Shown here one piece after another: positions 1 to 46,953 of a stretch of 46,953 bases of DNA. The translations under genes and the position numbers were made by a program. Position 1 is the stretch's first letter; each line of letters begins with the position of its first letter. This DNA is from Sedimentisphaerales bacterium. GTDB taxonomy: Bacteria > Planctomycetota > Phycisphaerae > Sedimentisphaerales > Anaerobacaceae. The notes under the pieces are model-generated. The model had not been told where the DNA came from, searched no databases, and saw only the letters and a program-made list of their open reading frames with translations. The stretch is taken from contig JAFGBG010000090.1 of assembly GCA_016933295.1 (NCBI GenBank), positions 1-46,953 of the forward strand. Reading direction: 5' to 3'.

Positions 1-224
1 TAGCGGGCCGCCTTTTTGAAATCGATATCGTCAAGATGCCTGGCCATCTGGTTTATCTGGTTTTGTTTGATATCCAGACCGAGTTTCTTTTGCGCTTTCG
101 CAAGTTCCAGCCATAGCCGGCGCCACGTGCCGAATTTTTTCTGAGCGCCGAAAAGCTCGGCCATTTCCTTCGAGGCGTTCCTTTCCACGAGGGGACTGAC
201 ATAAGTATCATAATTATTTTTCAT
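1..224 (-). CDS. purB: Adenylosuccinate lyase, N-terminal part (runs off window start)
   Basis: Reading the minus strand from an ATG at 224 gives about 74 residues beginning [20 protein letters not shown] and continuing with [20 protein letters not shown]. The pattern (Y-x-SPL-x-x-R-x-ASKEM, then K-F-x-TWR-x-LW) matches the N-terminus of the long, eukaryote-like form of adenylosuccinate lyase. That enzyme cleaves SAICAR and adenylosuccinate, releasing fumarate, in purine synthesis. An AAGGTAGG sequence just upstream of the ATG can serve as ribosome binding site. Most of the gene, including the catalytic signature loop, lies outside the window, so the call rests on the N-terminus alone. It follows the aldo/keto reductase gene on the same strand after an 84-base gap filled by a dispersed repeat. 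Confidence 0.8.
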
Positions 225-350
225 ATTTCCTACCTTGAGAAAATTAAAATGCAAAATGTAAAAAGTAAAATTAAGGAAGTCATCAGCCGAAGGCTGATTC
301 CAAAACTTTCATTTTTGATTTTTAATGTTTGATTTTGTCTTTGTAACATA
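225..350. repeat. AT-rich dispersed element with central hairpin (copy 1)
   Basis: On the minus strand this reads as an A-rich arm, then GGAATC, a perfect hairpin (ATCAGCC-TTC-GGCTGAT, 282-298), then ATGACTTCCTTAATTTT and a T-rich arm. The same order of parts occurs near 44230-44392, where the hairpin is ATCCGCC-GAA-GGCGGAT: different bases but still paired, followed by ATGACTTCATTAATTTT. The compensatory change argues for selection on, or copying of, a folded element. The A-rich arm forms the last codons of the upstream reductase gene. Confidence 0.6.
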
Positions 351-1295
351 TTCGGCCAATAGTTTTTCTATTTCCTGAATATCTTCATCGCTAAGGTTCC
401 AATCCGACGCCGGGGCGGTTTCGATAATCTGACTCGGCTTCCGCGCCCCCACGATAGCGGCGGTAACTTCATCCCGGCGAAGGACCCAGCTTATGGCTAA
501 TTGAGCACAGGTTTTGCCGCTATGTTCGGCGATTTTTTTGAGCTGCTCGACCAGTTTCAGCGTTGCGCCAAATCGCGGCTCCTGGAAGTCGGGGTGTCTC
601 TTTCTATGGTCGTCCGGAGCCAGAGACGCCAGACGCTGCGGACTGAATTTGCCGGTAAGCAATCCTCTTTGCATGGGACTGTATGCCAAGACACCCATCT
701 CATTCTGCGCGCAATAATCCAGAAGCTCGTTTTCAACTTCGCGATGGAGCATACTGTAGGGCGGCTGGAGCGATACCGCCGGTTCGGTCTTTCCGATACG
801 TTCGAGCTGCTCGATGTTGAAGTTGCTGACCCCGAGATATCGAACTTTGCCTTCATCTCTTAGTTTGAGCATCTCTTCCCAGGCTTCTTCGACGTCTTGA
901 TCCGGGGTGGGCCAGTGTATCTGATAGAGGTCTATTACTTCAAGGTCGAGCCTTTTGAGGCTGTTATGGCATTCGGTGCGGATACTTTCTTTTTTAAGGC
1001 AGGCCGCCTGTTCTTTTTTTTCATTCCAGGGTATGCCGCACTTAGTGGCTATAATCGGCTTGTGGTCGGTTTGTTTAAGTGCTTTTGCGACAAGCTCTTC
1101 GGAATGCCCGAGACCGTATGCCGGAGCGGTGTCTATCCAGTTTATGCCGGAATCGAGCGCTGCTATTATCGCGCCGACGGCTTCGTCATCGTCCTGCGGC
1201 CCCCACCCGAATTCCCACGGGCCGCCTATAGCCCATGTGCCAAGCCCCACCGTCGTCAGGACCAAATCTGTTTTGCCTAATTTGCGCTTCTGCAT
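309..1295 (-). CDS. Aldo/keto reductase family oxidoreductase
   Basis: A complete 328-residue aldo/keto reductase. It is a cytosolic NADPH-dependent (beta/alpha)8 barrel enzyme that reduces carbonyl compounds. The catalytic tetrad is visible: Asp55 in INWIDTAPAYG, Tyr60, Lys85 in IIATKCG and His127 in YQIHWP. The C-terminal half has the cofactor-binding pattern of the family (LGVSNF, LAYSPMQRGLLTGKF, VGARKPSQI). The closest general type is the YghZ/Tas-like class often annotated as general stress protein 69; the substrate cannot be told from sequence. An AGGAGC-like ribosome site precedes the ATG at 1295. The last residues (SNIKNQK) are lysine/asparagine-rich because the stop codon lies inside the AT-rich dispersed element that follows, so the tail is probably not functional. 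Confidence 0.9.
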   Translation of the reverse strand: MQKRKLGKTDLVLTTVGLGTWAIGGPWEFGWGPQDDDEAVGAIIAALDSGINWIDTAPAYGLGHSEELVAKALKQTDHKPIIATKCGIPWNEKKEQAACLKKESIRTECHNSLKRLDLEVIDLYQIHWPTPDQDVEEAWEEMLKLRDEGKVRYLGVSNFNIEQLERIGKTEPAVSLQPPYSMLHREVENELLDYCAQNEMGVLAYSPMQRGLLTGKFSPQRLASLAPDDHRKRHPDFQEPRFGATLKLVEQLKKIAEHSGKTCAQLAISWVLRRDEVTAAIVGARKPSQIIETAPASDWNLSDEDIQEIEKLLAEYVTKTKSNIKNQK

Positions 1296-1432
1296 AGACA
1301 GCTCCTTTGATATCTGTGTCTGCTCATAACATATTATGATATTGACGGTTTATCAAGACTTTTGTACGTTTATAGAGCTGACTTTTATTGTGAATTTAAG
1401 GTAATCTATTACGGCGAAAAACAAAGGTTCTT

Positions 1433-2182
1433 ATGAGAAAAAGCAGTTATATATCTCAGCATGTTCTTTTCGGATTGTTATTAATTTTGCTGTCGGTATT
1501 TTTCTATGCGCTGCACTTTGCCATTTTTAGAGATAAACATCATATATTTATCTATTTGCTCGGCGATATCGCTTTCGTTTTTATAGAAGTTTTACTCGTT
1601 ACCTTGATAATACATCATTTGTTGAGTGAACGGGAAAAACGCGCCATGCTGAAGAAGCTGAATATGGTTATAGGGGCTTTTTTCAGCGAAGTGGGAACTC
1701 TTTTGCTTAAGTATTTCGCGGGATTCGATAGTAATGCCGAGAAGTTTTCGAAGCACCTGATTGTGGATAACGACTGGTCACCGGAGCATTTTACGCAGAT
1801 GCAGGTTGTGCTTCAAAAACATAATTATCAAATTGACAGCCGCATCGGAGACCTGAGCGGTCTGCAAAAATTCATCGTCGAAAAGCGGGCTTTTTTACTG
1901 CGGCTGTTGGAGAATCCCAATTTGTTGGAGCATGATGAATTTACCGAGCTTCTCTGGGCCGTCTTTCATCTGGCGGAGGAATTATCCTGCAGGAGTTCTG
2001 TCGCCGGATTACCAGATACCGACTATCATCATTTGAGCGGAGATATAAAGAGAGCACACAGTTTATTGGTTCGCGAATGGCTCTCATACATGGAACATTT
2101 GAAAAGCGCATATCCCTATTTGTTTTCGCTCGCCGTCAGGACTAATCCATTCGATCCCAATGCTTCGGCGGAAGTCGGGTAA
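1433..2182 (+). CDS. Two-helix membrane protein of unknown function
   Basis: A 249-residue protein that I do not recognise. Two hydrophobic segments near the N-terminus (about residues 8-32 and 37-64) are separated by a short DKHH-containing loop and followed by a charged stretch (SEREKRAMLKKL). This suggests a membrane hairpin with a soluble cytoplasmic domain of about 185 residues. That domain is mostly predicted helix, rich in Leu, Glu and His, with no known catalytic motif visible. The gene is divergent from the aldo/keto reductase and stands alone. The ribosome site (AAAGGTT) is weak. The ORF is long and codon use matches its neighbours, so I regard it as real. Confidence 0.7.
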   Translation: MRKSSYISQHVLFGLLLILLSVFFYALHFAIFRDKHHIFIYLLGDIAFVFIEVLLVTLIIHHLLSEREKRAMLKKLNMVIGAFFSEVGTLLLKYFAGFDSNAEKFSKHLIVDNDWSPEHFTQMQVVLQKHNYQIDSRIGDLSGLQKFIVEKRAFLLRLLENPNLLEHDEFTELLWAVFHLAEELSCRSSVAGLPDTDYHHLSGDIKRAHSLLVREWLSYMEHLKSAYPYLFSLAVRTNPFDPNASAEVG

Positions 2183-2243
2183 AGACATTAGCGATTGCGT
2201 TAAAATTAGTAGCGGCATACGGTATTACGTGCCGAGTTTGAAT

Positions 2244-3566
2244 TTATATATTTCCTTCGAGCATATTGCTTCTTTGAGAAATGAAATCGGCACGTTCGGG
2301 AAATTCCTGAATTATTTGGGATCGGGTTGAGGTCTCGAGGGTATATGTATTGTTTTGATGTAATATTACTTTTTCAATTTGTCTGTTATTATCGAGATAT
2401 ATTAGTTCGGAGAAATCCTGTCCGTCGAGGAATTCCAGCTTGATCGTATAAGCGGCTCCACTCCCGGCGGCGGCATCGTCGCTTTGTTCGACGACGGATA
2501 CGATTGTTGGAGTTATTTTCGCATCCGCATCAATTAAGTCAACGATGATTTGTTTTGTATTGCTTTCGATTATTTGATTGAAAAGCTGTTCGAGGAAAAT
2601 ATCCGGTATCGCCATCGGACTGAGACGATGTTTCGATTCGGTTTGCGTTAAAGTTTGCCTGACGGTCAAAATGTCGTTTTCCTCGAGAACTACTGTCGTT
2701 TTATTTATACCGGATGAGTTGTTTGTCTCGCTTTCCCAGAAAAACTTACCGAGATTGTTCGCGCATTGAAAGAGCATCGCTTGTTCACGAAGACCTTTTC
2801 TGTAAAAGTAGCTTGCTGCTTTTATATTGAATTCGGTATTCTGCCGCGAATCAATGAGAACATCGATCAGGAATCCGATGTTTTGGTTTTTTGAATCTTT
2901 AATCAGATAGTATGCCTGTCGGTCGCCCTCGTTTATAAGATTTTGAAGACCTTTATTTTTCATTGTCTCGACGGTTTCCGAGCCGGCTTCGAATAGCCGG
3001 TTGTCTTCGAAGTCGATACTGTCAATGATTCTGTTAAAGACCTCTTGAGCCGTATCAACGGTGTCGGCAATCTGGCGCACCTCGATGTTGAGCCGACGGT
3101 TATATGGTAATTCCGCCGTAGCTATAAAGAATTTTAGACCGAATTCGGGTTGCTCGATTTGTGCCCATTCGATTGAGAGTTCTTTTATCTGCTTCTGCCC
3201 GGTCTGTAGGATTATGCCGTTTATTTCGGCGGCTTTTTGTTCGAAATAAATCTCAGACCCGAGATCTTCGGCATTAAGCATATATAAACAGTAAACCCGC
3301 GCCGTGGGCCTGTCGGAATCCAGAGTAAAGTCGCTGCTTAGCGTGAAAGTGTTTCTCCCGAACTCCCACTTTTGGCCGCTTCGCCATCCGTTGCCGTGAG
3401 GCACGGGTATCGACAGACCCGTATGAGCCAGCTCGATCGGTTCGGTGAAAACAAGGGCGTTTTTAACCAATACTATTATATAGGCAGTAAGCAGAGCCAG
3501 TGCGAACAGGCCTAAAAGCACGATTTTATCGGCCTCGAATTTTTTCAGGTCAAGACTTTTCTTCAT
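2244..3566 (-). CDS. Membrane-anchored protein of unknown function
   Basis: About 440 residues. I chose the ATG giving MKKSLDLKKFEADK; an ATG six bases further upstream (3572) is equally possible. The open frame runs back to 3893, but that extension overlaps the divergent PilZ gene and its sequence looks non-coding. One membrane anchor is clear (KIVLLGLFALALLTAYIIVLV, residues about 13-35). The rest should lie outside the cytoplasmic membrane. The exported part has an Ig/beta-rich look, with periodic charged and aromatic residues, and ends in QRSNMLEGNI. No catalytic motif or family was recognised. It diverges from the PilZ gene with about 250 bases between the chosen starts. Confidence 0.7.
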   Translation of the reverse strand: MKKSLDLKKFEADKIVLLGLFALALLTAYIIVLVKNALVFTEPIELAHTGLSIPVPHGNGWRSGQKWEFGRNTFTLSSDFTLDSDRPTARVYCLYMLNAEDLGSEIYFEQKAAEINGIILQTGQKQIKELSIEWAQIEQPEFGLKFFIATAELPYNRRLNIEVRQIADTVDTAQEVFNRIIDSIDFEDNRLFEAGSETVETMKNKGLQNLINEGDRQAYYLIKDSKNQNIGFLIDVLIDSRQNTEFNIKAASYFYRKGLREQAMLFQCANNLGKFFWESETNNSSGINKTTVVLEENDILTVRQTLTQTESKHRLSPMAIPDIFLEQLFNQIIESNTKQIIVDLIDADAKITPTIVSVVEQSDDAAAGSGAAYTIKLEFLDGQDFSELIYLDNNRQIEKVILHQNNTYTLETSTRSQIIQEFPERADFISQRSNMLEGNI

Positions 3567-3813
3567 ATACATATTAATAGTACTTAAACAGTGAGTATTT
3601 TGCAAGCATGCCTTTCGGGGCGTTTTTCCCTTTTGAAATAATCTCGCATGTTTTTGTAAAGAAGCTGTTTTGTTCATCGGCGGACAATTCATATATTTTA
3701 TATGAGTCCTGAATAAAAAGTAGGTGCTGCAAACAAAACGGCGGCGGTTGCCGCAAAACTTAGTAAAATTAAAATTAACTATTGCACCGGACTTAGATAC
3801 AGGAGAGGTTGAA

Positions 3814-4704
3814 ATGAATGAAATGGTGACGCTTCCCGAAGAGAAGATGGATTTGGTCCTGAAAACCGTAATCGAAGAAAAAGTTCCCTCCATTATGTCT
3901 TATTTATCCAGGGGCAAATGGCACGTTGCAAAAGTGCTTTTGACGGAGCTTGCCGGAAACCGGCTAAGTGTCGAGAGTGTCCGTGCGAAGAAAAAACAAC
4001 GCCCGATAAATATACAAGTCGCTCAGCCTGTCGGAATCTCATTTAAGCATGAATACGGCAAATTTGTTTTTGATACGACCGTGACGGCTCTCGAACCCTC
4101 GCCGCATGTGGAAGATGACGCCGGCTGTGGCGGCAAAATAGTGCTTTCAGCGCCTGAGAAGATACAGGTGGTTGAAAGAAGAAGTTATTTTCGAGTCGAA
4201 GTTCCTCAGTCGCTTAAAGTTAAGGTTCTGCTGTGGCATCGTGTTGCTTCACACGAGGCACAGACTCATACCGGCAGGACGGAGCAATTGCACAATTGTT
4301 GCCAGGGCAGGCTTCTTGATATTTCCGCCGGTGGCGCACAGATCGAGGTGCCGATTCAACAGTCGTCGAGTTGTCCCAAATCCTCCGGGCAAGAAGACGA
4401 GCCTGAACAGAATGCGGAATCCGAATCGGGAAAAACGAATTTCAGAAAGGGGCAGTTTATCGGGGTCAGATTCACTCCTATGCCCTATGAAACGCCGTTG
4501 ACATTCAGCGCCCAGATAAGAAGTATTCTGCCGACGGCGGACGGACGAAGCATATCGCTCGGATTGCAGATTGTCGGTCTTGAGGCCAGTCCCGAAGGCC
4601 ATAAGGTTCTGACAAGGCTGATTGCCGTCGTCGGGCGATATTATCAGATGAATCAGTCCGGCGCCAGACAGATGGATAAAGAGCCGATTACTAACGTGGG
4701 TTAA
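3814..4704 (+). CDS. YcgR-like PilZ domain protein (c-di-GMP receptor)
   Basis: 296 residues starting at the ATG at 3814, which has AGGAGAGG (3801-3808) just upstream; the open frame begins earlier at 3724 but lacks such a site. Residues about 20-115 resemble the YcgR N-terminal beta domain. Residues 120-290 form a PilZ domain: RRSYFRV carries the c-di-GMP-binding arginines (Arg122, Arg123, Arg127), and DISAGGAQIEV (from Asp169) is the D-x-S-x-x-G-x motif. Proteins of this type bind cyclic di-GMP and adjust flagellar motor, pilus or exopolysaccharide output. A low-complexity Ser/Glu-rich insert (residues about 182-210) splits the PilZ barrel and is probably a flexible loop. The pilus-like machine at 25-43 kb makes pilus control a reasonable guess, but no flagellar genes are present. 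Confidence 0.88.
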   Translation: MNEMVTLPEEKMDLVLKTVIEEKVPSIMSYLSRGKWHVAKVLLTELAGNRLSVESVRAKKKQRPINIQVAQPVGISFKHEYGKFVFDTTVTALEPSPHVEDDAGCGGKIVLSAPEKIQVVERRSYFRVEVPQSLKVKVLLWHRVASHEAQTHTGRTEQLHNCCQGRLLDISAGGAQIEVPIQQSSSCPKSSGQEDEPEQNAESESGKTNFRKGQFIGVRFTPMPYETPLTFSAQIRSILPTADGRSISLGLQIVGLEASPEGHKVLTRLIAVVGRYYQMNQSGARQMDKEPITNVG

Positions 4705-4724
4705 GCTTCGGACGATATCCGTAT

Positions 4725-5573
4725 TTATTGATTTTGCTGAGGTTGGATTACCAGTTTTGTATTTGATCGCAGACTCGGTATCTTGTAATAGAGCCATTTC
4801 CCGAAGCCCGTTAGGGCAAATCCGCAGAAAATCAGCATTAAAGCCGCCTGCAGATTCCACCAAACAAAAGCCAGCAGTAAAAGTGTTTTGATAAGGTCTG
4901 AAAATGGTTTTTTGCCCTTGAGATATTGGTTCAGAACGTGCGGGTATCTGATTCTGCTGACCATCAGAATTGCGGCCCCCAGGGCAAAAAACGGCAGAGA
5001 GAACACTATCGTAACGCTTAGCATGGAGAGTATTTCCATGTGTTTCTGCTGAAAGATAATCATGCTGACTACTACACCGGCGGCCGCCGGGGTCGGCAGG
5101 CCGACAAAGCTCATGTGAGCGGATGTATCTTCCTCGTTTTCCACGTTAAATCTGGCCAGTCTTATAGCGGCACAGCTTACGTATGCCGCTGCTGTTACCC
5201 AGATAAAACGCTGTATAAAACTCTCATTATAATAGCTAATCCATACCGTCAGGCTGGATTCCAGAACGTTTAACATCATAAACGCCGGCGCGACGCCGAA
5301 ACTTATAATATCGCAGAGGCTGTCGAGCTGGCCGCCGAAACTGGAGGTATTCTGGCTTATCCGCGCAAGCCTGCCGTCGAGCATGTCGGCGATCATTGCC
5401 ATTAGAATCAGATAACCGGCTAATGCAAAATGGCCTTTGCTGGTAACAACGATTGCCGCAAAACCGAAAATGCCGTTGAGAATCGTAATTAACGACGGCA
5501 GAATCGTAATGTACTTGAGCCTTTGTTTTCGTACCCGTCGCAATAAACTTTTTTTATCGGAGTCGGTTTTCAT
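4725..5573 (-). CDS. pssA: CDP-diacylglycerol--serine O-phosphatidyltransferase
   Basis: 282 residues. It is an integral membrane enzyme that joins serine to CDP-diacylglycerol, giving phosphatidylserine and CMP. The CDP-alcohol phosphotransferase signature D-G-x2-A-R-x8-G-x3-D-x3-D is complete: Asp66, Gly67, Ala70, Arg71, Gly80, Asp84, Asp88. These aspartates hold the catalytic divalent metals. Several hydrophobic segments follow, and a basic N-terminus (LLRRVRKQRLK) precedes the first. The serine substrate is supported by the upstream phosphatidylserine decarboxylase, whose stop overlaps this start by four bases (ATGA). The pair therefore makes phosphatidylethanolamine in two coupled steps. 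Length and motif are typical of the Gram-positive/archaeal-type PssA rather than the phospholipase-D-like E. coli enzyme. Confidence 0.93.
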   Translation of the reverse strand: MKTDSDKKSLLRRVRKQRLKYITILPSLITILNGIFGFAAIVVTSKGHFALAGYLILMAMIADMLDGRLARISQNTSSFGGQLDSLCDIISFGVAPAFMMLNVLESSLTVWISYYNESFIQRFIWVTAAAYVSCAAIRLARFNVENEEDTSAHMSFVGLPTPAAAGVVVSMIIFQQKHMEILSMLSVTIVFSLPFFALGAAILMVSRIRYPHVLNQYLKGKKPFSDLIKTLLLLAFVWWNLQAALMLIFCGFALTGFGKWLYYKIPSLRSNTKLVIQPQQNQ

Positions 5574-6298
5574 TGCCGGAATTCCTCGTATTTTATAAGC
5601 GGCGTAAGACCTGCTTTAACTTTGTCGCCTTTTTGGACCAGACACTTAACCTGATATTTGGGATCGGCCGAAAGGCGGTCTGTGGCGGACTGCAAAGCTA
5701 TGTAAAGTTCCGTTCGTGAACCGTATTTTATCATGCCGAATTTATCACCGGCGGCGAATTCCTCTCCGGCGCTCGTCTCGCAGACGATTCGACGGGCTAT
5801 CGCACCGCTGATTTGCCTGACGATGAGTCGATTTTGAGGCCTGTCCGTTCTTGTTAAACTCAGGTTGTTCGACTCATTTACACGGGACGATTCCGGATTC
5901 ATCGCATTTTTGTATCTGCCTTTTTCATACGTGATTTTTTCGACTTTGACATTGCATGGCATCCGATTGATATGTGTGTTGAAGATACTCAGGAATATCC
6001 CTATCCGCAGAGCGGGCCCCTCGATGAATCTGTCGTTCTCGACGATTTCGATGTCGGTTATTCGGCCGTCGGCGGGCGCAAGAAGGAGATTCGTATCCGA
6101 GGGACATTCTCGAAAAGGATCGCGGAAAAAAGCCAGCGCCAGAACAAAAATTCCGCCGCCGATTACTTCTGTGAAAATAAAGGCCCACGGCGGCAGAGAT
6201 GCTCGTGCTGCAACGGCAAAGACGACCATTCCGAGCAGCACAATCGCCGGAACGATAACCATCTGAGGCCAGCCGTATTTTGTCAGCGGAATTCTCAT
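5570..6298 (-). CDS. psd: Phosphatidylserine decarboxylase proenzyme
   Basis: 242 residues. It decarboxylates phosphatidylserine to phosphatidylethanolamine using a pyruvoyl group made by self-cleavage. The cleavage site is the Gly-Ser pair at 193-194 in MIKYGSRTELYI, which splits the chain into a beta subunit and a short alpha subunit of about 49 residues. Other family marks are APADGRI (residues 74-80), FNTHINRMP (106-114) and NESNN. Two hydrophobic segments at residues 13-32 and 39-57 anchor it to the membrane. The short length is typical of the PSD-A/archaetidylserine-like subclass. It is first in a two-gene operon, overlapping pssA by 4 bases. Confidence 0.92.
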   Translation of the reverse strand: MRIPLTKYGWPQMVIVPAIVLLGMVVFAVAARASLPPWAFIFTEVIGGGIFVLALAFFRDPFRECPSDTNLLLAPADGRITDIEIVENDRFIEGPALRIGIFLSIFNTHINRMPCNVKVEKITYEKGRYKNAMNPESSRVNESNNLSLTRTDRPQNRLIVRQISGAIARRIVCETSAGEEFAAGDKFGMIKYGSRTELYIALQSATDRLSADPKYQVKCLVQKGDKVKAGLTPLIKYEEFRQ

Positions 6299-6501
6299 AA
6301 TAAGGTCAAATATTAAAAATCAAGGTGACAAACAATAAAACCAAAATATTCAAGAGTTATTCAAACTAATACAACCTGCAAGGCAAACAAAAAACTGCCC
6401 TTAATCTACGATTCATATATTGTAATTTTTATATTTGGTTTTTGCATTCGATTTTTTTTAATTTATTGGATGTGCGGCGATCCTGAGACGCATAAAATTT
6501 A
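6299..6501. other. AT-rich intergenic segment upstream of psd
   Basis: Very AT-rich, with short runs resembling the A-rich arm of the dispersed element (AATATTAAAAATCAAGGTGAC near 6309). It probably holds the psd promoter on the minus strand, but I cannot pick convincing -10 and -35 boxes. No ORF is credible here. Confidence 0.4.
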
Positions 6502-6531
6502 AAAAGGCCGATCCTGTGGTATCGGCCTTTT
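6502..6531. terminator. Perfect 11-bp hairpin, terminator-like in both directions
   Basis: AAAAGGCCGAT pairs perfectly with ATCGGCCTTTT around an 8-base loop. The flanking A and T runs make it look like a bidirectional intrinsic terminator. No annotated gene ends here, since psd starts 200 bases away and points away from it. Either an unrecognised small RNA ends here or the hairpin has another role. It is followed directly by AAGGAGGG and a 10-codon ATG frame (6550-6582, MNKAYNAFCF). Confidence 0.55.
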
Positions 6532-6742
6532 GAAGGAGGGTGATGATATATGAATAAGGCTTACAATGCTTTCTGTTTTTAAAGAGGTTATCACATCGTT
6601 ATAAAAACTTCCGTGCGAAACCAGCCAAATACTTCCTGCCCCTGTATCTGTATATATATAGACGCCAAAGAGTCCGAAAAGTTGCGGTTTTTTTTGGAAA
6701 AATTCAAATTTTTTTACAAAAATTGCGTTTTAGCACTAAAAA

Positions 6743-6775
6743 GGCCGGTCCGAATTAAGCCGGCCATAATTTTTA
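6743..6775 (+). terminator. Intrinsic terminator-like hairpin, plus strand
   Basis: GGCCGG (6743-6748) pairs with CCGGCC (6760-6765) and is followed by ATAATTTTTATT. Together with the hairpin at 6502-6531 it brackets about 210 bases that could be a small transcribed unit, but no recognised RNA or protein lies there. Confidence 0.5.
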
Positions 6776-6829
6776 TTCGAGTTTTTCGGTATTTTTGTCA
6801 TTATTGACTTTTTGAACGAGATATATTGT

Positions 6830-7278
6830 CACGGACGGATTTCTTCTGAAAAAGTAGTGTCGAATTCCTTTTCAAACCACTCTTTGGCGATTTCTGTCAA
6901 TTCTTCGCCGCTCCGATAAGATGAATCGCTGTTGACGGCGGCACTTTCGGGGCGATATCATTTTTCGGGCTGTTACGGCAGGCCGGTTTCATCGATTATG
7001 ATGATTTTGTCGGCGGTCAGGTCATAACCCTGATGATACGAGAAGCTCTCAAAAAGCTCTTTCGTTGAAAAAACGCTTGAATTGTTGCCCGAAAACATCC
7101 CCGGCTGTGTTGTTCCGGCATTTGCACGGTCAATGGGAGCTTTTACCTGCCGTTGTCTGCAAATTGAAGCGCTTCGTCTGATTATTACGAGGGGATTCGG
7201 TGTGAAAATGCGACAAAAAATCTCCGCGGCGGATAATATAATCCTGAACTTATTTTTATATCGTCTCTTATAAAACAC
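6830..7278 (-). pseudogene. Decayed reading frame of unknown family
   Basis: The minus strand reads from about 7278 through GTTQPGMFSGNNSSVFSTK and GYDLTADKIIIIDETGLP to a TAA at 6973. A second stop (TGA) follows five codons later. The same frame then resumes with RPESAAVNSDSSYRSGEE and LTEIAKEWFEKEFDTTFSEE and ends at about 6830. Both halves look like ordinary coding sequence in composition, so two in-frame stops suggest a broken gene. The upstream part (residues 1-45 of the frame) does not look coding, implying a lost or frameshifted N-terminus. I do not recognise the family. A stop-free short gene ending at 6973 is the alternative. Confidence 0.4.
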
Positions 7279-7356
7279 GTGCTGGCCTTGACGTACTCGT
7301 AAATAGCGGATAATCTCAAGCTCTCAACGTATTCTTGACGAAAACAAGAACGTGAA

Positions 7357-7401
7357 CGTATATTGCGTATCACTTGTTATTGTTTGAATACGCAATATAC
7401 G
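7357..7401. repeat. 14-bp perfect inverted repeat with 17-base loop
   Basis: CGTATATTGCGTAT (7357-7370) and ATACGCAATATACG (7388-7401) are exact inverse complements. There is no T-run next to them, so a terminator is unlikely. The element sits 72 bases before the start of the next plus-strand gene and could be an operator, or a remnant of a small mobile repeat. Confidence 0.6.
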
Positions 7402-7472
7402 CGATTCAGTAAGAGAATCCGCCCCCGTTGCCGATTTCCGAGGGGAACAGACGGGGCCTGGTGTGGTGAGCT

Positions 7473-7937
7473 ATGCAGAGACCGGATATTTTTCGACTGG
7501 TTTTATTTATTTTGTTTTTCAGTGCCGGAGCGGCGTCGCTCGGCGTCTCGGTTCTCTGTGAGGATTTATTTGAATACTATCAAAATCGCCAGTTGGTTGA
7601 AGCTACACGTCAATCTCTTGAGAAGCTCAAATCTCTCAACGATGCCTATAACATGAATCTTTCCCTGCTGGAGGAAGATCCCAATCATCTTAAGCGCCTG
7701 GCGCCCGCGGCGCTCGGCAGTGAGTCGTCGGATCCGAATACGGTTAATCCAAGAGTGACGGCCCGTCAGTTGGCCGCAGCTCGGAAGGCCTTGACCGACC
7801 CGAATTCCGAATCCATTGAGCCGGTAATACCCGCCTGGCTGATACGCAGCAGCGAGCCTCGGAAACGAATGACGCTGTTCTTTTCCGGCATAGCCTTGAT
7901 ACTCATTTCGTTTATTTGTTTCAGACCCACCAAATAA
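7473..7937 (+). CDS. Small membrane protein of unknown function
   Basis: 154 residues. An N-terminal hydrophobic segment (LVLFILFFSAGAASLGVSVL, residues 9-28) and a C-terminal one (MTLFFSGIALILISFICF, about 133-150) enclose a region of about 100 residues that is largely helical and polar, rich in Leu, Ser, Asn and Glu (about residues 30-130). This suggests a bitopic hairpin with both ends in the membrane. GGTGAG lies two bases before the ATG and is the likely ribosome site. It stands 105 bases upstream of glnS on the same strand, so co-transcription is possible. I do not recognise a family. Confidence 0.65.
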   Translation: MQRPDIFRLVLFILFFSAGAASLGVSVLCEDLFEYYQNRQLVEATRQSLEKLKSLNDAYNMNLSLLEEDPNHLKRLAPAALGSESSDPNTVNPRVTARQLAAARKALTDPNSESIEPVIPAWLIRSSEPRKRMTLFFSGIALILISFICFRPTK

Positions 7938-8042
7938 ACTGACTTATGTATGGTTTGCTGGATGTTTTCTTGCTATCTACGGCAAATTAAATATACTTAA
8001 TATCGTTTTTTGGGATGAAAAAAATATCTGAAAGAGAAAGAA

Positions 8043-9746
8043 ATGGCAGATAACGATAATCAAACAAACGAAAATACGCGTCGGGATTTTGTCCGGCAGA
8101 TTGTAGTCGATGATATAGAGTCAGATAAATGGGGCGGCCGGGTGGTGACGCGATTTCCGCCGGAGCCGAACGGGTATTTGCATATAGGTCATGCAAAGAG
8201 CATTTGTCTGAATTTCGGCATAGCGGCGGAATTCGGCGGCCGTTGCCATCTGCGATTCGACGATACAAATCCGGAAAAAGAGGAGCAGGAATACGTCAAC
8301 TCCATAATCGAGGACGTTCGCTGGCTCGGCTGGGACTGGGGCGAGCATTTGTATTACGGCTCGGATTACTTCGAGAAGATGTACGAGTACGCCGTGCACC
8401 TCGTTAAAAAGGGCAAAGCTTATGTCTGCGACCTGACGGCCGAACAGACGAGGCAGTATCGCGGCACATTAACCGAGCCGGGCAAAGACAGCCCCTATCG
8501 CAATCGCAGCATCGAGGAAAATCTGGACCTCTTCGAGCGAATGCGAAACGGCGAATTTTCCGACGGCTCGCGAACGCTGAAGGCGAAAATCGATATGTCG
8601 CACCCGAACCTGAATATGCGCGACCCGGTTATGTACCGCATCGTGCATGCAAGCCATCATCGCACCGGCGATAAATGGTGCATCTACCCGATGTATGACT
8701 GGGCGCATGGGCTGGAGGATTCGGTCGAGGAAGTGACGCATTCTATCTGTACGCTCGAATTCGAGAACCACCGCCCTCTTTACGACTGGTTTCTCGATGA
8801 GCTTGATATTTATCATCCTCAGCAGATAGAATTCGCCCGTCTGAATTTGAACTATACGGTGATGAGCAAACGCAAACTCCTGCAACTGGTCCGTGCCGGA
8901 CACGTTTCAGGCTGGGACGACCCGCGAATGCCGACTATCTGTGGGCTTCGCAGACGCGGCTATTCGCCCGAGTCACTGAGGGAATTTTGCCGCAGGATTG
9001 GAGTCAATAAATTCAACAGTACGGTTGACATCGCGCTTTTGGAACATTGCCTCAGGGAAGATTTGAACAAAACTTCGCCGCGTGTGATGGCTGTGCTTAG
9101 ACCGCTCAAGGTGGTAATTACCAACTATCCCGAGGGCCAGGTCGAAGAGCTTGAGGCCGTAAATAATCCGGAAGACCCGAAGGCCGGCACGCGGAAAGTG
9201 CCGTTCTCACGCGAGCTTTATATCGAGCGGGAAGATTTTATGGAAGAGCCGCCGAAGAAATTCTTCCGCCTGGCCCCCGGACGGGAAGTGCGGCTGCGTT
9301 ACGCGTATTTCGTTACCTGCACGGATGTGGTTAAAGATGATAAAGGCAATATTATCGAGCTGCATTGCACTTACGATCCCGCCACGCGTGGCGGCGATGC
9401 CCCGGACGGTCGCAAGGTAAAATCCACGCTGCACTGGGTTTCCGCCGAACGAGCGCTCGAGGCCCAGGTTCGACTTTATGATAGTCTTTTCACAAAAGAA
9501 AATCCCGACGACGTAGCCGAGGGCGAGGATTTTACGGCTAATCTGAATCCGAATTCGCTGGAGGTCTTATCTTCGTGTATGGTTGAGCCTTCTCTGGCGT
9601 CTGCTGCGCCACTCAGTCGCTTTCAGTTCGAGCGTTTGGGATATTTCTGCGTCGATCCCGAGAGCGCCGAAACCAACCTGATTTTCAACCGAACCGTCGG
9701 CCTGCGCGATACATGGGCAAAAATCCAGAAAGCACAGAATGTGTAG
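8043..9746 (+). CDS. glnS: Glutaminyl-tRNA synthetase
   Basis: 567 residues, close to the E. coli length of 554. It charges tRNA-Gln with glutamine in the cytosol. It is a class I synthetase: HIGH is at residues 47-50 in [12 protein letters not shown], and the KMSKS-type loop appears as VMSKR at 273-277. [26 protein letters not shown] and [17 protein letters not shown] are GlnRS rather than GluRS signatures. The C-terminal anticodon-binding beta barrel follows ([34 protein letters not shown] region), ending with [13 protein letters not shown]. Its presence implies direct glutaminylation rather than only the GatCAB route. The gene ends immediately next to the stop of the convergent ankyrin gene, with no spacer. 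Confidence 0.97.
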
Positions 9747-11273
9747 TCACTTGTTTTGCGTTTTGTATTTTTGATTGTTCAGCAATTTGGCAAGTTTTTT
9801 GTCTTTGACTCTCCGCGCAATCTCGACTGCCGTCATACCATTGTGCGCCTTCACCTGCGGATTGGCGCCATGATCAAGCAGCATTTGTACGATATCATCA
9901 TACCTGCATACTACGGCATACAAAAGAGGAGTAATACCCCACGCGTCAACCGCATTTACATCCGCGCCGTTTTTAATAAGGAGCCTGACGATATCAATGT
10001 GGTTCCAGTAACATGCGGCATGTAAAGGTGTATCGTTTGTAGTAAATGCCAGTTTCGGAGGAGGGGCCACTTGAATTGATCGATTAGCTCGTTTTGCCCG
10101 AAGTATTGCCTGCTCCATATCGAACCTTTTTAGTTCAAACTCCATGGGATCCGTGTCTTTGCTAATAAGCAAATCTATATCAATAGTGTAGCCGGAAGCC
10201 ATACTATTCGGATTTGAGCCGCATTCGAGCAAGAGCAATGCAATATCCTTGTTTCCTCTTACGACAGCCCAGTGTAAAGCTGTCTCGCCCCAGCGACCTT
10301 TTTCATCTATGTCGGCATCGTGATTCAGGATAATTTTCGCAATATCAGCGTAATCCAGATAGGCAGCAAGCTGCAAAGGACTTTGCCCGAATCTACCGGT
10401 AACGCTAAGCTGCGCGCCATGTGTCAAAAGGTACTCAACCGCTTGTGGATTATTGCCGCGAATGGCGGCAAATAACGGAAATTCGCGATGAGCCTGAAAA
10501 TTTGCCGTTTCTGGATCGTTTTGAATTATTTCAGCGAGGCGCTCCATATCACCTATCCAGGCTATATCAGAAATTGTATAAGCGGGTTTAAATGTTAAAA
10601 GAAAAGCTGCAACTTCTTTGCAGCGGTTAATTCTGTCTGATTGTAGATGATATGCATCTTCATTCCATACTGGAAAAACTGCATAATCGAACGGAGTCTT
10701 CCCTTCTCTTGATTTTGCATTTATGTCGGCGCCTTTCGCTATCAGTAGCTTTACGGCATTCAAACGACCCTCCTTTGACGCAAGATGGAGGGGAGTTGCG
10801 CCAATTCCGTTTTCAACGTTTATTTCCGCGCCGTGATTGAGAAGTAATTCGATCATTTTGGTATCGTTAGTAGCAGCGGAAGAATGCAGTGCCGTAAGGG
10901 CATAATTATTTCCATCCCTCCAATTGACGTCTGCACCATATTTGATTAGCAACTCTGCCATTTCCGGGCTGTTTGCATAACGTAAAGCGCGGGGATTATC
11001 CTTAGGGCTGGCGCCATGGGAAAGAAGGAGCTTAACGATCTCGTTGTGACCTCTGCTAAGCGCCGTGTATAAAACGGGCGTCGAACCAGCTTTATGAGGC
11101 CGCTGTGTATTTGCGAGTTGACCTTTTTTATTCAGCATGGAACGAACAGTTTTAATGTCCCCATCCTGTACTGCTTTAATGAAACGCGACTCATCATCCC
11201 GGAGAAAGATAAAAACAATGATTGCGATACAGACCAGGACGACTGAAGCTGTAAGCCATTTTTTAGCTTTCAT
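9747..11273 (-). CDS. Membrane-anchored ankyrin repeat protein
   Basis: 508 residues. An N-terminal signal anchor (WLTASVVLVCIAIIVFIFL, residues 6-24) is followed by about ten ankyrin repeats over residues 30-500. Clear repeats include GATPLHLASKEGRLNAVKLL, GETALHWAVVRGNKDIALLL and NDTPLHAACYWNHIDIVRLL. Ankyrin arrays are protein-binding scaffolds; the anchor puts this one on the periplasmic or paryphoplasmic side. A less regular insert lies at about residues 365-410 (ISKDTDPMEFELKRF, then basic). The start has AAGGAGA about 7 bases upstream. It appears to be last in the smpB-DUF1844-trpC-TSUP-ank run. The partner protein is unknown. The Lys/Asn-rich tail KYKTQNK resembles the tail of the reductase at 309 and may again be repeat-derived. 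Confidence 0.88.
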   Translation of the reverse strand: MKAKKWLTASVVLVCIAIIVFIFLRDDESRFIKAVQDGDIKTVRSMLNKKGQLANTQRPHKAGSTPVLYTALSRGHNEIVKLLLSHGASPKDNPRALRYANSPEMAELLIKYGADVNWRDGNNYALTALHSSAATNDTKMIELLLNHGAEINVENGIGATPLHLASKEGRLNAVKLLIAKGADINAKSREGKTPFDYAVFPVWNEDAYHLQSDRINRCKEVAAFLLTFKPAYTISDIAWIGDMERLAEIIQNDPETANFQAHREFPLFAAIRGNNPQAVEYLLTHGAQLSVTGRFGQSPLQLAAYLDYADIAKIILNHDADIDEKGRWGETALHWAVVRGNKDIALLLLECGSNPNSMASGYTIDIDLLISKDTDPMEFELKRFDMEQAILRAKRANRSIQVAPPPKLAFTTNDTPLHAACYWNHIDIVRLLIKNGADVNAVDAWGITPLLYAVVCRYDDIVQMLLDHGANPQVKAHNGMTAVEIARRVKDKKLAKLLNNQKYKTQNK

Positions 11274-11316
11274 ACCGCAGTCTCCTTTGTTTTTCCCGCT
11301 TTGAATAAAATTGTTA

Positions 11317-11676
11317 CTATTTGAACAGAATCATTCTGATAGAAGCGATCAGAAGAAGAAAGCCGAATGCTTTTCGAAGTATATTGTCCGGTATTTGCAC
11401 GGCGAATTTCGCTCCAATCAAGCCGCCGAAAAAGAATCCAGCGCATATAAGAGCGGCGATTTTCAGATCCGCAAAACCCGCCCTGTAATACGTCCATGCG
11501 GCGAGCAGGCCGATCGGCGGGACCATCAATGCCAGCGTTGTACCCTGGGCCGTACGTTGAGGGAGATTGAAGAAAAGAACCAGTGATGGTATTATGATTA
11601 TCGCTCCGCCGATTCCAATCAGCCCACTGACAATACCTGAAATCAAACCCAGCAGCAGATAAAAAATTGTATTCAT
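11317..11676 (-). CDS. Half-size TSUP (TauE/SafE) family membrane transporter
   Basis: 119 residues from the ATG at 11676, which is preceded by AAAGGCG; the open frame extends upstream to 11760 but that part overlaps trpC. The GLIGIGGAIIIIPSLVLFF stretch (about residues 15-34) matches the glycine-rich first motif of TSUP/TauE-SafE exporters, followed by QGTTLALMVPPIGLLAA. Four hydrophobic helices are visible. Usual members are about 250 residues with two such halves, so this single-repeat version probably works as a homodimer. Substrates in the family include sulfite, sulfoacetate and other organosulfonates; the one here is unknown. It lies 32 bases downstream of trpC. Confidence 0.82.
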   Translation of the reverse strand: MNTIFYLLLGLISGIVSGLIGIGGAIIIIPSLVLFFNLPQRTAQGTTLALMVPPIGLLAAWTYYRAGFADLKIAALICAGFFFGGLIGAKFAVQIPDNILRKAFGFLLLIASIRMILFK

Positions 11677-11708
11677 TGTGAACGCCTTTTCGAATGAGAT
11701 TAACAAAA

Positions 11709-12515
11709 CTATTTGCCGAACAGCTCGATGAATTTTTCTTCGATATCTGGATTTTCGCAAAGTGTCTGCCCGATGAGAACCGCTCGAACGCCTGCTCTCA
11801 TCAGCTTTTCGACATCGGCCCTTGTTTTTATGCCGCTCTCGGCAACAAGCTCTTTCGTGTTATCGAGCAGCCCGGCCAGGCGGCTGGTCGTATTCAGATC
11901 CACCTGCATCGTGGATAAATCTCGATTGTTGATTCCCAGAACGCTGTATCCTTTTTTCGGAAAGCCTATCATGCTGCGAACCGCCATCAGCGTATCGGCG
12001 TGATGAACCTCCAGAAGGACAGTCAGGCTCAGCTCGGCGGCGGCTATCATCAGGTCCATAAGCAATCCGGGCTTGAGGGCTTCGGCGATTAATAGTATGG
12101 CATCGGCGCCGGCGGCGCGGGATTCGTAAACCTGCCACAGGTCGATAATAAAATCTTTGCGCAGGACCGGCAAATCCACGGCCCGCCGGACCATCTCAAT
12201 GTATTCGAGGCGGCCCTGAAAATATTTTTCGTCCGTAAGAACGCTGATTGCGTCGGCGCCGCATTTTTTATATATCTGCGCGATCGAGACGGGATCGAAA
12301 TCCTCGCGAATAAGGCCCGCCGAGGGCGAAGCCTTTTTTACCTCCGCGATGACGTTTATGCCGCGGACGCTCGGCTTAGTGACGGCTTTGTAGAAATTGC
12401 GGCACTTCGGCATCTCGCGAACCTGCTCCTTCAGCTGTTCGAGGCTCGTCTGGGAACGCCGGGACTGGACCTCGATTTGCTTGTCGGCTATGATTTTATC
12501 TAATATATTCGCCAA
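11709..12515 (-). CDS. trpC: Indole-3-glycerol phosphate synthase
   Basis: 268 residues. It closes and decarboxylates CdRP to indole-3-glycerol phosphate in tryptophan synthesis. The TIM-barrel active-site residues are in place: Glu58 and Lys60 in NVIAEVKKASPSAG, Lys120 in VLRKDF, Glu169 in VLLEVH, the asparagines of GINNRDL (194-200), and Ser227 in AESGI. It is monofunctional, without a fused trpF domain. No other trp gene is nearby; it is placed 6 bases after a DUF1844 gene and downstream of smpB, so it is separated from any trp operon. No leader-peptide attenuator is visible. Confidence 0.95.
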   Translation of the reverse strand: MANILDKIIADKQIEVQSRRSQTSLEQLKEQVREMPKCRNFYKAVTKPSVRGINVIAEVKKASPSAGLIREDFDPVSIAQIYKKCGADAISVLTDEKYFQGRLEYIEMVRRAVDLPVLRKDFIIDLWQVYESRAAGADAILLIAEALKPGLLMDLMIAAAELSLTVLLEVHHADTLMAVRSMIGFPKKGYSVLGINNRDLSTMQVDLNTTSRLAGLLDNTKELVAESGIKTRADVEKLMRAGVRAVLIGQTLCENPDIEEKFIELFGK

Positions 12516-12521
12516 TTTCGA

Positions 12522-12914
12522 TTATCCCGCCATTTTGACATAGCCCATGCGCAGCTCATTGAGTGTATTGGACAAAACGGTTTGTTCTTCCTTGGTCAGG
12601 TTACCTTTTGTTTTCTCCTGGAGAGTTTCGAGCATGTCTATATTGTATTTTGCAAGTTCCAGGTCAGGCTCTTTATGCTCCTGCCCTTTTATTTGCAGCA
12701 GCCCCAGGGCAAACAGCGCCTGCGTTGTGAGCATGCTGATTAAAGCGGCAAAATTTCCCGGCGGCAGCTGGCCGCGACCTTCTTGTTGCTCCTGGGCGTT
12801 TTCCTCTTCGGCCTTTTCCTGTGCCGCTAATATTTCCTTTTCTTTCTGTGCCTCCTGCTTCCAGTCTTCATCGACTATGATTTTTTTCTTTTGGTTTTCT
12901 TTTGATTCGGCCAT
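12522..12914 (-). CDS. DUF1844 domain protein
   Basis: 130 residues. The first 55 are a charged, Glu/Gln/Lys-rich coiled-coil-like stretch (KEKEILAAQEKAEEENAQEQ). The rest is the DUF1844 core: FAALISMLTTQALFALGLLQ, then LAKYNIDMLETLQEKTKGNL and TKEEQTVLSNTLNELRMGYV. DUF1844 is a small helical domain widespread in Planctomycetota, Acidobacteria and Deltaproteobacteria, with no established function. It sits between smpB and trpC on the same strand, with 33-base and 6-base gaps, and is probably co-transcribed with them. Confidence 0.85.
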   Translation of the reverse strand: MAESKENQKKKIIVDEDWKQEAQKEKEILAAQEKAEEENAQEQQEGRGQLPPGNFAALISMLTTQALFALGLLQIKGQEHKEPDLELAKYNIDMLETLQEKTKGNLTKEEQTVLSNTLNELRMGYVKMAG

Positions 12915-12947
12915 AATTGAAGGACTCCATAAGGATTTCTGTTTTTT

Positions 12948-13433
12948 TTATTTGTGATATTTCTTCATACTTCTGTCGAGATCTCGTTTTTGGTCGCGTT
13001 CGGTGATTGTCTGTCTTTTATCGTATTGCCTCTTGCCTTTGGCGAGTGCCAATTCTATTTTTGCCAGGCCCCTGTCGTTAAAATACAGCCGCAGCGGCAC
13101 AAGGGTGAATCCCCGCTGTTCGAGTTTTATCGTAATCCGGCGGATTTCACTCTTGTGCAGCAGCAGCTTTCGTTTTCTTGTCGGTTCATGCTGGCGATTT
13201 CCACCCTGCTTGTATTGGGAAATGTTTGCGCCGACCAGCCAGCATTGTTTGTCTTCCAGCCTGGCGTACGAGCCGCTCAAATCGGCGGCCGACTCACGCA
13301 GTGATTTGACCTCGGTACCCAGTAACGAAAGGCCGGCTTCGTACTTATCGACGAACTCGAAGTTTCGATAAGCCTTTTTATTGACCGCTACGGCACTTTT
13401 TTTGTCGTTATTTTTTTGAGGTTTCGCTGCCAT
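12948..13433 (-). CDS. smpB: SsrA-binding protein
   Basis: 161 residues from the ATG giving MAAKPQKNNDKK; the open frame extends 12 codons upstream but that part would cover the promoter described separately. SmpB binds tmRNA and brings it to stalled ribosomes for trans-translation. Family marks are AVNKKAYRNFEFVDKYEAGL, LLGTEVKSLRESAADLSGSY, the NISQYKQGGNRQHEPTRKRK segment, LLLHKSEIRRI, and the basic C-terminal tail (KRQYDKRQTITERDQKRDLD) that mimics the anticodon arm. Length is typical. tmRNA itself was not found in the window. Confidence 0.96.
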   Translation of the reverse strand: MAAKPQKNNDKKSAVAVNKKAYRNFEFVDKYEAGLSLLGTEVKSLRESAADLSGSYARLEDKQCWLVGANISQYKQGGNRQHEPTRKRKLLLHKSEIRRITIKLEQRGFTLVPLRLYFNDRGLAKIELALAKGKRQYDKRQTITERDQKRDLDRSMKKYHK

Positions 13434-13440
13434 ACGAACT

Positions 13441-13469
13441 ATAATAGCGACAATCGTATAATATTGCAA
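13441..13469 (-). promoter_or_regulatory. Sigma-70-type promoter of smpB
   Basis: On the minus strand TTGCAA (13469-13464) and TATTAT (13446-13441) are separated by exactly 17 bases. The ATG of smpB begins 7 bases after the -10 box. Transcription would therefore begin at or next to the start codon, giving a leaderless or near-leaderless mRNA. This fits the lack of a clear ribosome binding site. Confidence 0.5.
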
Positions 13470-13513
13470 TATTTCCGCCGCTTCAAAACGGGCATTGATT
13501 GGCTATAAGTATT

Positions 13514-13552
13514 AAAAAAGCGGCCTTACGCTATCAAGCATAAAGCCGCTTG
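13514..13552 (-). terminator. Intrinsic terminator of the Hint-prepilin gene
   Basis: On the minus strand AAGCGGC pairs with GCCGCTT. An inner GCT/AGC helix lengthens the hairpin, and a run of six T follows. It lies about 80 bases after the stop codon at 13630 and separates the Hint-prepilin gene from smpB. Confidence 0.75.
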
Positions 13553-13629
13553 TCTAAATTATTTTAACGCGATTTTGCGATCGGTCGAATAAGTGTTCTT
13601 TTTACGGACCACTTTTTTGCCGCAACGCA

Positions 13630-14919
13630 TCAATAATCGCGCACGATAACCATATCTTCGCCGACCATATACTGGTCTGAGCCGCTGACCTTCACGTTGT
13701 AAACCTTGCCGACATATGGCATTGCTCTGGTCGTGATGCTCTTTACGGCGACGGTGCCGTTTGCTGTTTTCAGGTTCAGGCCGCTTCTGAGCTGCTGTGC
13801 CTTTACCCATTGTCCGGATTCCAGCATGAACAGGTGCGATTCGGCGACGCTGATGCAGTTTCCGCTATCGAGCACTATATCGCGAACCTCGAAAGTGCCT
13901 TCATGCACTTCGAGCTTTTCGATTGAAGCCGAAGCGAGCGAGCTGACCATTTGCCCGGCTGCGACATTTGAAATTTGAACGGCGGAGCCGTTAATCCAGA
14001 CCGGGGTCTCAGCCAGGAAGCAGGAACGACCTTTTGTTCCTGATCCGCCGCCTTCCATATCAGTTACGAGTAATGAGTCTGAACTGCCGAAAGGCCTGGC
14101 TTGCAATGTCGGAATAGTACCGTATCGGCTGTCTGCGGTTGCGCTGGTAACATAGGTGTAGATATTGTCGTCGTTGACGCCGCAGGCAGGAGATTTTTCC
14201 TGATCGACGTGGATGTCGAGAAACAGGACGTTTTGCGAATCTTTCTGGTGAGACGGCGAATTGCCGGCACCGACTGCTTCTCTACCACCATCGGGATTGT
14301 AGAGACTTGAGAAATTTGTAATTGCTTCTGCAGGATCATACGACGGTCCGGTAATATATGGGTTCCTGTCCGCCAGAACCGCTAAGCCCGGATCGCCCGA
14401 AGCTTGCAGTGCGTAGCTATTGTTGAACGGCAGGTGATAGGCATAGCTGCAGTGATCGAGCGGACTTTGGCCGAAATCCCAAAGCTGAGTAATTTCCATA
14501 TCGAGCGCACCGTCATCGACGGGATTGTATTCCGTAACTCCTGAGTCGCTCTTACAGACGAATGATTTTGCCGTAACTTCACTGTACTTGATCAGCAGGA
14601 ACAAGCAGGATGTGATGGTCACGGTTCCGCCGCTGTTATCGGAGGCTAACTGATACGCCTGGTATCTGTTGGCGCCCATATAGTTGGGAATCTTGCTGCC
14701 CCATGTACTCGACCTGCCGCCGGCACGCGGAAAGTCCTCGTCGTTCTCGTTTGCATAAAGCATCATAGCCTTGCCTAAGCCGGAGAGATTCGTGCCGCAA
14801 ATCATCCTAAAGGCGATTTGCCGCACCTTCGCCAGAGCAGGCATCAGAATGCCCATCAGCAGAGCGATGATCGCGATAACGACCAGCAGCTCGACCAATG
14901 TAAAACCTTTCTTTTTCAT
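13630..14919 (-). CDS. Prepilin-like protein with C-terminal Hint (hedgehog/intein) domain
   Basis: 429 residues from the ATG with AAGGAG about 7 bases upstream; an ATG five codons earlier lacks a good site. Residues 1-30 are a class III signal: MKKKG|FTLVELLVVIAIIALLMG, cut by prepilin peptidase after the Gly, with Glu5 of the mature chain present. Residues 40-285 are the usual Planctomycetota prepilin body, including SPSHQKDSQNVLFLDIHVD and CGVNDDNIYT. A Gly-rich linker (EGGGSGTKG) leads to a Hint domain at about 300-429: the N-terminal nucleophile Cys300 in GRSCFLAETPVW, the block-B-like CISVAESHLFM with His362, SGQWVKAQQLRSG, and a final VYNVKVSGSDQYMVGEDMVI beta segment. The intein C-terminal His-Asn is absent (ends IVRDY), so splicing is not expected; N-terminal thioester cleavage remains possible. 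It is monocistronic with its own terminator, 10 kb from the secretion operon. Confidence 0.85.
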   Translation of the reverse strand: MKKKGFTLVELLVVIAIIALLMGILMPALAKVRQIAFRMICGTNLSGLGKAMMLYANENDEDFPRAGGRSSTWGSKIPNYMGANRYQAYQLASDNSGGTVTITSCLFLLIKYSEVTAKSFVCKSDSGVTEYNPVDDGALDMEITQLWDFGQSPLDHCSYAYHLPFNNSYALQASGDPGLAVLADRNPYITGPSYDPAEAITNFSSLYNPDGGREAVGAGNSPSHQKDSQNVLFLDIHVDQEKSPACGVNDDNIYTYVTSATADSRYGTIPTLQARPFGSSDSLLVTDMEGGGSGTKGRSCFLAETPVWINGSAVQISNVAAGQMVSSLASASIEKLEVHEGTFEVRDIVLDSGNCISVAESHLFMLESGQWVKAQQLRSGLNLKTANGTVAVKSITTRAMPYVGKVYNVKVSGSDQYMVGEDMVIVRDY

Positions 14920-15413
14920 AATATTCTCCTTCATTAATTCGAGATTCGCAGTAACGACCTGCTTTAAAGCACAATTTTTTTGGATTTCTTATAAAAATGC
15001 CGAACGCTACACGATGAAAACGCCAGACATCTAAGACTTTTTACTCTTTTTGCGAATCTCCTTAGTTATTTTTCTTGCTTTAAAACGGCCGATAAAATTC
15101 CAAAAAACCGGTTAGTGCCGATAAAATCCATCATTATGTTATTAAAAGACACAAGCATTTTGCCAACTCAAGAACTCAAAACAAACTAAAGTTTCTTTCG
15201 CGGCAGGTGGGTTTAAGATATGATATAGAAACAAAAAATTATGATGACGATAAATAAAATATAATAAACGTACTAATTAAACCTACCTACATCTTCATTA
15301 AAAATACCATAAAACTATTTTATTGTCAACGAAATTTCGGCAAATTCACCTAAGTTTCTTGAAAATATCTTCAAATTGTTTAATATGCCCATTTTAAGCT
15401 TGGAAAGACGGCT
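14920..15413. other. Divergent intergenic region
   Basis: 494 bases, AT-rich, between two divergent genes (Hint-prepilin and the UDP-sugar pyrophosphorylase). It should contain both promoters. Several TATAAT-like words occur around 15217-15270, but none has a convincing partner at -35. No small ORF or RNA fold was recognised. Confidence 0.4.
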
Positions 15414-16832
15414 ATGAATACTCGGAAAACCTATGAAAATACGGAAAAATTGCTGAAAACATACGGCCAGCAGCACCTTCTTTCGTTCTGGCCCGAGCTT
15501 GATTCCGCCCAAAAAACGGCAATTCTGGCTCAAATCCGGCAATTGGATTTTGAAAAAATTCAGGATTGGATTGCTAAATATGTCATAAATTATGAGCCTT
15601 TCGCATTAAAAGCGGATTTAATCGCCGCCTCGTCTTACGCCCCCGAGCCTGTTGATTCGCAAAATCGGCAAAAATACGCCGAAGCCGTTGAGTTGGGCAA
15701 AAAATTGATAAGCCGGGGTAAAGTAGCGGCCTTTGTCGTAGCCGGCGGTCAGGGAACAAGGCTCGGTTTCGACGGGCCTAAGGGCAATTTCCCCATAAGC
15801 CCGGTTAAAAACAAGACGCTTTTCCAGATATTCGCCGAAACTATTTCCGCCGTTTCGGCAAAATATCAAACTACCTGCCCGTGGTATGTAATGACAAGCC
15901 CCCTGAACCACGCCGAGACGGTCGAGGTTTTTCGCTCGAACGACTATTACGGCCTGAAAAAAGAGAACGTTTTTATCTTCCAGCAGGGTACTTTGCCCAA
16001 TTTCAGCCGGGACGGCAAAATTTTGCTCGCCGACAAGGCCGAGATTGCCTGTTCGCCGGACGGCCATGGCGGCAGTATTAAAGCCCTATGGCAAAGCGGA
16101 GCCGTCGAGGATATGAAAAAACGCGGCGTAGAATTCCTGAGCTATTGGCAGGTGGATAATTCCCTGATAAATATTTTCGACCCGTTGTTTATCGGCCTGC
16201 ATGTTCTCGATGAGGCGGAAATGTCGTCGAAGGCATTAATCAAGACCGGCCCGATGGAAAAGATCGGCAATTTCTGCCTGATAGACGGCAAAGTTAATGT
16301 CATCGAATACAGCGATTTGCCGGACGAGCTGGCCAAGAAGAAAAATCCGGACGGCTCCTATGTCTTTCAGCTTGGCAGTATCGCCATTCACATTATCAGC
16401 CGCAGCTTCGTGGAAAAGCTCAACGCAGGGGTGCTTTCTCTGCCGCTGCACAGGGCCGAGAAAAAAATCCGGCACATCGACAAGCAGGGAAATTTCGTCG
16501 AGTCCGAAGGAATCAAACTCGAGAGTTTCGTTTTCGACGCCCTGCCGCTGGCCTCGAATTCGATAATTCTTCAAACCATTCGCAGCGAGGAATTCGCCCC
16601 GACGAAAAACGCCACCGGCGTTGACAGTGCCGAGAGCGCCCGGCGGATGATAGTCGAACGTGCCGCGAGCTGGCTCGAAGCGGCGGGCGTGACGGTCCCG
16701 AGAAAAAAGGACGGCTCGCCCGATTGCGTTCTCGAAATCGCGCCGAGCTTCGCGCTGGAAAAAGAAGATATCAAATCGAAACTTGACCGGATTCCCCCCA
16801 TAAAACCCAAAGACAAACTATACCTCGAATAA
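15414..16832 (+). CDS. UDP-sugar pyrophosphorylase (UDP-GlcNAc/UDP-Glc type, UDPGP family)
   Basis: 472 residues. The nucleotide-binding loop VVAGGQGTRLGFDGPKG (108-124) is the UDPGP-family signature. CSPDGHGGSIKAL and SYWQVDNSLINIFDPLFIG are the uridine- and sugar-binding stretches of eukaryote-like UDP-N-acetylhexosamine pyrophosphorylases (UAP1/AGX type). The enzyme joins UTP and a hexose- or HexNAc-1-phosphate to give UDP-sugar and pyrophosphate. IKLESFVFDALPLASNSIIL and EEFAPTKNATGVDSAESAR (near the C-terminus) are also conserved in UAP1. UDP-GlcNAc synthesis is the best guess, but UDP-glucose or relaxed specificity cannot be excluded. This is not the GlmU type normal in bacteria. The gene stands alone. 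Confidence 0.88.
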   Translation: MNTRKTYENTEKLLKTYGQQHLLSFWPELDSAQKTAILAQIRQLDFEKIQDWIAKYVINYEPFALKADLIAASSYAPEPVDSQNRQKYAEAVELGKKLISRGKVAAFVVAGGQGTRLGFDGPKGNFPISPVKNKTLFQIFAETISAVSAKYQTTCPWYVMTSPLNHAETVEVFRSNDYYGLKKENVFIFQQGTLPNFSRDGKILLADKAEIACSPDGHGGSIKALWQSGAVEDMKKRGVEFLSYWQVDNSLINIFDPLFIGLHVLDEAEMSSKALIKTGPMEKIGNFCLIDGKVNVIEYSDLPDELAKKKNPDGSYVFQLGSIAIHIISRSFVEKLNAGVLSLPLHRAEKKIRHIDKQGNFVESEGIKLESFVFDALPLASNSIILQTIRSEEFAPTKNATGVDSAESARRMIVERAASWLEAAGVTVPRKKDGSPDCVLEIAPSFALEKEDIKSKLDRIPPIKPKDKLYLE

Positions 16833-16995
16833 ACTGTTGGCTCAACCGACCCGGCACATGGCAACCCGATATGGATATATATTCTAAAGAGATTCTGCCT
16901 TTGTTATTGTTTTTCTTCGCCAGACAGCGGTTTCTCTGCGTAGGACAAGAATACCTGCATTTACCGGTCCGCGGGAAATTCTTCGTACTCATATA

Positions 16996-17033
16996 TAAAA
17001 AAGAGTGCCATCATTGTTAATGACAGCACTCTT
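16996..17033 (-). terminator. Intrinsic terminator of the 880-residue secreted protein gene
   Basis: On the minus strand AAGAGTGC (17033-17026) pairs with GCACTCTT (17008-17001). An inner TCATT/AATGA helix extends the stem, and a T-run (TTTTTTATAT) follows. It is about 50 bases past the stop at 17086. On the plus strand the same hairpin lies about 170 bases after the UDP-sugar pyrophosphorylase stop, but without a T-run. Confidence 0.7.
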
Positions 17034-17085
17034 AGTGATAAGCTCTCTTTTTTAAATGAGACGTTTCAAGTCGTAAATTTTACGG

Positions 17086-19728
17086 TTATTGTGCTATATA
17101 AAGTACTCTAATATCATCCATTAACAAAACGCCTTCGCTTCCGGCACCGTTTTTATCCAGGCCGATTACAAGCTGCGTGACGTTAGCCGGATTGATATTA
17201 AAGTCCGCCAGAGATATTTCTACGTTTTGCCATTCTGCCAGTGTCAGATCTACGTTACTTATCGCTAACTTGGAATCATTCAGCTTGACGTACAACTGCT
17301 CCGTTCCGGCATTGTTCGGATCGCCATAGAACCAGATACTCAGAGTATTAAGACCACGCTGAGTCCAGTTACTTCCCAGTGAGGTTGCACTTGAAGACAA
17401 TTCCACTTCTGCATAGCTTGCAGTGGTGGTGTTATATACCAACGGACCGGACTGATTGCCGTTGTGTACTATATCGGTCTCAACGAAGTGCTCACCATTG
17501 GCAAAATCAGGGGCAGGGTAACCAATGGTGGAACCGTTGACGTTAGGATTGGCATAGCCGTCCGACCACGTCAAATATATCCTGTTGCTGCCATCATCGT
17601 CTTCATTAATGTCGTTATACGCCTCGAAATCATCGATAACAACATAATCACCCGAGGTAAAGCTCCAGACTTTCCCAATCCATGGACTATTCGGATCCGC
17701 ATTATTGACTTCATCGACGCGCCAGTAATAGGTCGTATTCAGCTCAAAAATACCGGGATTGAAACTCTCGGTACCCAGCGGCTGTGTGACTTTGTATTCA
17801 GGTGAGCTTGTGTCGGCATCTCGTACGGCGTTCGGATCAGTCCCGAAGAATACCAGGTGCTGGGAAGCATAGATACCGGAATTCCAGCTTAGAGTCTTCG
17901 TCAGATCGATGTCCGTAGCGTCATTGGCCGGAGACGCACCATAGGCATTTACAGGCAGATAGGGTGACAGGTAGCAGCCCCGTATGATTTGCTGATCCCG
18001 GATGCCGGCGCCCTGCCATGCAACCTGGCAGAAATCCCAATCGACACTGACCCATATACCCATGATGTAGTATTTATTGCCGCCCACCAATGAGACTGGA
18101 TTTGAACGTTGAGAGAATGCGTAACCGCCGAGATTTCCCCAGACAGGCTCGAAAGCAAGGATCTCGACATTGTCAGGATCTTCGTCCGTGCTTAGCCATA
18201 ATTCGCCCTGGCCGGCAGAGCATAACCAGAACGTATATTCCCCGGTCAACGGCACATAGAGCCAGCCGGAAAGTTGGCCACCGTAATTAGCAAGGGCATA
18301 GGCATCGGACCCGGTGTCGAACGAAGTTAGCGTTTCGGTTACGGTCGGATTATTAGGATAACGAGTATCGTTCTTCAGGACATCCAAATCGTTGTTGGAA
18401 GTAACATCCTCCCATATATCCTTATCGATCGCCCCTAAATCCGCAGGTGAAGTGTTAAAGCTCCATACATCGCCGGTATGTGTGGCGGTGCCTTCGGATG
18501 TATCGATCCGCCAATAGTAGGTTTTATTGAGTTCGAGCATACTGGCAGGATCATAATTGGGATCTGTAATAGCACCTTTATCCGTCCCGCCGATTCCGGC
18601 CTGTACGGACTCAAGATTATCACCGAAATACACATGATACGAAGTCGCATCCGTGGCTGGATACCAACTCAGTATGACATCCGGATCAAGGTAATTTGCA
18701 TCGGCAAACAAAGCCCCGTTGACCGGCATGGGATTAGAGGCGGTTCTCGGAGGGACATAGAAGCTCCAGACCGGCCCTTTCCAGAGTTTCTCCGGATTGA
18801 GTTCGTTGACCTCATCTACCCGCCAGTAATAAGTCTTATCTACCATAAGACCCGTCGGATAAGGTTCTTCAGAACCTACGAGAAAGAAGCCCTCAGTGGT
18901 TGAGCCGAGGTAGGTCTGTTCATTTGCTGTAGCGTTATTGACATCTTCAAAAGTCTCGCCGAAGTAAACATTGGAAGAGGATGACATCATGCCGGGAACC
19001 CACTCAAGTCTCACCTGGGCAGAGGGAACTGTTTCCCCGTCATCCGGTACAGGCTCCGTGGCTTCCGTTATCGGATTAATCGCAGATATCATGAAGCCGG
19101 CAACAATCGCATACGGGTTATTCGCACCCGATTGTTCGACTGAGTTTTCATTGGGGTAGGATTCCAGGATTATGGTGCCGGTATCATCCGCCTGGGCCGT
19201 ACCAATATAGCGGTTGGAGGTTTCGTCTACAGGCGGGGTTCCATTATTTGTATAAGTCGTAAGACAAAAGACACCGTTAGCATACCAGTCCGCGATACGA
19301 TCACCTGCGCTGCCTATGTCCCAGGCCCAAATAGTGATTTCGTAGGATTCATTGGCTTTTAGACCCTCTAAAGTAATTCTGATTCCGCCCGGACGAGCGA
19401 AGATGTGATCACGATATAAGAGTTCATAAGGTATTCCGGTCGGTGACCATCCGCCGCGATCTCGCAAGTTCCAGGCAGGGGCTGTGGTGACGCCTAATGA
19501 GGGATCAGGGTCAATGAGTGCAAGAGTAACGGTAATACCCTTGAAGGTATTGCCGCTGTCTTCCGTGGTGAAGGCGATAAAGCCCGGCTCCACTTTTGAG
19601 GCCACATGGTCCGCACCCCAATCCAGCTTCAGGAGCGGATAAGATGCTTGTGCCGTATTTAGGCCGAGACTGCCGCAAATAATAACAAGCATTATTGCTG
19701 ACAGACTTACAAAACTTTTTCTAAACAT
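17086..19728 (-). CDS. Large secreted multidomain protein (Fn3-like, PA14-like, carbohydrate-binding-like)
   Basis: 880 residues. A Sec signal peptide with cleavage likely at TAQA-SYP (residues about 1-28) is followed by several modules. Residues 29-220 form a beta-rich module (LKLDWGADHVASKVEPGF, ITIWAWDIGSAGDR). Residues about 225-430 hold two Fn3/Ig-like repeats, each ending in KTYYWRVDEVN or KTYYWRIDTSEG. Residues about 440-590 form a PA14/GLEYA-like module (LSGWLYVPLTGEYTFWLCSA, GELWLSTDEDP). A third Fn3-like repeat spans about 595-690 (TTYYWRVDEVNNADPNSPW). The C-terminal beta-sandwich (690-880, VIDDFEAYND to LLMDDIRVLYIAQ) resembles carbohydrate-binding modules. No PEP-CTERM, dockerin or catalytic motif is visible. 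It probably binds polysaccharide on the cell surface. The sigma/FecR pair directly upstream on the same strand may control it. Confidence 0.82.
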   Translation of the reverse strand: MFRKSFVSLSAIMLVIICGSLGLNTAQASYPLLKLDWGADHVASKVEPGFIAFTTEDSGNTFKGITVTLALIDPDPSLGVTTAPAWNLRDRGGWSPTGIPYELLYRDHIFARPGGIRITLEGLKANESYEITIWAWDIGSAGDRIADWYANGVFCLTTYTNNGTPPVDETSNRYIGTAQADDTGTIILESYPNENSVEQSGANNPYAIVAGFMISAINPITEATEPVPDDGETVPSAQVRLEWVPGMMSSSSNVYFGETFEDVNNATANEQTYLGSTTEGFFLVGSEEPYPTGLMVDKTYYWRVDEVNELNPEKLWKGPVWSFYVPPRTASNPMPVNGALFADANYLDPDVILSWYPATDATSYHVYFGDNLESVQAGIGGTDKGAITDPNYDPASMLELNKTYYWRIDTSEGTATHTGDVWSFNTSPADLGAIDKDIWEDVTSNNDLDVLKNDTRYPNNPTVTETLTSFDTGSDAYALANYGGQLSGWLYVPLTGEYTFWLCSAGQGELWLSTDEDPDNVEILAFEPVWGNLGGYAFSQRSNPVSLVGGNKYYIMGIWVSVDWDFCQVAWQGAGIRDQQIIRGCYLSPYLPVNAYGASPANDATDIDLTKTLSWNSGIYASQHLVFFGTDPNAVRDADTSSPEYKVTQPLGTESFNPGIFELNTTYYWRVDEVNNADPNSPWIGKVWSFTSGDYVVIDDFEAYNDINEDDDGSNRIYLTWSDGYANPNVNGSTIGYPAPDFANGEHFVETDIVHNGNQSGPLVYNTTTASYAEVELSSSATSLGSNWTQRGLNTLSIWFYGDPNNAGTEQLYVKLNDSKLAISNVDLTLAEWQNVEISLADFNINPANVTQLVIGLDKNGAGSEGVLLMDDIRVLYIAQ

Positions 19729-20047
19729 GATTTTACCTCCTACAAAAAGTTATGAACACAAAATATTAACATCACCACCACAGGTGTGAAACTTCCGCGA
19801 GAATAAAATAAGCCGCACTTTGATCATATATCGAAACATCATTACGCCTGACAAACCAAACTGCCCTCTGCACTCCTTGTTGCCATAAATTAAAAGTTAC
19901 GGCATCTGCTTTTAGACGATTTCGGTATTACAATACCTATAAAACCATAAAATATGATATTGTTTCAATATCTGTTATCTTCACCAAAATAGATATCCTG
20001 CCTTTAATAACTTCATATAAAACAGCCGATAATGATTTTCTTTTCCA
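19729..20047. other. Intergenic region upstream of the secreted protein gene
   Basis: 319 AT-rich bases between the FecR/NPCBM gene stop and the secreted protein start, both on the minus strand. GGAGG precedes the ATG at 19728 (TAGGAGGTAAAATC). There is no strong hairpin, so read-through or a sigma-dependent promoter here are both possible. Nothing else was recognised. Confidence 0.4.
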
Positions 20048-21904
20048 CTACATTCTATCCTTTTGGGTCAATATTAATGTGGGACGTATAAAGTGACACC
20101 AATCGTTTTGGCTCCAATATTCTGCCTCCTCCGTCTGGCTATCGGTGACCACCAGACTCAGAAAACGGTCCTCTACATGAAGAGGTATTTGGATATCGAA
20201 CATCTGTCCTGTTCTAATATTGTATTCATGAAATCGTACATGACCATCGACCAGTATCCAGAGGTCGATTTCTCCCAATTTAGGAATAGAATTCACGGGC
20301 ATTCCGGCCCTCGCCGTGAACCGCGATATCTCAATACCCGGCAAGGCATGGCGCATGGGATCCAGGGCAAAAGTAAGACCACAGTTGGCATGCATGGAAA
20401 TACCAGGACTGTCGATGAGTTCCCTGGTATTGAGAGATCCTATCTCCTGTGTGGCATATTGCCAACCATTGTTGACATTCCACTTGATCATGCCATCGGT
20501 ATCAGGGCATTCCGTAAATACATTTCCCTCCGAACTGATAATACAAACAGCCTTCCCTGCGTCCGGTATAAATACCCCATCTATATAGGGAATATTCAAA
20601 CTTGGTATAAACTGAGGTGAAGGTGCAAGATGGTAATAGGCAGGCGTATATTCCTGATTGCCTGGTCGCCATGTATCATCAAGCCGGCCCGTCATCGGAT
20701 TAAGACTACCTTGTCCCGTAGTGGGATCATAACGAAGGCCGGTGCCAAAGCCATTACCTCCGCCAACAATATCCGCTAAGTCGATGCGTACGCCGGGGAT
20801 TCCCCAGGCATCATTCGGCGGAAATGCCCGTATGAAGAGATGAGGGCGATTGATAACCTGGTCCCTGCGTATATTCCCCTCACTATTTATCTGCATGGCA
20901 TCGCCTTGTTCCAGGATTGATTGTGTTAGCCGGGGTACTTTTTTAGACGATTTAAAACCAACCTTTCCCTGGAAAATGTGTATTTCCGTTTGAGTTATAT
21001 CATTGACGGCAACACCGAATTCCGTGCCGAAATCGATAATTCGGCCATTCGGTGTTTCAACGACAAATCCGTGTGCACGCGGCGGCACATGGGTGATGAG
21101 GGAGCCGGTGAACATCTGCATGCTGTTGGACGATTTCAGACAAAACTCACAAGGCGCCTGTAACAATACCTGCGCTCCATCTTTAAAGGTTATTTGAGCA
21201 ATCCCTTGCTCCAAGCGTCGTGGGCCCGGACACAATTCCGAAACTTTGGGAGAGATGGCCCACTGTACATTTGACGTCTTGTCCAGGACGGCCACGATGC
21301 GGTGTGAGTAAATGTACTGGAAGGTTCCCCAAACCGTTAGGACGCATAAAACAAGTGCCGCAATGGCCACTACGGCTCTTCGTGTCCATCGTATGACAAT
21401 GCTCATCCGACGTACCCACCGCTCCATAGCTGCATGCAGATCGATCGACTCTCGCCGGGAATCGCGTTGTATGTGTTCCCAAGCCAATCGCTGTTGTCGC
21501 TGCTCCTCTAAAAACGCTTCTAATTGACGGTTTGCCCGTTTTTCAACTTCCCGGACTCGTTCTTGCTCTTGAGGTGTTAGCGAAGACCGGGACGTGCTTT
21601 CAACCGGGCCTGTAAACAGGAGATTCTTTCCGGACGGTCCCCCGCAGGCGAGTGTCTCCTGTCGAATCATATCCAACAACTCTCTTTGCGTCTCGGGTGC
21701 GTCGGAAAGATCATTGCCTTGCAGAGCAGAGGTTAACTGTCCGTGTATAGCCTCCTGAAAATATATGAAATATGCGTATTGTCGCAGTATCTCTGGATGA
21801 GTGAAAAAAAGTTGACGAAGAGCTTCTTTTTCCTCATTCAGTAGTTGACAGTCTAACAACCGCATAAACAAGATATAGAGTCGATGATTATTAGGTTCAC
21901 TCAT
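20048..21904 (-). CDS. FecR-domain anti-sigma protein with NPCBM domain
   Basis: 618 residues from the ATG at 21904, which overlaps the sigma factor stop by four bases (ATGA); the longer frame to 21943 is less likely. The order is: cytoplasmic N-terminus of about 170 residues with short helices and a Glu/Arg-rich coiled region (QEQERVREVEKRANRQLEAF), which should hold the sigma factor; one membrane helix (178-198); a FecR domain at about 236-316 (AQITFKDGAQVLLQAP, FGTEFGVAV, IHIFQGKV); and an NPCBM-like C-terminal domain at about 440-610 (LNTRELIDSPGISMHANCGL, then SLVVTDSQTEEAEYW). NPCBM domains bind galactose-type sugars, so the outer half may sense carbohydrate and pass the signal to the sigma factor. 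This layout is common in Planctomycetota. Confidence 0.88.
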   Translation of the reverse strand: MSEPNNHRLYILFMRLLDCQLLNEEKEALRQLFFTHPEILRQYAYFIYFQEAIHGQLTSALQGNDLSDAPETQRELLDMIRQETLACGGPSGKNLLFTGPVESTSRSSLTPQEQERVREVEKRANRQLEAFLEEQRQQRLAWEHIQRDSRRESIDLHAAMERWVRRMSIVIRWTRRAVVAIAALVLCVLTVWGTFQYIYSHRIVAVLDKTSNVQWAISPKVSELCPGPRRLEQGIAQITFKDGAQVLLQAPCEFCLKSSNSMQMFTGSLITHVPPRAHGFVVETPNGRIIDFGTEFGVAVNDITQTEIHIFQGKVGFKSSKKVPRLTQSILEQGDAMQINSEGNIRRDQVINRPHLFIRAFPPNDAWGIPGVRIDLADIVGGGNGFGTGLRYDPTTGQGSLNPMTGRLDDTWRPGNQEYTPAYYHLAPSPQFIPSLNIPYIDGVFIPDAGKAVCIISSEGNVFTECPDTDGMIKWNVNNGWQYATQEIGSLNTRELIDSPGISMHANCGLTFALDPMRHALPGIEISRFTARAGMPVNSIPKLGEIDLWILVDGHVRFHEYNIRTGQMFDIQIPLHVEDRFLSLVVTDSQTEEAEYWSQNDWCHFIRPTLILTQKDRM

Positions 21905-22455
21905 AGGCTTATACCTCGCGCTTCTAATTGCTGACTCACACATTGCTTTAAAGCAGCATAGATACGGGAGAATGAGTGATATAGGCTGTCAGCGGATCGT
22001 TTGACTTTAGCTGCAATATTTTGTACGGGTATGCGCTGTTCATATCTTAATTTAATTAAGTGTCGATCCATTGGTTTTAATTTATTTATACACTCACGAA
22101 GGGACTCTTCTATGGCACTTAACTCCCTGGCACAGTCCTTAGCATAATCCTCTAAAATCTGACACATATGGTCATTAAAGAGCTGCGAACGGTTACTATA
22201 TTTACGACGATAATTAAAAACCACATTACGCGCAACATGCATCGCCCATGCGTAAAAACTGGTGCCCGGTTCATATTCGTCAAACTTCTGCCATAAAATA
22301 ATGGCCGTTTCCTGCATAAGATCCTCGGCATTATGGTAGTCATGCACCATCATTAAAATATAAGCGTGAATCTGCTTCTGATTTTGGTTCATACAGCGGA
22401 AGAAACGACCAAACCGCGAAGATTCGTGATCTGAATTATCTCTGTTATTAGGCAT
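21901..22455 (-). CDS. ECF sigma factor, Rhodopirellula/Verrucomicrobium type
   Basis: 184 residues from the ATG giving MPNNRDNSDHESSRFGRFFR; a TTG at 22533 in the same frame would add 26 residues that look non-coding. Region 2 is clear: YHNAEDLMQETAIILWQKFD followed by FYAWAMHVARNVVFNYRRK. Region 4 is LKPMDRHLIKLRYEQRIPV with QNIAAKVKRSADSLYHSFSR as the helix-turn-helix. MNQNQKQIHAYILMMVHDYH is typical of the planctomycete ECF group named after Rhodopirellula and Verrucomicrobium. It directs RNA polymerase to a small regulon, and its activity should be held by the coupled FecR/NPCBM protein downstream. Confidence 0.9.
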   Translation of the reverse strand: MPNNRDNSDHESSRFGRFFRCMNQNQKQIHAYILMMVHDYHNAEDLMQETAIILWQKFDEYEPGTSFYAWAMHVARNVVFNYRRKYSNRSQLFNDHMCQILEDYAKDCARELSAIEESLRECINKLKPMDRHLIKLRYEQRIPVQNIAAKVKRSADSLYHSFSRIYAALKQCVSQQLEARGISL

Positions 22456-23272
22456 ACCTACGTTGATTTTAATAAATAATCCAGTTACTAATGGCGAAAC
22501 CAGGTAATGAACATCAATTGATATCGGTGGCAAAACATTCCTGGTTTCTGTAATTATTATGTAATATCCAAGGTTTTTTCTGAATCTCTGTTTAGTTTTT
22601 TTGAGATTTTTTTTAACTTAGAGCTTATTTGTGGGTGGAACGTGGGGATTTTTGAGTTGAAATCCTTATTCGAACTTTACCCCCGGCGATCGTTAGACAC
22701 CCTGGCTTTTCTTAGTGCAGCCCAATATCCGGAATCAAGCATCCTTTCTACTGGTGTTTAAGACAGTCGAAGAATTGTCATTTCTTGCCGAAAATTGGGG
22801 ATTTTGTTTGAAATTCGGCGGAAACTCTGTATAATACGATTCTACAATTGAATAATGATAATCATCGAATATGAGGGGGGCAATCAGAAACACCAGCGGA
22901 TTAGTTAATTCAGCGAATTAGTTCATTAGAAATTATTCTCAGGCATTAATGTCGGCTAATTAGCTAATCAGCCAATTCGCTAATTCACTAATCGAATAAA
23001 AATGCCACAATATGCTTATGCACCTATGTCCTTTGAACTTGTGCACACTCCAAATCGAAATCGAAATCGATTTGGAAGTAATTTGAAAAAACGAATCCAA
23101 TCCTAACGGCAGAATACAGAATACAGGAGCCAGAAGTCAGAAGAAAAAATCGAAAACGAACCCAATTTGGGATAGGCCAAAATTGGTGTAAGCTATTTTT
23201 TGACAAATACATATGGAGATTTTTGGGATTTTGGACGTCAAGAAAACGAAGCCAAAACGAAGCCAATTTTGC
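22456..23272. other. Non-coding block with several dispersed-type repeats
   Basis: About 800 bases without a credible gene. It holds an imperfect long inverted repeat of ATTAG/AATTCGC words (22898-22930 against 22953-22995), a short CCAAATCG...CGATTTGG palindrome (23050-23074), a purine-rich stretch CAGAATACAGAATACAGGAG (from 23109), and a segment with repeated AACGAAGCCAA and AACCCAATTT words (23155-23270). From memory, purine-rich stretches of this kind recur many times in planctomycete and deltaproteobacterial genomes; that needs a genome search. The promoter of the sigma factor gene should lie at the left edge. Confidence 0.5.
22898..22995. repeat. Imperfect inverted repeat of ATTAGTTAATTCGC-type words
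   Basis: The left arm GATTAGTTAATTCAGCGAAT and the right arm, read on the other strand as GATTAGTGAATTAGCGAATT, match over about 20 bases with two differences and one single-base gap, and degenerate copies lie between them. The structure resembles a small non-autonomous repeat rather than a regulatory site. Confidence 0.5.
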
Positions 23273-23740
23273 TCAATGTTTCGCAATATAGGCGCGGGTA
23301 AATGTTACCGCCCAGCCGGAAAGGAGGATAATCAAAAGGGCTAAAATGATATATCTGACTTTCACTTCGGCGAAAAACCGCTCGACAAATCGAAAATATA
23401 CGCCGAATACCGATATGACAAACGATAAAATCGCCACAAAGACAGCTATCGAGTACAGCAAACAGCCGGCCGGCTGGATATGGAAAGCCTCACGGATTTT
23501 GCCCTGGGCGAAAGCCTTTGCCGCGGTCGTCATTCCGCAGGTCGGGCATGGATAGCCGGTGCTGTCTTTTAGGCCGCATCGGCCGAGCCAGAAGCCCATA
23601 TCAGCATCATAATGACCGGCAACGGCGAAAATACCGAAAAAACCGGCAATTGATACCCAGATAACCGTCGCAGTGAGACGCTGGTTTTTCGTGGCGCCGT
23701 AAAACAATTTCGGCCTGTTTAACTGTTGGCTTGTCTGCAT
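23273..23740 (-). CDS. DUF2752 family membrane protein
   Basis: 155 residues from the ATG giving MQTSQQLNRPKL; the open frame runs to 23818 through a TTG but the extra part overlaps the divergent phosphatase gene. The DUF2752 signature is present: STGYPCPTCGMTTAAKAFAQ (Cys65, Cys68, Gly69), then GKIREAFHIQPAG. Three hydrophobic helices are visible (about 25-42, 90-112 and 128-148). Family members are small membrane proteins of unknown function. No ribosome site is obvious. It is divergent from the inositol-phosphatase-like gene with about 78 bases between starts. Confidence 0.82.
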   Translation of the reverse strand: MQTSQQLNRPKLFYGATKNQRLTATVIWVSIAGFFGIFAVAGHYDADMGFWLGRCGLKDSTGYPCPTCGMTTAAKAFAQGKIREAFHIQPAGCLLYSIAVFVAILSFVISVFGVYFRFVERFFAEVKVRYIILALLIILLSGWAVTFTRAYIAKH

Positions 23741-23817
23741 AACTGCGTTAGAATATGACTTCGTAATAGTTATGTCAAGATTACTCGTCCCGGCAAAAAC
23801 TGGAAGCGGCCGGTGCA

Positions 23818-24657
23818 ATGGAAAAATTAATTATGGTATTAGAGCAAAAAGATTATAGCGGCATGTTGGAAACGGCCATCGTGTCGGCAAGACTGGCCGG
23901 CCAGAGAGCGATGGAAGAAATCGAATACACCAAAGTCTCGATAAAAAACGACAGGGAGTTAGTGACGCAGACCGACGCCAACTGCCAGAAAATAATAATC
24001 GACCGCATAAAGGAAAATTATCCCGACCACGGCTTCGTGTGCGAGGAAGGCGAAGCGGGCAAACTATTCAAGCAGCCCCCTCGCGGCGGCGAGAGGCTTT
24101 GGTGGGTTATCGACCCGATAGACGGAACGAACAACTTCGCGCACGGCCTACTTCTTTTCACCGTCAGTGTCGCGGTCGTGTACGAGGGCGAGCCGATTGT
24201 CGGTGTGATTTTCGAGCCGGCCACCGAATCGATGTATTGGGCCGTAAAAGACGGCGAGGCTCAGCTCAACGGCAGAAAAATAACAGCGAGCGAAAAAGCA
24301 TTGGATGGATTTTCCAGCGTAGGGCTGGACAGTCATTTCGAGGAGGGCGTGCCGGGCTGGACACGAGAGATAATCCGGCTCACGAGGTTCCGAAATCTCG
24401 GAACGACGGCCCTGCAACTGGCATACGTCGCGAAGGGCAGCCTCGACGGGACTATCGCCAATACTCCGAAGCTTTGGGACATCGCCGCGGGTGTGCTGAT
24501 AGCCGAGAGAGCCGGGGCGAAAGTCACCGACTGGGCCGGACAAAAGATTTTCCCGGTGGATTTGGACGTTTACGAAGGCGGCTATTTCCCGACAGTCACC
24601 GCCAACCGGAAAGTGCACGGGCAGATTATGGATATGATGAAAGCTTCGTCCGAATGA
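23818..24657 (+). CDS. Inositol monophosphatase family protein
   Basis: 279 residues. It is a Mg2+-dependent, Li+-sensitive-type sugar phosphatase fold. Metal ligands are in place: Glu77 in VCEEGEAG, Asp99 and Asp102 in WWVIDPIDGTNNFAHG, and Asp221 in LWDIAAGVLIAERAGA. Substrates in the family include inositol-1-phosphate, 3'-phosphoadenosine-5'-phosphate, fructose-1,6-bisphosphate and histidinol phosphate; the sequence does not decide among them. A second in-frame ATG (codon 6, MVLEQKDYSG) could be the real start, since no good ribosome site precedes either. The stop codon touches the stop of the convergent GspK-like gene with no spacer. Confidence 0.9.
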   Translation: MEKLIMVLEQKDYSGMLETAIVSARLAGQRAMEEIEYTKVSIKNDRELVTQTDANCQKIIIDRIKENYPDHGFVCEEGEAGKLFKQPPRGGERLWWVIDPIDGTNNFAHGLLLFTVSVAVVYEGEPIVGVIFEPATESMYWAVKDGEAQLNGRKITASEKALDGFSSVGLDSHFEEGVPGWTREIIRLTRFRNLGTTALQLAYVAKGSLDGTIANTPKLWDIAAGVLIAERAGAKVTDWAGQKIFPVDLDVYEGGYFPTVTANRKVHGQIMDMMKASSE

Positions 24658-27225
24658 TTATCTCGGGTCGGGAACAGGATGCACGGCGACGATTCGAACT
24701 TTGTCGGGGCCGGAATCTGTTTGGCTCCTGTCGAAAACGGCTACTACTCTTCTTTGCGGGCCGTTAATGCCGATACGAACGAGAATATATGCGGTGAAAA
24801 CGTCACTTCGCACGGTAACAAGATTGCTTATGCGGGAAAATATGATGTCACGTTCCTCGAAGTCGTCGACGGCGCCGTCGAGGGCGGTCAAATCCGGCCA
24901 AACTTCCAAATCGAGCGCGTCCGTAGCGTAGTAACCCATCTGTGGCACGTACATCATCTCGGCGATGCTCTTGAAAGCTCCTTTTTCGGTGTCACGATAT
25001 GTAACCACATCTCCGGCGATTGCAGGCACCATCCACGGCAGCTGCGCCATTACGAATGAGGGGGCGGTGTTGATATTTACGCGGCCCTTGATTCTTGTTT
25101 CTTCCACCGGCAGTCCGTAAACTGTCGGATCGATTACGGTCAGGTACCGGAAAATACCGGCGAAAACCGCATTTTGTAAATCTATCCGTACCCGCCCTTC
25201 GTAAGGCTCGGCCGCAAGTTTCCGACCAATCATATCGTTCGGGTCGGCACTCGGCCCGATGGTAAGAACTCTCGCTATTTCACCGGCGGTGGCAAACGAA
25301 CCTATGGAGTTGACAATATTGTAATCCTTTTGTGTTCCAAGCGTGCCGTTGACGGCCCCCAGCGTATTGTCCGCCGAATGCATCTGCTGATAAACGACGT
25401 TCCAGTTGTTATCGTTTCTGCAATAATATTTGGAGCTTCCGTTGACATTGTCCCAGTCAAACCAGTTTCTTAGGGTTAGTTGTTTGTCGAGGAAGATTTG
25501 CCCCACCGGTGTCAGCCGGCGAAGAAAGATATCGTATTTTTCGCTAAGCTCGTACGCCGGAGGATCTGGAGTGACCAAAGCGTATCTGGCTAACACAAGA
25601 TTCGGGTCTTCCTTGCCGCCGCCGGTCGAGATAAGATTTGCCAGTCCGAATTCGCTTGTAGCATCGCCGCTGCTGGTTATAACGAACCGGCCCCCGGCGG
25701 AAATTACATATCCGACCAGCGTTATCGTATCTACAATGTTTTCATTTGCATCGCGAATCTCCAGCCTGAAATCAGCCAGCGGAATATCAACCTGGAAGGG
25801 ATTATAAAGCTCGACTGCAAAATAATTATTAGTCGAAACATTCGACCTGTCGGAACTGATTCTAAAGCCTATCTCATTTATGAACGGCTGAGCCTCGAAT
25901 CCGTAATACATTTTCGAGCCGACCTGCAGCGTTGAAACTCCCACATCGAGGTCACGGTGATCCACGATATTGACCGCCAGTTGAGCGGCCAGTTCATCCG
26001 CGCCGGCGGTGTTCGGGTCGTAATCATCCCTCAGCCCGGCGCGCAAAGCGGCATAAAGCAGATTTTTATCCGCCAGATTGACATTTATCATTTTTCCGTC
26101 GTTCAGTTCAGAACCGACAGGATTAATGATTCGATCCATGTTATGAATCGTGGCAATATGCCGGTAGGTATAATTCGGGTCGAAGACGCTGCTGCCGGCG
26201 GTTCTTGAAAACCACGCATCCAGGTCATTCCCGCCAGATGTCACCGGCGTTGATATGGCGCCGTATCTGAAGCGGTCGCTCCAGCTTTCCAGCCGCGTAT
26301 CTATGGCCGTATGATTCAAAATGTATCGATAACGAAGCTCCAGCTCATCGGAAATATCGAACGGCGTATAAGCTTCGTTGGAATCACTGTACCGCCAGAT
26401 GACATTACGTGCATAAGCATCCAAATCCAGCGGATTGACATTTCTGCCGTTATTCGCTCTTTCCCAGAGCAGTATCGCTTCTTCGGCCTGCGTGCCGGAA
26501 TATCCGGGCTCGGCGGCCAGAGACATGAGATTAATCTGTAGCTGAGATGTGCCGTCGATATCGAAAACGCCTGCGTTCGGGTCGCACGGGTCGAACTTAT
26601 AAGCCGTATTGACGTTCAGCATCGCGCCGTTGTCAATAATTCTGATCGCGGCGTAAATCGCTTCGCCCCGGCTCGAAGCAATCTCGTCGAGTTTAATCCA
26701 CCTGGAATCGCCGACTCCGTCACCATCGGCGTCCGCATTGGTTTCGTTGGAGTCGCTTATGGGTGCGTATTCGCTGATAATACGCGCTTTTACATTTCGA
26801 TTAAGGCCGGCAAGACTACCTGTAAGGTCGCTTATCTGCCGCCAGTAATAATCGCTTCCCGATTTGTAAGGTTCGAGAGATGCCAGCCACAAGTTATTCG
26901 CGTCGGGATAATCGTAGTATTCCTGCCTTTCTATATTCGAGTTTATAACCGGTGCATTCGGATCGTTCGGGTCCGATGTCCGGATTATTTCAATATCCGG
27001 AATATCCGATGCCAGTTGCTGTGTTATCGTTGCCGTCACCGTATCTACGGCGAAGTCCAGCTCCATATTTTCGGCAACCGACGATGTAGCCATCTTATTC
27101 ATACGCGCTACCAAAACAAACAACACCCCGACCATGGCCAGCAAGCTGCTCAAAACCACGGCCAGTATAAGAGCCGAACCGAAATTTTGCCTTCTGTTTG
27201 AAATTGTTTGACCGGATATTTTCAT
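24658..27225 (-). CDS. GspK-like minor pseudopilin (helix-hairpin-helix)
   Basis: 855 residues, far longer than classical GspK (about 320). The N-terminus is a class III-like signal (RRQNFG|SALILAVVLSSLLAMVG) that lacks Glu5, as is usual for GspK. Near the C-terminus, RVNINTAPSFVMAQLPWMVP with KGAFKSIAEMMYVPQ is the GspK/ComEA-type helix-hairpin-helix. In between are large Asn/Asp-rich regions with repeated DPNDPNAP and DANAD-like acidic sequences that may bind calcium, as GspK does. GspK caps the pseudopilus tip with GspI and GspJ; it is the last gene of the operon here, 9 bases after the GspJ-like gene. Expect a prepilin-peptidase-processed, periplasmic protein. Confidence 0.83.
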   Translation of the reverse strand: MKISGQTISNRRQNFGSALILAVVLSSLLAMVGVLFVLVARMNKMATSSVAENMELDFAVDTVTATITQQLASDIPDIEIIRTSDPNDPNAPVINSNIERQEYYDYPDANNLWLASLEPYKSGSDYYWRQISDLTGSLAGLNRNVKARIISEYAPISDSNETNADADGDGVGDSRWIKLDEIASSRGEAIYAAIRIIDNGAMLNVNTAYKFDPCDPNAGVFDIDGTSQLQINLMSLAAEPGYSGTQAEEAILLWERANNGRNVNPLDLDAYARNVIWRYSDSNEAYTPFDISDELELRYRYILNHTAIDTRLESWSDRFRYGAISTPVTSGGNDLDAWFSRTAGSSVFDPNYTYRHIATIHNMDRIINPVGSELNDGKMINVNLADKNLLYAALRAGLRDDYDPNTAGADELAAQLAVNIVDHRDLDVGVSTLQVGSKMYYGFEAQPFINEIGFRISSDRSNVSTNNYFAVELYNPFQVDIPLADFRLEIRDANENIVDTITLVGYVISAGGRFVITSSGDATSEFGLANLISTGGGKEDPNLVLARYALVTPDPPAYELSEKYDIFLRRLTPVGQIFLDKQLTLRNWFDWDNVNGSSKYYCRNDNNWNVVYQQMHSADNTLGAVNGTLGTQKDYNIVNSIGSFATAGEIARVLTIGPSADPNDMIGRKLAAEPYEGRVRIDLQNAVFAGIFRYLTVIDPTVYGLPVEETRIKGRVNINTAPSFVMAQLPWMVPAIAGDVVTYRDTEKGAFKSIAEMMYVPQMGYYATDALDLEVWPDLTALDGAVDDFEERDIIFSRISNLVTVRSDVFTAYILVRIGINGPQRRVVAVFDRSQTDSGPDKVRIVAVHPVPDPR

Positions 27226-27234
27226 TTTGTCGGA

Positions 27235-28290
27235 TTATCCATCCAAATAAATTATATGCGTAAACGTTCTGCCTTCTTTGATAATGCCTTTGGAGTCAAA
27301 CAGCGTAAATGTAAATTTTAACGCCTTCCCAAGTCCTGGAATTTCATTGAAATGTATTTTATCAACCTGTTCTCTGGGATAATTGATATTATTGATTAAG
27401 ACAAGCCCGTTCGGTGGATACGGATAAAGCACGCCGGGAACAGTATTCGGATCGGAACTATACATGAAAAAATGGGTATCCGTAACACTGCCGTCTCGAT
27501 CGGGATCGACCTCGGGCAGCCATTTCTGCCTCTGCTCGGACCAGCCCTGAATCTTAAATTCGCTCACACCCTCACAAAAAAGCATATGTACCGAATTCGC
27601 ATCCGAAGGTTCGATAATCGCTCCCCTTGCATCTTCACTTACTATGCTGTCGGAGACCCGAACGTCGGTTACGACGGAAAGTATATCCTTTTTGTTTACC
27701 CAGGGAATTCTCTTCCACTGTTCCAGGGAGATTTTGTCGTACTCATAACGATTATTCCATTCGATCCATTGCACGTCCGTGAATCCGCCGGTATTCGGGA
27801 AATCGGCAAGATTTTCATCATCGGTCAATATGTGCTGAGTTCTGGCAAGTATCCGTTTCGTACAGTTCTGCTCTTCCGGCCTGGAATTGTTCTGCCTGGC
27901 AAGCATATAACAGATTCTTGCCGTATTGCCGCGAACCATCGGATCGATACCATAAGACTGGAAATCCCCTTCGGCAAAAAACATAATCCTGTCGAATCTT
28001 TCATATCCGTCGAGATCGTTATCCTTGTAAACGGTGCTTCGCAGCGGCTTTGCTTCCCAGACCACAAAAATCTCCCCGTCCTTGTTCAAACCCTTGAAAT
28101 CGGAATTTAGCTGGCTGGTTATGGCACGCAGCTTCTGCATAATCTCGGCGTTCGCTGCCGCCGTGCGATGTGAATTTATGCCGACTCGAAAAATAACACC
28201 CGCAAAAGACAACACAATTACGAGTATCCCTATGGCGACCATAAGCTCGACAAGGGTAAATGCTTTTTTTGTCCGTCTGTTAAAATTCAT
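27235..28290 (-). CDS. GspJ-like pseudopilin
   Basis: 351 residues. The class III signal is RRTKKA|FTLVELMVAIGILVIVLSFAG, with Ala rather than Gly at -1; Glu5 is present. It continues with HRTAAANAEIMQKLRAITSQ and LNSDFKGLNK, the helix pattern of the GspJ/PilW group. The C-terminal domain contains VHMLFCEGVSEFKIQGWSEQ, like the GspJ beta fold (SFRYYD-type segment). It would join GspI and GspK at the pseudopilus tip. It is 31 bases after the GspI-like gene and 9 bases before the GspK-like gene, all on one strand. Confidence 0.8.
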   Translation of the reverse strand: MNFNRRTKKAFTLVELMVAIGILVIVLSFAGVIFRVGINSHRTAAANAEIMQKLRAITSQLNSDFKGLNKDGEIFVVWEAKPLRSTVYKDNDLDGYERFDRIMFFAEGDFQSYGIDPMVRGNTARICYMLARQNNSRPEEQNCTKRILARTQHILTDDENLADFPNTGGFTDVQWIEWNNRYEYDKISLEQWKRIPWVNKKDILSVVTDVRVSDSIVSEDARGAIIEPSDANSVHMLFCEGVSEFKIQGWSEQRQKWLPEVDPDRDGSVTDTHFFMYSSDPNTVPGVLYPYPPNGLVLINNINYPREQVDKIHFNEIPGLGKALKFTFTLFDSKGIIKEGRTFTHIIYLDG

Positions 28291-28321
28291 ATATTAAACG
28301 AATGTATTCTTTTCGATCCAC

Positions 28322-29065
28322 TTAGAATCTGATTAGCTTTTGATATACGGCAACGACAGGATTTCTGCCGCCGTTGACAGGCGGCGGAACGACCCACACC
28401 GAGTCGGCCGATTGTCCCTGCCATGTTCTGTCGAGAACGATTGTATTGGGCGAGTCCGGATCACGCTGGAGCACTCGATAAATCCCGCCCGTTCGATTAT
28501 CCACAATTTTATAACCGTCGTTGATATACGCCCACTGGTTCGAGTTGTTAATAACCAGCTTATTACCTTCGGCTCCCGCCCCAAGCGAAACGCCGACCTC
28601 GACAGGCGTTGGAATATTTCCACCCCCCGGATACGTGGGATTATTGCCAACCCTTCTGCTTATCAAGACTGTCACCTGAACAAGACGATTTTCCGAGCCG
28701 GGATACGCGGATCTGCACAAAGCAGACCAGAAATATTGTTTATCATAATCTGTTTGCGTCGAAGGATATGCAAATTCGCCGGAGGTTATCTCCGCATTCA
28801 ACATTTCATATCGTATCAGTCCGTCGGTCGTCAGGTTCGGGTCCGTCGGATCGATATCAAAGAGTCTGACTTTAGCAAACGCCTCATCGGCTACCACCGA
28901 CGCAATTGTCCGCTCGGTCGAAATTGTCGAAAGATAAACCCCCGCAAGAAAAGTGCCGCTTACAAACGTCATCCCGATAGCGAGAGTTCCTACGGCCAAT
29001 AAAACCTCGGTAAGAGAGAAACCTTTATTTTTCGATGCCAATTTCATTTTCAATCTGCGATTCAT
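28322..29065 (-). CDS. GspI/PilV-like pseudopilin
   Basis: 247 residues. The signal is KLASKNKG|FSLTEVLLAVGTLAIGMTFVSG with Glu5 in place. SLTEVLLA and the following VADEAFAKVRLFDIDP helix match the GspI/PilV (type IV pilus modification) type. Its start overlaps the preceding gene's stop by four bases (ATGA), so translation is coupled. The C-terminal domain is beta-rich and ends NPVVAVYQKLIRF. It is larger than E. coli GspI (about 120 residues), which fits the generally enlarged pseudopilins of this locus. Confidence 0.8.
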   Translation of the reverse strand: MNRRLKMKLASKNKGFSLTEVLLAVGTLAIGMTFVSGTFLAGVYLSTISTERTIASVVADEAFAKVRLFDIDPTDPNLTTDGLIRYEMLNAEITSGEFAYPSTQTDYDKQYFWSALCRSAYPGSENRLVQVTVLISRRVGNNPTYPGGGNIPTPVEVGVSLGAGAEGNKLVINNSNQWAYINDGYKIVDNRTGGIYRVLQRDPDSPNTIVLDRTWQGQSADSVWVVPPPVNGGRNPVVAVYQKLIRF

Positions 29066-29904
29066 AAACGATTACTTATTAATGTCCCCGTATAGGGGTT
29101 GATATAAATCGGCTCCAGGCTGTTCAAATAATCGAGTCTTCCCTGAGCATCCAATTTATCGAACTGAATACCGTCGTAGATGATAATCCTGTTTCTGCTG
29201 GATTCGGCCCCCAGACCCAGGTGGGCATAATCATCCTGAACGAACTTGCCGATGCCGAGATTTTCTATATTCTCGGGCGAATTAAAAATATCATCCATTG
29301 AGGTTCTTGCCGGGTTCGTGTTATCCGGCCGGTAAATTCCGTCTTTATTTCTCAGACGAACTTCATGGACAATCAGCTTCCCGGTAGGCGCAAAAACAAT
29401 CGAGAAGCTGGACATATCCGTAATATATACATTTTTCCCGTCGGCTCCCAAATTTTGTGAACTCGTATCATCGAGATTGGCTGCACGCAGCAAAGTTTCG
29501 TGCAAATCCTCGGCGTCGCCGGAACCGGAACCGTGATTGACCCTGACCATAAAATCCGCCGCCCTTACATCGCCCGAAAATTTTATCGGTTCGATACCTT
29601 CAACCGCCCTAAAACCGGAGCTCAATCCCGTTTTCTCGGGATCGTGCACGATGTATATCATATATTGACAGCCGTCCTTATCCTGTTGAAACCTTATCCC
29701 GGCGTAACGATGCTCTTTGGCCGCTATGGCGCGTGCGCCGGAAAGAGCCGCGCTCAACATATCCCTGGAGCCGCTGCTGAACTCGAAAGATTTCAGAAGA
29801 GCCCGGACGGCGGGCAGACCGATAGCGGTAAGCAATGCTATGATTGCCATCACAACAACCATCTCGGTCAGCGTTAATCCGGAATATTTCTTCGTTCTTT
29901 TCAT
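29062..29904 (-). CDS. GspH/FimT-like pseudopilin
   Basis: 280 residues. The signal is KKYSG|LTLTEMVVVMAIIALLTAIGLP with Glu5 present. The helix continues as AVRALLKSFEFSSGSRDMLS and AALSGARAIAAKEHRYAGIR, the GspH/FimT pattern with a beta-strand pair starting at YAGIRFQQDKDGCQYMIYIV. The body then carries lineage-specific loops. The C-terminus (LEPIYINPYTGTLISNRL) is not known to me. It lies 10 bases after the GspG-like gene and overlaps the GspI-like gene. Confidence 0.8.
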   Translation of the reverse strand: MKRTKKYSGLTLTEMVVVMAIIALLTAIGLPAVRALLKSFEFSSGSRDMLSAALSGARAIAAKEHRYAGIRFQQDKDGCQYMIYIVHDPEKTGLSSGFRAVEGIEPIKFSGDVRAADFMVRVNHGSGSGDAEDLHETLLRAANLDDTSSQNLGADGKNVYITDMSSFSIVFAPTGKLIVHEVRLRNKDGIYRPDNTNPARTSMDDIFNSPENIENLGIGKFVQDDYAHLGLGAESSRNRIIIYDGIQFDKLDAQGRLDYLNSLEPIYINPYTGTLISNRL

Positions 29905-29914
29905 TTCGTTCTAT

Positions 29915-30376
29915 TTATCTGCTGCTGATGTCATCAGCAGTGTTAAATATTTTATCCCGTCCGGCGGAAACCAGTTTCGGAAAAGCCTCCCCGCCGGTAT
30001 AAAAGTATTCCAATACGGTCCCCCACGGGTCATAAATCTGCGGCAAATCATTATCTGGATTTTTTCGTATCAACGACTCACTTATTCCTTCCAGTACTTT
30101 GCGAGAATCCGGCGTCGAGTAAAGCTGTCCGTAAAGAGCCGCCGAGTGCGTGGAATAGGCAGATTGATTCGGATCGGGAAACGTTCCCCAAAAATCTTTA
30201 TATTCCTGCAGCGATCCTTTAAGAAGCTCGAAGGTATTTTGCAGCCCCTTTTCTTTAGCCTGATTATCGAAACGAGAGGTCAGGCTGATTATCATTGTCG
30301 CCAGAATCGCGACTATACCAACCACAATCACCATCTCGATGAGGGTCAGGCCTTGCTTGTATTTATCCGTTCTCAT
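29915..30376 (-). CDS. GspG-like pseudopilin
   Basis: 153 residues, the most classical pseudopilin of the set. The signal is KYKQG|LTLIEMVIVVGIVAILATMI with Glu5 present. The C-terminal part, DPWGTVLEYFYTGGEAFPKL followed by VSAGRDKIFNTADDI, matches the calcium-binding loop of major pseudopilin GspG (usually Gly-Asp-x-x-Tyr, then D-x-G-x-D-x-T-x-D-D-I). GspG polymerises into the pseudopilus that pushes substrates through the secretin. The leader is clear and length is near the usual 140. It is 37 bases downstream of a large pseudopilin and 10 bases upstream of the GspH-like gene. Confidence 0.85.
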   Translation of the reverse strand: MRTDKYKQGLTLIEMVIVVGIVAILATMIISLTSRFDNQAKEKGLQNTFELLKGSLQEYKDFWGTFPDPNQSAYSTHSAALYGQLYSTPDSRKVLEGISESLIRKNPDNDLPQIYDPWGTVLEYFYTGGEAFPKLVSAGRDKIFNTADDISSR

Positions 30377-30413
30377 AGCTCAAGCTCGCCCTTTCGGGTG
30401 TGGATGGACATAT

Positions 30414-31253
30414 TTAATTTCCAAAATTCCGAATATCGTCGCTCGTTCCGTAACGACCATCGGCCCCGGCCGAAATTAAAATGTAAGAATCGGCCCGGTA
30501 AGGCCAGACTCTCGCATCTCTTTTGGGGTCTCTTATATAGTTATAGAAAAACTCATAGTTATTATTCGCCACGCCCAAAGGATGCCAGCCGTCTCCCCTG
30601 TTGTCCGCCTGTTCCTTGACCTGAATGAGGATATCATTGTCGAAAGGATTATAAATTTTATCTATACTTGTCTCGGATTCATTAGCCTTGTAATAAAGAA
30701 TCGGCGCACCGGCATTGACTGCCTTTCCGTTAATCAATTTTACTTTCTTGAAGCCGAACACATCGCAAATCACGTAAGTTTCAGGGGCTAAATATCCGGT
30801 ATCATTAAATAAGCCCTGCACATTGGTCATATTGCCTAATCTGAAAACATTATCGCCGGCAAGATCCAGGTAAGGACGTTTTCTCTGGTCGAATAAAACC
30901 GAATCATCGGCATCATATACAAAGACGCCGTCGTCGTTGTATCCGTTGGATCTGAAATTAGACCTCGGATGAAAACCTAACAAATCCCAGCCTAAAAGGG
31001 CTTCGGTAAGCTTTTGTGCGCCACAGTAATCAGCATGACCGGCGGATAATTCAGAAGGCGGGTAGTCACCGAAATCATTTTTGTATGCCGTAAGAGCCAG
31101 ATCGATTGCAGTGAACTGGGCCTGCTGTTTCGCTTCCCTTGCGGACCTTTGCACCACAGTAAAAGCGGGGATAAGTAATCCGACCAACAATGCTATGATA
31201 CTCAGCACCACTAACAATTCCACGAGAGTGAGTCCTGTTTTTTTACGCTTCAC
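30414..31253 (-). CDS. Large pseudopilin, paralogue of the one at 32237
   Basis: 279 residues. The signal is KRKKTG|LTLVELLVVLSIIALLVGLL with Glu5. After the helix (AREAKQQAQFTAIDLALTAY) comes DFGDYPPS, CGAQKLTEALLGWDLLGFHP and a C-terminal YILISAGADGRYGTSDDIRN, which is a GspG-type calcium loop. The paralogue at 32237-33145 has the same order of parts (CGAMKLAEAMVGQDLMGFHP and YILMSAGNDGEFGTADDICN). A related protein type is widespread in Planctomycetota pilin clusters. The role is probably pseudopilus subunit or substrate-contact pilin; not established. Confidence 0.82.
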   Translation of the reverse strand: MKRKKTGLTLVELLVVLSIIALLVGLLIPAFTVVQRSAREAKQQAQFTAIDLALTAYKNDFGDYPPSELSAGHADYCGAQKLTEALLGWDLLGFHPRSNFRSNGYNDDGVFVYDADDSVLFDQRKRPYLDLAGDNVFRLGNMTNVQGLFNDTGYLAPETYVICDVFGFKKVKLINGKAVNAGAPILYYKANESETSIDKIYNPFDNDILIQVKEQADNRGDGWHPLGVANNNYEFFYNYIRDPKRDARVWPYRADSYILISAGADGRYGTSDDIRNFGN

Positions 31254-31292
31254 TTTTAATCCCTTTTTATATTTATAACCGTAAGCAAAGAT

Positions 31293-32114
31293 TTATTGTT
31301 GCTCCTGCGGATAACTGTTGAGAAGCCAGTTACCGGCAAGAATTGAAAAATCCATAAAGTTTACAATACCATTCGTTTCAGTATCGTCATCCTGGTTCAA
31401 ATTGTACCGGTCGGAAGCGGGAACTTCCGCCAGCCACACATCCGCGGCTAATTTCAGGTCGTTCATATCGACATAGCAGTCGCGGTTAAAATCACCGGCC
31501 AGAACTCCGCCGCCGTTACAGATAAGAACGCTCTCAATATTGTCCCACCACGCGCGGTAAAATTCGAAAAAACCGCTTGCCGTATCCACATTTACCATCA
31601 GTCCGAACGATATCGTATGCAGCTCGTCTGCTCTGTATTGGTCCTCAACTTCGTAAACCTGCTCAAGATGAATCCCTCTTATATCCGGGACGGCGTTGTT
31701 CGGCTCCCAAACAATATTGTCGTCTATCATCACAAAGACAGTGACATCGTTCGGATTCCACTTCGCACCGGTATACGTTTCAAGCTTCATGTCGAATTTA
31801 ATTTCATCGACGTCCGCCAGGCATATCTGCTGAGAAACTTTCGCCGTATCACCGGCGGTAAAGGCTTGAAACCACTGCGAGGCAATATTCAGGCTAAAAG
31901 AACCGTCTGTTGACCATGAAGCATCCGTCTTTGCCGTGAACTGACCCGGCGGTATCTCGGCGATCCAGCCGTTCGGATCCTGGTCAGCGAGATTGTTTAT
32001 TCTGCCGTTGTCTTCGAAACTGCCGTTGACAATCTCACAAATATCGGCTTGTGTTGGATTGGCAGCCAATAACATAGCCATCATTGCCCCAATAACTATC
32101 AGGTTCCTGGTCAT
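31293..32114 (-). CDS. Secreted dockerin-type protein inside the pseudopilin operon
   Basis: 273 residues from the ATG giving MTRNLIVIGAMMAMLL, with GGGAGAA upstream; an earlier ATG lacks a site. A Sec signal peptide (about residues 1-23, cut after TQA-D) is followed by a beta-sandwich domain (EIVNGSFEDNGRINNLADQD, AWWDNIESVLICNGG), which resembles a carbohydrate-binding or DUF642-like fold. The C-terminus is a type I dockerin: GDFNRDCYVDMNDLKLAADV, then DRYNLNQDDDTETNGIVNFM and DFSILAGNWLLNS, with two calcium loops. Dockerins bind cohesins or act as stand-alone domains at the cell surface in this phylum. Its position between two pseudopilin genes suggests a secreted partner or substrate of the machine. 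Confidence 0.83.
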   Translation of the reverse strand: MTRNLIVIGAMMAMLLAANPTQADICEIVNGSFEDNGRINNLADQDPNGWIAEIPPGQFTAKTDASWSTDGSFSLNIASQWFQAFTAGDTAKVSQQICLADVDEIKFDMKLETYTGAKWNPNDVTVFVMIDDNIVWEPNNAVPDIRGIHLEQVYEVEDQYRADELHTISFGLMVNVDTASGFFEFYRAWWDNIESVLICNGGGVLAGDFNRDCYVDMNDLKLAADVWLAEVPASDRYNLNQDDDTETNGIVNFMDFSILAGNWLLNSYPQEQQ

Positions 32115-32236
32115 TGTTTTCTCCCTCTCCCCCAGGTTCAATTTATAAGCATTTTTTAATTATAGACCTGCGTAATTCACTCCGGCAAAATTACACTCTT
32201 TATTCACATCCAGACCAAGCTTTATCCAATAACTTA

Positions 32237-33145
32237 TTATGGTATCTCCTGGTATTTCCAGTCATAATTACAGATATCATCGGCTGTCCCGAACTCACCG
32301 TCGTTACCGGCGGACATCAGGATGTAAGTATCCTTTCGATAAGGCTGGTACCTCGTTGTCACCTGTGTATTCCAGGTGTTCAAGTAAAATCTTTTACCGG
32401 CACCACCTTCAGTGGCAAGTTTGTGTGCTGTACCACCTGCGCTACCGGGCGGATCCCACGGCTTACCGAGCAGAAGCAATTGCTGATTATCCATGTAGTC
32501 ATAAATATTATCGGGGTCATCGGGATTGTTGATATTATGGCTTGTGTTCGCCGTGTTTGCCTTGTAATAAAGTATCGGCATACCAATGCTCTTGCCCGTG
32601 CCTCGATGCTTCACACGCCCGAATACATCGCATAAGACGAAATGAGCAGACTCGAAAGAACCCGTGTCATTATAGATATCTGCGAGCCGATAGGCATTAG
32701 CATTTTCAATCGGCAGGTATGGGCCTTTCCTGGCAGTCGTATCAACTGTCCCTGTCCCTGTTCCTGTCCCGGTATCTCCACTGGTGTACAACCGCCTTCC
32801 ATCGTAGTCGGTGCCATCGCTTCTGAAAACGGAATCCGGATGGAATCCCATTAAATCCTGACCTACCATCGCTTCGGCAAGTTTCATCGCCCCACAGTAC
32901 GGGGTACCGACCGAGTCCGTTGCACTTGAATCCGGCAACTGGTCGAATTCACTGTTGAAAAGCTCTATCGCAACGCTGATACTGTTAAACTGAGCCCGTT
33001 GCCTGACCTCGCGGGCAAACTTTCTAACCTGGTTCAAAGCCGGCACAAGCAGACCGATGAGAATAACAATTATGCTCATCACGGTCAGCAGTTCGACAAT
33101 GGTAAATGCCGCTTTGTGTTTGGTTTTTCTTACGATTGATTTCAT
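32237..33145 (-). CDS. Large pseudopilin with Gly-Thr repeat loop
   Basis: 302 residues. The signal is KHKAA|FTIVELLTVMSIIVILIGLL with Ala at -1 and Glu5 present. The layout is the same as the paralogue at 30414-31253: helix with REVRQRAQFNSISVAIELFN, CGAMKLAEAMVGQDLMGFHP, and a terminal calcium loop YILMSAGNDGEFGTADDI. A loop of alternating Gly-Thr (GDTGTGTGTGTVDTT) is encoded by four near-exact 6-base units at 32746-32769. It may change length by slippage in steps of two residues. It is the third gene of the operon, after gspF. Confidence 0.82.
   Translation of the reverse strand: MKSIVRKTKHKAAFTIVELLTVMSIIVILIGLLVPALNQVRKFAREVRQRAQFNSISVAIELFNSEFDQLPDSSATDSVGTPYCGAMKLAEAMVGQDLMGFHPDSVFRSDGTDYDGRRLYTSGDTGTGTGTGTVDTTARKGPYLPIENANAYRLADIYNDTGSFESAHFVLCDVFGRVKHRGTGKSIGMPILYYKANTANTSHNINNPDDPDNIYDYMDNQQLLLLGKPWDPPGSAGGTAHKLATEGGAGKRFYLNTWNTQVTTRYQPYRKDTYILMSAGNDGEFGTADDICNYDWKYQEIP
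32746..32769. repeat. Hexanucleotide tandem repeat (4 units) in a pseudopilin gene
   Basis: On the plus strand the units read CTGTCC, CTGTCC, CTGTTC, CTGTCC. They are in frame and encode alternating Gly-Thr. One unit has a base change that is silent in the protein. Slippage would keep the frame. Confidence 0.7.
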
Positions 33146-33197
33146 TTTTCTTGCTCCTTAATTTTAACTTTTCAATTAAATATTCATTTTGTTATTT

Positions 33198-34502
33198 TTA
33201 GCCTGCACTTAAGTTCGTAATAATCTGTATCATAGGTGCGAAAATCGCCAAAACAATGGTCATAACCATCGAACCGAGAACAACAATCATTACAGGCTCA
33301 AGCATGGACATCAAAGACCCGACGAGCACGTCAACCTGCTCATCGAAATTATCCGCCACTTTCAAAAGCATCTTGTCCAGGTCACCCGTTTCCTCGCCCA
33401 CGGCGACCATGTTACAGACAATCAAATCGACTGTTTTTGACTGCTTTAACGGACTGGCAAAAGTATCTCCCTGTTTAATGGAATTGTGAACTCTGCCGAG
33501 CATGTTTGCAAACACTTCGTTTCCCGCCGTATCTCGCGTGACGCTGATGGCATCGAGAATAGGCACACCCGCGCTAATCAAGGTGCCCAAAGTTCTGGTC
33601 CATCGCGTAACCGAGACTTTATTGGTAAGCTGGCCTATAATCGGTATTTTCAGCTTGATTGTATCCAGGACTACTCTGCCGGGACGGAATCGCCTTATAA
33701 ATTTCAACAAGAAAATTATTGCAAAGGGCAAGCCAAGCATCACAAGCCAACCTCCCACAGGCCAACCTAAATAGGGTATCCTGAGATCCATGCCGGGCAA
33801 AACCGGCCCCATTGCGATCCAGCCGCTTACAGCCAGCACAATCTGAGTGATTCTCGGTAATTCGCCGCCATCAGTCATCTCTGTAAGAGCCTCCTCGAAC
33901 GAAGGCACAACAAACAACATTAATCCGAGAAGGATAAGAAACGCGGCGGTCAATACGACAATCGGATATATCATCGCGCCTTTAACCCTGGCTTTGAGCT
34001 TCTGGGCTTTCTCCATAAAATCCGCCACTCTTGATAAGATAAGATCCAGCACACCGCCTGTTTCACCGGCGGCCACCATGCTGACCATCAGGCGGTCAAA
34101 TGCTCTTGTGTATTTGCCCATTGCTTCCGAAAGCGTAGAGCCGCCTTCGATATCGTCGGCTACGTAGCCGATAATCCTCTTGAATGCTCCCGACTTTTGC
34201 TGCTCTTCGAGAATCCTCAGCGACCTCAGAATCGGCAAACCCGCATCCTGAAGCGTCGAGAGCTGTCTGGCGAACTGCGTAACGACTTTGACCTTGGCCC
34301 TTCCGCCGGCTCCTCGCCTTTTCGCGGGCTTGGCGGCAGCTTTTGCACCTGCTTTTTTCCCCCCGCCCCCAACGGTGACTTTCGTGGGGAAATAACCCAT
34401 ATTACGTATTTTGCTTATCGCTTCTTTTTGACTGAGGGCTTCGATTTCATCCTTAATTTCCACACCCTGTGCGTCGAGAGCTGTATATTGAAAGACAGAC
34501 AT
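33198..34502 (-). CDS. gspF: Type II secretion / type IV pilus inner-membrane platform protein
   Basis: 434 residues. It is GspF/PilC, the polytopic platform protein that couples the ATPase to pilin addition. Residues 1-42 are the usual N-terminal FQYTALDAQG...IRNMGYFPTKV segment. A basic Gly/Ala/Lys linker covers 45-72. The first T2SSF domain is at 73-195 (FARQLSTLQDAGLPILRSLR, MVAAGETGGVLD) with a membrane helix at 178-200. The second domain follows at 295-415 (WTRTLGTLISAGVPILDAIS, MVAVGEETGDLDKMLLKVAD) with a terminal helix. An extra hydrophobic region at 218-265 (SGWIAMGPVLPGMDLRIPYL) adds length. It is 65 bases after gspE on the same strand. Confidence 0.94.
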   Translation of the reverse strand: MSVFQYTALDAQGVEIKDEIEALSQKEAISKIRNMGYFPTKVTVGGGGKKAGAKAAAKPAKRRGAGGRAKVKVVTQFARQLSTLQDAGLPILRSLRILEEQQKSGAFKRIIGYVADDIEGGSTLSEAMGKYTRAFDRLMVSMVAAGETGGVLDLILSRVADFMEKAQKLKARVKGAMIYPIVVLTAAFLILLGLMLFVVPSFEEALTEMTDGGELPRITQIVLAVSGWIAMGPVLPGMDLRIPYLGWPVGGWLVMLGLPFAIIFLLKFIRRFRPGRVVLDTIKLKIPIIGQLTNKVSVTRWTRTLGTLISAGVPILDAISVTRDTAGNEVFANMLGRVHNSIKQGDTFASPLKQSKTVDLIVCNMVAVGEETGDLDKMLLKVADNFDEQVDVLVGSLMSMLEPVMIVVLGSMVMTIVLAIFAPMIQIITNLSAG

Positions 34503-34567
34503 TTTAATTACCTCCCATGTAGCCGGGTTTTCCCGTTCGGTTACGTTTCATAACAACTCCAAACTTC

Positions 34568-36340
34568 TTATATTTCTTCCATCATTGTTTCTTTAACGAT
34601 TTCATCTATCGTTGTGATACCATCAAAAATTGCTTCCAGCCCGTTGTCTCGCAGCAATCTCATGCCGGCTTTTAAAGCGGCGGCTCGCAATACTCCCGTT
34701 GATGCCTGATTCATTATCAAGTCTCTTATTTCGTCATTGAATACCATAATCTCAAAAATACCGAGCCGTCCCTTATAACCGGTTCCATTGCAATTGCCGC
34801 ATCCACGACCATAGTAGAACTTTTTGTCCTTGACCTCGTCGGGTGTCAGCTGTAATTCCATTAATTGAGCTTCATTCGGCTCGAATTGAGTCTTGCAGCT
34901 TGTACATATTCTCCTGACCAGTCTCTGGGCCACAATCCCTTCGATTGTTGCGGTAATAAGAAACGGTTCTACTCCCAAATCTAAAAGTCTTGCTACCGAG
35001 CTTGGGGCGTCGTTGGTATGCAGGGTTGTAAATACGACGTGGCCTGTCAGAGAAGACTGTGCGGCAATTTGTGCTGTTTCAAGGTCACGAATCTCACCGA
35101 CTAATATAATATCGGGGTCCTGACGCAATATTGAACGGAGACATCTGGCAAAAGTCAGCCCGATTTCAGATTTCATTTGCACCTGAACAAGACCGTCAAC
35201 ATTGTATTCCACGGGGTCTTCGGTTGTGATTATTTTTGTCTCGATGTCATTAAGCTCATCCAATGCCGAGTAAAGAGTCGTGGTTTTGCCGCAACCGGTC
35301 GGGCCGGTTACAATAATAATACCGTTGGGTTTACGAATAAGCTGACGAACTATTTCGTGCTCTTTGGGCCTGAGACCAAGCTCTGCCAGATCGAAGCTGG
35401 CCTGGGATCTGTCGAGGATACGCAGCACGACGCTTTCACCGAACATAGTGGGTAAAACACTGACTCGCAAGTCAACGGGATTACCCTGGACGGTTAGCGA
35501 GATTCTGCCGTCCTGCGGCAGACGCCGCTCGGCAATATCAAGATCCGCCATAACTTTGATACGCGAGCTAAGAGCTGCGGCAATGTACTTCGGAGGAGGT
35601 ATCATTTCGTAAAGTACGCCGTCGATGCGGTAACGCATCTTGTACTCATTCTCGAACGGCTCAAAGTGGATGTCCGAGGCTTTATCTCTGATCGCCTGCA
35701 ACAATACGAGGTTCAGTAATTTTTTGACCGGATTCGATTCCGAGAGCTCTTTTAATTCGTCCAGGTCTATACTCTGGTTTCTGCCGTCAAATTCCGCCAG
35801 AAAGCTGTCGCCCTGAATCTCATCTATAAGCTCGTTAATATTATTGGAGTCCTGTTGTTCTTCGTAATATTTGGCGAGAGCTTTATCCAGGGCAGCCGGG
35901 TCGGTTATCCTGGCGATAACTTTTGAACCTGTAAGCGTTCGAAGATCGTCGGTAGCCCTGAAATTATCAGGACTGTCAAGAACTACTATCAACTCATTTT
36001 GTTCCTGCTTGTATTCGACCGGAACAATGTGATAAGTTTTGGCCATCTGTGCCGGCACTTTCTCTATCACATCAGCGGCAATATCAATTCCGTCAAGACT
36101 CATATATTCCATTCCGAGTTGAGCCGCCAGTGCCATTTGCAACTGGCTTTCATCAACCAAGCCCAGTTCGATAAATATTTCACCTATCTTGACACCGCCC
36201 TGCCGCTGGCTCTGAATCTTGAGACATTCGTGGACTTTGTCCCGGCTCAGGATGCCCATCTTTATAAGTATCCTTCCGATAGTTCTGCCTCTTAACTGAT
36301 CCACCGGAGGAAGTTTTGGTTTGTTATTTATTTTTCCCAT
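34568..36340 (-). CDS. gspE: Type II secretion / type IV pilus assembly ATPase
   Basis: 590 residues from the ATG with AGGACA upstream (MGKINNKP); a 12-codon longer frame is less likely. It is the GspE/PilB assembly ATPase. Domains are: an N-terminal MshEN-like region (about 20-165, GRILIKMGILSRDKVHECLK, LGMEYMSLD), N1/N2 domain (about 195-320), and the ATPase core. Walker A is GPTGCGKT at 346-353, the Asp box is TTEDPVEY (373-380), Walker B is DPDIILVGEIRD (408-419), the His box is HVVFTTLHTNDAP, and a tetra-cysteine zinc site has Cys479, Cys482, Cys514, Cys517. MshEN domains often bind cyclic di-GMP, which would link to the PilZ protein at 3814. It is the first gene of the operon. Confidence 0.95.
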   Translation of the reverse strand: MGKINNKPKLPPVDQLRGRTIGRILIKMGILSRDKVHECLKIQSQRQGGVKIGEIFIELGLVDESQLQMALAAQLGMEYMSLDGIDIAADVIEKVPAQMAKTYHIVPVEYKQEQNELIVVLDSPDNFRATDDLRTLTGSKVIARITDPAALDKALAKYYEEQQDSNNINELIDEIQGDSFLAEFDGRNQSIDLDELKELSESNPVKKLLNLVLLQAIRDKASDIHFEPFENEYKMRYRIDGVLYEMIPPPKYIAAALSSRIKVMADLDIAERRLPQDGRISLTVQGNPVDLRVSVLPTMFGESVVLRILDRSQASFDLAELGLRPKEHEIVRQLIRKPNGIIIVTGPTGCGKTTTLYSALDELNDIETKIITTEDPVEYNVDGLVQVQMKSEIGLTFARCLRSILRQDPDIILVGEIRDLETAQIAAQSSLTGHVVFTTLHTNDAPSSVARLLDLGVEPFLITATIEGIVAQRLVRRICTSCKTQFEPNEAQLMELQLTPDEVKDKKFYYGRGCGNCNGTGYKGRLGIFEIMVFNDEIRDLIMNQASTGVLRAAALKAGMRLLRDNGLEAIFDGITTIDEIVKETMMEEI

Positions 36341-36380
36341 AAGATTTGTCCTGTAATCTTTTGCATTCCAAATCAATTGT

Positions 36381-36409
36381 ATTATATATCATTAACACCT
36401 TTTTGGCAA
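36381..36409 (-). promoter_or_regulatory. Sigma-70-type promoter of the secretion operon
   Basis: On the minus strand TTGCCA (36409-36404) and TATAAT (36386-36381) are exactly 17 bases apart. Transcription would begin at about 36374, leaving a leader of about 35 bases before the gspE ATG. The whole run gspE to gspK could be read from it, as no terminator was found between those genes. Confidence 0.55.
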
Positions 36410-36558
36410 ATAAATTATCAAATGGACATTTAGTTATTCAGACTGCTGTTATGCGGACTTAATTCCCTAAACAGCGTATTAAATAAGCAATTTTAGTTTT
36501 TTAAAAAGGTAGGCATCAATAATGAGAACGTCTTTTGATTTGGAGAGAAGCAAAAAAA

Positions 36559-36759
36559 TTAAGAAAAAAAGGTTTCGTCAATATCAATCAGTGTTTTCAG
36601 CACGTTAATGCTTTCTGGAAAAAGAGTTACATCAGAAAGCACTGGATAATCCACCTGTTTTGTTAATTGACGATACAAAACACTTCTATTTAACTTCACG
36701 CTTCTGCCCAAAGCCCCCAAATTACCCCTTTGTCCTCCTTCCAAAAGCCTAATACTCAC
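36559..36759 (-). pseudogene. Possible remnant of a small helix-turn-helix protein
   Basis: A 66-codon frame from a GTG. The stretch LGALGRSVKLNRSVLYRQLT has the pattern of a helix-turn-helix from HigA-like antidote proteins (compare L-x-ALA-R-x-x-GLSR-x-SLYR-x-L). INVLKTLIDI would match the following helix of that family if a short insertion lay between. No start site is convincing and the usual N-terminal region is missing. It may be a decayed gene or chance. The rest of the 36410-36787 gap shows nothing. Confidence 0.3.
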
Positions 36760-36787
36760 AGTAGCGGGATTAGATTAAAGATAAATC

Positions 36788-37429
36788 TTATCTCATAATC
36801 CATCGCTTTGATTTAAAATTTAATTCCACACCGTATCTTGATGCCGGATCGTTCTTAACGGCATAAGTCAATTCGAGTGTTTTTCTCAAATAAACCTTTT
36901 GTGGCCGACCATCCTGGTCTTTTTCGACAGGATGTTCAACAACTGCCGTTTCATTACTCAAACCCGTAATAAAGAACGTAATAACTTTAGTTTCCTCGCC
37001 GAAATCCGGCCATATAAAAACAACGTCTTTCGTATTGTCTTCTCCCTGAAGAAGCTTATTATCGGTCTCGACCATTGGCTTAAGAAAAGGATATTTGTTT
37101 TTATGGCGAGATTTTATCCCCTCGAATACAGCCGGTGATACATCTTTACCTTCAGGTGTAATACGAAATGTATCCGTCATTAAGTCGCATTTGGGATAAA
37201 AACCGACGTCTTGACCTGTGTTATTGGTTAACGTAACTATTATGTACCAGAAAGCTACCGGTTTGTTATTTGCGGCATTTCGCAATACTATTTGCTGTGG
37301 ATGCGTATATTCAGCATCAATCGTCCATTGTGAAGGCCCCTGTACTATGGCCGGCTCAGGTGCGGCAATAGATAAACCCGCATATATCGCCAAAATCCCC
37401 AATACTCCATATATGTACCTTTTCATCAT
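36788..37429 (-). CDS. Secreted protein of unknown function
   Basis: 213 residues from the ATG with GAGGA just upstream (MMKRYIYGVLGILAIYAGLS); the frame extends 20 codons further up but without a site. A Sec signal peptide (about residues 1-23, cut at IAAPEP) is followed by a beta-rich domain: VAFWYIIVTLTNNTGQDVGF, FRITPEGKDVSPAVFEGIKS, then a C-terminal YGVELNFKSKRWIMR. NNT-G-x-D-V-x-FYP resembles Ig-like periplasmic domains. The family is not known to me, but the WIMR-type ending recalls small exported proteins seen in other Planctomycetota. It stands alone. Confidence 0.7.
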   Translation of the reverse strand: MMKRYIYGVLGILAIYAGLSIAAPEPAIVQGPSQWTIDAEYTHPQQIVLRNAANNKPVAFWYIIVTLTNNTGQDVGFYPKCDLMTDTFRITPEGKDVSPAVFEGIKSRHKNKYPFLKPMVETDNKLLQGEDNTKDVVFIWPDFGEETKVITFFITGLSNETAVVEHPVEKDQDGRPQKVYLRKTLELTYAVKNDPASRYGVELNFKSKRWIMR

Positions 37430-37661
37430 TACGGTCCTCATCAGAAAACAACATGTTTTTCTCATGCAGAATACGATCCGGCATTTCATAGCATATTTTA
37501 CACGATAATCCCTGTAAAACCAAGAAAATTTTATCTTTTAACATCAAACAAGAGCAGAAACTAAAAGATTAATTTGTTGCCTGGGGGCGAAAATTACACT
37601 ATTTTGTATTCCAAGTGGGTGAATTCCGGAACCAAAAAGGGATAATGGTATTGAATAAGTG

Positions 37662-39047
37662 ATGGACGAACAGAAACAATTACTGCGGCAAATTGAAGGA
37701 TTACTGGAATCCGGGGATATGCCGACCCTCGTTCAACTGCTCAGCGAACAGCGAAGCAGTGATATCGCCGAAGTCGTTGAACTGGTTGATAACGACTACA
37801 AAAAGGCGATCTTCGATGCCATGGACAAGCCCATGTCCGCAGAAGTCCTGGAAAAAGTGGACGAAGCGACCAGGGCCGAACTGTTCGACCTGCTTAAATC
37901 TGAAGAATTGAGCAGTATTATATTGCACCTCGATTCCGACGATGCCGCCGATGTTCTTTCCGAATTGCCGGAACAAGAAAGGCTCAAACTGCTCAGAAAT
38001 ATTCCCGCCGACGAATCGGCGGAAATCAGGAAGCTGATGGGATATTCGGAAGATTCTGCAGGCGGTATCATGGATCCCGTTGTCATCAGCGTACCCGAGA
38101 ATGCCACCGTAGCCGAGGCCATTAATAAAATTCGAGCGGCGGAAATCGACGAGGATTTCTACTGTGTGTACATCGTGGACAACAAAGGGACATTTCTTGG
38201 AGACGTCCGTATTCGTTTTCTGCTCACACGCCCCGAGAATACGAGAATCCATGATTTGATAGATCCCGATACTATATACGTAAGAGTTGACACCGACCAG
38301 GAAGAGGTCCGAAATATATTCAGCAAAAACGACCTTATTGTTGTACCGGTTTTGGATGAAATGAATAAATTAGTCGGCAGAATTACAGCCGACCGTGTTA
38401 TTGAAGTGGCCGAAGAAGAAGCTGCCGAAGACCTATATACAATGGCCGGCACAGATCCCGATGAGCTTGAAACATTCTCGGCTATAAACGCCGCCCGAAT
38501 TCGAATGACATGGCTGCTGCCCTGCCTGATCGGAACAGGCATTACCGCTTTGGTCCTGATGTTTTTCCATAAAAAATTTGATATCGAGCAGTTATCTATT
38601 CTATATACCGCCGCAATTGCTTTTGTGCCAATGATTGCCGCCATAAGCGGCAATGCCGGTCTCCAGACATCTACTATTGTTGTCTCTGGCCTTGCAACCG
38701 GCCATCTTGCCGCACTGAAACTGGGCCAGGTATTCTCGAGAGAAACCAGAATTGCAATTCTCGTGGCTTTATCCTGTGCCTTGTTAGGCGGAGCGGTCTG
38801 CGCTGTTTTAATTATCTCAAAAAATGATGGCAATCCGGAAACAATATCTATTATACGTCTGGTTTTTGCTTTTGGAACAGCAATGTTTTCGGCGATAATG
38901 GTCGCCACGACGCTCGGCTTATTTCTGCCGTTTTTGTTTCGTCGAATCGGCATAGACCCGGCCATAAGCTCCGGCCCGCTGGTTACTACGGCAAACGACT
39001 CGATAAGCGTTGCAATTTACATGAGCTTAACGCTTCTTCTGGCATAG
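37662..39047 (+). CDS. mgtE: Magnesium transporter MgtE
   Basis: 461 residues from the ATG; a GTG one codon earlier is also open. MgtE is a Mg2+-gated channel of the inner membrane. The N-terminal superhelical domain covers about 1-125 (LVQLLSEQRSSDIAEVVELV, DDAADVLSELPEQERLKLL). Two CBS domains follow at about 135-255 (DPVVISVPENATVAEAINKI and DDLIV-like NDLIVVPVLDEMNKLVGRIT). Five membrane helices occupy 275-461. The pore signature is PMIAAISGNAGLQTSTIVV, and TANDSISVAIYMSLTLLLA closes the chain. No Mg2+ riboswitch (M-box or ykoK type) is visible upstream; the 170-base gap is too short and unstructured. Confidence 0.94.
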   Translation: MDEQKQLLRQIEGLLESGDMPTLVQLLSEQRSSDIAEVVELVDNDYKKAIFDAMDKPMSAEVLEKVDEATRAELFDLLKSEELSSIILHLDSDDAADVLSELPEQERLKLLRNIPADESAEIRKLMGYSEDSAGGIMDPVVISVPENATVAEAINKIRAAEIDEDFYCVYIVDNKGTFLGDVRIRFLLTRPENTRIHDLIDPDTIYVRVDTDQEEVRNIFSKNDLIVVPVLDEMNKLVGRITADRVIEVAEEEAAEDLYTMAGTDPDELETFSAINAARIRMTWLLPCLIGTGITALVLMFFHKKFDIEQLSILYTAAIAFVPMIAAISGNAGLQTSTIVVSGLATGHLAALKLGQVFSRETRIAILVALSCALLGGAVCAVLIISKNDGNPETISIIRLVFAFGTAMFSAIMVATTLGLFLPFLFRRIGIDPAISSGPLVTTANDSISVAIYMSLTLLLA

Positions 39048-39120
39048 TGACTTAAATGTAGACGGCATGCACCTTGTTTCTGTTTCGACTAAATTACACC
39101 GAATGTGAATCGGTATATCC

Positions 39121-39564
39121 TCACCTTGTACGAACCGACCTTCTCGGACTTCTTTTACCACGAATTTCGCGGATGCTGGTTCTTTTTGCCGCTTCTTTTT
39201 TCGGAGGACTTTTGGCAGGCATCTCATGCCCCAGCAAACCAAGAGCATTTCTGCATATATCCACGACGGAGCGGTCCGGCTGTTTTAATCCCTCCATGAA
39301 AACCTCGAAGGCCATCTTTTTCATTCTGCCCTGCATTTTTCTCAGGCCGTATGATGCGGCGTTTTTAGACGTCACGGCAAAGTTGCCGAACAAAACACTT
39401 TTCAGGATATCCAGCCCGTCTTCCTGCATCCAGGATAAGTTATAAGCAGCTCGACGCCTGATCGATGCATTGGACGAATGTAATTGCCCCCTCAACTTGT
39501 CAAGAAGCGCTACGGATTCCTTATCCTTTTCACGGCCTGAAATTTTTCTCTTGCCTGACTCCAT
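39121..39564 (-). CDS. Small HEAT-repeat-like protein
   Basis: 147 residues from the ATG giving MESGKRKISGREKDKESVAL, with CAGGGG upstream; the frame extends further to 39675. About three HEAT-like helix pairs: LHSSNASIRRRAAYNLSWMQ, SVLFGNFAVTSKNAASYGLR and LKQPDRSVVDICRNALGLLG. The C-terminus is strongly basic (KRTSIREIRGKRSPRRSVRT), so it may bind nucleic acid or membrane. HEAT arrays bind proteins; no partner is evident. It is convergent with mgtE, with a 73-base gap. Confidence 0.72.
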   Translation of the reverse strand: MESGKRKISGREKDKESVALLDKLRGQLHSSNASIRRRAAYNLSWMQEDGLDILKSVLFGNFAVTSKNAASYGLRKMQGRMKKMAFEVFMEGLKQPDRSVVDICRNALGLLGHEMPAKSPPKKEAAKRTSIREIRGKRSPRRSVRTR

Positions 39565-39837
39565 ACTAATACCCCTGAATATATCGGCAATTGTACACTT
39601 TTTGCTGAAGTCAATTTGCCACCCAACGTGTCCGGACCTCATCTGCGGCAGTTGAGCCGGCGCTTTTATTTTCACCCTCGTGGCAATTCTCCGATCCGGA
39701 ATAATATAAAAGCCGCATTGAGAAGGAAGAAATAGGTTTATTTAATCTTATTTCCCATTATTGGGGCCGGGAATGTTAAAATCGGCAAGAATACCTTAGA
39801 TATTTATCCAAAAAATAGGACTATTCAGGCAACATTA

Positions 39838-39865
39838 TTGACATTTTTTCGCAAATCCTTATAAT
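39838..39865 (+). promoter_or_regulatory. Consensus sigma-70-type promoter upstream of pilT
   Basis: TTGACA (39838-39843) and TATAAT (39860-39865), both exact consensus, are separated by 16 bases. Start of transcription is expected at about 39872, about 275 bases before the pilT ATG. Confidence 0.65.
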
Positions 39866-40000
39866 ATTGTTATATAAGGGTTTGTCTTTGCAAATCTTAT
39901 GGTAGGAATATTATTCTGCCGAGCCATAATCCATAATCGAACCGGCTCTGCGGCGTAGATTGTATCGATGTGTTAATATGTAGCATTTAGCTAAAATATA

Positions 40001-40033
40001 TTTTAGGATTTTTTTTGTTTTCAAATCCTAAAA
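40001..40033. terminator. AT-rich hairpin in the pilT leader
   Basis: TTTTAGGATTT (40001-40011) pairs perfectly with AAATCCTAAAA (40023-40033) around an 11-base T-rich loop. With only three G-C pairs and no following T-run it is a weak terminator at best. It could be an attenuator, or a protein site in DNA. Confidence 0.35.
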
Positions 40034-40145
40034 ATAATATGTAACCTTTGTTGAAAGTCGTGGTAACCTAAATTCATAATACAAGAAGGGGACATTGCTG
40101 TTGTTAAAATAGCTAAGGTTTTAATCCCTGGAGACGTTAATAAAT

Positions 40146-41279
40146 ATGAGTGTTGAACAACCAATTGATGATCGAACAAGCCTTGAACATGAACCGGAGC
40201 TGAACAAATATTTCAAAGCGGCAATTAAAACGCGGGCAAGCGATTTGCATCTGAAAGTCGGGCAGCCACCCAAACTGCGCCTGTTTGGAGAATTAAAGAA
40301 GACCACCGGTGAAGTAATGTCGGCTAAAAGAATAGAGGAATTGGTTTTCGAGATACTCAGCCCCTCCCAGAAAAAATTCTTCCTGGAGCACGGGACATTG
40401 GATTTCGCCTATGAGTTGGACGGCGAGCATCGTTTCCGGACAAACCTGTTCCGCCAGCGAGGCATGATAAGTCTCGCCGCCAGAAGGGTTAATTCGTCCA
40501 TCCCGCCATTCAAAGAGCTCCATTTACCCCCGGTAATGGAAAAAATATGCGAGTACAGACAGGGATTAATACTCGTTGTCGGGCCGACCGGCTGTGGAAA
40601 AACAACAACAATCGCTTCCTTGATTAATTATATAAATCTTACTCGATCCTGCCATATAGTAACAATCGAAGATCCCATCGAATATCTTTTTAAGGACGAA
40701 AAAGCGATTGTCTCACAAAGAGAAATCGGGATAGATGTCAAAGACTTCGAAGAAGCACTTACGTATCTGATGCGCCAGGACCCGGATGTGGTATTCGTCG
40801 GGGAAATGAGAGATGCCAGAACAGTCAACGCCGGAATGAGGGCTGCGGAAACAGGTCACCTTGTATTCGGAACTTTACATTCATCAAATGCGGCCCAGGC
40901 GGTCCACAGGCTTTTGGATTTGTTTCCCCAAACCGAACGAGACCTTGTAAGGCAGACTCTGAGTCTGGCGATTCGGGCAATTATTAGTCAGGCTCTGCTT
41001 CCTTGTCTTATCGAAGGCGTGGACAGAATACCCGCCATGGAGATTTTACTCGTCAATGCGGCCTCAAGAAAATTGATTGCCGAAGGTCGTGAAGCTGATC
41101 TGTCAAGTGTCATACGGGGCTCCCAGCATGAAGGGATGCAGGATCTGACATACAACCTGTGTGAATTGGTCAAAAACGGTTCCATCGATCCCAAGGACGC
41201 ATATAAATACGCGCCTAATATCGAAGAGCTCAAAATGGCACTGAAAGGAATTACAACCACTTCCGGTGGTATTTTGTGA
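40146..41279 (+). CDS. pilT: Twitching-motility type retraction ATPase PilT
   Basis: 377 residues, the usual PilT length of about 345-380. It is a hexameric ATPase that depolymerises type IV pili. The N-terminal PAS-like domain covers about 15-115 (KAAIKTRASDLHLKVGQPPK). Walker A is GPTGCGKT at 146-153, the Asp box is TIEDPIEYLF, Walker B is DPDVVFVGEMRD (212-223), and the His box is GHLVFGTLHSSNAAQAVHR. ISQALLPCLIEG and AMEILLVNAA follow, as in PilT/PilU. It heads a plus-strand set with the pseudo-ATPase gene, whose frame overlaps its end. PilT beside a GspE/GspF operon suggests pili that can be pulled back. Confidence 0.93.
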   Translation: MSVEQPIDDRTSLEHEPELNKYFKAAIKTRASDLHLKVGQPPKLRLFGELKKTTGEVMSAKRIEELVFEILSPSQKKFFLEHGTLDFAYELDGEHRFRTNLFRQRGMISLAARRVNSSIPPFKELHLPPVMEKICEYRQGLILVVGPTGCGKTTTIASLINYINLTRSCHIVTIEDPIEYLFKDEKAIVSQREIGIDVKDFEEALTYLMRQDPDVVFVGEMRDARTVNAGMRAAETGHLVFGTLHSSNAAQAVHRLLDLFPQTERDLVRQTLSLAIRAIISQALLPCLIEGVDRIPAMEILLVNAASRKLIAEGREADLSSVIRGSQHEGMQDLTYNLCELVKNGSIDPKDAYKYAPNIEELKMALKGITTTSGGIL

Positions 41280-41298
41280 GTATGAATTGGAGAATTAT

Positions 41299-42942
41299 AT
41301 GCCGGAATTAGTATTAGCATCTGTCGCCTTCGGCGGTTACGTTTCCATAATAAAACTTCTTGTTTTCCTGATCTTGTTTCTCGGAGCTCTTCCGTTGCTC
41401 GGTTGGGTGCATATTGACGCCGAAGCCCTGGAAACAAAAAGCCCCGTTTGGACGGTCGTGATTCTCTGTGCAGTGGCGGCGGGAATACTCGTCTGGCTTT
41501 TGGTGCCGATTTTTATTATCGGCATGCTATTCTATATGATAGCAGTCGGAGGTACATCTATTGCATATGTGAAGTATCGCAATGCGAGGGTTCTGGATTT
41601 TGATCGAGTTCTGACCGTCGATCACATCAAAAACCTGCTCGTAAGCAAGGAAAAGAAAATCGAGAGTCTGAAGAGCTTCTCCTTTATAACGGCAAATAAA
41701 AACGAAGTTCCTATCCCTGAGCCGCGAACACCCGACTTTTTCGGCTATAAAATAGCCTATGAAATTCTCAAAGATGCCTCATGGCGAAGGGCAAGCAACA
41801 TAGCATTTTCTCCGACCCCGCAGGATTATCAGGTCGCCTACAATGTCGATGGTGTAGTGCTTAAGCAGCCTAATATAAACAGGGACCAGATGGAATATTT
41901 CATTCACTTCGTTAAGCACTTGTCCGATTTGGACACGAACGAAAAACGGAAACCTCAAAAAGGTAAATTCATGCTCCATTGGGCCAAAGAGCAAAATTAT
42001 ACCAACTGGGAGGTTACCACGGCGGGTTCGACGGCCGGAGAGCAAGTCAGGCTTAAACAGTTGATGCAGGACAAAGCGGCAAGATTAAGTGAGCTGGGTC
42101 TGATGCCGGAGCAGCTCGAACAATTCAAAAAATTCCGCGAGATAAAGCAGGGCTTGTTTATCATAAGCGGCCCGGAGAAAAGCGGCGTGACTACAACTCT
42201 TTATGCAATGCTGCGCAACCATGATGCTTTTCTTAATAATATAAACACACTCGAAAGACAGCCATCGGACCAGTTGCCGAATATTACTCAAAACGTTTAT
42301 AGCCTGAGTGACACAGGCACAACCTTCGCCCAGAAACTCCTGAATGTAGTCAGGATGGGCCCGGATGTTGTCGGTGTCGCAGGTTGTGAAGACCCGCAGA
42401 CCGCACAGGTCGCCTGCGCGGCGGCAAAAGACAGTAAAATTGTGTACCTTACATTAAGTGCCGACGGCGTGTTACAGGCGCTAAGTAAATTTTTGAAATT
42501 TGCCGGGGATAGAAATGTCGTTGCCCAAACCCTCCTGGGAATAAGCAACCAAAGACTTGTCAGAAAGCTCTGCCCCGAATGCAAGCAGGGTTATACACCG
42601 GACAAGGAAATGCTCAGAAAGTTCAATCTCTCTGCTGATAAAACAAAAGTCCTATACCGGGCCGGCAAAGTTATTTACGACAAACGCGGCAAGGCTTCGA
42701 CCTGTGAGCACTGTCAGGGAACGGGTTACGTGGGAAGAACAGCTATTTTCGAGATTGTCACAATCAATAAAGAACTGGCAAAAGCCATACGCTCACAACC
42801 CGTGCCTGAAATTGCCAAGCAGTTCAGACGTGCCAAAATGCTCTATTTACAGGAGCAGGCACTGAGAAAAGTCATCAACGGAACGACGACAATAAACGAA
42901 ATGATTCGTTCGCTTAAAACGAAAGAGAAAAAACCTGCATGA
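41299..42942 (+). CDS. Membrane-anchored GspE-like protein with degenerate ATPase motifs
   Basis: 547 residues from the ATG with GGAG upstream (MPELVLASVAFGGY). Three hydrophobic segments (about 17-35, 50-68 and 69-90) form an N-terminal membrane domain not found in GspE. Residues 145-480 resemble the GspE/PilB core. The P-loop reads GPEKSGVTTT (291-300), so the catalytic lysine is Val297 and the first Gly/Thr are changed. Walker B is degraded to MGPDVVGVAGCEDPQTAQ (canonical Glu lost). The tetra-cysteine zinc site is kept (LCPEC near 425; TCEHCQGTGYVGR near 470). The protein is therefore unlikely to hydrolyse ATP and may act as an anchor or regulator of a true GspE/PilT hexamer. It begins 19 bases after the pilT stop. 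Confidence 0.85.
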   Translation: MPELVLASVAFGGYVSIIKLLVFLILFLGALPLLGWVHIDAEALETKSPVWTVVILCAVAAGILVWLLVPIFIIGMLFYMIAVGGTSIAYVKYRNARVLDFDRVLTVDHIKNLLVSKEKKIESLKSFSFITANKNEVPIPEPRTPDFFGYKIAYEILKDASWRRASNIAFSPTPQDYQVAYNVDGVVLKQPNINRDQMEYFIHFVKHLSDLDTNEKRKPQKGKFMLHWAKEQNYTNWEVTTAGSTAGEQVRLKQLMQDKAARLSELGLMPEQLEQFKKFREIKQGLFIISGPEKSGVTTTLYAMLRNHDAFLNNINTLERQPSDQLPNITQNVYSLSDTGTTFAQKLLNVVRMGPDVVGVAGCEDPQTAQVACAAAKDSKIVYLTLSADGVLQALSKFLKFAGDRNVVAQTLLGISNQRLVRKLCPECKQGYTPDKEMLRKFNLSADKTKVLYRAGKVIYDKRGKASTCEHCQGTGYVGRTAIFEIVTINKELAKAIRSQPVPEIAKQFRRAKMLYLQEQALRKVINGTTTINEMIRSLKTKEKKPA

Positions 42943-42948
42943 ATAAAT

Positions 42949-43011
42949 CGTGGCGGCTAATTCTGCCGTAATGTGTTCTAACCGGGTAACGGCGGAAATC
43001 GCAAAGCCACG
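42949..43011 (+). promoter_or_regulatory. Possible structured RNA element before the CvpA-family gene
   Basis: CGTGGC (42949-42954) pairs with GCCACG (43006-43011) to close a fold with two inner hairpins: CGGC-TAATTCT-GCCG, and CCG-GGTAA-CGG. The 3' side (CGCAAAGCCACG) resembles the 3' core of class I c-di-GMP riboswitches, but the 5' half does not fit that class. It ends 37 bases before the start codon of the next gene. Confidence 0.35.
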
Positions 43012-43047
43012 TATTAAAACAAATTTCGAAGAACCGGAGATTTTGTA

Positions 43048-44214
43048 ATGATCAGTACTATAGTTGTGTTGTTAATAGTCGCGGGTTGTGCCGCCTTTCA
43101 GTTCTTCAAAGGCACAATTGCCAGGGCGTTTGCCACTATCGTTATTGCTGTTTTTGCGTGTATCGTTGCTTTCGGCTTTTTCGAGGCACTGGCGGGCCTT
43201 CTGATAAAACGCGGCGAAAGCGGCAGTATGTTGTCCCTCGTGCCATGGGCGCAGGCAATCGTTTTTTTGCTGCTTTTCGTTCTGGTTTTTGCAGTTTTAC
43301 AGACAGCTATGACTCAATTAACACCCAAAAAAATCGACATGGGTTACCTGCCCGAACAAATAGGACGTCCCATCCTCGGAGCAATCCTGGGGCTTATTGT
43401 ATCCGGCGTCCTGTTGACATTCCTCGTTCTCGCACCCTTACCGGACACATATCCCTACCCGAGATTTGAGTCAAGGAGCATCAAGGTCGATAATCCCGCC
43501 AAAGCTTTTCCGAATGTTGACGGACTCGTGACAGGCTTGTTCGGCGTTATAAGCAACGGCTCCTTCAGCGGCCAGAGAAGTTTTGCCACTATGCACCCGG
43601 ACTTTCTGGACCAGATTTTTCTGAACCGGCTCGAGGGCGATGTATCGCTCGCCACAAGTAACACTCCGGCAATTGATGTGCCACGGGATGCTGCGGTATG
43701 GCCGGCGACCGAGACTGTCAAAACCAGGTTGGAAGAGCTTAATAGTCAGGGGCAGCTTGCACGCTCGCCGGGAAAGCTAAAAAGCGGCTCCGACCTGATG
43801 ATTGCACGAGTCGGAATCAAAAGGGCCGCCCTGAACGCCGAACAAAAAGTTAGTGCCGGCAATTTCACTCTTTCTCAGTTAAGACTGATATGCAAACGCA
43901 GGGGATATGACGGAAACCAGCTCACCGGCAAGGGGCAAAATGTTTATCCGATCGGATATCTTACCTCAGCGAATCAGATAGAAACATCCTACAAAATAAC
44001 AATAAGCGGCAACGATTTCGGAAACAGCCAAACAAAATATCTCGATTTTATCTTTGCCGTACCAAATGGTTTTGTCCCGGCTCTGGTCGAGTTTAAGCTC
44101 AACAGTGTTGTTCAAATCCCGACAAAAGCAATACTAAACGATGCTGCTGAAGCACTTTCGGCAGCCGGCTCTGATGGCTCCCGTCAAGAGACAACGCCCG
44201 GCGGCGATACATAG
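43048..44214 (+). CDS. CvpA family membrane protein with C-terminal extension
   Basis: 388 residues. Four hydrophobic helices (about 2-21, 25-50, 66-90 and 106-128) form a CvpA-like domain (FQFFKGTIARAFATIVIAVF, GYLPEQIGRPILGAILGLIV). CvpA is linked to colicin V production and envelope integrity; its mechanism is not settled. Unlike ordinary CvpA (about 160 residues), a periplasmic domain of about 250 residues follows, including AVWPATETVKTRLEELNSQG and YKITISGNDFGNSQTKYLDF. This resembles extended CvpA proteins of Planctomycetota. A good ribosome site is present (CCGGAGATTTTGTAATG). It sits downstream of pilT and the pseudo-ATPase gene, separated by 105 bases with a possible RNA structure. 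Confidence 0.8.
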   Translation: MISTIVVLLIVAGCAAFQFFKGTIARAFATIVIAVFACIVAFGFFEALAGLLIKRGESGSMLSLVPWAQAIVFLLLFVLVFAVLQTAMTQLTPKKIDMGYLPEQIGRPILGAILGLIVSGVLLTFLVLAPLPDTYPYPRFESRSIKVDNPAKAFPNVDGLVTGLFGVISNGSFSGQRSFATMHPDFLDQIFLNRLEGDVSLATSNTPAIDVPRDAAVWPATETVKTRLEELNSQGQLARSPGKLKSGSDLMIARVGIKRAALNAEQKVSAGNFTLSQLRLICKRRGYDGNQLTGKGQNVYPIGYLTSANQIETSYKITISGNDFGNSQTKYLDFIFAVPNGFVPALVEFKLNSVVQIPTKAILNDAAEALSAAGSDGSRQETTPGGDT

Positions 44215-44229
44215 GATCTCGAATAAAAA

Positions 44230-44392
44230 AAATCTAAAAAGTTAAAAATAAAAACTAAAAAAACTACGGAATCCGCCGAAGGCGGATGACTTCATTAATT
44301 TTGCTTTTTTCACTTTAAGTTTTTAGTTTCTCATGGGATGACTTCATTAATTTTGCGTTTTTAGCTTAGAGCTTTTAGTTTCTTGTGCACTT
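44230..44392. repeat. AT-rich dispersed element with hairpin (copy 2) and tandem half-copy
   Basis: The A-rich arm, GGAATC, hairpin ATCCGCC-GAA-GGCGGAT and ATGACTTCATTAATTTTGC with a T-rich arm are arranged as in the copy at 225-350. A second partial copy (44336-44392) repeats GGATGACTTCATTAATTTTGC and the TTTTTAG-to-TTTTAGTTTCT tail at a distance of 52 bases, but lacks the hairpin's left half. It lies directly after the CvpA-family gene. Confidence 0.65.
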
Positions 44393-44451
44393 ACGACTTA
44401 TGCTCTTATAACTTATCGAATCTATGCCCGGTGTGCAGTTCGAGTGTGATA

Positions 44452-44500
44452 AAGGTGTCCGGTACATTTTTTATGCGTGAAAAAATGTACCGGACACCTT
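44452..44500. repeat. Perfect 21-bp inverted repeat (REP-like or terminator-like)
   Basis: Bases 44452-44472 and 44480-44500 are exact inverse complements around a 7-base loop. The arm begins AAGGTGTCCGGTACATTTTT. GTGTCCGGTAC-type arms are familiar from hairpins near REP-associated Y1 transposase genes, but no transposase lies here. A T-run occurs inside the stem and not after it, so an ordinary intrinsic terminator is less likely. Confidence 0.75.
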
Positions 44501-44532
44501 ATCGGCCACGATACGATAACCTATCTCACCGA

Positions 44533-44682
44533 TTAACTGCAAACAACCAGCTCTTCCAAATCCAATTCCATTAAATGTTCGAGATAGGCGTTAAGCTCTT
44601 CTTCTGAGAAAGTAGCGAGAAATTCCGGCCTGGCAGTTTTGTTGATTTTACAAATGTAGTCTATCAACTCCCTTTTGTCCAT
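44533..44682 (-). CDS. 49-residue acidic small protein
   Basis: A short minus-strand gene: an ATG at 44682 preceded by GAAGGATG, 49 codons and a TAA. The product starts MDKRELIDYICKINKTARPE, continues with FLATFSEEELNAYLEHLMEL and ends DLEELVVCS. It is strongly amphipathic, with two or three predicted helices. The FSEEELNAYLEHL stretch has the look of a conserved small protein rather than chance sequence, and I believe similar short proteins exist in Planctomycetota. Function unknown. A transcript from 44682 would end toward the 21-bp inverted repeat. Confidence 0.65.
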   Translation of the reverse strand: MDKRELIDYICKINKTARPEFLATFSEEELNAYLEHLMELDLEELVVCS

Positions 44683-45154
44683 ACGTCCACATCCTTCAAA
44701 GTAAGTTAAAGTGTCTAAAGTGCCTTAAGTTTTAAGTGAACTAAAGTTTAGAGTGCCTAAAATTGAAAGCTTTAACTTTAGCTCATTTTCATTCTGTGCA
44801 ATATCGACACAGCAAACAGCTTTTCTTTAACCAACCATCCGGCCGCTATGGACTCTGTCCTATAACCTGTACTACTATATAGAGCAATATCCTCTACAAA
44901 ACCACCATATGTAGATATAGATGATAAAATTCCTGCCGTGACATCTTATATGTCCAATAAAATCGCACGATGTAGAAGGCTAATCGCGAATAAAAAAAAT
45001 CGCATATTTTTGTTTTTTCCCATCCCGATGCAAATTGCCGCTTATTTTTTTGTAAACAAATTCTTGTCCCGAGCCTCTATAATGACGGATATGCAACCGG
45101 TTGAGACAAAGTTGTCCCAGGGATAACTGATATGTAAAACAACAAGGATTCCAA
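44683..45154. other. Repeat-rich region upstream of the sigma factor gene
   Basis: 471 bases. 44700-44783 carries degenerate copies of the word TAAAGTGCCTAAAGT in both directions (TAAAGTGTCTAAAGTGCC, ACTAAAGTTTAGAGTGCCTA). The rest is AT-rich. TATAAT at 45078-45083 might be the -10 box of the sigma factor gene, but no good -35 is found 17 bases before it. GAGACAAAGTTGTCCC near 45101 is a short imperfect palindrome. Confidence 0.45.
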
Positions 45155-45676
45155 GTGCAGAAAATTGAATTCAAAGAGCTGATCGACAACTATAGCGACA
45201 CCGTCCTGAAAACCGCCGCGCGGATACTGGGCGATATACAGCAGGCTCAGGATGTTCATCAGGAGGTGTTTCTTGAAATATGGCGACGATGGCATAAATA
45301 CAACGGGCAGACAAACTGGGATGCATATCTTTATCGCACAACGGTGCGAACGGCGATTAAATTTGCACGAAACTCACGTGCCGGGCAGAGTATAGTTCGT
45401 CAATCCCACGAGGGACACCTTACGGCGGAATACGCCGAAAGCCCGGATATGCCGGATGAGCCATTGAGAACCGCTGAATTGCGGCAAAAATTGGCCGCCT
45501 CACTTGAGAAATTACCGAAACGCCAGGCCGAAGTTTTTGTCCTTTCGAGAATGGAAGGAGTAAGCGCCGAAAAAATCGCCGAAATTCTTGGCTGCTCACA
45601 AAAGACAGTGAGGGTTCACCTCCATCGAGCGACCAGAAAATTAGCCCGTCAAATGAGTGACTATCTTATCGAATAA
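45155..45676 (+). CDS. ECF RNA polymerase sigma factor
   Basis: 173 residues from a GTG start with AAGGA about 8 bases upstream. Region 2 is LIDNYSDTVLKTAARILGD with QQAQDVHQEVFLEIWRRW. Region 4 is SLEKLPKRQAEVFVLSRMEG followed by VSAEKIAEILGCSQKTVRVH and LHRATRKLA. It is a group 4 sigma factor that starts transcription of a small regulon in response to an envelope signal. The next gene, 12 bases downstream, encodes the matching zinc-finger anti-sigma protein. Different in subgroup from the sigma factor at 21901, since the linker is longer and region 2 lacks the MNQNQ-type motif. Confidence 0.92.
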   Translation: MQKIEFKELIDNYSDTVLKTAARILGDIQQAQDVHQEVFLEIWRRWHKYNGQTNWDAYLYRTTVRTAIKFARNSRAGQSIVRQSHEGHLTAEYAESPDMPDEPLRTAELRQKLAASLEKLPKRQAEVFVLSRMEGVSAEKIAEILGCSQKTVRVHLHRATRKLARQMSDYLIE

Positions 45677-45688
45677 TACAGGTGCATT

Positions 45689-46953
45689 ATGAATGAACAT
45701 AAAAAAATAAAAAAATCTTTGGTAGATTACGCCCTTGGAGAGCTGCCGCAGGAGCAGACTTCTACGGTACAAACACATCTGGCCGAGTGTTCCGAATGCG
45801 GCAGTGAATTTAAACTTATCAAAGCACTGCTTGAATGTACGGATCAGATAAGCAAATCTTCGCCGGATAAACGAGTATGTGATTCGGCCAGGCAGGCGAT
45901 TCTTCAAAATGTAGAAAATCAAAAAATCAAACAAAACTCCGGGCTCATTATGAGTCTGGAATATATAAGAAAAACGATTATGAAAAGTCCCATCATAAAA
46001 ATCGCCGCTGCGGCGGTTATCATTATAGCTGCGGCAATAATTTTACATAACGGTTCGATAGATTTGGCGGGCACGACTTACGCTCAGATGCGTGAAAATA
46101 TACGAAAAATGCCCTGGGTGCATATCATAACCCAGGGAATCTACGAAGGACAGGAAGTAGAAATGGAGCAGTGGTTTTCCGACGAAGAAAGTATAATCGC
46201 ACTGAAAAAGCCCGGCGGTGAACTTGGATTTTCCGATTATAAAAAAGGAAGAAGATATATCTATGATCCCAATACACGGGTAATTTCACTGTCGTTTATC
46301 GAACCGAGCGAATACCCTAAAAATGCCATACCACTGCAAAACGGGATTGACTCCATGCTGTCTATGCTTACGCAGCAACAGGCTGATATCGTTCATCGTT
46401 CGGGACGCTTCCAGGGTGAAAAAGTCGAAATATATGATCTCGAATATAAAGTAGGAAAGATAACGATAAACGGCAGAATCAACGTTGATCCAAGAAGTCG
46501 TTTACCGATATCCTGCGAGTACGAGAGTACCGATGACGAAGGAAATCAGGCAACCGCATGGATGCGATTCGAGTTCCCTGAGAAAGGGCCGAAAAATATC
46601 TATGATATCGGCGCGCCCGATTCGGCGAAAGCTCCCGACGGGGATTTGCAGGATGTTCTGGAAACATATCTATCGCACAGAAATAACTGCCCGCAACGTT
46701 ATATTGCCATCGTTACGGAAGAGCAGTGGTACGACAAGATTCGGTATCTCGACATTATTTTCAATGACGGAAAAACTCAAAGTAAAGAAAAGCTCAGCAC
46801 AGACGAATTCAAAGAGCAGTGGATGAAATACGCCGGTCAAAAAGATGTTTCTTTCGATGACATGCTCGAACTGGCACAGAAGGGAGGCAACGAATACAGC
46901 CATATCAGTCTTTATACAGATGGAAAGTCTTACTGGACTTATCGAAGTAAAAA
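45689..46953 (+). CDS. Anti-sigma factor with zinc finger and long exported domain (runs off window end)
   Basis: At least 421 residues, open at the window end. Residues 1-50 are an anti-sigma zinc finger (zf-HC2 type): LVDYALGELPQEQTSTVQTH, then HLAECSECGSE with the H-x3-C-x2-C ligands. A membrane helix follows at about 109-127 (IIKIAAAAVIIIAAAIIL). The outer part (from TYAQMRENIRKMPWVHIITQ) resembles LolA/RseB-like beta folds: VEMEQWFSDEESIIALKKPG, YEGQEVE, RYIYDPNTRVISLSF. The cytoplasmic finger would hold the sigma factor encoded just upstream, and the outer domain may sense lipoprotein or envelope state. A GGTG lies before the ATG; the start is 12 bases after the sigma factor stop. Confidence 0.85.
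   Translation, partial: MNEHKKIKKSLVDYALGELPQEQTSTVQTHLAECSECGSEFKLIKALLECTDQISKSSPDKRVCDSARQAILQNVENQKIKQNSGLIMSLEYIRKTIMKSPIIKIAAAAVIIIAAAIILHNGSIDLAGTTYAQMRENIRKMPWVHIITQGIYEGQEVEMEQWFSDEESIIALKKPGGELGFSDYKKGRRYIYDPNTRVISLSFIEPSEYPKNAIPLQNGIDSMLSMLTQQQADIVHRSGRFQGEKVEIYDLEYKVGKITINGRINVDPRSRLPISCEYESTDDEGNQATAWMRFEFPEKGPKNIYDIGAPDSAKAPDGDLQDVLETYLSHRNNCPQRYIAIVTEEQWYDKIRYLDIIFNDGKTQSKEKLSTDEFKEQWMKYAGQKDVSFDDMLELAQKGGNEYSHISLYTDGKSYWTYRSK

Follow-up and report, generated by a model that had tools for sequence, protein, structure and literature searches.

Extension and retraction motors of type IV pili use a shared docking site at the pilus base, and it is debated whether they assemble there as mixed or as separate rings (PMC6711533, PMC6821130). 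For the extension ATPase PilB of Geobacter seven catalytic positions have been described, namely the Walker A lysine, the catalytic glutamate, two arginine fingers, the Asp-box glutamate and two His-box histidines, and a tetra-cysteine zinc motif marks the PilB/GspE branch (PMC5424180). In the type II secretion ATPase EpsE, zinc supports the stability of the hexamer (PMC5061722). On the retraction side, PilU is an accessory ATPase that depends on PilT. PilU-driven retraction continues when the Walker A of PilT is dead but not when PilT is deleted, and homohexamers of the two proteins may form a complex; the pair is thus a precedent for a catalytically silent partner that docks an active one (PMC6821130).

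The window analyzed here is a stretch of 46,953 nucleotides from a Sedimentisphaerales bacterium. At 41299–42942 on the plus strand it encodes a 547-residue, membrane-anchored pseudo-ATPase with a PilB/GspE fold, immediately downstream of a pilT gene. A literature search in openly licensed papers found no description of a membrane-anchored pseudo-motor. A motor homolog of this kind, which has lost catalysis and is anchored in the membrane next to PilT, allows structural and catalytic roles to be told apart, so that the docking question becomes testable. As sister lineages with complete motifs exist, both states are open to direct comparison.

Fold and degenerate catalytic site

The reading frame extends from the ATG at 41299 to the stop codon at 42942, as given in the initial annotation. 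PF00437 (T2SSE) matched residues 154–537 over profile positions 13–370 of 370 (E 1.4e-55), and the core has hence kept its length, as had been claimed. The AlphaFold model (mean pLDDT 83.5) consists of a PilB core and three long N-terminal helices. In structure comparison, residues 146–540 aligned with Thermus PilF, Geobacter PilB and Vibrio EpsE with Z scores of 30–31, and the core matched the PilT fold with a Z score of 25. By fold and descent the protein belongs to the PilB/GspE family, with which it shares the core, the zinc site and a C-terminal motif. In contrast, it scored only 209 bits against the NCBIfam GspE equivalog (cut-off 630) and 200 bits against the PilB equivalog (cut-off 676). 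Also the N-terminus differs. PilB/PilF and GspE have cytoplasmic N-terminal domains there, usually MshEN/N1, and MshEN is found in the intact GspE/PilB of the window (34568–36376). In its place, the pseudo-ATPase features three predicted membrane helices at residues 17–43 (41347–41427), 48–68 (41440–41502) and 72–95 (41512–41583, all plus strand), seen both in the AlphaFold model and in hydropathy, in agreement with the three hydrophobic segments noted earlier.

The P-loop reads SGPEKSGVTTTLY. In this degenerate Walker A (GPEKSGVTT, 42169–42195, plus strand), Val297, encoded by gtg at 42187–42189, stands in the place of the lysine. The Walker B and catalytic glutamate region (42361–42390, plus strand; PDVVGVAGCE) reads PDVVGVAGCED compared with PDIILVGEIRD in the intact GspE of the window, with Gly362 at the position of the catalytic glutamate. 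Both of these losses had been described in the initial annotation, which turned out to be too modest. When the Geobacter PilB numbering (PMC5424180) was carried over through the intact GspE of the window, E238, K253, S323, K380 and S387 were found at the equivalents of R271, R286, E357, H413 and H420. Thus, none of the seven catalytic positions is left, with E, K, V, S, G, K and S replacing R, R, K, E, E, H and H. In the degenerate Asp box (42244–42270, plus strand) the first glutamate, E319, is kept and the Mg-coordinating one is replaced by S323; the former His box (42433–42474, plus strand) contains neither histidine. Lacking the Walker A lysine, catalytic glutamate, arginine fingers and His box that define PilB/PilF and GspE, the protein would not be a functional member of this family.

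The structural positions behave differently. The four zinc-site cysteines are all present, as previously stated: C425 and C428 (42571–42582, plus strand) are found in 94–96% of Phycisphaerae sequences, C469 and C472 (42703–42714, plus strand) in 96–98%, and both pairs in 100% of a second lysine-less clade discussed below. The C-terminal residues G528, E534 and R537 are retained at 98–100%. In contrast, 52 Phycisphaerae sequences keep between zero and three of the seven catalytic residues. The earlier statement that the loss centers on catalytic parts, with fold and zinc site preserved, is supported. In two loci of one family (L110 and L111, family f10) and in L131 the zinc cysteines are gone as well. 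From f10 it follows that the ring-stabilizing site is not essential everywhere, and these sequences point to further degeneration in some lineages.

Conservation, selection and order of events

Of 61 near relatives, 57 have an ortholog with the membrane domain, if a split copy and two partial ones are included. Among 150 sampled Phycisphaerae genomes the number is about 145, as counted from the best scores. Assemblies of Phycisphaerae and Sedimentisphaerales make up the named relatives. The lysine was absent from every Phycisphaerae row read in an alignment of 231 sequences (about 93 whole-genome loci and 80 named loci, partly repeating the same genomes). Chance or an assembly error is ruled out, as full-length orthologs with the same losses occur throughout the class. 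One assembly (QNBT01, isolate B26_G16) contains two full-length copies on different contigs (L256 and L259), by duplication or contamination.

For ten pairs of degenerate genes we obtained dN/dS values of 0.03–0.23, which are approximate since many synonymous sites are near saturation. These values indicate purifying selection and, together with the class-wide retention of fold and zinc site, bear out the proposal of selection for a non-catalytic role. A decaying gene, under relaxed selection after loss of function and retained by chance, would account for the degenerate catalytic motifs and for the copy in one relative (G012) that is interrupted by a stop; it is nevertheless most improbable in view of the dN/dS values, the open frames and the synteny held throughout the class. 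Class-wide conservation and dN/dS likewise rule out a recent loss or a pseudogene. The protein might also still be an ATPase of unusual chemistry, in which another residue serves for the Walker lysine. The former site is not random sequence: G296 does not vary, T299 is frequent, and 98% of Phycisphaerae copies retain E319 (codon 42253–42255) despite its lost catalytic surroundings. However, the position of the lysine is freely occupied by different residues (V, L, I, R, A, T, M, Q) with no conserved substitute, and catalytic glutamate, arginine fingers and His box were lost together, so that such an activity appears improbable. To the extent that sequence allows a judgment, catalysis by the Phycisphaerae protein is excluded, and the gene almost certainly encodes an ancient pseudo-ATPase maintained by selection.

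Families f49, f97, f98 and f99, for which we infer the class name Planctomycetia, and groups f56 and f70 have proteins of this membrane-anchored architecture whose motifs are intact. Loci L118–L126, L138–L164 and L210–L213 combine an intact GPTGxGK[ST] with the same membrane domain. All seven catalytic residues are present in 18 Planctomycetia sequences and in all four f56/f70 sequences; two further Planctomycetia sequences keep six. These intact PilB-like proteins (for example L119, L123 and L138) resemble the pseudo-ATPase in membrane domain, PilB core, an upstream pilT and, in most cases, a downstream CvpA-like gene, but keep six to seven catalytic residues, compared with zero to three in the Phycisphaerae. 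In the gene tree the membrane-anchored planctomycete family formed one clade against ordinary GspE/PilB paralogs (SH-aLRT 100), with the Phycisphaerae as a single clade and the intact forms as the deepest branches.

Since intact sister groups encode the same membrane-anchored protein, the membrane domain came first and the loss of catalysis followed, before the Phycisphaerae diversified. A joint gain of the membrane domain with the loss of catalysis is ruled out by the intact forms with a homologous domain, and the initial description of membrane segments added to a dead enzyme has to be reversed accordingly in its order. The initial annotation had also reasoned that homologs with an intact GxxGxGKT and the same membrane domain would make this copy a recent loss. 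Such homologs do exist, but the loss is not recent, as no Phycisphaerae copy that we read has the lysine.

A second lysine-less clade is found within Planctomycetia (families f90, f100, f102, f104 and f105). Four loci (L204, L205, L209 and L214, from f103, f101 and one f97 member) have kept the Walker A lysine and lost other catalytic residues, and apparently represent separate or intermediate stages of degeneration. Two losses of the lysine are favored over a single one, because both states occur in one class, as judged from the relatives of G309 that were searched, which came from one class. Taxonomy thus leans to two losses and the gene tree fits either number: neither Planctomycetia as one clade (p-AU 0.18) nor all lysine-less rows as one clade (p-AU 0.454) was rejected. 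Long branches may pull the two degenerate clades together, and we hence base no conclusion on their grouping as sisters.

PilT and the CvpA-like protein as genomic partners

The pseudo-ATPase gene starts 20 bases past the end of pilT (40146–41279, plus strand), the first gene of the putative operon. It encodes a 377-residue PilT-family retraction ATPase that scored 401.5 bits against NCBIfam TIGR01420 (cut-off 319.1) and has intact catalytic motifs, with both GPTGCGKTT, including the Walker A lysine, and GEMRD. After a further 105 bases follows a gene for a 388-residue CvpA-like membrane protein (43048–44214, plus strand). Of 230 loci, 208 have PilT upstream, and 207 of these PilT proteins contain GK[ST]; the one exception is truncated. 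The CvpA-like gene was found at 223 loci, in all of them downstream and on the same strand.

That orthologs always lie by pilT, as the initial annotation had asked, is correct as a conserved association and fails in one family. We told operon-type PilT apart by its score (535–614 bits, paralogs at most 403), and it was absent from all eight genomes of family f13, which keep the pseudo-ATPase. PilT as an obligate partner is hence ruled out for this family, and docking this PilT cannot be the sole role of the protein. At five f13 loci (L099, L100, L109, L131 and L134) the pseudo-ATPase persists together with the CvpA-like gene. In four genomes (G069, G260, G294 and G369) operon-type PilT is located elsewhere. 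Three near relatives without the pseudo-ATPase are also without operon-type PilT, which incomplete assemblies could partly explain as the genes are adjacent. Other neighbors were dismissed as members of the system because flanking genes vary between lineages. The most constant neighbor is thus the downstream CvpA-like gene and not pilT.

The CvpA-like protein is modeled (pLDDT 91.8) with four helices and a conserved soluble C-terminal β domain; a search for known folds in the PDB gave nothing at E below 0.001. With the colicin V production protein CvpA it shares the four N-terminal membrane helices and a weak profile match, but its score of 16.5 bits against Pfam Colicin_V lies below the gathering threshold of 29.3, and the soluble C-terminal domain is additional. 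Downstream of the CvpA-like gene, the near-identical tract gatgacttcattaattttgc is present twice within an AT-rich stretch (44289–44360).

Possible roles at the motor

We consider it most plausible, at a probability of roughly 0.45, that the protein serves as a membrane-anchored, non-hydrolyzing scaffold of PilB type for the docking or regulation of an active type IV filament motor. The retained fold, zinc site and membrane anchor fit a fixed scaffold, and the precedent of PilT with a dead Walker A illustrates that a motor homolog can be needed for docking without catalysis. The protein would no longer power anything and would be fixed in the membrane, probably still as an oligomer. It might dock or regulate the co-encoded PilT in the first place, with a ring-to-ring contact as proposed for PilU on PilT, and would act jointly with the CvpA-like membrane protein as its constant partner. 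In family f13, without operon-type PilT, the pair may serve another motor, such as a PilT or PilB paralog, or act alone. PilU is likewise a motor homolog functionally tied to PilT, and it is not known to carry a comparable membrane domain. Moreover, PilU keeps its Walker lysine (PMC6821130), unlike the pseudo-ATPase, and belongs to the PilT/PilU branch without the zinc motif (PMC5424180), which the pseudo-ATPase has.

Alternatively, the protein could join the co-encoded PilT, or a PilB, in hexamers in which some inactive interfaces would set force or direction. Its intact core, which matches both PilB and PilT, and the co-encoding with PilT would allow such mixed rings, and heterohexamers have been proposed for ATPases of this group (discussed in PMC6711533). 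We regard this as unlikely, though, as nucleotide-interface residues and the arginine fingers that reach the neighboring subunit are both lost, PilT and PilU of V. cholerae form separate homohexamers (PMC6821130), and some genomes keep the pseudo-ATPase without operon-type PilT. A further alternative is a sensor or regulator that controls pilus use by ligand binding or transmembrane signaling with the CvpA-like protein and makes no contact to a motor ring: the pair with the CvpA-like gene is more constant than the PilT link, the CvpA-like protein has its conserved soluble domain, and Myxococcus PilB can be a signaling protein (PMC5544727). Yet neither of the two proteins was found to contain a known sensor domain, and it is not obvious why a mere sensor should have kept the complete PilB core, which leaves this role just as doubtful as a mixed ring.

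Returning to the scaffold, we may speculate further, and with less confidence than for the scaffold as such, that it is a dedicated ancient pseudo-motor. A non-catalytic PilB ring in the membrane would then be a stationary socket, or a brake, for an active motor that can be exchanged; it would derive from an active, membrane-anchored ancestor, probably with more than one origin, and be used class-wide.

About 4 kb from the pseudo-ATPase operon, the window contains a cluster of filament or secretion genes (24658–36376, minus strand) with an HHH_3 protein, five reading frames with an N-terminal prepilin methylation motif, a T2SSF platform protein and the intact MshEN-GspE/PilB. On the other side of the operon (45155–46951, plus strand) a sigma-70-like regulator precedes a membrane protein whose N-terminus contains cysteine and which, by eye, resembles an anti-sigma factor.
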